Of a DNA stretch of 64,000 bases, positions 1 through 64,000 are shown piece after piece. The DNA comes from Owenia fusiformis (lineage: Eukaryota; Annelida; Polychaeta; Sabellida; Oweniidae). The DNA is taken from NCBI GenBank assembly GCA_903813345.2, contig CAIIXF020000006.1, forward strand, positions 35,872,436 through 35,936,435, in the 5' to 3' direction. The translations under genes were made by a program, and so were the position numbers. The first letter of the stretch is position 1; each line of letters starts with the position of its first letter. Below the pieces are notes generated by a model. The model was not told the DNA's origin, ran no database searches, and was given only the letters and a program-made list of their open reading frames with translations.

Positions 1-700
1 TTCTGAAAATCTTACAAATTGTCAATTTAATGGCAATCTTTTGAATGGTAACAATATAACATGAAATAGATAAACATACTTTCATCTATATTGTTTTAAA
101 AAACACATCAAACACTTGTTTTGTTCTTGGTATCATGTCTCCAGAGTGAAATGAAACATCTTACCGAACCTCATTTGAACAAAACGACATAAACACAACA
201 TGTTTAGGTCTTTCAATATTGTAATTGTATAAAGGAAATTTTGGTTGATTTTAAAAAGTATCTTGTTAATGAAATAAAATGTTTTTCTTGATTTTTATCT
301 ATTTTGGGGGATTTTTTTTAAATTTTTTGAATACTTTTTTAAAATCAACCAAAAATTCCTTTGTATAACTTTAATATTGAGAGGTCTAAAACATGTTGTG
401 TATGCTATTTTGTTCCAACAAGGTTCGGAAAGACATTTTATTTCATTCTCAAGAATTGGTAGAAAGGAGCAAAAACAATTGCACTAAAAAAACAAAAAAT
501 GTTAACAAAAACAGTTGTATAAAATATTTCTAAATAGCCTAATTTTCGCATTGAATTGTTGTCAATCAGTCAACATTACATAAAATACCATGTTTTTTAC
601 AGAATGTTTTCAATGATTGGTTTAAGAGAAGAACATTGTTGAATTCAGTTTTCCATATCGATACCTATCCTTTGATACATGTTCCATTCATTCAAAAATG
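1..700. repeat. Dispersed repeat copy, empty-site partner of 58816-60150
   Basis: Bases 1-290 and 310-680 match 58816-59055 and 59795-60150 closely in the same orientation (for example the shared stretch around the words aaaacgacataaacac and ggtatcttgttaatg-like sequence). This copy lacks the 0.7 kb insertion that splits the other copy, so it serves as the pre-insertion reference near 296-310. No gene is seen here. Confidence 0.75.
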
Positions 701-1248
701 TCTGTTCAGCGACCTTTCCCGTACAACTACTTTTGACTATTGTGAGCCACGTTTTCAAAATGTCATGTGGTTTAAATTATTTCAGAGGTAATTGGACCCC
801 GGTCTTGATTTTGGTCCGTATTGGCAATGATCGTATGTTCTTTTTGACTTTTCTAATTTCAAACATACATGAATCTCACCTTCAAATATTCCATCATCAT
901 CCTATCACTGGAGAAAAAATCATTCATTACAATCTATTACAATCTATTACAATCTATATTTCTGATACTACCTTTTATATATTCATTTTTGGAAGAAAAT
1001 AATGTGATTCTATTTGTAGCAAATTGATCTTTTCTGTTTTCAATGCATTCTCCATTAATGATTATTTGTCCTTCCCGATAGTCTACTTAAAGGGATATAA
1101 AGATATTCAATATGCTCCATTTCATCAAAGGAAACATATGGTATTCGTTTTTCCTGAAAGTCTACTGAAAGGGATTTAAAGGTATTAAAAATGCTCAATT
1201 TCATCAAAGGGAACACATGATTTACAAATAATGATAATTTGTTCTTCC

Positions 1249-1354
1249 CATCCTCCGAACACAGGCCTCCAGAACTCGTACCTCCTTCTTCCTTCTTCTT
1301 GGAAGAAGGAAGGAACTTTGTGGATGATGTCTGGAACCCTGCGTTCGGAGGATG
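1249..1354. mobile_element. Small foldback element with 8-bp target duplication
   Basis: The ends are inverted repeats: CATCCTCCGAACACAGG on the left and its near-complement on the right. The element is flanked by the direct repeat gttcttcc (1241-1248 and 1355-1362). The centre is a purine/pyrimidine hairpin (cttccttcttcttgg / ggaagaagg). A second copy with its own flanking duplication lies at 61435-61490. The 8-9 bp duplication suggests hAT- or Mutator-type mobilisation, which is inference. Confidence 0.8.
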
Positions 1355-1499
1355 GTTCTTCCTGATAGTCCACTTAAAGGGATATCAAGGTATTAAAATG
1401 CTCCATTTCATCATGATTTACAAATGATAATTGTATGATAAAGGTATTTTTGCTCTCATCATTACATCACACCTAAATTGTATTCCTTCCTATTTTAGC

Positions 1500-3340
1500 G
1501 AATATTGGTTACAATTTTCTGAAAATTAAAAAATACCTATTCAGAAACCTTTACTGTAACACTACTTTTGACTATTTTTCAGCAACATTTGATGTGTTGT
1601 GGTTTATTTGATTTTTCAGATAGCATAAGGCAGGTGGAGGAGGATGGAATGAGTATAACATGTACGTATTTGCAAGGCTTGTATCTTCTATTGTCGTTCG
1701 ACCTTTTCAAAATGCTGGTAATTCTAAACATATCTTACACTCCCCTCCATAAGTTTGGCAACCTTTGTAAATATGTCAATCCATCAAACAATTTCCGCAC
1801 TGCTGAAGAATCAAATCAGTATTTTTTCCAAAACAATTTTTTATGAGATTTTCGTTAAGATGGATGTGTGGTATATAAAGTAATCTTTATAACTTACAAT
1901 TATTGATGCATTACTGCAGTTGTTTGGTTTATTTCGTTCCCTTTGAGGAGGGTACATGATTTGGTCACATAGCGGGAATGACCTTTTTCAAAATAGAATA
2001 CCGTTTGTTGATATGACATATATTCATGGTTGCGCGGTATTTGTGATACGGGTAAATATGCCATACTCATCTGCGGTATATGGCATATTCCGCAGGTGAG
2101 TATGGTATTTTCCGCAGTGAATATGTGATACATTGATTTCAGTGAATACTCGATACTCGCCTGCGGAATATGTCATACTCACTTTTGGAATATGCCGTAT
2201 ACCGCAGGTGAGTATGACAAATACCGCAGGTGAAAACGTGATACAGAAAGCCTTGTTTTGATTAGTTGCGATGATCGACTCTAAATGTAAAGCTGCACTG
2301 GATTACCAATATAGTTAATGCTTGGAGTTCTAATATATTAATCATGGATTTATTGAGAAAGTTTCTTACGTGAGATTGCTGAGTGATACTTCTGTTTAGT
2401 TGATATATTCAATACACTGTACTGTTGATTACTTAATCATTGTAATAATTTATTAACGTTCACCTGTTCGTTCAATCGATGCAATTGACAATTGAGTATT
2501 TCCGTATCACGTTCTAATTGGTTATTGAGTATGCCATATACCGCAGGTGAATCTGTCATACACCTCGAGTGAATATGCCATATTCGCTGCGGAATATGAC
2601 ATATATTTGTATTTTGTTTACTACGTAACATACGTTTTGTCTTTAACGAGAGGTTGACCTATATTGTTGTTTATTGTTGATAATTGGATTTTTGACGGGC
2701 ATCTTTGAATTTGTTATAAATGTCAATACTCACATAATATGTAACCGATCTCTGTCAAATTTGTACCACTTTCTCAGACAGTTACCCTTAATAGGCTACT
2801 TTCTAAAATATATGTTCAGAAACCTTTACTGTAACACTACTTTTGACTATTTTCAGCCACATTTTTAAATGATCCATTATCATCCCATCCTTGGGGAAAA
2901 TACATTCACTACACAGTATGCATTTTGAAAACTTACCCCTTTGATCCCATACTATCTTATGATTTTTTATCATGACTGATTGTCTTAAAGTAGTGGTTGA
3001 CTAAGAAACTTTTAAAAAATAATGTCATGATTTCATTTATAGCACACTTGTTATTCCATTTAGTCTAATGAACTTATCCCCTGATAGTCTACTAAAATGG
3101 ATTAGAAAGGGAATAAAGTATATGGGTGTTGGGAGTTAGTTTTAACAATAGTTTTTGCTCTCTTCATTACATCACTTTCACACCTTTTTCAAAATGTCCA
3201 ATATTTCTAACTCCCTTTCATCGTATTTCCCCGAGTTCACGCTTTTCGGACAATAAATGATTCTAAGGAATTTCTGCATTTGGAGTTGTCAATTACGTCT
3301 ATACTTTGATAGAGTTCTCATTTAAGAAAAATGATATAAG
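1500..3340. repeat. Long dispersed repeat family, copies 1 and 2, with minisatellite insert
   Basis: The segment near 1545-1740 and the segment 2811-3330 belong to a family whose other copies are at 5343-6560 and 8990-9610. Shared landmarks are cctttactgtaacactac, ttgactatttttcagcc, a gatagtctac motif and ccaatatttctaactccc. No long reading frame is conserved between copies, so the ORFs here look like chance. Confidence 0.65.
2030..2605. repeat. Degenerate palindromic minisatellite (CATACTCACCTGCGGTATATGG type)
   Basis: About ten degenerate copies of a short motif, in both orientations, alternate a GCGGAATATG core with GAGTATG arms between 2030 and 2240. A second cluster lies at 2525-2605. 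Adjacent copies in opposite orientation make the tract rich in short hairpins. It is not CRISPR: units are degenerate, spacers are not of fixed size and the genome is animal. Confidence 0.7.
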
Positions 3341-3849
3341 GGTTATAAAAAAGAGCATTAGTTAGATTAACTGGTGAGCAGTTAGCAATATTTACCAATC
3401 CCGGTTTTCGAAATGCATTAATCTTGTTTAATGCCTATTAAGAACATCTTAATGATATGTAGACGCATAGTTTTCAACCTATATTATTACGGTGTGCTGA
3501 TTCCAATGTATGATTCGACATAAGATGTAAGATAATGGTCCATGTTTATTAATGTTCAGGATAAATCCCATTCTAATGGCAAAAATTTTACATAATAATT
3601 ATATCCTGTTTATCAGCAAATGCTGATGGATTTATATAAAAGAATTCTAATATAAATAGCAAATTACGTAGTTTTGAAGTTTGTGTCTGAATAATAAGCT
3701 AAATTTGCCAAAAATGTCCGAAATGTGATTCTCTACGAAGTGAAGCTATCTTAACCAGAAACAAAATAATGTTAAGACCGCTTTTTTCCATATAAGGAAA
3801 GTTCACAAAAGTGACATAACTAATGTTTGAACCATACCATTATATTTGT

Positions 3850-4330
3850 ATTATCGATTAGTGAACACATACACTAATACTTTTGAGGATAGTGAACTTT
3901 GACAGTAGTATAATAAAATAAATATTTAATTAGGCTTTTTGTGACACTCACAAAAACGATCATGATGCTCCACGTGGGAAAATATATCGTGTCACATGTA
4001 CAGGTTATTTACTACAAAGGATTGATTATTGGTTTAATACCAGGGGACAATATGATATTTCCCGAGGGCCTGGAGGGGCAGAGGTAGATATCATATTGTC
4101 ACGAGGAATAAACCCACATTCAATCCCGATCAGTAAATATGCTTTTAAACCCATGATATCCGTTACTCTCTTTATGAAATCATTTAGTTCAAAATCCATA
4201 TCTGATTTTGTATGAAACGCTCAGATTTCTATGACTTTAACTCTATTTGTATCAGAGAATGGGATGAAATAACATTTATTTTCGCTTGTATTTAATAGGC
4301 CTCTCAAGTTTCAAAATTTCGTTTTTTCAA
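3850..4330. repeat. Dispersed repeat with internal inverted repeat
   Basis: This stretch resembles 12040-12330 (shared words: cttttgaggata, aaatatttaatt, gtgacactcacaa, gaggaataaac). Within it, ggggacaatatgatat near 4043 pairs with atatcatattgtcacg near 4088, making a hairpin of about 80 bases. No coding potential is seen. Confidence 0.55.
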
Positions 4331-5845
4331 CTTTGCAAAAAATAGGAATCTTTATTTGGCAAAAATACTGCAGGGTGAATACCATTCTCGCGAGCGGGAT
4401 TTGGAGGTGAATACGATTTTTCGTGAGCGGGATCGGACGAGGCAGTACGATTTTCTTTCAATATCAAAAATGTTCCAGAGTGTAATTTACCTCGAAGTAG
4501 TTGTTTCATGGGATAATATGAGTTATTCAATCATCCGAGTGAAATACAGAAAATATTTTGCCCGAGCAAGTTTGTATTTCACTAGGGGATAGCTGAGAGA
4601 AATAGACTTTCGAGGCAAAATATTTTATGTATTCCACGGGAAATCATTGCATAGCGTTTGTATTTCATGATCAAGGAAAAACTCAAAATACGCTGATCGC
4701 TGGAACAAATTAGCTGGCACAATCGTAAAGATGTTATTGTTGGTGTTCTGATATTGGATTTTTGAAGTGCATCTTTGAATTTGTTAAATGTCAATACTCA
4801 CATAATAAGTAACCGATCTCTTTCATATTTGTACCATTTGCTAGTGACCCTTAAATAGGCATATTTTGAAGAAAAGGGATGAATACTCTTTGAGATATGT
4901 TACTCACACACTCAATCAAATATGATACAAACCTCAATTTGGAATAATACCTAACCGAGAAAAATTACTAACATAGAAAACAGCATTTGAAGTTCAGAGA
5001 TCCATAGTGATGCATGCACATGTTTCACAAAGTGTATGTTAGTATTATGTTTTAAATTACTCTTGAATTAAAAGATGGCGTATGGTTGAAAATTCTATCA
5101 AAATGAATGGATTAAGTGATGCAATGAACTTCGCCATCTTTCATTGTCATAGCTGAAAACCTGCCATATAAACACTGTCTGATCAAAAATATTACTTAAT
5201 AATTTATTAAAATCCCTGGTTTGGTCGGTTTGAACTGTTTTTGTGTCTTATGAAAGATCAAGTACTTATCAATCCATTTCAAATACTATGAAGATCAAAA
5301 GTAAGACTTTATTTTGCCCAAAATGCTGAAAATACACAATGTGTCCCTTTAATAGGCCACTGTCTTAAATATCTGTTCTGAAACCTTTACTGTGTCCCTG
5401 CTTTTGACTATTTTTCAGCCACAATTTTAAGATTTGATTTTATTTAAATTATTATTTTAGAGTTGAGAAGAAAGCAGCGGGATGAGAATGAGTTTTCCCT
5501 TTTGGTACCTATTTGCAATGGTTACTAGTATTATCTTCTTTTCGACTTTTTCAAAATTCTGGTAATTCTAAACATATCTTACCTTTAATGATCCACCATC
5601 ATCCTCTCCATTGGGTAAAACATATTCTCCATATACACAGTCTGTATTTTGAAAACCTCCCCTTTGATCTCATACTATCTTATAATTTTTTATCAGGACT
5701 GTTTGTCTTAAATGGGTGGTTGATTAAGAAACTTTTCGAAGAAAAAAGAACGTTTTGATTCCATTCATAGCACACCTCTTATTTCATCAAATCAAGTAAT
5801 CTGTTAACGTTTGATAGTCTACTTGAAGGGATTAGAAAGGAATAT

Positions 5846-6315
5846 CCCAGATGCGAGTAGAAATAATCTTTATTTACGTCATTAAAAATTCATACTTCAG
5901 TCAAACCATGGGCTTTCAATTAGCTAGTTGAAAGCCCATGGTCAAACTGCTGTAATATTTGGAATCTACATGTAAAATTACATTTAGAAATGTGGTTTTG
6001 AAAAGAGTTTATCAACTTTGAAAATATAATTTTCTTTGGAAATGTGACGTCTAGGTCGGGGAGATTCCCCATAGACCCCGTGTTGTAAAACCACAAAAAG
6101 TGAAATATCTTTTCTTGTGTTGGGCAGATAATATTTTCTTTTACTGGACAATTTTAAATTTGTATAAATATCAGATTCATAAGGGTAATATGAAAAGTGA
6201 AACACTAAAACTGATGCATATTCAAGTTTAAGGGAATTTTGTAATACCCTGACATGTTAATTCCCCCGAATCAGCCACCTGGTGGCGAAACCGGTAACTA
6301 TCTACTCGCATCTGA
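5846..6315. mobile_element. MITE with CAGATGCGAGTAG terminal inverted repeats, copy 1
   Basis: CAGATGCGAGTAG starts at 5848 and its exact complement ends at 6313. The whole 470 bases align with the reverse complement of 36611-37040. Compared with that copy it carries an extra 41 bases at 5907-5947. There is no transposase, so it is non-autonomous; the superfamily is not identified. Confidence 0.85.
5907..5940. mobile_element. 34-base near-perfect palindrome inserted with 7-bp duplication
   Basis: Thirteen-base arms CATGGGCTTTCAA / TTGAAAGCCCATG surround an 8-base centre with a single mismatched pair. The direct repeat gtcaaac sits on both sides (5900-5906, 5941-5947). The paralogous MITE at 36611-37040 has a single gtcaaac at this position and no palindrome, so this is an insertion and not an old part of the MITE. 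Confidence 0.8.
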
Positions 6316-8199
6316 GCAATTCGAAATATGTGGGCCTCTGGAACTAGTTTCAACAATACATTTTTGCTCTCTCCATTAAGTCAATTTACTTTCACACTTT
6401 TTTTAAAATGTCCAATATTTCTAACTCCCTTTCACCGTAGTTCTTTAATTTAACGCAAATCTCCTGACAATAAATGATTTTAACTCGGATTTTTCTGCAT
6501 TTGAAGTATTTAATTACTTCTATATTTAAAAAGGTATCTCGTGTTTTCAGAAAAATCAAATTAAAGTTTTAAAAAGCACATTGATATTTTCCACTCTATT
6601 CTCTATTTCTTATATTATAATTTGTATGACGTACATGTACATGTGCACTAATAAAACAATACCCTGTGTTATAGAGTATGAGCAATGAATTTATGAGCCT
6701 TCATCTTTCGGCAATTCACAATAGTTTATCGAATCACTGTCAAAATGTTAATGACGATCTATCTAAGGCTAGTTTACACGGTCTGTAGAATCGTTCATGG
6801 TAAATGTTGAAAAATCAAATATAAAATGATAAGTTGTAGATATCATGACAAAATACGGAAAATATCATGTTGAGATTCTTTATATTATGATGAATTTGAA
6901 AATGATATAGGATAAAAAACAGTCGCCTTCTTTATGTTGGTTTTTCACAACCAACCCTATATTCTATGAAAAGCAGTATTATGATAATGTATGACTTCTT
7001 TAACACTTGATTTTACAAATTCAGAGACAACTATTGAAAGATCTCCTTTGAAGACGAATACGAATTGTAGGCTTACTGTTTCAAAAATTAAATTAAATAT
7101 TCAAAAACGTTAGTTTCGGGGGTCCATATTAACATGAAGATCAAAATTAAATATTTAATATTTTGGTTCCCGTCGGAAATTATGAAAGATTGCGAAGTTA
7201 TTGAAACTTGCTTTTTGAAACAAATGAAACAATTTTTTTGCATCATGTCTAATTTATATACCCTGTAATTATACGATTTATAACACAAATTACGACATAT
7301 CCTGGTAGCATTGACCACATGGCTTATAAATTAGACATGGTGCAAAACATTTGTTCCAAAAGCAATTTAGTTTGCATCATTGCCTACCATTGAGACCTGA
7401 TTTTGATTACAGAAGATTGCAAAGACAACGTTCTTTTAAAGTCGATGATGGTTTTATAAATAGTATTCTTGTCGGGAACACGTTACAAGCCAAATATCTT
7501 AAACCGAAATGTATTACAAAAATCTTTTTAGCCAGTTATTTGGCAATTAATCTTTGATAAATGTGATTGAATTATGATCAATCTGTTGAGAAGCTTTTCA
7601 AGAACCTAGAAACTACAAATAGTTGAGCGTTCATAATTCAAACATGTTTTCCCTTGAATCAATGTCAAAATTAAACTGTTATTTAAACATTCACATTCTG
7701 ACGCTCTACTTTTCATATTAATAGATTAGATGACCATATATGTATGAAATCAAGGAATAGGCAATTGCATAACAAAATGTCACCAACTGGTTGAAATGAA
7801 ACTGGTACAAAAGTGTAACATGTGTTACAAATGTAAAATGCCGATAGCAAACAATGAACAATACTCACAAAAGTACATTATTTCTGAGATAACATTCAAT
7901 AGATAATTAGACAATGTCATTGCTTAAGATTAAAAGTACTGCTTAAATTTCGTCTCATTTGTTACGCAATGTTTTCAACAAATGATGATGTTGCTGGAAT
8001 CATATTCATATTGAAAATAATAAATAATCAACTAAATAAGGACTCGGTTTTAGAGTTTCATATGTTTATTTAATAGTGAGTTTATAAATATCATTCCCTG
8101 TAACCTGAATCAAAAGCAAAATCCTGCAAAAGATATCATTTATATGATACACATATATTTCAGAGTCAAATCAACATTTTCGATAAAAAATGTTTACAT

Positions 8200-8270
8200 T
8201 TTAGTTAAGAAAATTGCGTTCATTTTAACTAGATTAACTAGTTAAAATGAACGCAATTTTCTTAACTAAA
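8200..8270. repeat. Perfect hairpin with 33-base arms
   Basis: Bases 8200-8232 and 8238-8270 are exact reverse complements separated by five bases (attaa). The core of the arm contains ttgcgttcattttaac. No coding sequence overlaps. It could be a minimal foldback element or a recent inverted duplication. Confidence 0.85.
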
Positions 8271-8377
8271 TTAAAGATTTTTGCATTTTCAAAACACCCC
8301 AATCCAAATTGTAATGTTAAGCAGATCAAACAGGCTAAACATCAGGTCATGACGATGAATGAGTCCTCTATCCCTAA

Positions 8378-8790
8378 CTAATATGTGGTATGTCCTCCTC
8401 GTGCTGCAATCAGAGCATCCTTTCTGCAGGGCCCTGGCAATGAGACGAGTGACTTAATACGCAAAATAAGGTCCCACTCCTCAATCAGGAGAGCGTGCTT
8501 GAGTGCAAAATGAGGTAGGGGATCTCTGTCACGAACCACCCTATCAATCTCATCTCACTTGTACTCTATAAGAGCCTGATAAGGTGACTTTGATGCATAT
8601 TGTAGCTGTTCCACACATAACCTGCCTTAAGGAAATCGTGGACAATGCAGCTTCCATGCGCAGGAGCATGATTATGCTGCAGCTGGAAGTTTTTCCAGCA
8701 CCCTTTTTGCAAGCGGTGATAGTTGTTGGTTTAAAAAGTTACTGTACCTCTCACCACTGACATCACGATTGAGACTCACCGATTCACTAA
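8378..8790 (-). pseudogene. Decayed Tc1-like transposase, C-terminal half
   Basis: Read on the - strand from about 8790 to the stop complement at 8378-8380, the translation keeps Tc1-family landmarks. These are a LQHNHAPAHG-type segment followed by a VHDFLKAG-like stretch (normally the second catalytic Asp region, LQHDNAPAHTA-like), then DEIDRVVRDRDP, an EEWD motif and the C-terminal AARGGHTTY block. An internal stop and frame breaks interrupt it and the Asp of the HDNA motif reads His-Asn-His. The N-terminal half is not found. It is a dead copy of a DDE transposase of the Tc1/mariner superfamily. Confidence 0.75.
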
Positions 8791-8989
8791 AGGGGCGCCC
8801 CCCTTGGTGAATATCTACTAAACATGAACAGAACCACTTCCTTGGGCTAATTTTGATAACTAATCAGTTTTTGAGCAAAATGGCTGTAATCGGGAGACAT
8901 AAACAATTTCGACTAAATGTTATTATTGTAAAAATTATACCAAAGATTAAAATGTGTAAAATTTTCCATATTAATGAGCAACAGTGTAC

Positions 8990-9610
8990 TTAAAGAGATC
9001 GGAAAAAAGATGGGAGCTTGTTTCAACAATTATTGTTTGCTCTCAGCATTACATATTATACCCTTTTTCAAAACGTTCAATATTTCTAACTTCCTTTCAT
9101 CGCAATTCTGCAATTCAACGCAACTCTTCTGACAATAAATGATTTAAACGCAGACATTTCTGCATTTGAAGTATTCAATTAACCCTTTCACGATGAGAGG
9201 CTCCATATGGAGCCCTATTATGTAATACCTTTCAGGACGATAGGCTCCTTTTGGCACCATTATTTTTATTTATATACATCAATGAAATGGCAATATCTCC
9301 ACTTTTATTAAGTATTTTTACACCAAATTTTAACAAGTTGTTTTAATGAGATGATCCTAACAAAAAATTGTATTTCAGTAATAAAATTCAAGGTATAGGT
9401 CACAGGGCGTAGGTAATTTGCAGTTTTCCCCTAAAAACCGCTCTTACTTATCCGTCACCAGGGCCAACATTTTCCTCTTATATTCACGTCGGGAAAGGGT
9501 TAATTCTTTTCTTTGAATAGGTATCTCATGTTTTCAGAAAAATTATATATTGGCAATGAATTGACGAGTCTTCGGCTTTTGGCAATATACAATATATTTT
9601 ATCATATGAA
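8990..9610. repeat. Dispersed repeat family, copy 4, split by a TTAA element
   Basis: It matches 6341-6560 on both sides of the insertion at 9183-9499. The uninterrupted copy reads through at about 6510-6525. Confidence 0.6.
9183..9499. mobile_element. TTAA-flanked MITE (piggyBac-like)
   Basis: TTAA occurs at 9179-9182 and 9500-9503. The ends are CCCTTTCACGA on the left and tcgggaaaggg on the right, imperfect inverted repeats. The interrupted host repeat is intact at about 6510. TTAA duplication and CCCTT-type ends are typical of piggyBac; no transposase is present. Confidence 0.75.
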
Positions 9611-12600
9611 TGTCAAACTTGCAAGTGTGTGATCGGTCAAAACCGGATCACATGTCATGACAGATAAGGTGGTATTCACTGGCTATGCTTATAAGGCTTG
9701 CCAAAGGGGACATGTCATTAAGAGGCCATTCTCTGACTTAGTCATTTTTTCAAAAGTGTGAAAATAAAAAAATTCATGAAAAGTTCTTAAAATATTCTGA
9801 ATAACAAGTTGAATATATATATTTAATGATGGCACAAGCAAAAGTCTGAAAATTAACATGAAATGAAGGGTTTTGACAGATGCAAAAGATGGTAGATTTG
9901 TGATGAAGAAATAGAGGTTTTTGCAGTAACAACACAATTACATCGAAGCTATCCGTTATGAGAGGCTGAGGACTAAACTTGACATAATTTTCAATCTCAG
10001 ATTATCAGTAGTATCTAACTTAAGCCGGACAGCCACTCAAAATGTATATGGAGGCCATGAGATTCATTTTTCTCAATTGAAGTCACTATTTCTGTTTTTA
10101 GCTTCATAGGATAGGAGGTACATGAACATGCTAAATTTACCTAGATCACAAGCCTTACCACAAATATAAAGTATATAGGAATAGAGTTTATATAAATGTG
10201 AAAACCTTAAACTTCCCATTTTATTGGGCATGGAACTTGTGGACCATGTGTATTTCTAACTTCTTCACATGTGCATGGATCTAAAATTGTGGCAGCCATC
10301 TTGGATTTGTCATATTATGTGGACATGGTTTTGGTTGTGCTGAATTTGTTTCAAAATAACATTTCTTGTATACCTTCGATAAGTGAGATAGGCATTTGAA
10401 ATTAAATACAGATAGTATACTTGACATTTAATGCAGTAAACAGTAATACAATTCATTCTTACATAATAAGTGAGTCTAGACAAAAAGTTGTTATTGTTTA
10501 ACTGGGCATAAATTACACTCATTGGCCTTGGTTTTCTTTATTGGCTTGCATAAAATGTTGTTCTATTTATTCAGAAAAGGAGTATAGTTCAATATACAAT
10601 ATACACATTCAATCCATCCTCTTGTAGAAATGAATCTCATATTATTTCATCTCAAATATAGAACACAAAAATATAATAAAAAAACAAGTTTCTATTAATT
10701 GCAAAAGTTAGCTTCTATGTCATGACTGAGTTTGGGTTCCGCTTCTAGGGAAAAAATATCCATCTGAAAATATCGTATTGACCATTGCTATACACTCCAT
10801 ATTTAATCCTCCCAGTAAATAACATTGATATACAGTATACAAGTATATATGACATCGAGGATCTGGGGTTTGGGTAATGTGAGACATGAGACCACTTGTC
10901 TTTTTGAATCTCATATTCAATATTCTTTCTTTAAACCCTCATATTTAATATTTTTGGAGTGGTAATTCAATTATGTACCTATTTTTTATTCTTTATCCCA
11001 TAGTTGAACTCTGTTCCGCTCTGTTAGGTAACATGAAAACATATTTATGATATTTTGCAAATGCGTGGAAAAAGTGATATCTGTGGAATACGGAAAATAT
11101 TTCACAGATATCACCTTTTGGCAGGGATTTGAAAACTACCACCAATATGATGTGTTTTGTTACATAGTGATTTCATGACATCACGGGGATGAATGAATGA
11201 ATGGATGTTGTTTTGATATGCATTGTTTAGTTTTAGAGGTGAACTATGGGAAAAATAGAACATCCTATGAATTTTCGTGATATTGTGTTAATCCAAATAT
11301 TGATATTAATATCTGCGCTAATTCGCTATGCTAACTTGGCAAGATATTGATATCAACTCGGAGATAAAGATAAAATCATTTAAAATCATATGATATCCTA
11401 TACATATCCTTTACTGTGCCACAACTTTCTCATATGTTATATATTTTGGCACCGGCCATCATTTATTTTCCTTGAATTCATGCTTTTGTTCCTCGTTTTA
11501 GAAATGAGAGGAAATCTTTGATTTTCCTTGTATTTAAGTTGCTTAAATGTTGCCCTGTGATGTTGATAAAAGTCAATAGTAATCCATTACAGTCACAGTT
11601 GAAATGTACCCATTGCTAGCCCAGAACCTACCAAAATAGCATTTGCATTTTCTCAATATTGCCCTAAGTGCTTTTCCATGAAAATAATTTTCATCGTATA
11701 TTTTCTTCAGTATTTCATATATTACATTTTAATATATTTAAATTGGTTAATTTTCATATACTATTTACTTAGACAACAATAAATAAAGAATTTTTTGTAA
11801 AAACACCAAAAATGGTATATGATCTTTAAATGACTGTTGTGTGAACATCAAAGGTCAAAATTCGCTGAAATTGTATTTTTTATAAAGCACAAATGATTTT
11901 TCTTCAATATGATATGCATTATTATCAGATATCTTTGGGGGCTAAAAAGGGCCCTTAATGACACCCTAGACAACCGGTGCAAATTTAACGATATTCACCT
12001 GTCTCGGAAATTTTCGAAATACATTTATTTCTAGGTTTTAACTTAGTATAGAAATGTTATTTATCACTGAGTAAAACGTGTACGTGTACTTTTGAGGATA
12101 TTGAACTTGACAGTTGTATAATCAAACAAATATTTAATTTGCCTATTTTGAGAAATGTATGTGACACTCACAACATGATTATGATACTTTTCGTCGGGAA
12201 ATATCATCTCGAGGAATAAACACTTTAAACATTTGCATATCACTCTTTTAAAACTAGCCTATATTCTGTTTCTCATTTATATACTATTTAATGGATGTAA
12301 TGAATCATATTAAGGACAACATTTTCAAAGCTATTTTGTTACTCTAATCAGTTTGAAAAATATGTAAGATTTGTCGTTCAGTGTAAATGATAATACATTC
12401 TCTTAATCCCTAGGTGCTCGCCTTTACCTTGGTATTATAGATAAAAATATTTTCTAGCTTTTAAAGCAAAAATAAATGCACTGACATCTACATTGAAATA
12501 TTATTATATGTAAGAAATGTTCAATAACAAAGTAATGCCCACTTTATCGGTACTTTTCATACTTGTTACTTCATTTGTGTACTAGAATATAAACTATGGA

Positions 12601-13144
12601 ATAGTCGTGATGCTTAGCAAATATTAGAATCCATGCAATCATATAAATGATACTGCTTCGAGTAGTTTTCAAAACATTGTAAATATTATTACTACTCGCA
12701 CATTTGTATTCCTTTTCTAATTACCATTTTTCTATTTTATATGCGTAGACTAATGTCTATTTTGTCTTATATTTAATTATATACACCCTCATGAAGTTAT
12801 TTTTTAAAATAAAGATACAACAAACAATATGTTTGAGATACTGAGCCCAGGGTAACATCTGGTCAAACAAATAAATGCCGTAGATTTCACGAAATGCCAT
12901 ATCTTGATTTCTTGAACTTGTTTTTTGTTAAAGAATGCCATCAAAATGGAGACTTTTGTTTGAGTTGTTGGGTTTTAATATTGACTTCGATTAGTTCGAA
13001 GTAGCCCCAATGCACACATTTGCTTTCTCAATGATGCTTTAAGTGCTGTATGTTTCTGCGTATCCTTTAATCAATTCTTTGAAAAACCCTCGTAATAAAG
13101 AGTTGTTTAATTATTGCAATATCATTTTTACATGCGATTTGGTA
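9611..13144. other. Gene-free stretch, AT-rich
   Basis: No supported exon, RNA gene or complete mobile element is seen. It holds a dispersed repeat copy at about 12040-12330 and an imperfect palindrome near 11070-11120 (gtgatatctgtggaa and its complement). The ORFs at 9689-9937, 10310-10522 and 10720-10920 (- strand) have random composition. Confidence 0.5.
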
Positions 13145-13151
13145 ATGTCAG
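13145..13151 (+). CDS. Candidate first coding exon of gene 1 (ATGTCAG)
   Basis: ATG TCA G is followed by a perfect donor (gtaagt at 13152). It ends in phase 1, as the next exon requires, giving Met-Ser-Asp-Arg at the start of the protein. A 217-base intron follows. A 7-base coding exon is small enough to arise by chance, so an unseen upstream exon is the main alternative. Confidence 0.4.
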
Positions 13152-16100
13152 GTAAGTTAAGTGATGTATTCAAAAAATAATTACAATTGTATAACAACCG
13201 TGATAACACTCCTCCCGACACATTTTTTACGATGCAATTCTGCAATCTGAGCCTTTCTGAGGTAAAGAGAGTATCAAAAATAAAAAAACAACCTTACAAA
13301 GGGTTTGCAATCAAAATAAACTGTATGCTGTATTCATATATTTACATGCATTAAGGTGTTCACTTTAGATCGCACACGACGGGTGTTGAGATATAACCAA
13401 AGATACCCTGAATACTTAGAGGCCTACCAGAAGGCAAGGGAGGAAGGAACACGGGAGGTCTACCATACTCGAGTTATGATCGTTGGGCAATACGGAGTGG
13501 GGAAAACTAGCCTGAAGAAGCGTCTCTTGGATGAAGGTTTTACTAAAGATTACAATTCGACAGATGGTATACAGGTTGACCCATCAGCTTGTTATATTGA
13601 CATCAGCAATTCAGTCATATGGAAAACTAAAGCAAAAGGTGAGTCAATCACACCTTAATTTTTTTTGTATATATTACTTTCTAATATATTCTTTTCGAAT
13701 TTAACAATACCACTGTATCACAATAAGTAATGAATTTAAATGTTCATTTTTGAAAAAAAGATTTGATAAGTTGATCACAACTTACTATTCACATCCTATT
13801 TTAAAGCGTTTACTGATCCTTATAGTTTTCATCATTAAAAAATTAGCATTGGGCATATTCCATAAAAACTTATTTTCTGTAAATATTTAAAAGCGTTTGC
13901 TTATAGAAAAGTGATTAGATGAAGAGGAGACATTCAAAAATAACGGACATCTTAGTAATGTTCATGATCACTTAATGCGGCGCTTTTTCACGCTATATAG
14001 CTATATTCTTTTTATTTAATCAGCTGTAATTTTCCAATTTTTAGCACAATACACAATCCGATTTAAACGCCCTTGGTGAACATAACCATTTTTCACAACT
14101 AACTAAGTTTCAGTTAAAATGATTTTCAGGGTTCACATTGAAGGAAGATACCGATAACCCCCAGGATGTATATGACAGTGAAGTTGCCAAGAAATTATTG
14201 CATGCTGTCAAAGACAGAACATCTGGTATGTATCGGCCCAACCGCAATTAGATTCATCAAAAAGTTATAAACATCAAGACAATGGTCCTGTTTAAGAACC
14301 CCTATTCTTACTTTTGGAAAATTATTCTACCAATACTCTCTCGGCCATATGAATCTATTTGTTAAGACCCGATAAACTTGAGTTGTTTGAGAAAATGAGG
14401 ATTTCAGCATGGGTGTATTGACTTAACATGGGGATAATTGACTTTAAACCTGCATACCTTCAATGATGATATTTCTCAATAGGAAGAATAGGGGTTCCTA
14501 AACTAAGGCTATTTAAAAATGTTAGTTAACTCTGAATACAAACCGTCTCAATTCAGTGTCAATTAGTATAACATAACTTCTAGGGTTAATGTGTACATAA
14601 CATCAAGTGAATACTTCTTGCACATTTTGTTATATTTTAGGGAAACATGTTAGAGATAGCAGTACAGGTGCTACTTGTACTATTCCTCCAGATCGCATAC
14701 CAGATACAATAAAAAGCAAGTTTTTTAGTTTAGAAGATGGTAAAAATCAGGTAAGTTCGGATGACCTTTATGAATCAAGCTTAATTTCAATTACTTTTTA
14801 GTAACTTAATTATTGAAAAATAGTCATTTCTTGAATGTATGTAAACCTCACTTGCTTCCACTTCGTTAAAGTCCCCATATAAAGTTTAAACCACTTTGGT
14901 TTATATTGTAGTCTTACCCAATGGTATCAAAGTGTGATATGTGAAACTTTCAAAAAGTGGTTTTTGAAGGACTTTTTGTTCAAAAATCAATGAATTTATT
15001 TAAAACTTTTAGAGGTCACAGGTATCTTTTAGTGAGCCACTATTCATACCAATGCATAGCATTCATCCTCACATGTTTTTGCCGAAAATATTAAGAAAAT
15101 CGGTTCACAAATAAGCGAGAAATGATCAGTGCATGAAAATGGTTCAGAGAAAAATGCATTATTTTCAAAATTTTAGTTCTCATAGAAACCAATGGTACAA
15201 TAATATCTAAAACATAATGTATTCTCCCTTTTAAGCTGGTTAGACAATCAACATTGGTGTATTATTGAAGTTAAGCATCTTAAGAAAAGATTGCCTTAGA
15301 AAAAAAATCATTTTCTTGAAAAAGTTTTTGCCACCTGCTGAGTGAGTCATAATGACATCACTACTGTTGCAAAATATTTTTGATATGCTAAAACATTGAA
15401 GTGGCCAATTAAATATAGCATATATTATTGAAATAGTGTGCCCTTTGTTCAATGTCTGCAATGGTGTTCAAAAGATAATCTCTTTTGAAATGAATGTCGC
15501 AATATTTGCTGAATAAAGAATTTCAACTTATTTTGAAAAATGGCGGGAAATTTGAATATTTGAGAACTTTTTATTCAATTTTTTTTTCAAAAATCTCTAA
15601 AATAACTTTTTAAGTCATGACAAATATTAAATGAAGGATAAAAAAATACTTTCAAACTTTACCCGGGGACTTTAACTGTAATGTGTGACGGTCATTTTCA
15701 TTCCTATTATTTCACATTCCAGGAGGAAAAGCAGCTGAAATTATCCTTTTGGGACTTTGGTGGACAACACGTTTTCTACACAACGCACCAAACGTTCTTA
15801 ACGGACAGAGCCATCTATCTGTTGGTTGTAGATCTGACTAAGGACCTAGATGAGAAAGTTGATACAATTAGACAATCACGCCGTGGACCAAAACCTGATA
15901 GTGCTGCCCCTGAGAAGGTCAAAGGTGGGTACACGAACGATGTGCAGCATCAACTTACTGATTGTGCAGTGAATTTGAATCTCATAACTCATATTTAATA
16001 CAATTTTATCAAAACAGTTATCTGTGTCAAGTTGCCTTGAGGTGTATAAAAATAGAAAGGGAAATATTGTATCAAAATGCACGTATAACGATTATTCAAA

Positions 16101-19100
16101 ATCACAATTAACACTTATCATGCATTGAAGAACCTTAACAAAATGAAATGTACAGGGTGTTCAAAAAAACGCAACCCAAGGAAATCGCTATATCTTGGAA
16201 AATAATCATCCAATTATGTTCATATTTTCGGGAAAGAAAGAAGAGACTGTGTATGTATAGCCCCTGTTGTTAGTAAGTTGTAAAACATGATGTCTTGGAC
16301 ACTTGGTCAAAAGACAGTTGTACTAGCAAAATACGAAAAATGTGAATGGAAAATCACTATATCTTGGAAAATGCTAATTCAATTATGTTTATTTTTTCAG
16401 GAAAAGAAAGAAGAGACTGTGTATGTATAGCTCCTGTTGTCGGTAAATTGTAAAACATGATGCCTTGGACACCTACTCAAATGACAGTTGTTCTAGGAAA
16501 ACATGAAAACGCAGGCAGTCAGAGGTGACTGCCACAGCAATAAAACCAAATGACTTTCTAACCATGGTGTTTTGGCACTTCAGATTTGGCACAAATTATC
16601 CTCATTCAATGTGTGGTGATTTTTTGGAGTTTCATCAAAATCACTCATGGGACTTTACAGTCATGGTCAAAATGCCTTCTTAAGTCTCCCTGAACCAGGG
16701 CGTTTGACTGCGATTTGAAACCATTTCAACCATGACTGTAAAGTCCCTGAAGTGATTTTGATTTCACTCTACAGATATACCATACTGTGAATGAAGATGA
16801 GTTGTGCCAAATTTGAAGAGCCAAAACACTATGGTTAGAAAGTTATTTAATTTTTTTGAGGTTGCAGTCACCCCTGACTGCGTTTCTCGTATTTTCCTAG
16901 TGCAACTGTCTTTTGAGCAGGTGTCCAAGGCATCATGTTTTACAACTAACCATTTACAGGAGCTATGCATACACAGTCTCTTCTTTATTTTCTGAAAATT
17001 TGAACATAATTGAACTAGTGTTTTTCAAGATAATATAGCGATTTCTTTGGGTTGCGTTTTTTTGAACACCCTGTACATGTATGGCCATTTTTACAAGAAT
17101 CAGAAGCCCTAACCAAACCCGTCTGGCCCAGTTATCTACTCCCGTACTCGTAGATCTACGACGTCAGGATCAGTAGATAACTGGGCTAGACAGGTTTGGT
17201 TACAGAAGCCCTAACGTTGTATGGGCGTTTTTTGAAAACCTTTTAAAAACGAGCATGAGTCGTCAAAAAGGGGTAGATTTAAATATTTTAAATTAGTTTT
17301 CACAATATATTCTGCACTCAGTAAGCGGCCTAGCCAGGAAGAAAAAGCAACGGTGCGAAAAATCTCTCCGAACCTGCTTAAAAAGCGACGGCTGCCTCAT
17401 CCTGGCTACGCTAGACAGTAATGTAATGTTCTCACAAAGTATTGATGCTCACCAGTCACGTGTACAGTCGTTGAATGTCACTTTTAACCTTTAGTCACGT
17501 ACTGAACATAAACCAATCAGGGAGTGAGGAAGAATTGACAGTGATATGATAATGAAAAAAGTACCTAACGGTATTGATATGTTAACGTTTACTTTTCTTG
17601 TCGTTATTAGTACAATGGGAAATCATTTCTATTGAACAACAATTAAACGGTATTATTGTTGGTGGATAATCACTATGAACACTCTAGATGTTTTAGGCAA
17701 TTTTAATGCCTGAGAATCATTTTCTCGAGTGTTTCGTCCACATCCTAAATTATAAGAACACAAATGCACCTTAAAAAGGGACTTTTAACACGCAACCCCA
17801 TTTTTGGCTCACACAGTGAGCCTATGGGATTCACCAGGCGTCCGTCCGTCCGTTGGTCCGTCCGTCCATCCGTCCGTCAACATTGGCCGCACAAATTAAA
17901 ACTGCTATTCGGATTGAGTTATATCCACAGTCATTTTATGCATATCCATAATGCCTATTTGACCTATCATCGCCATTTCCCAAGTTCGCCCGGTTTCCGA
18001 GAAATTGCTGATTTTGACGTCAAAAAGTCAAATTTTCTGTAAGGGACAATTTACGATAATTGATATTTCAAAAAATACAAAATTCGAAAATTAAAGTATT
18101 CATATGGCGATGTTTTTTTCTTGAATTGCAGAGGAAACACATTATATTTTATAAATTCGTAAGCGGCATCATTGGAACTATATTGGTATTTCGTAACCTG
18201 AGCGATTTTCAAAGGAATAAAAAATTAACATATTCTCGTTTATCGTTCAATAAGTCTGGTTTAATTTCAAATAAGATATTATTTATCACATTTGTGCGTG
18301 TCAAACAAACAATAAACATGTTTCCTTGGATATTAGTATTGGATTGTGAAGATAAACATGTAAATAGAGTCAACGTTATCGTTTGAAATTATTAGTCGCA
18401 AATTATTTTGAACGACCCCTATGTCAAAAGCGATAACTTAAGAAATGGACAAGATACGTTCATACACTTTTACATGTACAGTCCTTCTCCGATGCCCTCA
18501 CTATAGGACAAAGTTTGATGCTTCATTTAATATGGTTTTTTCAGAAAAGGGTGTCTAATAATCATGAATTCTCAAATACATACCTGTTTTGGAGGATACA
18601 TTTTTATTAGACTCCATTGATCATTCCAAGAGTACCCCTTTTATTATGACATGGCCTACTTTATAACATCATACATTATAAATAATGTCGAAAAGTAAAA
18701 TATTTATTCATTTTCACTCTTTTATATACTTTAAGGTATTTTATTCCTTTCGCCTTCTTTAATCATATTTGTTAAGTCTTTCGTTTAAAAGTTTAATTTT
18801 GAAAGTGAATGGACCGGGTCCTATTATCACATGGTGTGTATCAAATTAAGCGTGACAGGTGAACACGCATCTAAAAGAGCTTTTTCGAAATGACCATCAT
18901 GATTTTAAGTTACTGGGGTTATCTCTTTTTCCAAATAACACGCACTCACATTTTTTGAAGTCTTTCTTTATATTACCCAGTACAGGCCCTTAGCCAGGCT
19001 GTGTATGTGGGGGGATTGGGGACTCCTACGATCTTGAACGACTTTCTTTCTTTTTGAATTTCAAGATTTGACCTTCGGTGACCTTTCAAGGGCAAAAAAG

Positions 19101-22100
19101 GTCAAAAAGATCTTTTTTCAACTTGCTTCAAATTGACCATTTTTTCGAATCATCTACAAGTTATCAGAAGTTCAAATCTGACTTTAGATTTGATATTCGA
19201 CCTTAATTGACCTTCTCAAGGTCAAAAAGGGTCAAAAAGGTATTTTTAAACTTGCTTCAAATTGACCAATTCTTATTTCAAAATTATCTAGAAGTTCTCA
19301 AAAGTTCAAATCTGACTATAGATTTGACCTTTAATGACATTTTCAAGGTCAAAAAAATATTTGACCTTCTAAAGGTCAAAAAGGTCTGTCATGGGAATTT
19401 TTAATGTGTGGACAGGGGGTGGGTTCAAGCCCCCCCCCTTTACTAAAATCTGGCTACAGGTATATTGCTCATATTGCATGTGAAGTATTAAAGATTGCAA
19501 TGGATGCAATCATTTTCATTGGAATCGATATAAAAGTATTCTGGTACTTACAATGCACTAAGATGTGCAAGCAACATTTACCATTTCGGGTAAAGGCCAA
19601 ACATTCATCATAGGGAACGACAAACGGCATTCAAAATATAATATCATGAAAAAACACGCAGCGTGAACAATGAGGGAATAAGAAACATCATTCAAAGTTG
19701 TATGGTTATGTGTCGGTCATGGAAATAAAAAAGAAAGCACAGCATGTTGGATAGAAATGTAAAGCATCGCTTTTCCCACAAAGTCTTAAGACTGTAAGAT
19801 GATCATATGTGAAACTGAGAATGAAATATATTGTTTCTTGGTTTTGGCAAAGACTCATTCGTTGCTGTAATCTAAATATAAACATAAAATACGAATACAA
19901 CTAACTTTTGATGGTACGTTTATATTTCACATAATTTTAAAGTCATTTTGTATCCTCCAACACATGCTTAATTAAGTTTTACAAAGACAATTCAAATAAT
20001 TCAAAAATTAAATAATGATGATCTAAACACTTTTATTAAGTACTGTCATTTCTCAAAATAATGATATAAAAATATTTTTCCCAAAGATGATATTTTAATG
20101 TTTGGAGAATACAAAATATTGGACAGCCTAATCTAGACAACTTGAATTCACGGCAGAAATACCTACACTCAATCATATATCTCCATTGTCTGCAATCGAA
20201 AATATGTTACCAAAATGTACCTTCTGGCATAGCTTTCACCAAAATAATGCATCAATAATGTATATTAATATGTCCGATGTGTTGGAGGATACAAATATTT
20301 GACAAATCGTATACATATAGTAAAACATACTTAATTATGTGACTAAGACAAATCAAACATCCCGCTTTCAAGAGTTAGTAGCACATACATTTTATTAACA
20401 TGCTCAAAAATATCAACGCAATCGATACATTTTAGGTTAAGAAATCCGAGTTTATATTTGCCAAAAGAATAAAATATTTCTTAATTGTCAAAAATTCCAT
20501 CATTAAAGTGATATTTTAAAAAAAGATAAGCAATGTTCCAAACAGGTACCTTGTGGTAATGATTGCTTAAAGTCTGGTCAACAAAAAATAACACATTGCA
20601 TGTCCATAAAATCTACATATATGTCGCAGTCTCTAGTACAACTCCAGATTTTTAAAATATCAATTATCGTAAATTGTCCCGTAAATACCAGACACTTTGT
20701 TGAAGTAGAATTTTCAAATAACTTGTAGTAGTTGCTGTATATGCAACTTATGTCCTCTGAAGATTTCAAAGCTCTTGGAATTACCGTTTTTGGTGTTTAC
20801 TCTATAAAATTTGACAAAAAGTAGGACTTATCATTTTCAGGAAACTTTTCTTATGTATAAAGTCAATGGCAGGTTTTGTGATTGACAAGTTTCTCAAAGT
20901 TTGCCTTATACTTGATCATTTCTTGCAATGAATTACATCATAACTAGATTTAAGCATTCCCTACATATTGTTCAATATATGTCAGCATCAATTTTTACCG
21001 TTTTTGAGATATTTGACGTCAAAAAACAGTAAAAATAAGTTATTTTTCAACTTCAATTTGACCAAATTTTTTTTGAAAATCATCTACAAGTTACCAGGAG
21101 TTCAAATCCGACTTTAGTTTTAGGATTTGACCTTTCCTTGACCTTCAGTGACCTTTGAAAGGTCAAAAAGTTGATTTTTGGATGTTTTTGGTCAGCTTAA
21201 TCACAAAAGACCTTACTGAGCTCTCAATAAATAAAATTTTCAAGGTCAAAGGTCATCAAACTAGGTCACACAACTGTGCTGTCTAAGTTTCACAAAGTTC
21301 GACACTACAAATCCAAATCAATATTTTTGTTTGAAAGTCAGGATATACATTCCTCTGAAGGTTCCAAACTGTGTGAGCACAGGACCGTGGGTCCTATTTT
21401 AATAGATATGTAACACCCCAGTCACATTTCCTACGGCGACCTTGCGGTCTATCATTTCTGCGGCCTGTAACATTTCTACGCTCGGCCTGGAATTTCTGCG
21501 CTCTCATACTTTTGCAGTCACATTTCCCACGGCAGCCGCACGGTAAATTTTAAATTTCTGTTGATAAATAATACTTTTTTCATTTTATTTACATCGGGAC
21601 AATTTATAAATGTTATTCATAGTGCTAGGATGTTATATCAAATTAAAAGTGATCGTAAAACATGGACAAATAATGATTCAATCTTGTTGAGCCAGTTGAT
21701 TTCTACGGGGACCTCAGAAATGAACAAATATTATAACTCCGAGTTATAATTTCTACGGCGACCCTGCGGCCTGTAAAAACTGAATACGCCGTACGGAGGC
21801 CGCAAGGCGAGCGTAGTTTTTCTACGCTCGCCGCAGAAATATACTGATTTAATTGATCTGCGGTCGACGCACGGCCTCCGTACGACAGATGTGACTGCTC
21901 GCCGCAGAATTTCTGCGCTCTCATACTTTTGCAGTCACATTTCCCACGGCAGCCGCAAGGTGAATTTTAAATTTCTGTTGATAAATAATACTTTTTTCAT
22001 TTTATTTACATCGGGACAATTTATAAATGTTATTCATAGTGCTAGGATGTAATATCAAATGAAAAGTGATCGTGAAACATTGACAAATAATGATTCAATC

Positions 22101-25100
22101 TTGTTGAGCCAGTTGATTTCTACGGGGACCTCAGAAATGAACAAATATTATAACTCCGAGTTATAATTCCACGCCTTCCCTGCGGCCTGTAAAAATCTGC
22201 ATTCGCCGTACGGAGGCCGCAAGGCGAGCGTAGTTTTTCTACGCTCGCCGCAGAAATTCACCGATTTAATTGATCTGCGGTCGACTTGCGGCCGCCGTGC
22301 GACAAATGTGACTGGGGTGTTAGAGATAAAATCCAGTACTATTCTAATGATAATGGACGATAATATTTCACATCCACTCATTTTACTTTTTAAGACTACC
22401 TTGATTACTGGTTGAATTCAATCCACACTCATGCTGGGAAGTCATCTCCTGAAACCCAATCACTGAGCCCCCCTGTCATCATAGTCGGGACACATAAAGA
22501 TGCTGTGGTAAGGCCCCACATAAAGTTTGAAGGGAGTATAAGAAACATATAGCTTATTCATTTCATTTTTGGCCCACACTACTCCTTTTTATAGCTAGTA
22601 CCCAACATTCCAAAAACGCCATACTTCATACAAGATAAAGAAATGAAATTGTTTGTGTTAGTTCCTCTGTAAATGTATGTATCATTTTTTCATTATACAT
22701 TATTTTCAAAAATCTCTTCAATCGCCCAAATGCATAATAGAAGAGTAGAGTACAAGAAAAACAAGAGTATAAGATATTGGAAAGAATGATATTGGTAGAT
22801 CGAGTATTAATGTTGCTTTCAATTTTGTAACCCCTTGTTTCTCTAATTCTAGCTTTAAACCACTTTGGTTTATGTTCTAGTCTTATCCAATTTTATCAGA
22901 ATGAGATAATTGTTTTTCTATCATTATTTTTGTTATCATTTGTACCTACGTTTAGTTCAAAATGCTACAATTCAATAGAAACATACAGGTATGTGAAATG
23001 GTAGTAAAATACTTGAATTCTGAAAGATTTAACTGATTCGTTTTTAGGCATTCTGGGTTAATGTTAAGGCGGCCATTTTGGATTTTCCGTCTTTAAATCT
23101 TATCTGTCAAGGCTTGTCTACATGTTTCCAACCAAACCGTTTGAGGGATTCATTTGAAATTCTCAGGGATGTTTCTACCTATGAAAGTTTAGAACTTATC
23201 CCTTTTTCGACATTCTGGATAAATGTTAAGACGGTCATTTTGGATTTTCCGTCCAAAAATCTTGTCTGTCAAGGCTTGTCTACAGGTTTCCAGCCAAACC
23301 GTTTGAGGGATTCATTTGAAATTCTCAGGGATGTTTCTACCTATGAAAGTTTAGAACTTATCCCTTTTCGACATTCTGGATAAATGTTAAGACGGTCATT
23401 TTGGATTTTCCGTCCAAAAATCTTGTCTGTCAAAGCTTGTCTACCGTTTGAGGGATTCAGGGATGGTTCTACCTATGAAAGTTTATAACTCATTAGTTTT
23501 TCGGCATTCTGGGTAAATGTTAAGGTGGCCATTTTGGATTTTCCGTCCTAAAATCTTGTCTGATAAATGTTAAGGTGGCCATTTTGGATTTTCCGTCCTA
23601 AGATTTTGTCTGTCGAGGCTTGTCTACAGTTTCCAGCCAAACCGTTTGACGGATGCATTTGAAATTTTTAGGGATGTTTCTACCTATGAAAGTTTAGAAC
23701 TGATTCGTTTTTCGGCATTCTGGGTAAAATTTAAGGTGGCCATTTTGAATTTTAAGTCCTAAATCATGTCTGTCAAGGCTTGTCTACAGGTTTCCAGTCA
23801 AACCGTTTGACGGATGCATTTGAAATTTTCAGGGATGTTTCTACCTATGAAAGTTCAGAACTGATTAGTTTTCTCAGCATTCTGGGTATATGTTAAGGCA
23901 GCCATTTTGGATTTTTCGTCCTAAAATCTTGTCTGTCAAGGCTAGTCTACAAGTTTGATAAGTTTTTTGGCAGTCTGGGTAAATGTTAAGGTGGCCATTT
24001 TGAATTTTCCATCCCAAAAAGTGTATTCTGTTCAAGGGTGCGATTCTATTCACCCTGTGGCTTGTTTGCTGTTATATTGGCGTTCAAAATTCGAAGAACC
24101 CAAAATTTAACAACCTTTTTAAAAAAACTAAAGTTTCTCACATTTTAAAGACGTGTCAGATACTATTTAAATGTATTTCAATTTAATTTCCAGGAACCAT
24201 TTATAGTTGTAAATCCATGGGCGATCAAAACAAAGTTAATATTTTGGGGTAATGGAAACTCAACGCGCTGTCAAATTCATTTATGATTGTAAAATTGCGA
24301 CACTATTCATCTGCAATTTATTTTCATTTTAGACTGACCAGTACATAGACGACTATTTTCACAAGATTGTAAATAGCCTACATGACAAGGTCTACTTTCA
24401 TCACGTTCACAAAACATACATTGCAGTTGATAACAAATCCGATGACGACCATGAGTTGAACAAACTCAAGGAGACAATCGTGCAGCTAGCAGAAGGTCAA
24501 AGATTCTGGGGGCAGGAAGTACCTATTAAATGGTTGCTTCTTGAGAAAAATCTTCGTGGATTAAAAACAAAATCCCAAGATCGAGAGCCAGTGCATTTTC
24601 TTAAGTTTGAAGATGTCAAAGCAATTGGTTTTAAAGAACGAATGGACGAGGCATCAGTTGTAGCTTGTCTACAATTTTATCACTCAGTTGGAGACATGAT
24701 TTTTTTCAATGAAATCGACCTCCGTAATCTAGTAATCCTTGATCCTCAGTGGCTAATCGATGTATTCAAGAGTATTATAACAGTTCCCGAGTTCCATCGA
24801 GACTCGAGAGGTCGGAACATCTTTGGCAGCATCGTCTGGGAGAAACTGGACAAAGATGGTGTGCTTCAGGAAGAATTTATTGAAACCGTGTGGAAGAAGC
24901 TTTACGCTGATATATCGATTCATAGCGACGTAATGATCGAACTCATGCAGCGTTTTGACTTGATCTGTCCATTTGAAAATAACCAGGAATGTAATCAAGG
25001 GAAAAGACTATTCTTTGTGCCTTGTTTGCTTCCCAAGCCAGAGCCCGGTGATTTCATTAGAGACAAACCATTAGTTGGTGGCACGCTTTTCTACAAATTC

Positions 25101-28100
25101 ACCTTTCTCCCCAAAGGGCTCTTTCATAGGCTAGTCGCCAAAATCTGCCTGAAAAATATATGGCCTTTATATGGCGCTGTGTTCTTTGATTACGCTAGGT
25201 TTGAAGTTGGTGATGGATGTTGTGTATTAACACTTTTAGCTGAGGACAATCACCTAGAGTTGAAAATCCACCAAACATTGGAAGAAAGAACGGATCGGGG
25301 GGACAACCTTATGGGCATCAAAATCCGTGAGGAAATCGAGGTAATACTGATGACAACCATAAAGAACTATTGTCCAAATGTCGACCCTGAGATATCTGTA
25401 AGGTGCATATGTCCGAATGTGGAAGAGGAAAAGCGAACTTTAGTGCCTATTTCAGAAAAGGATATTAATCGTGGTCACAAACAATGTAAATCTCACCACC
25501 ATTCGATAAAACTGGATCAATATAAATTATGGTATAGCACTGCACACACGGTAGGCATATTTTTGTAAAGTGAGTTTGAGATTAACGTAAAGGTCTACAA
25601 AATCGTATTCAACAGTTTATGATAAAAATGACATGCTAATTTTAGGATAAAACCCTTGCGGTGGCGAGTTTGGCGTTTGTTCGCCAGTATATGTCACCAC
25701 CAAGAGCTGTTTTACATTTCATAGAGAGGGGGCGTGGTGTAGCTACTGTAATGGGAGGGGGAATTGCTAATGGGGCAGTGACTTAAGGCGAAGTGCTAAA
25801 TTTCTAGCATGACCCAGCAATGAGAATGAAAAAAAGAACAATTAAACAAATAAAACAAAATGAAAATTTTCATACTCTTACAGTAAGCAAAACAACATTT
25901 GATGAAGAATGTGTAAATTCAACAATTTTATGCATCATCACATGGCATCGTTTATCGCATCAATGGTTGTGTTCGACCACTTAATTTCTATGCAGATCGA
26001 ATAATATACAGGGTGGGCCAAAAAAAACAATACCCAACTTCAAATCATGATAAAAATAGTTACATTCGATATGGTACATTGACTTACATATCATTTTAAA
26101 GGTTATACAATTGCCAACAATTTGGTATACGAGGGTTGTCCCAGAAGTAATGCACTATATGCTCTAACTTTCTCTAATATTCTTCAATTCAGCTGAAATT
26201 TTGTGTCTATAACAATTGAAGTTTTATCTATTATATACTGAAGTTTCAGCATCCAACATTTATATTAAGTCTTAATATGGTTGCTATAACATCATGGGGG
26301 TAGGGGTGGGCGGGGCAGGTACCAATTTTTCTAATTATGAAAAGATCTAAAGTGTTATTTTATTAATATTTCTTTCTTTTAAATGGTCGAAATGTTTGGG
26401 AAATTGTTAAATTTATTCAGCATGGTGTTAACCAAGTACAAATAATGACATTTAGCACTGTGATGTCATAAAACCACATTTCAACAGTCACGAATTCAAA
26501 TACAGTCACAGTCTAGAATTTGCAAAAATGGCTGCAATTCTCACCTGATAACAGAAGGCCTTGCGTTTGGTGGCCTGATTTCATACTTCACTTGGACTCA
26601 CAGCCACGCAAAACAATGCTACCATGAAGAAAGTATATTAGGAGTATATACCAGATAGAACTAAAAATTATAGGGTTGCAGAAGAGATTTAAAAGAGACG
26701 ATTTGACCCTGGATGACAACTGCAAACATAGGAGGCAAAAACTCCACAAGTCAAAGTTGAAGAAATTGCCGAGAGTGTTTGACCTGACAGGCATCAAAAG
26801 TACATAACATGCAAAGGGCAATATTTTGAGAAAATGTGAAATGGGATAATGTGCAATATACATTCATTAAATCTAGGATGTGCTCAGAGTAATTTAGTAT
26901 CTAAAAAAGTATTTTTGAGCATACTTCTTATAGCTACACTAATGAAATGGCATTTGTTGATTAATCATTTCATATTTTCAATTTTTTATTCCTTTTGACG
27001 TGACTGTATAACCTGCCCCGCCCTACCCAAACACACCAACTTGATTTTATATTAGAATAATCAAAATGTTTCTAAGGAACATTTACTGAAAATTTCATAG
27101 AAAAATATCAATTATTGATAAAGTTAGAGCATATAGTGAATTACTTCTGGGACAACCCTCGTATAACACCATGTCATGAAATCAATAGTAAAGTTTTATT
27201 ATACTTATTTGGGAGGCCGGGTTGCTATTTAAGGTCTCCAGATTTAAGGGAGAAAATAGTAAATCTGCGGAATTATGTTAATTTTTTATTTATAGAATAT
27301 CATTCTTTTGTTAGGTGAATACATGCTTGGATATTGATATTTGCATTATTGTGTGACTAAATTTATTGTTTATGAATTTCAGTGTTGTTTTATAACATTT
27401 TACTCTTTATTTATTTTAACAATTCCTCAATATACCCCCACCCCCTCCCCTCTGCATCAACAATAAGCTTCAAGTGGAAGCGCAATCTATCAATAGCCTT
27501 ATTGAGAGATTTCTGTTACAATTCATCTCAGCACTTAAGGATTCTGTTTCAGCTCATCAATGCTGTTTATTGGATGCTTTTGATTGTACCATTTCCTCGA
27601 GATGGCTCCATGTATGGTAATCAATCACATTAGCATCGGGGCTAGCAGTTGGGTGGCCAAGCATCGAGATCAATCAAATTGACACCTTGTTTGCAAAGAA
27701 ATGCCAATGTCTCCTTTGATCTATGGTACGAGGCATTGCTTGTCCTAAAATCTGGATACCTTAAATAGCAACCCAGCCTCCAAAATAAGTATAATAAAAC
27801 TTTACTATTGATTTCATGACATAGTGTTATATACCAAATTGTTTGAAATTGTATAACCTTTAAAATGATATGTAAATCAATGTACCATATTGAATGTAAA
27901 TATTTTTATCATGATTTGAAGTTGGGTATTGTTTTTTTGGCCCACCCTGTATGTTTGTTGTCACTAATTTAAAGTTTAATGAATGATATTTGATCTACAA
28001 GTCACATAATTTTTTGGATAAAAACATGAATTACCTATCTTCGGCAATTTTAGGTAAATACGTATCGCAAACCCTACTTAGTAAAACACCGCTTAGTGCA

Positions 28101-31100
28101 ATACAAACTACGAATAGGTATAGGTAAATGGGCAATTTACGCTAATCTTAAACTCCCTAATATATAGTATATTGTTTAGCACTTTTACGGTATTATAAAA
28201 TACTTAATTAGCTGTTTTGAGATACGGATCATCTAGTCTTGCATTACTCCAGAATTATGGATAAATGCATACTTTATTTTCTTGAATTTCTTTCGTTTTT
28301 ATATAAAACATAAAAATGCTAGTATTACTAAGCTTAATTCTAATTTTAAAGGATAGGTGAATGAAACTATTTTAAATCTATTTCGCGATATTTTTATGAA
28401 ATGCTTGCAGAAATTACTTTTGCGATGTTATTTGAATTTTGCATTTTATTTCTAGGCTGAAACAAAATCAGCAAATACCAAGTCAGGCGAAAAGACAACA
28501 AAGCAAAACCGGGGTGAGTTGGACCGGGCATATCTTTCACATAGTCGTCTTTTGACTATTGGTAACTATTTAATTTAAAAACTTGATCTATAGCTATCAT
28601 GATATATGAAATTCTAGCGGAATACAATATACAGTACTCAATTTTAGTACAAAATGTCCCTTTAATTCAGTTAAATTTATTACCCACACAAAGTTTCCTT
28701 GCAAAAAATATTTTTCGCGCTTTCAAGATACTGCAGAAACTCTCTTTAATGTGTGGAAATACGTGAACCACAAAAAGAATGAATTGTTGGTGATTTATAT
28801 TCACACATGTCTGGTTCTATCGAAGACTTTAAATAAGGGCTGAAACTTTCATTCAAAGTCTAGAAACAAGACATGCGTGTATTAAATCTAAGAAATCGAG
28901 TCTTTGGGCAAAAGTCGTTTAATAACAGTAACCACCAGCAACAGAAAACCCTCGGTGTGTTTCTTTTCATAATATACCCTTACGTTTTGAACTTTTAAAA
29001 ATGTCTTTCTTCAACATTGGCACACAAATACAAGATAAGTGCAAAGATAACTTAGGTTAGGAATTAAATTAGCTTTTGTTCATACTGGTTTGTTAATTAA
29101 ATATAATTTGGTCATTCATTTTTTAATTGTTTGTTGTTTGTGTTGAACGCGATAGTGATACGAGGGTTGATGATTTTTGTTATCAAAAGTAGAATGTTTA
29201 TATTGTTGTGATCATATATTATTAATTGTCAATCCCAGAAGGGCCTCCAGTGTTGTCAATTGTTCAGCAATTGTATTTTTATCTAACACGACGCCTTTAG
29301 TTAATCTTCTTAGTTTTATTATGTAACTCTTCTTTCTTGGAGAGACCGGGACAGACTGACTAAACTTAATTCTCCAGCTTACAAGCATGACCAAAGCTGT
29401 CTAATCTTAGCAAGGATATTAGTATGCATTGCGTAGTGATTGGTTAGTTATGAAAAAGGAGTTTCCTTATTTGGGCAAAGGGTTTGCAAAGCTATATTCT
29501 AGCACATTGATTGGAAGCTATTATAAAACAAGGGGTTAGACAAGGATTGCACAAGATTGAATCAGCAAAGGCGTAGGAATGCTATGTATTCTGCTCTAAT
29601 TTATGACTAAAGATGCGTTAACTAAAAGCACAAATGCCAACATATAAAATCAATAATAGTCCAGCAACTTAATTATAAAAGCATATGACATTAGGTAACA
29701 TTAGGTTATATTATTAGCTAACTAAGGCAACAATTTTAGCCTCCTTAAAAGTGCCTCGGTGAGTAAAACTTTATTCTCTTGCAATGTTCATAAAATGAAA
29801 CCTTCAATCTTTACAACAAATGTTCTAAGATCATCCATGTGAAAAATGATGCCAAAAGAGTAAAAATTGATCGTAAACTGTTATCAACTGAGCAGAAATA
29901 TACTGTTCAAGCTGTCTATTTATGAGATCGACTATTAAATTACCTACAAAGGACTTTATTTCAGGTAAATCAGCTGCTGGGAGTTCTGACCCCGAGGGTT
30001 CTAATCTAGAAGATACGGACAGTGGAGAAAATATAGATGATGAACACATTCATGTCCACACGGCTACTGCAGAGTTCTTTGAGAAATGGTCTAAAGATGA
30101 GGAAGTGGGTATTGTAGTCAAGGGCGTGGACAAAATTCAAGATCACATATACTGTATGAGTGCAAATGAGTCAATAACTGGCAAGAAGATTCGAATTCCT
30201 AATAGTAAAGAACGCCGTTATTGAGTTTAACGACGTTGAGCTAGAGTATTAAATTTGTCAAGACAATTTTGACTTAAGCAACCATCATAAAAATATAGTA
30301 TGTAAAATGTAACATCAAATTGTAGCATAGTTAGGGGGTGGAAACGCGTAGAGTATTTTCGTGGACGTACACACAGGAAACAACATGGCAAAGATCGCCA
30401 TCTATATTCAAAATTATGTCGGTTTAGTTTTATTTTTTTGTCGTCTGTGAACGTACTTTCAATACTTCCTTACCTGTAAATAGTAATACTATACTGCACA
30501 TCGGGGAAACATTCAATGTAAGAAATTGTCACCAAAAGCTCCAGTTTTTCAGTAATGTGGGGTTAATCACGGAACATTTTTAAAAATTATTAAAAAAATA
30601 TTTCTTTGGTTAATCCGACCTCTTAGAAAAACCGGATGGGTGGCTGTCAATTGATAACAATGGAATGTTTTCTAGAAGTATTGGGAACGTGGTGTCGAGC
30701 GTGTTTGCAGATGAGGAAACACTATAAAACACAGCATACCAAATAAAATTGCACCTACCTGATTTTCAAAAGGAAATACTCTACGCGTTATGAACCCATA
30801 ATAGTATAATTCAAAACGTTGTTTTCAGATTTATACCAATGCCTCAATGCCAAGAGGGCGCTGTTTAATAATAAACAACTATGCCTTTGAACCAAAAATG
30901 CGGAATCGTGATGGCACAGAGCATGACGTAAAGAGACTTAAGCAACTATTCGAAAGATTTGAGTATACAGTAGTTGTGAAGAATGATCTTACTGCTGGAA
31001 AGATAAGGGAAACATTAACTGAGGAAAGTAGTCGAGATCATGCTGACTCTTTCGTTCTGGTGATTCTGTCTCATGGTACTGTAGATGCCGTCTATGGTGT

Positions 31101-33105
31101 AGATAAAGAAAAAGTACCATATAAGGAGATTTACAACTTCTTCAACGGAGAGAACTGCAAAAAACTAGCTGGAAAACCTAAAATTATTATCATCCAAGCG
31201 TGTCAAGGCAGTAGGTCGCTTTGTATCTTGCTTTACTTACATTGTAATAATAATTTGTAAAGGGTTTGTGTAGGAGCTCCTTGAATTAAAATATTTGTAT
31301 ATGAATATGGTAGCATTTACAATAAACAAATTTGGGTATATTCCACTCGTGCCAGTCAGATTCTCTTGAACTAGGTATCCCTGATTTATTAGAAAACACA
31401 TACTTACGGTAGCCTTTTCCATTATTGAACAATTCTCGAATTATTATTTGAATATTTTCCAGAAAAGAAGGATAGTGGAGTTGTTACTGATGGCGAAGAA
31501 GATGAGAATGATGATAATGTAGATGTGTCTTCGATTGCGTCTTTCAAATCACTTGATTTATCGGATGATTCCACGGCACATACAGACGATGAAGAGGAAG
31601 ACAGCCCCGGTGATACATCTCCAATCATGGCAGACTTTTTCATAGCAAGCGCTACAACACAAGGTATATTGGAAACCAATGCTGGGATTAACATAATATA
31701 ATAATAATATTCCCAAACGTATCTGAATTGTTCCTAACAAAATATTCACAAATATGTTGCTAGAGGCAATACATTTGTTGATGATATTATTTCAGATTAT
31801 GTGTCATGGCGGGTTACAGATTCAGGAACTTGGTTTATTCGGGCTTTGGTGAAAATCTTTAGAAAGCATGCGGGCACAAAAGACATCCTTAGAATGTCAA
31901 CTATGGTAAGTAGGCAAGGGATTTTGTTTATAAAGTGAGAAAGCTTACCAATGGGCAATATATTAAAATAGTTTTATAGCGTCAGATTATACATGTATAT
32001 TCAAATGAAATATATAATCGAGCAAATTAATCAAGTAATCCAAAATCGACCAGACCGTTATTATCTAAGCTAGTGACGACTTTAGTGAACTCTCGTTGAT
32101 TTGTCACGTGACTGAACGGCGATATATGCCCTGAAAATCTAAAATCGCTGAATGGCCACGTGATCTTTATAAACCATTGTACATGGCAAATGTTAAAATA
32201 TAATTAGCGAGAGAATATGTCCATCTAACAATCAATAAGATACACTTAGGAAAATGATTCAATGCTAATATCTTATAATGTCTCCAATAAATGTGTTTGG
32301 TAACGAAATTCATTTCAAGACAAGAAATAGCAAACTTGTTTTTATTGACGTACAACATATAACAATGGAGAGGTTAAGCAAATACGGTTTTTCAAAACGT
32401 ATACGTAAACGCAAAGTACATTGAATCAACATAGGATTGTATCGCTTTAGTCTACTTCAGATACCCGTTCAACTTCAAAGTTGCGTGTTTAGAACGGGAG
32501 ATTTTAAATTTTCACGTTGCTATCAACGGGAATCATTATACTCATGTCTGTTGAATACTATCCTTGGAATTTTGATTTCGATGCAAAGTATAATTCTTTC
32601 TGAAGAAGATGATGTATGTTACGCATGATTTAACTCCAATAATCTTACGAAACGAGCTCGTTTAAAATATGTATTAGAAAACCAGCTATTGAACTTCATC
32701 AATGGGATACTATGTAATCATTACAAGCTATGGTGTAGTCTAAACAAACACTAGAGCTGAACGGCTATTTATGTGTGAACTCTACATGTATTTGTATAGG
32801 GCCGATTGATACGTTTAAGTTGCGTTTTGGATTTTATACGGTAGCTTAACCTCTCCATTATCAAATATACCCTGTACATACGATGAGAACAACAACGCAT
32901 AGGTCAGTATTAAAAAAGTAGCAGAGAAGGTCCATATAATTTTACTGGTCTTCTACTTGCCATTATCTAATATTTGTTAATTTTTCAGATCAACAAACTC
33001 GTGGCAACAAAAACCACTAGAAGTGGTAAGAAACAAATGCCAACGTTCAACAATCAACTGACAAAGACTTTTTATTTCTTCCCCGGACATGGATGCAAGG
33101 AATAG
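13145..33105 (+). CDS. Roc-COR GTPase fused to a caspase (predicted 13-exon gene)
   Basis: Predicted coding exons: 13145-13151, 13369-13638, 14130-14225, 14641-14750, 15723-15924, 22395-22507, 24333-25550, 28456-28513, 29965-30104, 30829-31210, 31463-31663, 31796-31905, 32989-33105 (1007 residues). Every junction has GT/AG and matching phase. Order of domains: Roc GTPase (P-loop GQYGVGKTS at residues 42-50, DFGGQ at 172-176, THKD at 261-264), COR (about 290-660), a Lys/Thr-rich linker, an acidic spacer, then caspase p20 (His820, Cys863 in QACQG) and p10 (SWR at the start). Roc-COR modules bind GTP and dimerise; caspases cleave after Asp in cell death or inflammation. No LRR or kinase part is seen. 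The start ATG is the least certain part; the join at 25550/28456 is inferred from phase. Alternatively these are two adjacent genes, Roc-COR ending at the TAA at 25566-25568. Confidence 0.6.
13369..13638 (+). CDS. Gene 1 exon: Roc domain with P-loop
   Basis: The acceptor is cactttag and the donor g/gtgagt, phase 1 to 1. It encodes a basic, Arg-rich lead of about 35 residues, then VMIVGQYGVGKTSLKKRLL, the G1 loop and following helix of a Ras-like Roc domain, and the switch I region. No ATG opens the frame (the nearest in-frame GTG at 13356 lies before the acceptor), so the start must come from an earlier exon. Confidence 0.85.
14130..14225 (+). CDS. Gene 1 exon: Roc insert segment
   Basis: Acceptor gattttcag, donor g/gtatgt, phase 1 to 1. 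It encodes GFTLKEDTDNPQDVYDSEV and a helix-like AKKLLHAVKDRT segment. No diagnostic motif is present; the call rests on phase and position. Confidence 0.65.
14641..14750 (+). CDS. Gene 1 exon: Roc insert before switch II
   Basis: Acceptor tatattttag, donor cag/gtaagt, phase 1 to 0. It encodes a polar segment ending in FFSLEDGKNQ and leads in frame into the switch II exon. Confidence 0.65.
15723..15924 (+). CDS. Gene 1 exon: Roc switch II (DFGGQ)
   Basis: Acceptor ttcacattccag, donor g/gtgggt, phase 0 to 1. It encodes LSFWDFGGQHVFYTTHQTFL followed by RAIYLLVVDL, the G3 motif and the next beta strand, as in the Roc domains of LRRK and MFHAS1-type proteins. Confidence 0.9.
16153..17073. mobile_element. 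Long inverted-repeat element with TA duplication
   Basis: TA flanks both sides (16151-16152, 17074-17075). The ends are inverted copies of CAGGGTGTTCAAAAAAACGC, and the two halves stay complementary for roughly 350-400 bases. The left arm holds an extra internal duplication (about 16178-16340 against 16355-16510). CAGGG-type ends with TA duplication fit the Tc1/mariner superfamily. There is no transposase. It sits in a Roc intron. Confidence 0.8.
17110..17202. mobile_element. Foldback element of about 90 bases with direct-repeat flanks
   Basis: Arms of about 30 bases (starting taaccaaacc and ending ggtttggtta) pair with three mismatches around a 31-base loop. cagaagccc precedes it at 17101 and recurs at 17203; the repeat extends to 13 bases if the next taac is counted. 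It is probably a non-autonomous foldback insertion with a 9-bp target duplication. Confidence 0.7.
17790..21405. repeat. Large decayed dispersed repeat with tandem GTCC and GGTCAAAA tracts
   Basis: It begins with ggctcacacagtgagcct and a (gtcc)n tract at 17838-17880, and ends with gtgagcacaggaccgtgg near 21375. Inside, 19040-19400 and 20990-21260 are built of aaggtcaaaaagg-type words interspersed with gacctt complements. ORFs here (17764-18042, 18060-18386) carry no recognisable motif. The assignment as one repeat is inference. Confidence 0.45.
21413..22320. mobile_element. TIR element with 417-base internal duplication
   Basis: ACACCCCAGTCACATTT at 21413 is answered by its exact complement ending at 22320, with TA on both sides (21411-21412, 22321-22322). 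A segment beginning gaatttctgcgctctcatac at 21490 recurs at 21907. The sequence is locally GC-rich and full of short inverted words (ctacgctcgccgcagaaat). Two ORFs on the - strand are antisense repeats of one another and are not genes. Confidence 0.8.
22395..22507 (+). CDS. Gene 1 exon: Roc G4 motif (THKD)
   Basis: Acceptor actttttaag, donor gtg/gtaagg, phase 1 to 0. It encodes DYLDYWLNSIHTH, then a serine/proline loop and VIIVGTHKDAV. THKD is the guanine-specificity motif of Roc domains. Confidence 0.88.
23049..24020. repeat. Minisatellite, period about 162 bases
   Basis: cattctggrtaaatgttaag recurs at 23049, 23211, 23372, 23505, 23715 and 23878, followed each time by ccattttggattttccgtc and tttctacctatgaaag. 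The first three units are about 161-162 bases apart; later ones are shortened or lengthened. It lies wholly in the intron between the Roc G4 exon and the COR exon. The + strand ORF at 23078-23383 is a translated repeat unit. Confidence 0.85.
24333..25550 (+). CDS. Gene 1 exon: COR domain
   Basis: Acceptor ttcattttag, phase 0; a 406-residue open exon. It begins TDQYIDDYFHKIVNSL and carries typical COR sequence: FLKFEDVKAIGF, a FYHSVGDMIFF segment, then LVILDPQWLIDVFKSII. The second half, about residues 480-640 of the protein, has the CPF and FVPCLLP-type pattern of the COR C-terminal subdomain. The donor is acg/gtaggc, weaker than consensus. If it is not used, translation continues five codons (VGIFL) to a TAA at 25566-25568. 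Confidence 0.9.
26130..27161. mobile_element. Mariner-like element nested inside 26009-27949
   Basis: The ends are cgagggttgtcccagaagta and its complement, with TA at 26128-26129 and 27162-27163. The right arm of the outer element keeps the uninterrupted site (complement of ggtatataacac near 27826-27837), so the order of insertion is clear. No transposase reading frame is recognisable inside; it is non-autonomous. Confidence 0.82.
27440..27760 (-). pseudogene. Broken Tc1/mariner transposase of the outer element
   Basis: On the - strand the translation gives, across at least two frameshifts, YHRSKETLAFLCKQG, then LDAWPPN, then SPDANVIDYHTWSHLEEMV, then KAIDRLRFHLKL. The SPD-x-N-x-ID block is where the third catalytic acidic residue lies in Tc1/mariner transposases. 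Stops interrupt it. The + strand ORF at 27382-27633 is a shadow. Confidence 0.7.
28456..28513 (+). CDS. Gene 1 linker exon joining COR to caspase (predicted)
   Basis: Acceptor ttatttctag, donor cggg/gtgagt, phase 0 to 1: exactly the phases needed between the COR exon and the caspase spacer exon. It encodes AETKSANTKSGEKTTKQNR, a low-complexity basic linker. It is short and motif-free, so it rests on splice signals alone. It is the key piece of evidence for the fusion. Confidence 0.55.
29965..30104 (+). CDS. Gene 1 exon: acidic caspase spacer
   Basis: Acceptor ctttatttcag, donor gaa/gtgggt, phase 1 to 0. It encodes a Ser/Asp/Glu-rich stretch with EDTDSGENIDD and then EFFEKWSKDEE. The paralogous exon at 45961-46058 has the same phases and the shared EDTDS and EFFEKW motifs, which supports both as real exons. 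Confidence 0.85.
30343..30789. mobile_element. MITE with AACGCGTAGAGTATTT ends
   Basis: AACGCGTAGAGTATTTTC at 30343 is complementary to the sequence ending at 30789. It fills most of the intron before the caspase p20 exon. No clear target duplication and no coding sequence are seen. Confidence 0.65.
30829..31210 (+). CDS. Gene 1 exon: caspase p20 catalytic subunit
   Basis: Acceptor gttttcag, donor a/gtaggt, phase 0 to 1. The exon has RGRCLIINN, MRNRDGTEHDV (S1-pocket Arg region), the catalytic His in LSHGTVDAVYG and the catalytic Cys in QACQG. Both catalytic residues are intact. QACQG is the initiator-type variant (caspase-8/10-like) and not the QACRG of many executioners. Confidence 0.97.
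31463..31663 (+). CDS. Gene 1 exon: caspase inter-subunit linker
   Basis: Acceptor attttccag, donor g/gtatat, phase 1 to 1. An Asp/Glu/Ser-rich linker precedes MADFFIASATTQ, the first strand of p10. Several Asp residues are candidate self-cleavage sites between the subunits. Confidence 0.92.
31796..31905 (+). CDS. Gene 1 exon: caspase p10 core
   Basis: Acceptor tatttcag, donor atg/gtaagt, phase 1 to 0. It encodes YVSWRVTDSGTWFIRALVKI, the p10 strand and helix with the conserved SWR and GTWF(I) motifs. Confidence 0.95.
32364..32859. mobile_element. MITE with AATGGAGAGGTTAAGC ends
   Basis: AATGGAGAGGTTAAGC at 32364 is answered by its complement at 32844-32859. It lies in the last intron of gene 1. 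There is no transposase and no clear target duplication. Two ORFs inside are chance. Confidence 0.7.
32989..33105 (+). CDS. Gene 1 last exon: caspase p10 C-terminus
   Basis: Acceptor tttttcag, phase 0, ending at TAG 33103-33105. It encodes INKLVATKTTRSGKKQMP and ends FYFFPGHGCKE. The paralogue ends FYFFPGH. An ATTAAA at 33208-33213 could be its poly(A) signal. Confidence 0.92.
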   Translation: MNKLVATKTTRSGKKQMPTFNNQLTKTFYFFPGHGCKE

Positions 33106-35734
33106 CTGAAATATAGGCTACGCATTTACGAGTTACTTACAGTCTTTCAGCTGAGCAAGCATGAATGAACATATTATGTAGATGTGAACATTGATAAGTT
33201 AAAGGATATTAAAATGGCCTATAATGATTTTTATCTTTGATGGGCCGCTCATGATCAGTAAAATAACGATTCCTCTGCACAACGGTGTCTAATCAAGATC
33301 ATTCGATTACCTATGTCAGTCCTCCAAGACTGCCACCAAAGCGAACATCAGTTTTGACCTCGTGATCTACGTTCCTTGCACTCGAACCACGGTTCTCACT
33401 TTTCGAACATGAAATCTTCAGTCGCACACCACCATTCCTCATTCCCGAACACATTTCTCCAATCATGCACAGAGATCAGAAGACAAACTTTAAGATACAC
33501 AAACAAAGTTGGTTGTGAAAACTATTTACTATCTTACTTGGCTAAGGTTTAAATCGAAGATACATTCCCTTATATGAAGCATATATATGTGTGTATATTA
33601 AGCAGGTGTAGTACAGAACAACAACGCAATTGTCATATTGAAAAGGTTCTATGTAACAGTTTGATCATATAGTATATATGTCACGTAGGCCTGTGTTTTA
33701 CATTGGGACTAGATGTACTTTACAGTCGGACACATTAATAAACCTCAACGGTCAAAATTTGTCACAATGAGCTATATTCTAAGTTTCGTGTCTCAAACTC
33801 GCGCAATAAATGAATCCAAAGCTTCATACCCGCAAATGATGGATACATTTCTACCCAATCGAACGAATGTTTTCATGAATCGACATGTTTGTAATCCAGG
33901 AGAATTGACTCCCAGAATGCAACATCAGTTAACCTTATTTACTCATGACAGGTTTCAAAATGGCGAACACATATTGCATTCTGGGAGCCAATCCTTGCGG
34001 GAGCCAATCGGGCTTCAGAATCACCTCAACATTTGAAGAGTCGGCATTAAATTTTTAAGTTCCTATTTGTCATTAAAGATTCTCGCAATCTTTATCCAAT
34101 CAGCGTTTGCGATGTGTACCAACTCACATATAAAAAGCGAATCCAACTCAAATCCATGCAGGGGTGTATGAGGTACTCGAATAGGAAAGAGCTCGTGAAA
34201 TCTGAATTTATATGCACATGGTCAATGTTTACACATGTTTGGAGTTATTGAAGAAAATGTGATATGGGTGTGGTTCCGGATTTGAAGTCATTGCTGGAAA
34301 ATATGATTTAAATACGTGAAATTATATCTATAAATGCATCACTAAAAATAACAGTGCACATGAAGTACATGTATGATTGTGTCCAGAAATGTTTGAAACC
34401 CTTACGGAAAATTCTGTCTGCATTTTGCCACCATTGCTCTTTCTTCCCGCATTCTAGTGCTGTTTGAATGAATATTTTAATAAATGTATTTCTAACTAAA
34501 ATATATCACATTTTTTTATAAACCACAAACATTTAGATCATAAAAAAATTATTCAATACTTGAGTGAGCACGATATGCAAGGGTTACTAAGTTGACACAG
34601 TAAATGACCAATGATATTGTGTTAGTCTATGCACACAGCGCAGCGTATTCTGCTAATTCCATTTGCTAACACCCCCCACTTTCATAGTGAAGTGACTAAC
34701 TAAATTTTGATCGAATATGTGAGACACTTTAAGGACACAGATTCACTATATTTGTACGTTCCGAGACGGAGAAAATAGAGCACTCAATTCACTAAGGTAA
34801 GAATTTATGACATATGTGACAGAATGTCTTTTTATTCATAGTGTTAGTTATTATTTATGTTCACAACTTTACTTGTTTACATGAACGTAAAACATTGCAT
34901 TATGAAAACTGCAGTCTTTCTCTGGGTTCTTATAGTCGCATTAGGGCTTTCTGACTTTAAAACAAATCCTTACTTAACATGAATGATCGAATGATCTTGA
35001 TCATTATGGTGCAGAGAATCGTAAGTTTCATGAGTGGCTTTAAATAATAATAGACTACCTTAACCACAAGAAAACATCGACTATGTACATACTTATCATA
35101 TCATATCCATGACATGTATTTGTTTTATCAACAAAAATCATTGCATTGCACTATAAGTATTCTCATGGAATTTAATAATTGAGGAGATGGTCCAATAGGT
35201 TGATAATTACTTAAAGAAATGAAGAAACGTTATTTCTCTTCTAAAATACACAAACAGTTTAGTAATAATGATCTGTTGGATTATGCATTGACTTAAACAT
35301 GCAGTTTGATTTTGAAAGTTAAGGTTACGTTTAATGTCTAATGTATCACTTCATTAGACCACCCTGTAAAAATAAAGAAATATAAAACATATTGGAGAAA
35401 TATTGTTTAAATGCCAGGGACAAGTTACAGAAATCTACTTGAACCTAAATTGTTGACAATGGCTTTGCAATCTGTGTATCAAGCATTGTATTATTTCAAT
35501 AAACCAACTCATAGACCGTATTTGTTCGATGCCGAAACGACGCCGAATTATATTGCCTGTGCACCCCTAAAATGAAATGTGATTTTCGACGCCGTTTTGA
35601 ATCCTCAAAATGCGTATGTTGTTTTTCTAAGACTTCCCCTATGGGCAAATAAGATATGTATATGAAACATTGATTGTCAATTCAGAATTATATTTGAAAC
35701 TATAACGTTACCCAATTACCCCCCCCCCCCCCAT
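33106..35734. other. Intergenic stretch without recognised genes
   Basis: It follows the caspase stop. A weak ATTAAA lies at 33208. The 107-residue ORF at 33713-34036 has no family motif and no splice or promoter support. Short inverted words occur near 34980-35000 (gatcattatgg/gaatgatcga). Confidence 0.5.
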
Positions 35735-36142
35735 CACACCAAACTAGTTCTCACCCGTTTTTGCCAGTCCTACGAAAACGTCGTAAAATGGGCTCAATCT
35801 GGCGGTGGTCGGGAAATATGTCTAAAATAATGAGCTACTTCGTTCATAAACAGTCTTCAATACGTCCATCTCATTCGCAGTTCGTTCAGGTCGCACCACG
35901 TCGGTGTGCAACGTCGTATAACGCGTCCCTTAGTCTAGAAGGTCATCATGACCTGATTACAGAACGGTATGGTCGCCATCGAATTTTGAACCGATTCAAA
36001 ATTCTAAATCACATTCCCCGTCCGGGAAAGTCGATGAGGTTCGTAAACAGACCGTAGAACGTTGAAGCTGCGTTCATTCCGTTCGCACACAGTTTAAAAC
36101 CAGTTTTGAAGAACGCAGGGGCAACTTGTTTGGTGTGATAGC
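35735..36142. mobile_element. Possible MITE with ATCACACCAAAC ends
   Basis: ATCACACCAAAC after a 14-base C run is complementary to gtttggtgtgat at 36129-36140. The interior is locally richer in CG than its surroundings, with many acgtcgt and cgttc words. The ORF at 35761-36057 inside it has no motif. Confidence 0.5.
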
Positions 36143-36610
36143 TATATTTTTGCTAACTCGTTCAAAAGCAGTCTTAAATACGTTCTTAATCAGTTTAAAC
36201 CCGTTTGCAATTAGTTCTACCTCGTTCTCAACACGTCCCCAGACAGTGCAACTCGTTGTTAAAACGTTCCTAGTAGGATTGAAGTACGACGTCCGTTCGT
36301 AGTACGTTTCTATAATAAATATTTAAATTTAAGCTCAAAATATCCTCATATACAAAAGTAAATATAGGGACTATATCGTTTACTTACGTTATTTAGGGTT
36401 TTAAGCCCTTGACTCAGTACAATGCGGAATGACCATTTCCTGAAGGTTTTGCTTCCCAAAATTTGCACGAGATGCGGAGTATCGAGTGTTAATTTTAGGA
36501 AACAACGCCTCAAAGGAACGATCATACAGTACACAATGCACTGAGTCTTTGGCTTAAATTCTTTGACACATTGCAAACTATTTTCTATATACTACTAGAA
36601 GGCACAATTA

Positions 36611-37040
36611 CTCAGATGCGAGTAGGTAGTTCCCGGTTTCGCCGCCAGGTGGCTGATTCGGGGGGAATAACATGGCAGGGTAATACAAAATTTCCTTAAA
36701 CTTGAATATTCATCAGTTGTAGTGGTTTACTTTTCATATTACCCTTATGTATCTGATAATTATACATATGAAAATATGTCCAGTATAAGAAAATATTAAC
36801 TACCCAACACAAGAAAATATATTTCACTTTTTGTGAATTTACAACATGGGGGCTATGGGGAATCTCCCCGACCTATAAGTCAGATTCTCATAGTAGATTC
36901 AATTTTCAAAGTTGATTAACTCTTTTCCAAACCACATTTCTAGAAGTAATCTTACATGTAGATTCCAACTATGACATCAGTTTGACTGAATATTGAATTT
37001 TAAATTATGTAGATCAAGATTATTTCTGCTCGCATCTGGG
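36611..37040. mobile_element. MITE with CAGATGCGAGTAG ends, copy 2 (inverted)
   Basis: It is the reverse complement of 5846-6315 over its full length, without the 41-base palindrome insertion. Terminal inverted repeats are at 36613 and 37038. Confidence 0.85.
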
Positions 37041-37738
37041 ATATTGGTATAATATAATGACTTAAAACAGATCTAGACTAAGCAAAAGTTTCGATTTTTA
37101 TATGCAAAAACATTTCAAATACAAAGAGTGTAAGGGAAGTTTTAGGGCAGTTTTGCCCCATGTTCCCTTACGAGTATTAACGTTTACCTCTTATTTATTT
37201 TAGATACAAAATGTTACAAACTGGATACAAAAGGTACCATTTTGATGGACTTAATTTAATGGATTATGTAGTAAACAATATACAATATAATGAACACTAT
37301 ATTATCATCAAAACTACTTTTCCTTTTGATCTGAAAAGGTCAAGTATTTGTAAAAGCTGCTTTCCACAAAATAAGGACTTGAAAAACAATACAGAAATCA
37401 GCAATAATAGCTCTGTGATTGAGCCCCCCGCTATTTGCTTGTGAATGCTGGAGTGTTATTAAAAAAAATTCATGAGAAAAATTGTTGAAATCTAATAATG
37501 TTGGTAGTTCGGCTTATTTTATATTGTAAATTCACATTGAATTTTAGCATATTCTATTTCACTCAAGTGTAAACATTTAGTCGTGCTTTCTAGATTTAGA
37601 TCTACTGTCCTACATGTATGGATTGTGAATCCTACAGTCCTCATGGTCATGGCCTCAATCAATTGCCAATAGGACTGCCATTCTAACCGTTTGACTATAA
37701 TCACCAATGGACTTCTATTCCTTCCAAACCAGTGTATT

Positions 37739-40700
37739 TTTTTTTATTATTTATTTATTAATTATCCTCATTCATTACATAACATTTACAAAATCTTCAA
37801 TCGCCAAATACATGCATGGCATTATAGAAGAATTGATGAAACTTAATGAAATATAATATAAGGAGCAATGTTAACAGTAGTTTTGGGGTTGTGGGGGGGG
37901 GGTGCTTGGCATGGGAAACAGTTAATGGAGATAAAAGATGTTTAAGGAGGGAAAATCATATATTGGCTTTTATAAAGGAAGCTAGCCTGGTCATCATTTT
38001 CGAATTTAGTTCGATAGAGATTTCAGTTGAGCCATATTTCAGAACTTCAAGGTATTTATGCTGAGAGATTTGCCTGTCAAAAATTTCAGGGATCAGGTTT
38101 TTCAGGTATTGATTAAATTCATCCCTAGCATGTGTCAAATGAGCACAGTGGAAAAAGAAGTGTTTAACTGTTTGTGGATGTCCACATGAACAGTTTGGGT
38201 TGTCAATATTGCTAAAGTTATGAGCATATAGTTGGGCCTTAAATAAAAAGTCGGCCCTGAATTTATTTACTATTATCTCATGGCTCCTTGTGAGGTTCAG
38301 TTTGCTGGTTGTAATGACATTTATTAGATTTTTGAAAAGCAGTTTTTGATGTTTCTTGAAATTCTGGATAGTAGCTTTACTCTTTAATGTATTTGGCAGG
38401 GCTAACCAGTTGGAGATTGCAGAGGGTACCGCTGAATTTCTGTACCGTTCAGAACATTTTGGTATAATGAACTCATCAGTGTTACGCAAGTTTCGAGTTT
38501 CTGGTTTTTTGAACTTTTCAAATATGTCATCAAGAAATTTAGGGTTAGGACCATGTACTATTTTGTACATAAAGTTGTTTATAAACATTTTTCTTCTAGT
38601 GTCAAGAGATGGCCATTGAAGTAACGTTAGTACTTTATCTATGCTGCTCCCGTGAATACAACCTGAGCAGTAGATAGCAGCTTTATAATATAATCTATCG
38701 AGCCTTTGAAGTAGATATTTGGAAGAACTATTGTAAACGATGGTACCATAATCAAAATGGGGCAATATGAAGGAGTTGAAGATTGTCTCCAAATGACTAG
38801 ATCCTATTTTGTTTTTGAGTTTTTTAAATGGATTCAACATTTTTGTTACGTTATCATAGATGGTACTAATATGGTGCTTGTGTGTTAAGCAGGGATCAAA
38901 CGTGAAACCGAGGTGTTTATGGGAATCAACTCTTACTATTTCCATATTATTAAGATTAGATGGACTGATATCATTAATACGTGTTCTAGGTTTATGAAAT
39001 ATCAGTTCATGACTTTTTTCTGGTTTAAACTGTAGTTTCCAAGTAGTTGACCATTGTTCAATGCTTTCTAGGCTTCACTTAACAGAATCATCAACATTAG
39101 TAGGGTCTTTTGGATCAAGTTTAAAATGTAAAGAGGTATCATCAGCATAGATGTAGCACTGGCCACCCAGGTTGTCAGGGATATCATTAATGTACAAGAT
39201 AAATAGAATAGGCCCTAGAATAGACCCCTGTGGAACGCCACAGTTAATAAAATTAGCATCAGAAAGTTTTGAAGATTCGCCACCTACATTTACAGAGAAT
39301 TTTCTGTCATTCAGATAGGATTTGAGAACATTGAGCAGTTGACCTTGGATACCGTAAGATTGAAGTTTAAGCAATAGAAGATTATGTGGTACGCAATCAA
39401 AAGCGGCCGAAATATCAAGAAATATTGATTTAGAGGCTTTGCCTTCCTCGAAAGTGCATTGCAGGTAGTGCTCAATAGCTAGAAGTTGAGAGTGTGTACT
39501 GTGGCCAGGCAGGAAACCAGATTGATGTTTAAAAAGTAAATCATTTTGTATAAGATGTTTTTTAATTCGATCAGCAAGAACTTTTTCAAAGAGCTTTGAT
39601 AGGGTATTTAGGAGCATAATTGGTCTATAATTTTTTATATTTGTCTTATCATCTTTTTTAAAAATTGGACAGACACTACCAATTTTCCATGTTTCCGGGA
39701 AAATATTTTTTGTCAAAAGCTTATTGAATAATTTAGAGAGTGGTTTTGAAAGTGTATGGGCTGTTAAGTTTAACATTTTATTGGTTATGTTATCAGGACC
39801 ACATGTTTTTGAAGTATCTAGGTTAAGTATAAGTTTCATTATCTCATGTTGGTTGGTAATTGCAGATATAATGAAGGAATTTGTTCTCGATGGAAAGTTT
39901 GGTAGTGTGTCGTTGTTGTTGATCTCCATGTGATTTTTACCAGAAAAATATTTCATAAAAGAATTGGCTATGTCCAGGTTTTTATTAATTGGGATACCAG
40001 TTCTGTCATCTATAATGCATGCTATTTCTGATTTCTTAAAATTGTTTCCAAGGAAAGATCTAATAATTTTCCAGTAATTTTTATCATTCTTGGTCATATT
40101 ATCAATAGATTTGATTAGATTTTGGTCATGGTCAAGTTTGGTTTTTTTAATTAAATTTGTAACTTTTGTTGCTTGCTGATCATAAAGTATTTTATTTTGA
40201 TAAGTAGGATGTTTTTTCATTGAATTGAAGAGCTTTTTTTTCTTTTTCATTTCCAATTGAAGAAAGTTATTAAACCAGGGTTGGTCATTGTATTTGGGTT
40301 TGATGATTTTATGAGGTATGTGTTTTTTGTAAATGGACATTAGTTTATCAACAAAATTTGTGGTTACTGTATTCATATCTAGGTCACCATCTATGATAGT
40401 CATCCAGTTAAAGTTTCTGATTTCAGAGTTTAATTGTTCAATATTGGTTTCATTATATTTCCAAATTGTCCTTTTGATTGGCTTGATTTTGTGTGTTATG
40501 ATATTTATATTAGAGGAAATAGTACAATGATCAGATTTACCGATTGGGTCAGTTACTTCCCAGGAGTCAAAGATATCAGGAGAATCAGTTATTATATGGT
40601 CAATGCAGGTTTTAGACTGTTTAGTGATTCTTGTTGGTTGGGTCACTAATTGGGTATAATTATATTCATCAAGGTGATCAAGTAATATTTTTCCTGCTAG

Positions 40701-41712
40701 GTTGTCATCCTGGTTGTCAAACCATTCAGAATTTTTGGCATTTAAATCTCCCATCATGACTACATGGTCAAATTTTGGAACAGAATTTTCAATTTTGGAT
40801 AATTGTTGCTTAAATAATGAGAAATATTCTTTTGTTTCTTTAGCATTAAGGCTGGGTGATCTATAACATACACCTAGCAGTAGTCTTTTCTGCTGTATTT
40901 TTATTTCAGAAAAAAGTATTTCAGTACCTTTAACATAAAAGTCTAGGTGTAATGGTTTAGATGCCAAAGTTTTGTGTATATACATAATTAAACCTCTACC
41001 TGATTCATTATAAATAGAATTATAGTCCTCGATGTCAAAGTCTCCGGATTCCATTTTGAGTTTAGAAATACCAGTCTCACAGAGGCTGATTACAGCTGGA
41101 TTAATTTCCCTTGCTCGTCGCTTCAATAATTCAAACCTTGCACCTTCATTTGCAGTTATACTATTTATATTTGAAAGCAGAAGTGTTAGTTTTTCATTTT
41201 GGCCTGGATTAGGATGCACATCTCCTGACATTAGAAGAAGAATTGATGTCACGTTTGGTGTAAATGTAAGGGTCAGTAGCCCTGGTATAACTAAGGAACT
41301 TAGCAGCAGTTTTAGAAATAGTATGATGGTATAGGGGCTAAAAGGTGACTTCACCTGGAGTTTAATTATGTATAAACAAACTAGTGGTAGTAAAACAATG
41401 GTTACTATCGAGTATGTGATTAGGAAAAATCCTAAGATGGAGGCAAATATGAGTTCTAATCCAACGTTCATCTTGTACATGAAAATCAGAGTTGTGACCA
41501 TGAGTAAAATGGTTAAAATGGGATAAGGGTGTATAGTTCTTCCATCCTTAGAAGTAACTTTAAAGTATTTTTTAGTTGATTTGCTACCATAGTTAAATAA
41601 GCCAATAGCAGCCCTCCATTGCATAATACTATCTATCCTATTCCTTGTTTCCCAAGCCAAGCCCCCTCCCCAGGCACCACCAACACCTTGGATGTTTTAA
41701 TCATTGCTAACT
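37739..41712 (-). mobile_element. Full-length non-LTR retrotransposon with target-site duplication
   Basis: The direct repeat aaccagtgtatt flanks it (37727-37738 and 41713-41724). The 3' end, at the low coordinate, has a T run on the + strand, meaning a poly(A)/AT-rich tail on the element's own strand. It holds one long reading frame broken once by TGA (39075-39077). The 52-base leader before the frame is very short and has no in-frame ATG before the Trp-Glu-Thr segment, so slight 5' truncation is possible. The family is jockey/CR1-like by motif style; exact clade uncertain. Confidence 0.88.
37956..41660 (-). pseudogene. Non-LTR retrotransposon ORF: membrane-like N-terminus, endonuclease, reverse transcriptase, one nonsense codon
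   Basis: The frame runs from about 41660 to 37956 (1235 codons) with a single TGA at 39075-39077; both halves are in the same frame. N-terminal residues 46-140 contain three or four hydrophobic segments, then SGDVHPNPGQ (145-154), which resembles a 2A peptide but ends in Gln instead of Pro. Residues 157-390 are an APE-type endonuclease (LCETGI, GDLNAKNSEW, SDHC). The RT has FLDISAAFDCV, GVPQGSILGP and YADD. After the stop come the thumb region and a C-terminal CSCG-(x7)-HFFFHC zinc-like motif. It copies its RNA by target-primed reverse transcription (family knowledge). The ORF opens at TTG; the first in-frame ATG is 12 codons later. The stop makes this copy defective unless read through. Confidence 0.9.
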
Positions 41713-43026
41713 AACCAGTGTATTAAACGCCTCTGACATTTATACCTGAATATAATTATATGTACTCCTAGGTGAGAGAGACATTCATTTTGCATTATGC
41801 TTATAGAGATACACTTGAATAGGAATATAGTAAAAGTTATGTCTGTTGGAGAAAACAAAAGACACGTATCCAGGTTCATCCATTTTGTTACATGACGTTC
41901 CGTCAAAGTAACTAGTTGTGGAACAGTGAAGATGTAGCTTTGACATTGCTTTTGAACCTAAGATAGGCCATTGGGACCATAACTGTATAACTCGAAAAAA
42001 GAAATAAGGCGTCTGACCTTTTGTCCATTGACTTAGCCTAAAGGTAACGTGAATTAGGGACGTTTGCCAATACAGCCAACAGTTTCCATCTTCGAATTCA
42101 AATGGACCAACTAAAACCTTGAGAATCAAGATGGCATTTTCGAAACTTCTTTATTTCTTTAAGCATCGCTCGCAGGAGGAAGTGAATGATTATCGCTTAT
42201 ATCAAATAGTGTTCACAGAACTTAGGGAAAGTAGTATTAAGCTCAATCTAGAACATTTATATTACTTTTTCCTCGTCCTTTTACCGGGGGGGGGGGGGTC
42301 TCCCAAAGTTCAGTGTTGGCATTGGGTCACACTGCATACATGTGATAGATCTCTATAAGGCTTATAGGACCATATAGAATGAACACCACTATTAGTCCGC
42401 ATTCAGTCAAATTTATAGTTCTATTAAATAAATGCTATATACATGAATAGATGTCCCTGAATACAGTGTCTCTTTGGGCTTTGATGGGCATGGTGGGTCA
42501 TTTAGTACAGTAAGTTGATGGAACAAGTTGACATGGGCAGCTTGAAGTTCATTTCGTTTCACTGCAGAAAAACAGCGCATTCATACACTGCTTAATTTTG
42601 AGTGATTCGGCCACTAACTATGGAGCTCTTCATGGGGGAGGAGATAAAACCATGACAAAAAATTCAATGTACCGATTTTAATTATTTTTCTCTGGTGGGT
42701 ACATAACATATTGTGCTTTGAAGTAAGGGTGATAATTGAACATAAATTCGATGTGTTTTTTTCTTGAGGACATTGGAAGTAAACATTTTGGCCTATGGCA
42801 AAATAATTGTGGTGTGTATTCACATGAATCCAACTTACTGTTGTCCGCCATTTTGAATATCACATTAGGGGAATCCCCTAATACCAAGCACATGTAATAC
42901 CAAAGAATTATGGGAGCTACTCACTTTCTTCTAGCCCTTGAATTATTACTGTAACCGGTCTCAATGACTCCAAAGGCGGCATGAAAATCATCAGTAACGA
43001 CGAGATGTTCTCGTGTGAGACCTTAA

Positions 43027-43681
43027 CCCTAGAAGCCCTAAGGCTAAAATAGTCACACGAACACCTAAGGGGGGGTCAAAAGGGCACCCCCTTGTCAAAT
43101 TTTTATTAGAAGAGCTAGGATGTTCAAACTTTTTCCACATATACTTTATTCAATTATCTACAACTTGGTGTAAAAACTTTAACAACTACGATGATGTAAG
43201 ATTACGTAATTTTATTCGTAAGACAACACGTATGGTAGAATTAGTGCTAGCTTTTATCTGATTTTGTCAATTGGAGCCGATGATTACATCATAATAAATT
43301 AATAACTAATTAGTATAGCTAGGATGTTCAAACTTTCCCAAAATATACTTCATTCAAGTATCTACACTTTGGTGTAATTACTTTAACAACTATGATGATA
43401 GAAGATTGTGTAACAGTGTAATCTTATTCTAAAGATAACACATATGGTAGAAATAGTGCTAGCTTTTTCCGATTTTGTCTATTGGAGCTGATGATTACAT
43501 CATAATAAATCAGTTACCCTATCTTCAATTTTGCTGATCTTTTCAGAAAACATTATTGTTATATCTGTAGCTTCAGCTACTGAAAATTTGAAGACCCTAC
43601 CAGATGGCAATAAAAAGTTATTTGGAAAAAATTAACAGGGGGGGTCATTTTGACCCCCCCCCCCCCTTAGGGCTTCTAAGG
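43027..43681. mobile_element. TTAA-flanked element with internal tandem duplication
   Basis: TTAA lies at 43023-43026 and 43682-43685. The ends are CCCTAGAAGCCCTAAGG and the complement of it (cttagggcttctaagg). Two internal units of about 206 bases, each with gctaggatgttcaaact and ggtagaa-tagtgctagctttt, lie at 43115-43310 and 43317-43510. C and G runs near both ends pair with each other. No coding sequence is seen. Confidence 0.78.
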
Positions 43682-44165
43682 TTAATGGACGAATAGACGC
43701 ACTAGACAAAACAAATAAAAGTAATGCACGGCTTAGTGTAAAGAACATTTAATGGCTGTTCATTCTTAGGTTGATGTTTAGGCTAGTAAATGAAAATGTA
43801 AAAGTGTTGAGAACATATGTTTTATCAAATTCAATTTCTATTTAAAATTTATAAATGTAACCTTTACATTATGCTCATGTTCACTTAAACTGTCAAAGAT
43901 ATTCTAATATGAAGAACTAGAAAATGGCAACTCCACGGAGTAGCAAATCCCAACGAACACTATATAAACCATGAATCTAAACAGTCACAATGTCATATTT
44001 ACCATCTACTCTTCCTTCAATATATATTTGAGATCATTATTATTTTTGTTTAAAACGAAAAACATAGATTTTTGCAACTGACGGCCATCTTGAAAAAAAT
44101 TGCATAAAACTATACACCGATTTACATCTTTCCACCAAATATTAAGAAAATCTGTCAACTTGTAT

Positions 44166-44222
44166 TCGAGTTATCTTCCGGACAGACTGACTGACCGACT
44201 GACTGACGGGCGGACGGACGGC
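44166..44222. repeat. Short tandem repeat (gactgact / ggac)
   Basis: A run of gactgact followed by cggacggacgg, like the (gtcc)n tract at 17838-17880. It probably marks the edge of a decayed dispersed repeat. Confidence 0.6.
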
Positions 44223-44651
44223 TTCACTTTATCCCTACTGAACTTCCTTCGTTGGGATAATAAGGTATCATTAATAGGATAGGCTCTCTGAGTAAGCAGT
44301 TAGGTCTACTTTAACTATTTAGTCTAACGTGAATGGTGTCTAGTTCTGTGTTCGTGCACCAGGATGGGAAAACCAAATATCACGAACAGAAACCTGTCAA
44401 TACATGCAATAAGACCACTCCTCAATACGGAATATCAATTATTGACTTGAAAACTACTAAATAGTAACATAAAATGTCAAGTGTACTGTAGATTAACGTG
44501 ACCTCCAAACGCATAAAAGGTTCGATGAGCGAATTAAAATAGTATATTGTAGATACAAGACGCAGCTGCTTACTAGTACTTGTACAGTAGTAATTGATTT
44601 AAACAACTACATTTTTGGTGGACCTTGGAACTCGCAACGTAAAAGATTGCA

Positions 44652-44655
44652 ATGG
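44652..44655 (+). CDS. Candidate start exon of gene 2 (ATG G)
   Basis: ATGG is followed by the donor gtatgt at 44656. It ends in phase 1 as required and gives Met-Asp-Glu-Leu-Asp when joined to 45336. Upstream sequence is a plausible leader, with a tatatt word near 44542. Only four coding bases are involved, so chance is a real alternative. Confidence 0.45.
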
Positions 44656-47600
44656 GTATGTGTATTGTATTTCTTTTAAAGAGATTTATGTTTTTAATGT
44701 TCTTTGTGTCGTCTATTCGCAAAGATCCAATGCTTATTCGTTGTGAAAGTGAGTTAGCAAAAACGATTTGAAAAGCAGTTTAGAGGTTTTGAGTCTTGTG
44801 CCTTCTAACAATAAAATACTTAGATCAAATGAATAAAGGTACTTGGGTTTTTGAAAAGGGAGTTATCCCGAGGGATCTACATGTATGTTCCCGGAAGACA
44901 AGGGGGAGATGTAGATGTTTCCCTGTTAAAAAATACCAACCTCACATAATTAATCATATGAGGCTACACTATGAACGGGTTCCTCGAAATGACGATATTC
45001 GATCATCAATTATATTAAAGTCAGCTCACTTGTTTATCATTTACAATAGTCCAATCAGTATCAATCAATTTAATTTGCTCGGAGATTTCTATTGAAAAGA
45101 ATGAATCTGTTAACACAAACATATTCAAAACTCTAAAATTGTAAGGAGGAAAAAGATTGACCTATATGTGTAACAGTATAATAATGACATATCATAACAT
45201 AAGAAACACTATTTTAATACACTTTATCACTGAATTCCCGGGCCTCAGATTTCACTAACACAAAATTATCACCAAACAAGTAAATGATAAAAAGACAAAA
45301 ATTAAGAAGTTTAAAACTTATCCATATTTTTCCAGATGAATTAGACAACAAATTGCTTCTTAAAATTGGAAAGGATTTGGGTTTGAAATATGAGGATTTG
45401 GCCACTGTACTTGATATCTCCAATGCAGAGATTGAAAACATAAAAATGAGTAGTCCACATAGTGCAGGACAATGGGGATTTAAAATACTTTTAAGCTGGA
45501 AGCAGAGGCAACCAAGGAGTGTCAACAAAAGGAAAGTACTGGCTGATGCCCTCAGAGAGGTATATAGAGATGATCTTGCTGGGCTTGTAGATGGTAACTT
45601 TAAACCTAAAAGTAGAAGCACCACAACTAAAGCTGTAATACCACAGCAAGAAGTCACCAGACAGCACACATCAAGCATTGTTGAGCCGAAAACAAAGTAT
45701 ACAGCACGAGGTGTTCCACCAACTGGAAGTAAGTTTAAATTAATTTATGATCCTACCTGATTAAAGATTTTCGAAGCTTCAATTCAAAACGACTAAAATA
45801 AGTTGCTGTAACATTAAAAGTGTGTTCAATAAGGAATGATATTATCAATATATCTCCCAGTTTGTATATGTTTGAGTTTTACCTGGTGTATTGAAATCAG
45901 CTTTGCGCTCTTGTGTGGACCTTGGCTCAACCATTTTGCATTATCATTACATTGTTCCAGGTGGATCAGATAATCCAGAAGATACTGATAGTGAAGAAGG
46001 CAATTCAGATGATGACTCAACCAAGGAGTTCTTTGAAAAATGGCGTAACCACGATGGGGTAAGTAGCTCGGTGCCACACAAACACACTTGCAAGACTGAG
46101 CGATGATAATGTGTCAGACCAGCAACAGTACTGTACTTAAGTCAGCTAAACCACATTTTTGTAACTACAAAATAGCCAACAAAACATAAGATATAGTTTA
46201 AATAGTAATGCCTTGTGGCGAGGACGATCGACGACCGTGTTTATTAGCTAACATAACATCATAACATATAGACAATCACACATCAATATAGAGGATCACA
46301 CCGAGTGATCTTCATTGCACCGAGCAATCTAAAGGTCTCACACCTTGCTGCTATGTTACAGCACTTTGTTCTAAACCAGAACAGCATAAATTATCAAAAT
46401 TAAGTAATAGCTGTATATCTTATCAGCTCCCATCAATCTCCAACTAATATAATCAGTGTAACTCACTCCTATGTTATCCAATATAGCTGTATATTTAATC
46501 AGCTCCCATGAATCTCCGATGGGTTAAATCTCCATAACAGTAAGAACAAATATTTCTATGCGCCGAGCAATAACGTTGTACAAAGCAACAAATCTGATCA
46601 GTGTAACCCACTAAGTTATCCAAAATAGCTGTATAATTAATCAGCTCCCATGAATCTCCGATGGGTAAAATTGTCCATTCCATTAAGAACAAAAATTTCT
46701 ATGCACCAAGCAATAATGTAGCACAAAGCAACTGCTATAGTAATGCACAACTTTTAATCTTATCCAATATAGCCGTATATCCTGTCGGCTCCCATGAATC
46801 TCCGATGGGTATAGCTCTACTTAGCTGTAAAATCAAATGTTTCAATGAACTGAGCAATCTTGAAGTACAAAGCAACTTAAACAGTAGTTATTACAGTAAC
46901 TTGCTTTACAATAAAGAAATGGCGTATAAAGTAAAGGATCCAGAAGACGTTTGTTTCAAAAACTGAACCTTAGATGCAAGCCTGACAATCTTAAGACTTG
47001 ACTCAACTTCTCGGAGACCCATCCTGAAAACCTATCATATTATACTTTTTATTATAGGATACAGGAGGTCTGACCTCACCGAACTGAAGTAGAGATAAAC
47101 AGAGGCCAAGTCTACACCTAGTTATAAATGAGCTTGAAAATTATGTTAAAATGAACTACAGTACATTAATTTGCGTAAAATTAAGATTTTAAAAGTAAAT
47201 TGTTGGTCGTCCACTCGCTTAGCTGAGAATGACCTTACCTATTCATTACGTACTTATCCCCAATATCTATACACTCAACAGAATCAACGAACCATGAAAC
47301 GTACAAACCCCCCTTACAACTTGGTACGCATAAAAACAAAAATCTCGTCTCCAGCAAATCTTAAAGTAATTTTCTCACTAATTCGTACCTCAAACGTTAG
47401 AAAAATTATTTAAGTCAGCTAAACCACATTTTTGTAACTACAAAATAGCCAACAAAACATAAGATATAGTTTAAATAGTAATGCCTTGTGGCGAGGACGA
47501 TCGAGGCTAAAGAAGAGAGGATGTGAACAAATACTCACAGTCCAAGACTTAAAGTAACGCTTAACCTTTGTTTGATATCACTTTCTATGTAGCCATCTTT

Positions 47601-50600
47601 GGCCGTTTCACTTCTCCATCTGCCATGAGCTTTGAATAAGCGATCTGGGACACCATTGTTAGCTGCGACGCTAGCGCCGCCCGCTCTTAAAGAATGCAAC
47701 CCAAAGTTTGAGCTATCTACTCCAATTTCTTTCAAAGCGAACTTAAACATATCCCTACAAGTAGTATAACTGAGAGGCTTAGTGTTTTCTCTAAGTTGAT
47801 GTTTGCCTTTTGATTTACAATACGACAGACCTCCGAAGATAAAACTTTCTGAACTGGTTGTGACTTCCAATGAGTTCATATAACGCAATAACAAAGCGTA
47901 AGGACATGTTTCGTTGTTGGTCCTTGCTATCAAAACATTAGCTCCATTACGGTAGCAATCTGTTTTTGATTTTTGTATGAAAACATCTAAGAATGAATCC
48001 TTGAAAACAAAGTCTGAACATCTAAGTCTAGAAACCTCATCAAATCTTAGAAAGGCAGCGAAACTTATTACAATGAAAGTTGCCGTTCTCAAATCTGAAA
48101 TCGATGAGCTCTCCTTAGCAAATCTATGCACGATTTTTTCTATCATTTCAACTGTTATAGGTGCTTTCTTTGAAATTTTGTTATGCTTTTGACGTGAGGC
48201 CCCTTCAGTAATAATTTTAATGAGTTGATGCTCACAGGGATTAGGCAAACATGCTAAATTGTGTGCCCACGCTATACTGTATTTAGCAGCAATAATTTGA
48301 CTGTAGCTGTAAGAAGTTTGCCAGATACTCAACAAATAAATGGAAACGTGAATATGATTTGCTGGTAAAGCGTGAAAAGTAAGCCCGTAGCACCAGTTTT
48401 TAAAACGTTCAAAACCTGACTTGTACTTTGTAAGTGTCTTGTTTTCTCTGCTCTTAAAGGCCAAATCCATCATTTCGACGGGAACGCCCTTTAAAGTGTC
48501 ATTACTACTGCAAACGTCTTTCACTTGCGTCCATGTTTCGCTGCTGAAGATATCTACATCTTGAACTGAAAGTAAAGGAAACATCGAATATTTTAAAAGC
48601 TATACAGATTCACTCACATACAACTGTACCGAGATATGTCCACATTACATATTGTTCACTGATCCTCTGAGATCATAATCAGTCATGACTGATCCTTAAA
48701 GCGAGCAGCTCGCTTGAAAATCCCTGTGGATTATTAAAGATACAGTTTTTCTGTGAGCCAGTAACAAAATAATGACCACCGCGTGGAAATTCTATCACCT
48801 GTTTTATGCATGGGTGATAACGTATACCATCATGAATCAATGGCCAATACACAGCCGATTTCCACTTTGGCACAACCAGAGTACCCTTTGCTCTCTGTTG
48901 GACTATATACCTGGATGTTTTAGCTACCATGCAGCATGGTGGTACAAACCAATTGTTGTGAAGCTTCCAGCTTTGTGTGAATGCATCTGCTGCTTGTGCT
49001 TCGGGACTGAAATATCTTGAATTGAAACATTGCAACTTGCTGTTATGTACATTTGCGAAACGATCTATAGTAAATGGACCCCAAAGTGCATTCAAATAAT
49101 TGAAAACATTCCAAGTAATACCCCAGTCATCAAAGTCTGTGATCTTACTGATCTCATCTGCCCTTTCATTCAGATTTCTGGGTATCCACTCTATACTCAC
49201 TTGTACATTTCGCATTTTGCACACTTGATGAATGCACAATGCAATGCTCTGAAGTTCTTCCTTCATGCTACCCTTTTGAATTATAGATGCGACATTTTTA
49301 TTATCAGTAAACCACTTGATGTTTTGATTTTGAAGAAGATGGATTAATGATAACAAAGTGTTCAAAACTGCCACGAGCTCCCTCCAAGTACTGCTCTTTC
49401 TAGCTTGACCTGGTGTCCACAGATTGTGACACACTTGAGTTTCAAAGTTGACTACGTACCCACCATAGCCTGTATTGCTAGCATCTGAGTAAACTACCTT
49501 GGAATGTTTATCATCTCTCTCAAGTGACATACCATTGTATTTTCTGAGATTATCTATCCAAAATTCTAATTCTGCCCTAGCATTGTTTGGTAACCTAATA
49601 AGTACATCCCAGTTTGATTTGCATGCTATAACAACTTGCAGTGATCTTGTTTTCAACAGACACAAGTCGCCTACTGCGTGTCTTAAAGCTACCAGTTTAC
49701 CTACTACTGCTGCAACGAATCTCGCTGTAGTACAATTTGCATGCTTTAATAGACTACCTACCCTTTCCAGCACATCTAACAGTTTTTTCTCTGGAACTTT
49801 GATATTTCCTTCCATCAAATCGATGTCAAAACCCAACCATTTTTGTCTTTGACTTGGTTCCCATCTGGATTTTTTATCATTTGGGATAAACCCGGCTTTA
49901 ACCAAAGTTGTTCTTACCAGTTCTGACTGTATTTCGCATTGAGCTTTATCTACATTAAAGCCAACGGCATCATCCAAGAACGCCACAATTTTCAAGCCCT
50001 TTCCCCTCCAATGCTTGATTAGTTGTCTAACAACCTTAGTAAAGATATGACCCCCCGTTGAGATTCCAAAGGGTAAAACATTGAATTCCCAATAACGTTG
50101 TACACCATCTATTACCCAAGAGAACCCAAGGTATTTTTGATGAGCTGGCAAAATATCAATGTGGTGGTAGCCGGATTTTATGTCAAATACAAACATGTAT
50201 CCCCCTGGTAACAAATACTCTTTTGCCACCGACAGATCTTCAAATTTAATTCTATCCAATTTGACAAAGGGATTAACATGTCTGAGATCAAGGACTAATC
50301 TATTCTTTTCTGAACCTAATGCTACTGTAAGTGGGTTAACAACATGGGAAGGACTGTATACCTCTGTTATACACCCTTCTTCCAAAAGTTTTTGTATTGA
50401 CTCTGTTACAAATTCTTTGTTTTTTAAAGCAGACTGGTTATTCTTAAGAAAAATTCTAGGTGGTTCCTTATCTAACGGAATGATATAACCATTTTTAATG
50501 GTGTTTACTACAAAATCTGAGGTTTCTATTTCTGACCAAAAGTCAACATGATTTTTCAAACTACCTTTAACAGAAATGCCAGAATGCTTACTTAACTTTG

Positions 50601-53600
50601 AGTCTTTAGCTGTTCTGGTTTTGGTTGCTTCCATTTTGGTATTGCTGCGTGAACTGCTGTTGCTGTTGCTGCTTGGACCAGCACTCAGGGGCCCAGTGCC
50701 CGACGGACCCGCAGTTCCGGCAAATGTCGTTGCCTCTGGAGTTCGATGTTCCGGCTTGTTGAGTGTTGGGCCATGAGCGCTGTTGACCCTGTTGCCACTG
50801 CCACCTGTTGCCAGTATTGGGTTGGCGACTTCTATCTTGCCTGAAATTAAAGCTTGAAGCGCCAGAATTGTGAAACCTAGTATTTCTAACGCTTATTTTG
50901 CGTTCTCTGACTTTTCTACCTGCGTTAAACCTGGCGCTTTTAATCTTTTTATCATCTTCGTCGTTACTTGCGTAAGCGTCTTTTACATATTCTTCTACGG
51001 CTAACCAACCGTGTTTAGAATCATCAGCAATTTTAATGCATTTATTTCGATATGTAATAAGTTTCATACCTTCGTCCAGCTTTGCTAGTACTTCTGGGTG
51101 AGAGTCCCCCAACATATCGGAAGCGTCTTTGATGGCGTCGAGAACTTCGTTGTTGAATTCAAACTGTTTTTGGTGTTCCTTTTTGGACATTACGGGTTCA
51201 GTCTTTGCCTTTTTGGCGACCTTCTTTGTATCATCTAGCAATTCTCTCTTGTAATTTGCCAATTTATTATCTAAAACACTTTCTAAAAGAGTTTTTATAT
51301 CGTCTCTGTCCATGTTGTAAGTTGTGCTACTTATTTCGTACACGTGGCAAGATTTTAAAAGTAAATTGTTGGTCGTCCACTCGCTTAGCTGAGAATGACC
51401 TTACCTATTCATTACGTACTTATCCCTAATATCTATACACTCAACAGAATCAACGAACCATGAAACGTACAAACCCCCCTTACAACTTGGTACGCATAAA
51501 AACAAAAATCTCGTCTCCCGCAAATCTTAAAGTAATTTTCTCACTAATTCGTACCTCAAACGTTAGAAAAATTATTTCCCTCCAAAAGGTTGTAAACCTA
51601 AGTAGCATCCTCATTGAGCTACATGTACGTGTAGAAGTCTCTCTATGTTTGAACGTTTATTTACATAATCTGTATAGTAATGAAAATGACGAAGGTGAAA
51701 AGTCTTTAGTTTACTTTGTGAACAAAAAATTTAAAGAAAATCATTTTCGCCTCTTGTACCGTAGTACTTTGGAGACATACAAAATAGATTTGATAAACGA
51801 TATAATCAGTATTGATATACATACTTATACAGATGTACCAGGCAAGACTGAGAAAGATAACATAGTGTGGTGAATTCATTCTGATTTATCGGAGTCTCAC
51901 TTTATGTATCTTTGGTGAGTATTCCAAAGGAACTTGCCTTGGATCCCACAATGTAGTGAACTTAATTGCATAGGATAATAGCATTTAATTAATGATGAAC
52001 GGAATTGTTATATTTCAGGTCTATATCAATTCTTCAACTCCTAGAGGGCGATGTTTAATCATCAACAACTTCAAATTTGAACCAGAAATGCGTAACCGGT
52101 ATGGAACAGAACATGATTTGAATAGCCTAAAAGATCTATTCACAAAATTCAAGTATACAGTAACTGTAAAGACTGACCTTACTGCTAGAGATATAAAAGA
52201 CACATTAAACGAAGAAAGTAAACAAAGTATGCACGACATGTATGAGTCATTTGTTCTTGCGATTCTCTCACATGGCACTGTGGATGCTGTATATGGCGTA
52301 GATAATGAAACAGTACCATATAAGGAGATTTACAACTACTTCAACGGAGAGAACTGCAAAAGTCTAATTGGCAAACCCAAGATCATCATTATCCAAGCTT
52401 GTCAGGGCAGTAAGTATTATTGTGTATTAGTTTGATTATTAGATTAATCTGTCTCTGGATTAACTCAATCGTATCATAATCTTAACATTTAATTCCCGAG
52501 GACTGCCTGTAATGGGATATTTAACGTATCAAGAACAATTACTTGTGGCAGCTACAAATGGCCACGCAATACTTGTTACAATATTTAAGTGCTGTTCGAA
52601 ATTGTTTAAAAGCTTCAAAATAATTGTTCAAAAACATTATATTTCATTGAATAAAGCAGACGCTCTGAAACAATCTCTGTAACATTATTTACATTATTTC
52701 AGAAGATGAAGATGGTGGAGTTGTACCCGATGGTGGTGAGGTTAAGCAAGATGACAATGTTGACGCCTCTTCTCCTAGTCCCTCTGATCTAATGGATGAG
52801 AAAGATTATCCCGATGGAGCACAGAAATCACCAACCATGGCAGACTTCTTTATAGCTACTGCAACAACACAGGGTATTTACATTTCAATAAATCGTAAAT
52901 ATTGTACCCCGACCAAGATTCGACTCAATTATATTTCGCGCTTTGCGATTTATCAAATTTCGCAGCTATAACATTTCGCTAATTTTCACTTTTGCAAATC
53001 TCGCGAAAATAACAAGGAGTACAGTAATGCAAACAGTACCAATGAAGCACAATCATGTTCGATAGCAGGTTTCTTATAATGCGAGCTGATTGGGAGCTGA
53101 TGTAATTTAAATATTAGTCTTAAGATCTTCGATAAATGCATTTTATACAACGACTATGTGTGTGGTACTAAAATCTTCCTTACATGCATTTATCTCTCTG
53201 AGGAAAGTACTGAGGTAGCCAATCAAATAATGTCAGGAAATACTATTTCTGATTTAGCAAGGGCCTTCATAAAATGATCTTGGGCTCTCCTTGCAGATTA
53301 TGTGTCATGGCGCAACACACAAACCGGAACCTGGTTTATTCAGGCCTTGGTTCATATCTATAGGAAATATGCTGGTAAAAAGGATATCAGTGCCATGTCC
53401 TCCAAGGTATATATTCGATAATTTTCGATAACTTCTCTATTTAATTTCTCTATCCATCTTCTGTAACTTATCCAGAGATTGTAAGCCTTGTACGTATCGT
53501 TGACTAAGATTGAAACTAACCACCAACGGTCAGAAGTACATTGGAGCGACCAACAGTCAATATTATTGACTTAATTTATCAATTAAAATCGAGTTTTGTA

Positions 53601-53993
53601 TTTAGACTGAGTTATTAACAGTGTTAAAAATACTAGGCTAATTGTAAGTACACATACCTGAGTTAGTTACTAAATTTTACAAAGCATCTCATACAGAAAT
53701 AGAACTAGACTAAATCAATTGAAATATCAAACGTTGCAGCTCTCATGCTACAACAATATGACTCGTAAACTTGTTTTTATGAAACGAGTCTAAATGACTA
53801 TTTTTAGGGGGTTCCATCTTAGTTTTGGGGGCGTATTGTTGTTTGACGACGAGGATATTATTACTTTTTATTTATCTTCTAATTTCAGGTCAACAGTCTC
53901 GTAGCATCAAAAACCAGTACAGCTGGCAAGAAACAAATTCCCGATTTCCGCAATCGGCTGAGAAAGAAATTTTATTTCTTCCCTGGCCACTGA
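44652..53993 (+). CDS. Death-domain caspase (predicted 7-exon gene)
   Basis: Predicted coding exons: 44652-44655, 45336-45728, 45961-46058, 52019-52409, 52703-52873, 53297-53406, 53889-53993 (423 residues). All junctions are GT/AG and in phase. Death domain at residues about 2-95, acidic spacer at 133-165, caspase p20 (His250; Cys293 in QACQG) and p10 (SWRNTQTGTWF). Death domains recruit caspases to signalling complexes by homotypic contact; the caspase then cleaves after Asp. From the spacer onward it is a paralogue of gene 1 with identical intron phases. The intron between 46058 and 52019 contains a complete 5.4 kb retroelement. The catalytic residues are intact and no break is seen. AATAAA lies at 54304. 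The ATG exon is a prediction of four coding bases. Confidence 0.85.
45336..45728 (+). CDS. Gene 2 exon: Death domain
   Basis: Acceptor atatttttccag, donor a/gtaagt, phases 1 and 1, a symmetrical shuffling-competent exon. It encodes a helical stretch beginning DELDNKLLLKIGKDLG, with YEDLATVLDI, ILLSWKQRQ (the conserved Trp of death domains), ADALREVYRDDLA, and then a Lys/Thr/Ser-rich tail. The six-helix pattern fits Death better than CARD or DED; which subtype is inference. The - strand ORF over it is a shadow. Confidence 0.85.
45961..46058 (+). CDS. Gene 2 exon: acidic spacer
   Basis: Acceptor attgttccag, donor ggg/gtaagt, phase 1 to 0. It encodes DNPEDTDSEEGNSDDD and EFFEKWRNHDG, the counterpart of 29965-30104. 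Confidence 0.88.
46137..46231 (-). repeat. B2 split repeat of the tyrosine-recombinase element
   Basis: It is identical or nearly so to 47410-47504 (begins ttaagtcagctaaacc, ends gaggacgatcga) and forms the outer left border of the element. Confidence 0.9.
46420..46830. repeat. Tandem repeats between A2 and B2, period about 143 bases
   Basis: agctcccatgaatctccgat recurs at about 46502, 46644 and 46788, with a partial copy at 46427. Each is preceded by atatagctgtatat and followed by a gggt and a gcaacaa-like block. They fill much of the spacer between the A2 and B2 repeats. Confidence 0.85.
47183..47504 (-). repeat. A2-B1 junction repeats of the tyrosine-recombinase element
   Basis: A2 (47183-47411) repeats 51349-51577 and B1 (47410-47504) repeats 46137-46231. 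They abut with a two-base overlap (tt), the arrangement expected of the circle-junction template in this group. Confidence 0.9.
47535..48584 (-). CDS. Tyrosine recombinase of the Ngaro/PAT-like element
   Basis: 349 residues from ATG at 48584. An N-terminal core-binding part (KYKSGFERFKNWCYG) is followed by the catalytic domain: first Arg in AAFLRFDEVSRLR, then HSLRAGG (His-x-x-Arg), then AHGRWRSE and the nucleophile Tyr in KDGYIESD. It integrates the circular cDNA without target duplication, in place of a DDE integrase. No stop breaks it. The + strand ORF at 47977-48192 is antisense. Confidence 0.93.
   Translation of the reverse strand: MFPLLSVQDVDIFSSETWTQVKDVCSSNDTLKGVPVEMMDLAFKSRENKTLTKYKSGFERFKNWCYGLTFHALPANHIHVSIYLLSIWQTSYSYSQIIAAKYSIAWAHNLACLPNPCEHQLIKIITEGASRQKHNKISKKAPITVEMIEKIVHRFAKESSSISDLRTATFIVISFAAFLRFDEVSRLRCSDFVFKDSFLDVFIQKSKTDCYRNGANVLIARTNNETCPYALLLRYMNSLEVTTSSESFIFGGLSYCKSKGKHQLRENTKPLSYTTCRDMFKFALKEIGVDSSNFGLHSLRAGGASVAANNGVPDRLFKAHGRWRSETAKDGYIESDIKQRLSVTLSLGL
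48679..50634 (-). CDS. Reverse transcriptase-RNase H of the Ngaro/PAT-like element
   Basis: 651 residues from ATG at 50634. The RT part carries ALGSEKNRLVLDLRHVN, FVFDIKSGYHHIDI (catalytic Asp), LPFGISTGGHIFTK and VAFLDDAVGF (LDD form of YxDD). RNase H follows: VVYSDASNTGYGGY, a TWRELVAV Glu and a WFTDNKNVA Asp. The C-terminal 200 residues resemble the DIRS-type tail (TIDRFANVHN). It overlaps the gag frame by about 29 bases in another frame, suggesting reinitiation or frameshift. No break is seen. Confidence 0.93.
   Translation of the reverse strand: MEATKTRTAKDSKLSKHSGISVKGSLKNHVDFWSEIETSDFVVNTIKNGYIIPLDKEPPRIFLKNNQSALKNKEFVTESIQKLLEEGCITEVYSPSHVVNPLTVALGSEKNRLVLDLRHVNPFVKLDRIKFEDLSVAKEYLLPGGYMFVFDIKSGYHHIDILPAHQKYLGFSWVIDGVQRYWEFNVLPFGISTGGHIFTKVVRQLIKHWRGKGLKIVAFLDDAVGFNVDKAQCEIQSELVRTTLVKAGFIPNDKKSRWEPSQRQKWLGFDIDLMEGNIKVPEKKLLDVLERVGSLLKHANCTTARFVAAVVGKLVALRHAVGDLCLLKTRSLQVVIACKSNWDVLIRLPNNARAELEFWIDNLRKYNGMSLERDDKHSKVVYSDASNTGYGGYVVNFETQVCHNLWTPGQARKSSTWRELVAVLNTLLSLIHLLQNQNIKWFTDNKNVASIIQKGSMKEELQSIALCIHQVCKMRNVQVSIEWIPRNLNERADEISKITDFDDWGITWNVFNYLNALWGPFTIDRFANVHNSKLQCFNSRYFSPEAQAADAFTQSWKLHNNWFVPPCCMVAKTSRYIVQQRAKGTLVVPKWKSAVYWPLIHDGIRYHPCIKQVIEFPRGGHYFVTGSQKNCIFNNPQGFSSELLALRISHD
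50606..51313 (-). CDS. Gag-like protein with CCHC zinc knuckle
   Basis: ATG at 51313 (the open frame extends to 51343 without an ATG) gives about 235 residues: a helical N-terminus (DIKTLLESVLDNKLANYK), a basic/Arg- and Asn-rich middle, then CRNCGSVGHWAPEC (C-x2-C-x4-H-x4-C) and a Gln-rich tail. It is the nucleic-acid-binding structural protein of the element, the first frame after A1. Confidence 0.9.
   Translation of the reverse strand: MDRDDIKTLLESVLDNKLANYKRELLDDTKKVAKKAKTEPVMSKKEHQKQFEFNNEVLDAIKDASDMLGDSHPEVLAKLDEGMKLITYRNKCIKIADDSKHGWLAVEEYVKDAYASNDEDDKKIKSARFNAGRKVRERKISVRNTRFHNSGASSFNFRQDRSRQPNTGNRWQWQQGQQRSWPNTQQAGTSNSRGNDICRNCGSVGHWAPECWSKQQQQQQFTQQYQNGSNQNQNS
51349..51577 (-). repeat. 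A1 split repeat, 5' border of the tyrosine-recombinase element
   Basis: It repeats 47183-47411 (begins aagattttaaaagtaaattg on +) over 229 bases. ORFs reading out of it on + are repeat translations. It presumably holds the element's promoter. Confidence 0.9.
52019..52409 (+). CDS. Gene 2 exon: caspase p20 catalytic subunit
   Basis: Acceptor atatttcag, donor a/gtaagt, phase 0 to 1. It has RGRCLIINN, MRNRYGTEHD, catalytic His in LSHGTVDAVYG and Cys in QACQG. It carries three more residues than gene 1, around the MHDMYE segment before the His strand. Confidence 0.97.
52703..52873 (+). CDS. Gene 2 exon: caspase inter-subunit linker
   Basis: Acceptor cattatttcag, donor g/gtattt, phase 1 to 1. 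An acidic linker, about ten residues shorter than in gene 1, ends in TMADFFIATATTQ. Confidence 0.92.
53297..53406 (+). CDS. Gene 2 exon: caspase p10 core
   Basis: Acceptor ccttgcag, donor aag/gtatat, phase 1 to 0. It encodes YVSWRNTQTGTWFIQALVHI, aligned without gaps to gene 1. Confidence 0.95.
53889..53993 (+). CDS. Gene 2 last exon
   Basis: Acceptor aatttcag, phase 0, TGA at 53991-53993. It ends FYFFPGH. The + strand ORF at 53825-54010 is out of frame. Confidence 0.93.
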   Translation, partial: VNSLVASKTSTAGKKQIPDFRNRLRKKFYFFPGH

Positions 53994-54303
53994 ATCTAAG
54001 AGACTCTTGATCATTATTTTGAGTTATTTCTCATGAAACGTACAAAATAATGTATGAATGTTTGAATAATGGGAAGTCGCATAACCTTCTCTTGAAAGCC
54101 CATGAATTGTAAAACCGATGGTTAGGCATGTTTCTTTCTGGACAATCAACACATAGTCTTGCTTAAGACTCCGGACCCCCCACCCCCCCTCTCAGGTACA
54201 TACTTACATTGTCATAGGGGGGGGGAGCGCACACAGTCTTGAAGCAAGACTATCAACACAGAACTGCCATTCTATATTTTACAACAAATGCACGCATTCG
54301 GTT

Positions 54304-54309
54304 AATAAA
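54304..54309 (+). terminator. Candidate poly(A) signal of gene 2
   Basis: AATAAA, 311 bases after the stop codon and the first canonical signal there. Confidence 0.45.
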
Positions 54310-54412
54310 GGAACACAAGTAATGCAATACTAGTACTGAGATAAGGAAATATACATTCTTTGTATTTGAATTCTTATGGACATAATATGTAAAGAAACTA
54401 TTTAACTATTTA

Positions 54413-54900
54413 AAGGGCTGGAAATATAAACTTAAATTGGCATAAATTCCAATACCTCCAATTTTTTCTCATTTTTTCACCATTTATAATAAGTCTGAAA
54501 TTACTGACACTTTCTGGTAGATTTTTGAAAATCAACATCCACACGTAAACCGATGACAAAATATCCGTCTATGTATACAATTTGAGTAGACAGTTGAATT
54601 TGCTTACTTTTAAATAGACTCAAGGTCCACGACGTTAATCATATGTCTCCATAGTCATTAAAAATGATTTTCAAAATAGACTGTGAAGTTCGGCAACCTA
54701 AATGTTCACAAAGCAAACTAAACACTTAGCATACGATTTTCTTTACAAAATTATTTAATTTAACGTAAACCATTTTGCATTTGTTTAAATGAGGACGATT
54801 TTCAAAATTCATCAATTTTCGACCTGTAATCTGGTAATTGAGGGGAAATGAGAAAATTTGGAGGTATAGGATATAAAGTTAAGTTATTTCCCCACCTCCA
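54413..54900. repeat. Foldback-like stretch
   Basis: ccaatacctccaattttttc near 54450 pairs with gaaaatttggaggtatagg near 54851, and flanking words (aaatataaactta / taaagttaagtt) also pair. It is probably a decayed MITE; no target duplication was identified. Confidence 0.5.
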
Positions 54901-55221
54901 TCATAATTTTTTTTATTGTGGGTTATATAAATAAAAATTCAAATATTAAGAGGATTTAACACGTTGTCCAATGGGGGAGCCGACGTTGCCATTAGCCTAT
55001 GTGTTTATACATAATCATAAAACTGTTATAGCTAGGCAATTGCAAAGATGTACTACAAAATCGTTTGCAGTGAAAAAATAGAATTAACCTAAACACTGTT
55101 TCTTAATTTGTGATTCCAAAATAGTTACAAATGTCTAGCCGTTTGTATATTTTATATTTTTATTACTCTTTTCTTCGGTTATTCCTATAAATGTTGTATT
55201 TTTAAAATCTAAAATGATCTA

Positions 55222-55620
55222 CGAGGGGTGATAAATAAGTACTGGACGTTTTTTTTACACAGATGCTTTTTATAGACCAATCCCTTCGATTTTCGATTTT
55301 CTTACCAGTGATACATCATTCAATTATCTATCAACTCTAAAGATTTGAAAACAAAACATGTAATATATTTTGATATATCTTTATTTCCGTGAAGGATGTG
55401 TAGGTACCCTGGGACCGACATGACGTCAAACATTCTGAAGCTATTTTAGCTTGTTTAACATGCAATGCAGGCTGAACAAAACTAACCATTATGGTCATGA
55501 ATTACCCCATTTTGTAATGCCATGGTTGATGTTGAATATTTTATCATCACTATGTGGTATTCATACCACCTTCATTCCACAGGGCCCTCTACATAGGTTC
55601 CATCAAGTATTTATTCATCT
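55222..55620. repeat. Possible decayed mariner-type MITE
   Basis: acgaggggtgataaataagt at 55222 resembles mariner-type ends and is loosely answered by caagtatttattcatctta near 55610. There is no transposase. Weak. Confidence 0.35.
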
Positions 55621-56186
55621 TATTTAGGTGGATATGAAGAAATAAAATCATGAACACTTCAATAGCAGTCAACAGTAAAATGGACACTTCGGTCAACAGT
55701 CAATACTGTTAGTCCGTCAGTGAAGTGCTTGATTCTAATTTGTTAAAAGAGCTTACCTTATATTTTCTTTGAGCAAATGAAACAATTAAAGAGCCTCTCT
55801 ACGAAAGACCGTCGAAATGATATCCATCCTCTGTAAATCTCGACCCACGGTCTTGGTTTACAGTGTCTGGGCGTAATTAAGCAAAATAATTAAACATCAA
55901 AAACAAAATGATTTACGTAGCTTCAGCCAGCATCTTTCGAGTAAACCAAGAAGAAATTATGGTTTTACTAATTAAGACAGTTACCAAGTTAAAGTACTTC
56001 TACAACCATATTCAGCTTTCTCATGCGGGTCCTATGAATGCGACCATGCCCCGAATGAATTTTTTCCATAAACACGGAGTTCTAAGATGAGGGTCGCGCG
56101 AACTGGGTTTCGGTATCGGCTATGTATTTATTTAATAAAACAGCAAAACAAACGTCCTGTGTCACGTGATCTGACATGCTATTTTA

Positions 56187-56213
56187 TTGGTTTTAACCTA
56201 AACAATATATAAA
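56187..56213 (+). promoter_or_regulatory. Candidate PRDM12 core promoter (TATA box, inverted CCAAT)
   Basis: TATATAAA at 56206-56213, about 90 bases before the predicted ATG, has an inverted CCAAT (attgg) at 56186-56190 and a CACGTG E-box at 56163-56168. Spacing fits transcription starting near 56240. Confidence 0.55.
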
Positions 56214-56301
56214 AGATCTTTCTATCTGTTGAAGTAATTAGAAAGAGTTTAGTGTCTTGGACTATCATATCAAATCAGAGTTTATCATTTTGGAACATAT
56301 A

Positions 56302-56458
56302 ATGATGATAACGTTACCTAATTTGTCAAATAGTTTGAGTAATAGGGAAAACGCGAATACGATGGAAATTTCAGCTGAAGTTTTAAAAAAATATTTATAC
56401 GGAAAAGAAGTGAATAAACGTGAAAAAGACCGACATAGAGTTTTAAATATTATAAAAG
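56302..56458 (+). CDS. PRDM12: PRDM12 exon 1 (N-terminal motif)
   Basis: ATG at 56302 (a second at 56305), donor aaaag/gtatgt, phase 1, matching the phase-1 acceptor at 60312. It encodes a Leu- and Asn-rich start, then [15 protein letters not shown] and a basic [14 protein letters not shown] segment. The open frame after the donor (to 56592) is intron. Confidence 0.7.
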
Positions 56459-59400
56459 GTATGTTACTTTTAATTAATTGTTTAGATCAGCTAGTTAAAT
56501 TAGACAAAACACAATTAGTCACAAATTGGGCGTTTTATTTTATTATGTTACGGGAATACGGGAATAATTACAAATACGATGTGTATTTCTAGGACATAAC
56601 ACAATATTTTCGATGAAAGGGGTCGGTTATAATTGCACAGAATGCATACAGATCTGGATTTATATTATTTCATCTGTGTGAATAGGCATAATTTTAATTA
56701 ATTACTTTACGAATATCCTTAAAATATTATATTTATGTCTATCATGAAGTAATTGCTATAATATAAGTGATTTGTGCTTGAAATTAAATGCTTTTTAAAA
56801 AAAAATTTAGTCAGCCTTTTTCATCCCCGTTTCTCTTTAAATATCGGTATATTAGCTTAGATCATCATTACATTATATATTCAGTACCGCGGACCAAAGG
56901 ATATCACCACCCCCTCCCCCATAACCAATATATACCAGCAGATAGAAGAAAAGAGCTTTGAAATCATTTTTGTAAAATTCAAAACAAATCTTAAAAAAAT
57001 TTCGGCTCGCTAATGCCACGATCGCAAGAATACGCTCTTTTACCCGAAAATTATTCAAGCTTTCAATGGATTCTGAAAAATCGATTCTCGGGAAATATGG
57101 TGTAGTCAATTACAAATGTGTTTGGTTTATTTCTCCATTGATAAAATATTTGAGAGGGTGATAAAAACGCGGAAATCGATGATTAATTGGAAACTATTTC
57201 ATGGAAATGATCATATATGTCTCTAAATACTGTATATGACCAACGGTGTATTTATATTTGCAATTGACTGTAAAAAGATTTCAGTGAACTCTAAAAATAA
57301 ATTTACAGAAATGGGTTCATTTACTAGTAGATTAATAAATATATCATAATCGACGATTGGGGGCCAACAAGTGGATAGACGAAGGAACAGACTTGACAAT
57401 CGATAATTAGTTTTTGATGATCAAATTAAAGCAAATTGTTAAAGAAACAATCGTAGCATCGGGTCACGTGTTAGACATGCGGGTTAAACATGATGCATAA
57501 AAGGCGATTAGAAATTAATTTAAAAAGGTACATTAAAAGGCAATTTGAGGATGTCGTAAACAAAGAGATACCAAATCGAGAAGATTCCTCAAGACCAATA
57601 AATAAGAAATAAAAAGACAGTAACTAAGAGGCGCATGATTCTGAATAGCTCACAAACAATGAGACACTCTCTTTATTAAAGTGCTAATGGAGTGACAAAT
57701 GATTAAATATTTTTTATAAGAAATCGTGTTAAAATAACGTTTAAAACCAAAATTAGCATAGATGAATAAAAAATCCACATATCATCTCCGAACTGTCATT
57801 TGGATTATGTCCCGTAATCCATTTCTCCACTACCGTACACTACAGGGCTCATTAAGCGCCTGGCATACGGGTTCTTAACATTCGCACATAAAATTCATAA
57901 ATCACTGATCAACAGGGACGGAATTAACACATTTCTTCCCATTAAATACACATAGTATTCTACAGTCACGTGTCTCTTATAACAAGTCAGGTATGTGATT
58001 TATGGCTAGAGATTACCGATTATTGACTCCCATTGTTTCGGTAATTAACGTTAAGAAATGCTGGCTTATTAAAGAAAATAGTTTGTGGTTAACACATCAG
58101 CGAGTTATGCAGGTAGCAGGTTGGCAATGACATGACATAACTACTGAAACATTTTATAGATTTTCGAAATATTCTGTATGCTCATTCACATATTTGATTT
58201 TAATTCATTAAAACTAGGCCTATGTCATATATACTGCATACTTGTATCACTGAATATCAAAAGTATTGAAGTATTTCTGCATTATGTACTATGCTTCGGT
58301 TGCATATTCACTATTGCTGATATTTGATATCAATTTGTCGATAAAAATGATATCATTCAAAATGAGCTGATATTCTGTTATACTTTAATTATTATCAGAT
58401 TGTAATTGCATGTAAATTGGCTTATATTGTAATTGTGTGGATATGTCAGAGGCAATGCGCTGCTATTGAGAAATTGTAACATTGACACCTTAACACGTTG
58501 GTACACCCTGATCTTAATGACAAGTAACGTTGGTTCAAAAAAGTAAGACAAGATAACGCGTTCAATTTGAAGCTGTACCTGTATTGTCCAGTGATACCAT
58601 TATAGCGTGCATTATATAATGTTCATAAATACTAGTAATACTTTTAATGAAATGCAGTGGTCTAATTTTTTATAGCCTATATAAAATGGGAAAATACCTC
58701 AGTCGTTTAGTAACATATCATTTTTTATATTCTTACTTCATCAAGGGGAGACAAAGGAGTGGTATCGATATGGTGAACTTTTTGAACACGCGTTTCTCTT
58801 AAAACAGTCATCAAAACATTCTGAAATTTTTACACATCCTCAATTTAATGGTCATCTTTTGGCTGGTAACATCTACCTGTCTACCCTTCTTGGTATCATA
58901 TGTTCGGAATGAAATGAAACATTTATCCGAGCCTCATTGGAACAAAACGACATAAACACGACGTGTCTCTCAATATTGTAATTGTACAAAGGAAAGTTTG
59001 GTTGATTTTAAAAAAGTATCTTGTTAATGAAAAAAGGGTTTATCTTAATTTCTATCTATTGTGGGTAACTGGACAACTCGGACCCAGGACAACTCGGACC
59101 CTGGACAACTCGGAACCAAGACATCTCGGACCCAAGACAACTCGGGCCACTTTTTAAATTATGATTTTTATCATTATGTGTGGTTTTATTTTCATTTATG
59201 AAAATTAATACATATATTATATATTGTGACTTCATATTTAGTATTAATTTGATGAAAATGTTTTAATTTGACTTATTTGATGAAAGTTATGAAGGAAGAC
59301 CAGTAAGAGAATATTGAAGCTGAAGACCCAAGACAACTCGGGCCATCTTTTGAAATTATAGTTGATTTAATTTAAAACAATTTCATCGAATTAACAAAAT

Positions 59401-62400
59401 ATATAAATTCACAATATATAATATATGTAAAAAAAACATTAAACAAAAAATTAGAACCGCATACAATGATAAAAACCATCATAATTTCAAAAAGTGGTCC
59501 AAGTTGTCTTGGGTCTTTAGCGTCAATAATTTCTTACATCTTAACTCTCATCAAAACATTAGTTTAAAACAATTTCATCAAATTAACATAATATATTAAT
59601 TCACAATATATAATATATGTCAAAATAAACATAAAAAATAATTAAAACCAAATATAATGATAAAAATCATCATTTCAAAAAGTGGTCCGAGTTGTCTTGG
59701 GTCCGAGTTGTCTTGGGTCCGAGATGTCTTGGGTCCGAGTTGTCCAGGGTCCAAGTTGTCCTGGGTCCGAGTTGTCCGGAAACCCTATTGTGGGGGGTTT
59801 TGTTTTAAGTTTTTGCATACCTTTTGTTAAACCAAAATTTCCTTTGTATAACTATATAATATTGAGAGGTCTAAGAAAATGTTGTATATGCTATTTTGTT
59901 CCAACAAGGTTCGGAAAGACATTTTATTTCATTCTCAAGAATTGGTATAAAGGAACAATTGCAATAAAACAAAAAGTGTTAACAAAAACAGTTATATAAA
60001 ATATTTATAAATCATTTTAGCATTAAATTGTTGCGAATCAGTCAACATTACATAAAGGACTGTGTTTTTTTACAGAATGTTTCCAATAATTGGTTTAAGA
60101 GAAAAACACTGTTGAATTCAGTTCACCATATCGATACCTATCCTTTGTTAATATCATTCTGAAGGAAAACACTTCATACATGCATATGATGAGGCCCTAT
60201 CATAAAATAAAAATTAATTTAACAAAAAAAATGGAAACTGACAACCATTTTACTTCAGAACCACAAAAAATCGAATATTCATTTCACTTGATACTGAGCA
60301 ACTCTCTTGTAGAATGTAGACCAAAACTTCCGATACAATTACGCATGGGAGCATCAAGGATTCCCGGCGAGTCTACGGGAATATTCGCAAACTCTTGGAT
60401 AAAGCCGGGCACCGAGATGGGCCCATTCCTCGGCGAGATCATCTACCCGTCCCAGACAAATGCCCTACCGTGTAGCCGCAATACATGGGAAGTGTTCAAC
60501 GACAGTGGCGGAGTGGAACATTGGGTACAGGCGAGTGATGAGGCCATTACCACTGCAGAAACGATCACAGTCAATGATGAAGAGTCTCTTAATGATCAAG
60601 AACCGTTGGATGATCGCAGTCGCAGAGATGGGGGTACACAATCTTGGTTATCTTACATTAACTGTGCCAGACATGAACATGAACAGAATGTGGAGGTCTA
60701 CCAAGTTGGACATCAAATATACTATAGGACAACCAAGGTAAACATTAGAATTGTTCATATGTTTGAGTATCTCTGACGACGCCTGCCACCCTCCCTGAAT
60801 CAAGCGCACCAAGAACATGAAGAATGATCTATCACTTTTGGCCACAGCAAGAAAACAATCATTTTCGAGTATCTTGCACATCTCTCCGGCACTACCAATC
60901 AAACCCACCAAGATAAATCCATCACTTTTGAAAACGGCTTCATCCTAATCCTAACACCATCTTCTGTTAAAGGAGTCATTCACGAGCGGTAGATTAGCAT
61001 ACTGAACTCGATATGCTTTAAAATTCCTAAAAATGTCGTCTGCTCTGTGTATGCAAGACGATAGTCTAGAGCATTAACTAATGGACCGTATTATTTCAGA
61101 CACTTTCCCCAGACACAGAGCTACTGGTATGGTATAGCAGCAGACACCAACTATATTTAGGTATACCTGCCCCAGCTGACAGCACGCTGCAGGATGATAC
61201 GCCAAGGTCTACAGGTAGGTTAGGTCCATTACCAGATTACTATCATAATGGGGTGTTCCTGGAGGGGTGTTCCTGGAGGTCTCATTCATGTTTATTACGG
61301 TGGGTTGCATCCCAACTTGTGAAAAATCAGATGTGTTTACAAAAGAACACGTATTTACCATTTTCTTAGTTTAAAATAAACATATTACAATCTGTACAAT
61401 GTGATACAATTTTGATGATAACTCATTAGCCTAACATCCTCCGAACGCAGGGTTCCAGACATCATCCACGAGGCCTGTGTTCGGAGGATGTTAGCCTAAG
61501 GGATGTCCATCATTTCAAAGTTTGTCTATTTACAAAGAAGTATGGTTAAGTTACATTATTCGTTATTTTTCAGAAGATACAGAAGACAATGTGGGGAGAA
61601 TGCGCTGTGTAGTATGCAGACGTGGCTTTAACTCTAGGAGTAACTTACGCTCCCACATGCGGATACATACCCAGGAGAAACCGTTCGTTTGTAGGTTTTG
61701 TCACAGAAGCTTCAGTCAGTCATCGACACTTAGGAACCACGTCAGACTTCATACAGGTAGAGTCCCTAATACAAGCCAATAAAACCATTCAGGATTTTGC
61801 CAAGCTTGTAACTGAGCTTTAATATATTGTGGATTCCTTTAACGTGGCCAAAGGGCATGACAGATCGGTACAGAAATACAATTCAAATAATAGAATGTTA
61901 TGATTAGGGTCATGGGGCTCGTGGCATTGCACTTGGGGTTATACTTTTGTCAAATCCATTATGATGTCGATTATCATTTTTTATTTTATCACTACTCAGA
62001 AACCAAAAGAGGACCTGCACACGATCTCTGGTTTTTCTCATTGTCCGCTGTGTCCATGTATTGTATGACAAGTCTTAGAAAATGCGCGTTTTTAATATCT
62101 ACTGTCAAACTGTCATCAATTACATTCCTGCTAGTTAAGAAAAATACTATAACAGGCTCGTTTATGCACTGTATTCGTATTGTGAGCATATATGTAACAG
62201 GACCTTAAATGGTCAGTTATTTTAAGTTATTTTAAGTTATAATTGAAAAGTGGATGATTCAAGTCTTGTGTTAAAATTACAGGGTGGTCCAAAAGAAGGT
62301 TTACAGAAAATTATTGAATAACTGTAAACCTACATGTGGGACACCCTGTATACCCAACCAAATTTATTTTCAGGTGAGAAGCCGTACAGATGCGTCGTAT

Positions 62401-62492
62401 GCAAGAGTGCTTACTCGCAGCTTGCCGGACTGAGGGCACACCAAAAGAGCGCTAAACACAGACCTACATCAACTATGTCAACGCATATGTAG
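56302..62492 (+). CDS. PRDM12: PRDM12-type PR-domain zinc-finger protein (5 exons)
   Basis: Coding exons 56302-56458, 60313-60737, 61100-61214, 61574-61756, 62374-62492 (332 residues), all GT/AG and in phase. Exon 1 encodes [15 protein letters not shown], like the N-terminal motif before the PR domain of vertebrate PRDM12. The PR domain has [45 protein letters not shown] and ELLVWY. Three C2H2 fingers follow ([41 protein letters not shown]), the last with a His-Lys spacing typical of PRDM12. The protein is nuclear; in vertebrates it represses transcription through a histone methyltransferase partner and specifies nociceptors and V1 interneurons. The PR domain has an extra acidic loop, and the vertebrate polyalanine tail is absent. 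Confidence 0.92.
57350..58140. promoter_or_regulatory. Candidate regulatory region in PRDM12 intron 1
   Basis: This repeat-poor part of the 3.9 kb first intron is dense in short words known as homeodomain, Hox/Cdx, Sox and E-box sites (ataattag, tttatgg, cattgttt, cacgtg, ggtaattaac). This is only a suggestion from motif content, and AT-rich DNA gives such words by chance. Confidence 0.25.
58816..60150. repeat. Dispersed repeat copy split by a foldback element
   Basis: It matches 1-680 on both sides of the insertion 59066-59784. It lies in PRDM12 intron 1. Confidence 0.75.
59066..59784. mobile_element. Foldback element with tandem-repeat arms and 10-bp duplication
   Basis: Each end is a small tandem array of GGACAACTCGGACCCA, inverted relative to the other end (59072-59150 and 59688-59780). 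AT-rich inner arms also pair. ctattgtggg flanks both sides (59056-59065, 59785-59794). The paralogous site near 296-310 is empty. There is no coding sequence; the ORFs are repeat translations. Confidence 0.85.
60313..60737 (+). CDS. PRDM12: PRDM12 exon 2: PR/SET-type domain
   Basis: Acceptor actctcttgtag, phase 1; donor aag/gtaaac, phase 0. It carries most of the PR domain. Between WVQASDE and SWLSYIN there is an acidic insertion of about 33 residues rich in Thr, Asp and Glu. The frame stays open back to 60180, so an alternative start at 60180 or 60231 cannot be excluded. The - strand ORF at 60648-60911 is a shadow. Confidence 0.92.
61100..61214 (+). CDS. PRDM12: PRDM12 exon 3: end of PR domain
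   Basis: Acceptor ttatttcag, donor g/gtaggt, phase 0 to 1. It encodes [20 protein letters not shown], closing the PR domain, and a short acidic linker. Confidence 0.93.
61435..61490. mobile_element. Small foldback element, second copy, with 9-bp duplication
   Basis: CATCCTCCGAACGCAGG and its complement form the ends of this 56-base element. ttagcctaa flanks it on both sides (61426-61434, 61491-61499). It has the same ends as 1249-1354 and sits in a PRDM12 intron. Confidence 0.8.
61574..61756 (+). CDS. PRDM12: PRDM12 exon 4: zinc fingers 1 and 2
   Basis: Acceptor tttttcag, donor g/gtagag, phases 1 and 1. Finger 1 is [21 protein letters not shown] and finger 2 is [20 protein letters not shown] followed by H. 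Confidence 0.96.
62280..62348. mobile_element. 69-base MITE with CAGGGTG ends
   Basis: TA flanks it at 62278-62279 and 62349-62350. The ends are CAGGGTGGTCC and gggacaccctg, in the same style as 16153-17073 and 26009-27949. The core ggtttaca / tgtaaacc pairs. It is only about 25 bases upstream of the acceptor of the last PRDM12 exon. Confidence 0.75.
62374..62492 (+). CDS. PRDM12: PRDM12 exon 5: zinc finger 3 and C-terminus
   Basis: Acceptor tattttcag, phase 1, TAG at 62490-62492. The GEKPY linker is completed across the intron; the finger is [18 protein letters not shown] with a final H in SAKH. A short tail ends STMSTHM, without the vertebrate polyalanine region. Confidence 0.96.
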
Positions 62493-64000
62493 AAGACATA
62501 TAACCTAAGAACAGCATGAGAAACCTTGTCAAATAGAAATAGGCCAACTAAAAAGCCGAATGAGAGGAATAACATTTGATCTAACTTTCCCTTTTAGCTG
62601 TTAAGTACATGTAGCTTAATGAGGATTATTTTGTCCTTCGAATTTTAACCAGGGTTGACGGACGATACGCTATTCTACTAGACACACGATTCACAGTCCG
62701 AAGCAATCATACTTTGATAGTGAATATGATATAAGGGCTATTACATTGTATGTTGCGTTCACCAGCCATTAAATATCAAGACAAACCAAGACTACATTAA
62801 GTCTAACATACTCAAAATAAATGCGGACTCACCAATATAACCCAGGGGTCTTTTGAGGCACTTCCAATAAGGACCAATGGGCGTTTATTTGAATTTTATA
62901 GTTTCATAATTGCACTTTATTTGTTGCCATTAGGATTGATATTTATATTGCTATTGAATACACATCCATAGTATTTCCATCGAACAAATGGCAGCACAGA
63001 ATGAGCGTAAAATGTCGGAAGAAATCTTCTAAAAAAAAGTATACCACTCTTACAATAGGATTTGAAAAGTTCATTAAAATAAAAAGGGAAGTTCACCTAT
63101 TCAAAATCATTGTCAAATAACCTGAATAGCATAGCGGTATCATGAAACCAAGAGAATAGTTTAAGCAACTACGTACGTAATACGTGCGACACGAAAGTTA
63201 ATCTCCACACATCTCGGTGAATATTGTATTATCTATTTATCTAGTCCAGGTCGCTTTAACTGACCATCCTCCAAAATCGACTTTTTTAACATTGATTTTA
63301 AGTTTATGTAAAGGTGGCAGTGTTATCGGTCTATTTGTAAATAGAATATATTTAAAGATGGCAGGTAATGTATATATTTCAAAATCAAACGTCATTCACG
63401 CTTTATCATGCTTATGGGCGGATTTTACTACGCAAACCTTTACTACTTACACTAATATTGCCACTATGTGCTAACATCCACCATTGAATCTATCTATGGC
63501 CAACTTCCCGGGAATTTCTTGAGCATATTACACTGTGCACCCCCGCACACATGCCCGGATATTCCTCAATTATTCCGCCATTTTCCTTCTGTAAAGTCGG
63601 AAATTTTAGAATCGCAATAAATTTACAAATAACTTGTGACTATGGACACGGAACTAGGAAGTTAGTTGTTCTACAGGTTCATCAGTTACAAATGAAAGTA
63701 AGAGGACGAGGAAAATAGATCATATGGAACTATAAGACAAGTTTTCAAGGTTTTTTCTTTGGGTTGTTAGTCCACAAAGAAAACATCTGATATAAAAATG
63801 TCGAAGATCTTACCTCGTTCGTTTTTTCTTTGCTTGCTCCATATAGGGTCTTCAGTCCCGACATGAGATTATAGTAAGCATATGGAAAAGGTCTCTAGTG
63901 TCGATTGACCTTTTTCCAGACAATTTGTCATATATAAATGACAATTTCACAGGGGTCATTAGACCATCAGAAGACATCATGTACAGAGAACGTAATATTA
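62493..64000. other. Downstream of PRDM12; poly(A) signal candidate, no further gene
   Basis: AATAAA at 62816-62821, 324 bases after the stop, is the first canonical signal. The rest shows no exon or repeat that can be supported. The ORF at 63217-63474 has no motif. Confidence 0.5.

Follow-up and report, generated by a model that had tools for sequence, protein, structure and literature searches.

A predicted Roc-COR GTPase joined to a caspase in the annelid Owenia fusiformis

A thirteen-exon gene and its surroundings

The window, by which we mean the whole 64,000-nucleotide stretch analyzed, corresponds to C6:35872436-35936435 in the 498-Mb, intron-bearing genome of Owenia fusiformis. Roc motifs, a COR exon, and a caspase with intact His and Cys follow one another on its forward strand, as the first-pass annotation had reported; their positions are as it gave them, and Pfam agrees. 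We call this Roc-COR-caspase gene W1. It is modeled as 13 exons that open with an ATG at 13145 and finish with a stop at 33105 (+), with 3024 coding bases, 1007 amino acids, and phases that agree. The exon limits were placed by hand from splice sites and paralogue comparison, and the exon ends named earlier (13145, 24333, 25550, 28456, 29965, 31210, and 33105) were all recovered, including those of the tiny first exon. Because a conserved ATGTCAG exon lies at 13145, the frame is taken to start just before Roc. Paralogous loci are denoted A to F, and a second caspase gene in the window is denoted W2.

13145..13151 (+): exon 1, short first coding exon (ATG TCA G); ATGTCAGGTAAGT is identical in B and C
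13369..13638 (+): exon 2, start of Roc with G1 motif GQYGVGKTS; Pfam Roc 1.7e-7 (containing ORF)
14130..14225 (+): exon 3, Roc insert; tblastn matches in A, B, D, and E; phases agree
14641..14750 (+): exon 4, variable Roc loop; 38.9% identity to A; phases agree
15723..15924 (+): exon 5, Roc G3 motif DFGGQ; Pfam Roc 4.2e-10 (containing ORF); pN/pS 0.11
22395..22507 (+): exon 6, Roc G4 motif THKD; tblastn matches in A, B, C, D, E, and F; phases agree
24333..25550 (+): exon 7, COR; Pfam COR-A 4.4e-16 (containing ORF); PDB CtRoco 3dpt, E 0.0014
25565..28162 (+): insertion of ~2.6 kb in the intron 3' of COR; lacking at the matching site of B and C; inverted repeats inside
28456..28513 (+): exon 8, Lys/Thr-rich bridging exon, phase 0 to 1; with both splice sites, matches C at E 2.6e-5
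29965..30104 (+): exon 9, acidic linker; 77% DNA identity to A over 110 bp, E 1.2e-19; present in W2
30829..31210 (+): exon 10, caspase p20 with LSHG and QACQG; Peptidase_C14 1.2e-35 (containing ORF)
31463..31663 (+): exon 11, Asp/Glu-rich intersubunit linker and start of p10; 53.0% identity to A; its end aligns to CED-3
31796..31905 (+): exon 12, p10 with SWR motif; aligned to CED-3 YVSWR
32989..33105 (+): exon 13, end of p10 and stop; 73.5% identity to A
45284-45757, 45876-46106, 51989-53993 (+): W2, with a Death exon (1.8e-5), an acidic linker, and a p20 ORF (1.2e-35)

The open frame that runs past the COR donor stops at 25568. The wide gap between COR and caspase in W1 consists mostly of the ~2.6-kb insertion, whose edges are marked by the paralogues: window position 25565 joins B 9210, 28162 joins B 9215, and 28161 joins C 12020. 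Nested inverted repeats occupy window 26003-27955 (+) within the insertion, and this element is probably a DNA transposon or MITE.

Three further elements accompany the caspase genes. At window 39078-41696 (-) lies an 873-aa LINE-type ORF that matches endonuclease and reverse transcriptase. The intron of W2 holds a retroelement at window 47538-51400 (-), with reverse transcriptase, RNase H-like, phage-integrase-type recombinase, and zinc-knuckle ORFs, which we take to be DIRS-like. At window 60099-61779 (+), an ORF with a PRDM2-type PR domain is followed by C2H2 zinc fingers.

Paralogues and the step from COR to caspase

The genome contains 22 COR-A matches (some being two exons of one gene) and 37 Peptidase_C14 matches. 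Only 3 of the 22 are followed, on their own strand and at 2.1-5.8 kb, by a Peptidase_C14 match, namely, W1, locus A (C6:24.35 Mb, 11.5 Mb from W1), and locus B (C6:35.65 Mb). Locus A comprises 13 exons encoding 1096 aa in the order Roc-COR-linker-caspase, and the junctions it shares with W1 have the same phases. It differs from W1 in that it has an extra Roc-loop exon, carries an ATG near the start without a separate exon for it, and stops four codons sooner. The two proteins are 65.6% identical, with a pN/pS of 0.31 (95% limits, 0.28-0.35) over 998 codons. By exon, the ratio lies within 0.11-0.33 for most parts of Roc, COR, and the caspase (for example, 0.20 at 75.3% identity in exon 2 and 0.18 at 82.8% identity in exon 10) and is higher for the variable Roc loop (0.47), the intersubunit linker (0.53), and the acidic exon (0.58). 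Judged from this sequence comparison, the Roc, COR, and caspase exons are under purifying selection.

Ratios so far under 1 argue against W1 being a pseudogene or an artefact of assembly, as do the absence of N from the window, the lack of internal stops in the spliced W1 frame, and the separate, open reading frame of A. What speaks for decay or misassembly comes from copy B, which is without the bridging acceptor, reads QACQS at the caspase Cys motif, and diverges from W1 as a mosaic (pS of 0.15 and 0.17 for COR and exon 2, against 0.49 and 0.50 for exon 5 and p20). The p20 of B compared with that of W1 gives a pN/pS of 0.23. We consider a pseudogene or artefact extremely improbable. The mosaic is of the kind that partial gene conversion would leave, and a single clean co-duplication of W1 and B was rejected on that account. 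Barring one weak linker-like match, neither an acidic exon nor a p10 was matched in the 13 kb past the p20 of B. The weak match, a linker-p10-like exon (MADFLIGYATTE, E 0.54), lies ~10 kb 3' of that p20 (L106, about C6:35642668, minus strand); it may belong to a separate gene or be the displaced p10 of B.

The step from COR to caspase deserves particular scrutiny. A bridging exon is needed there to carry the frame from the phase-0 end of COR to the phase-1 start of the acidic exon. It had been claimed that every junction is in phase, and phases do agree across the 13 exons, but this is weak evidence for the COR-to-caspase step: in our scan, the post-COR intron of W1 offers three possible bridging exons, random sequence averages 0.83, and 57% of 60 random-sequence trials supplied at least one. 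We therefore set aside phase agreement as proof of fusion, and the claim is carried instead by the paralogues. The chosen bridging exon is kept together with both splice sites in the Roc-COR paralogue C (E 2.6e-5), with an in-frame 6-base difference. Paralogue B retains its 3' part and donor, the acceptor being lost. The bridging exon of locus A has weak splice sites and yields 0 candidates in the consensus scan. When the W1 bridging peptide is compared with the A intron, the top match is the A bridging exon, in frame (score of 32 versus 27 for the next); the C bridging peptide scores 17 on that exon and 21 elsewhere. Between W1 and A, the exon spans 20 codons at 35% identity, with a pN/pS of 0.79 (0.41-2.16) that is too short a sample to judge; the bridging and acidic exons together give 0.64 (0.45-1.05). 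From the exon lengths, the linker from COR to p20 measures ~66 residues in W1 and 80 in A.

These observations bear on whether the locus holds two adjacent genes that were duplicated together: a Roc-COR gene ending soon past COR and a separate short-prodomain caspase with its own promoter. Caspases of the same subfamily do occur without a nearby COR match (W2, which has a Death exon, and H, which meets an assembly gap). In W1, a caspase-only protein could begin at an in-frame ATG at 29922, 43 bases 5' of the acidic exon, and the p20 contains MPRGRC. The weak constraint on the bridging exon between W1 and A is also in keeping with two genes. Yet the donor 3' of COR occupies a constant position across W1, A, B, and C, whereas the read-through frame has no conserved stop, and the bridging exon is conserved with its splice sites in C. 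In W1, A, and W2 alike, the acidic exon is entered at a phase-1 acceptor; it contains no ATG in W1 or A, and the sequence ahead of it in A lacks an in-frame ATG. Moreover, COR and the acidic exon are only 1 kb apart in A (1.6 kb from COR, C6:24349668-24350888, to p20, C6:24352454-24352844). We regard two separate genes as quite improbable.

Elsewhere in the genome, the same modules recur in other company. A Death exon lies downstream of COR in paralogues D (C6:37.48 Mb, 1.1e-5) and F (contig C47, 1.9e-7), and no Pfam match was obtained in the 6.8 kb after the COR of paralogue E. Paralogue C enters N before any caspase is visible (436 N in L005; 8652/10000 in L105). No COR match was found near W2. 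With COR and a downstream Death exon in D and F, COR and caspase in W1 and A, and Death and caspase in W2, one genome thus holds three module pairings. We also observed a same-subfamily caspase cut by a 500-N gap, with an unreadable upstream module (L012 5437-7033, C6:35.828 Mb), and a giant Roco frame, intronless there, in which Roc and COR-A (C1:56917383-56918546, minus strand) fall within a single 4937-aa open frame.

The variety of pairings would suit a locus at which splicing yields the Roc-COR-caspase fusion alongside Roc-COR and caspase-only proteins. The Death exon of W2 is in phase 1 at both ends, judged from its splice sites, which makes it a symmetric cassette able to sit between the Lys-rich exon and the acidic one, so that the Lys-rich exon might join it. 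Against such splicing, W2 lies 12 kb 3' of the W1 stop, with the LINE-type ORF in between. We think multiple forms of this type unlikely. The reading that we prefer remains a Roc-COR protein fused to a caspase, which is supported by the diverged locus A of the same build and by the bridging exon kept in C. On this comparative evidence, it is very probable that the Roc-COR-caspase fusion is a real gene, and we infer that a single transcript extends across COR and caspase.

Domains of the predicted protein and a possible mode of activation

Pfam was run on the spliced W1 protein minus its first three residues. Roc scores 69.7 bits against a cut-off of 27 (3.3e-19), and COR-A, directly C-terminal of Roc, scores 57.2 bits against a cut-off of 35.3 (2.3e-15). 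COR-B falls under its cut-off of 27, at 13.5 bits in W1 (0.064) and 14.2 in A. Peptidase_C14 scores 207.8 bits (2.5e-61) and covers model positions 1-233 of 233. The G motifs of Roc are intact (GQYGVGKTS at residue 42, DFGGQ at 172, and THKD at 261). In the caspase half, p20 and p10 are both present with the His-Cys dyad (LSHG at 818, QACQG at 861), followed by YVSWR at 934. The His, Cys, SWR, and RNRDGT segment align to CED-3 (TRNGT, YVSWR); the Arg of the RxGT segment and the SWR are presumably residues of the P1-Asp pocket. W1 thus has a complete caspase domain, in which the catalytic and pocket motifs are as expected. An AlphaFold model of the COR exon alone had a pLDDT of 33 and was left unused.

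Several additional domains were sought. Between COR and p20, CARD, DED, and Death gave no Pfam match in W1 or A at E 0.05, and a Death domain in that position was accordingly dropped as a candidate; prodomains of these three types are likewise absent from the spliced W1 and A proteins by Pfam. Kinase, ankyrin, Death, and CHAT domains have no Pfam match in the spliced W1 protein. An N-terminal LRR or other sensor was rejected after no Pfam match was found in three frames of window 5001-13382, and inter-paralogue matches upstream of W1 were discounted as an extra N-terminal module, as they resemble dispersed repeats or shared flanks.

Initiator caspases are activated by pairing, that is, by proximity, and the predicted architecture suggests how this might be achieved without a conventional prodomain. 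A COR dimer would draw two caspase zymogens together, with the Lys-rich and acidic exons serving as a flexible tether, and the paired zymogens would become active through cleavage in the Asp-rich intersubunit linker. Roc-COR would then stand in for the CARD, DED, or Death prodomain in a death or defence switch. The nucleotide on Roc would set the pairing, GTP probably keeping the subunits apart and its hydrolysis, GDP, or an empty Roc pairing them. Since a sensor domain was not found, the input might be a partner acting on Roc or the nucleotide state itself.

The GTP-switched dimeric platform first proposed has to be given a polarity. Excerpts of PMC5714945 describe Roco dimerization as dependent on nucleotide; in the bacterial Roco described there, GTP yields mainly monomers, and the GDP-bound or nucleotide-free protein is mainly dimeric; the same excerpts describe conflicting dimer data for LRRK2. 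Because the bacterial Roco studied pairs in the GDP or apo state, GTP may be the safety of the switch and not its trigger.

The fused protein could also be made with Roc-COR acting only as a scaffold or localizer, the caspase being switched on by another protease or an adaptor and not by COR pairing. The linker of ~66 residues (80 in A) that parts COR from p20 and the weak COR-B would fit such an arrangement. It is countered by the proximity-driven nature of initiator caspases noted above and by the COR residues that, in excerpts of PMC5714945, make the dimer contacts in the CtRoco structure. A scaffold role is, in our estimation, rather unlikely. COR-driven approach of the caspases is a plausible mechanism, and the reading as a whole, in which a single W1 gene encodes a 1007-aa Roc-COR-caspase whose COR pairing activates the caspase, is one that we hold to be somewhat more probable than not.

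Bacterial Roc-COR proteases, known relatives, and significance

A Roc-COR protein ending in a caspase had been put forward as an unfamiliar design; it is already on record in bacteria. According to excerpts of PMC8195603, bacterial AP-GTPase(Roc)-COR proteins with LRRs bear at least 24 C-terminal domain types, including TIR and caspase, and we found cyanobacterial Roc-COR-CHAT proteins ourselves. Eight plasmid records had a match, and none of the 7 plasmid Rocos examined carries a caspase (Peptidase_C14); EAD11 occurs in two. Six Peptidase_C14 matches were present on two Haliscomenobacter plasmids, all distant from the plasmid COR. An initial genome scan gave no relative, and a later one, of bacterial and archaeal genomes, gave at least 509, from which 80 loci were kept. 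A caspase-motif regex matched none of the 77 of these 80 loci with a long enough frame, a negative result that shows little, as the regex misses CHAT too.

Pfam was given 10 of the 11 kept loci with the longest C-terminal part (L088 being left out) and found CHAT in 7 (one partial), TIR in 3, and Peptidase_C14 in 0. CHAT domains are protease-type domains akin to caspases. The seven Roc-COR-CHAT loci are cyanobacterial (L066, L067, L068, L074, L076, L078, and L090); FIGH and the Cys motif are present in all six of the seven CHAT parts that were inspected, a stricter dyad regex matches 3 of 7, and L076 is the only one in which LRRs were noticed by eye. Three loci (L070, L079, and L098) are cyanobacterial Roc-COR proteins with a C-terminal TIR that adjoin the CHAT rows in a tree of COR sequences. 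Effectors, CHAT or TIR, have been swapped on one Roc-COR frame in cyanobacteria.

This COR tree was built from 27 chosen rows, 7 animal and 20 of 87 bacterial, and was midpoint rooted, with long branches. A fully supported branch splits the animal from the bacterial rows, and the 7 CHAT rows cluster together among the cyanobacteria (90/82). The branching among the 27 rows does not separate one from several gains of the caspase in animals. As the protease of W1 matches CED-3 and caspase-3 and its COR lies on the animal side, the sequences indicate that the animal fusion was not acquired as a bacterial Roc-COR-CHAT gene.

Set beside individual known proteins, W1 resembles several in part. CED-3 (8jol, E 3.6e-47), followed by caspase-3, is the nearest solved structure to the caspase half, and W1 has Roc-COR in the N-terminal region where CED-3 has its CARD prodomain. 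DAPK1, laid out as N-terminal kinase, ankyrins, Roc-COR, and Death, links Roc-COR to cell death, and the Death exons of D and F are similar to the Death domain at its C-terminus; as excerpted from PMC6337361, it has a kinase before Roc-COR and no caspase, whereas W1 is without kinase, ankyrin, or Death. The Roco of Chlorobium tepidum (3DPT/3DPU) is the best solved match of the W1 COR exon (E 0.0014); it is an LRR-Roc-COR protein for which the structure entries and excerpts of PMC5714945 name no caspase. The bacterial AP-GTPase(Roc)-COR-effector proteins excerpted from PMC8195603 also place a caspase or other effector after Roc-COR, but they bear N-terminal LRRs, and none was found in W1. The cyanobacterial proteins similarly have a protease-type domain after Roc-COR; theirs is CHAT (PF12770), with COR on the bacterial side of the tree, whereas W1 carries Peptidase_C14 and has no CHAT match.

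Among the matches listed for open PubMed Central, no animal Roc-COR-caspase was found in print. Surveys of caspase prodomains, as excerpted from work on amphioxus (PMC3196919), bivalves (PMC7836458), and Mytilus (PMC10967218), name CARD, DED, DD, dsRNA-binding, FN3, and PB1, not Roc-COR. The Aplysia immunome, in excerpts of PMC9334734, places ROCO domains in TLRs, MyD88-like proteins, and TIR proteins, and a caspase may be among those ROCO proteins. Because subscription journals and protein databases lay outside the search, an annotated animal protein of this kind may well exist. The Roc-COR-protease design is thus known in bacteria, and its animal Roc-COR-caspase version is new to the open literature that we searched.

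If fused as predicted, the W1 protein would unite switch and executioner in one chain and would be an animal counterpart to the bacterial Roc-COR-protease proteins, drawn from a different protease stock. It is conceivable, although we offer this only tentatively and lean against it, that animals used caspases of their own to arrive afresh at a GTPase-gated protease switch like those of bacterial conflict systems, with Roc-COR, Death, and caspase exons shuffled within the lineage and with gating that would need no adaptor such as FADD or Apaf-1 and would use GTP as the safety. How the nucleotide state and dimerization of a Roco protein control an attached enzyme is a question made prominent by LRRK2. 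In W1, the attached enzyme would be a caspase, and since a simple substrate suffices to follow its activation by pairing, this coupling would be directly measurable.
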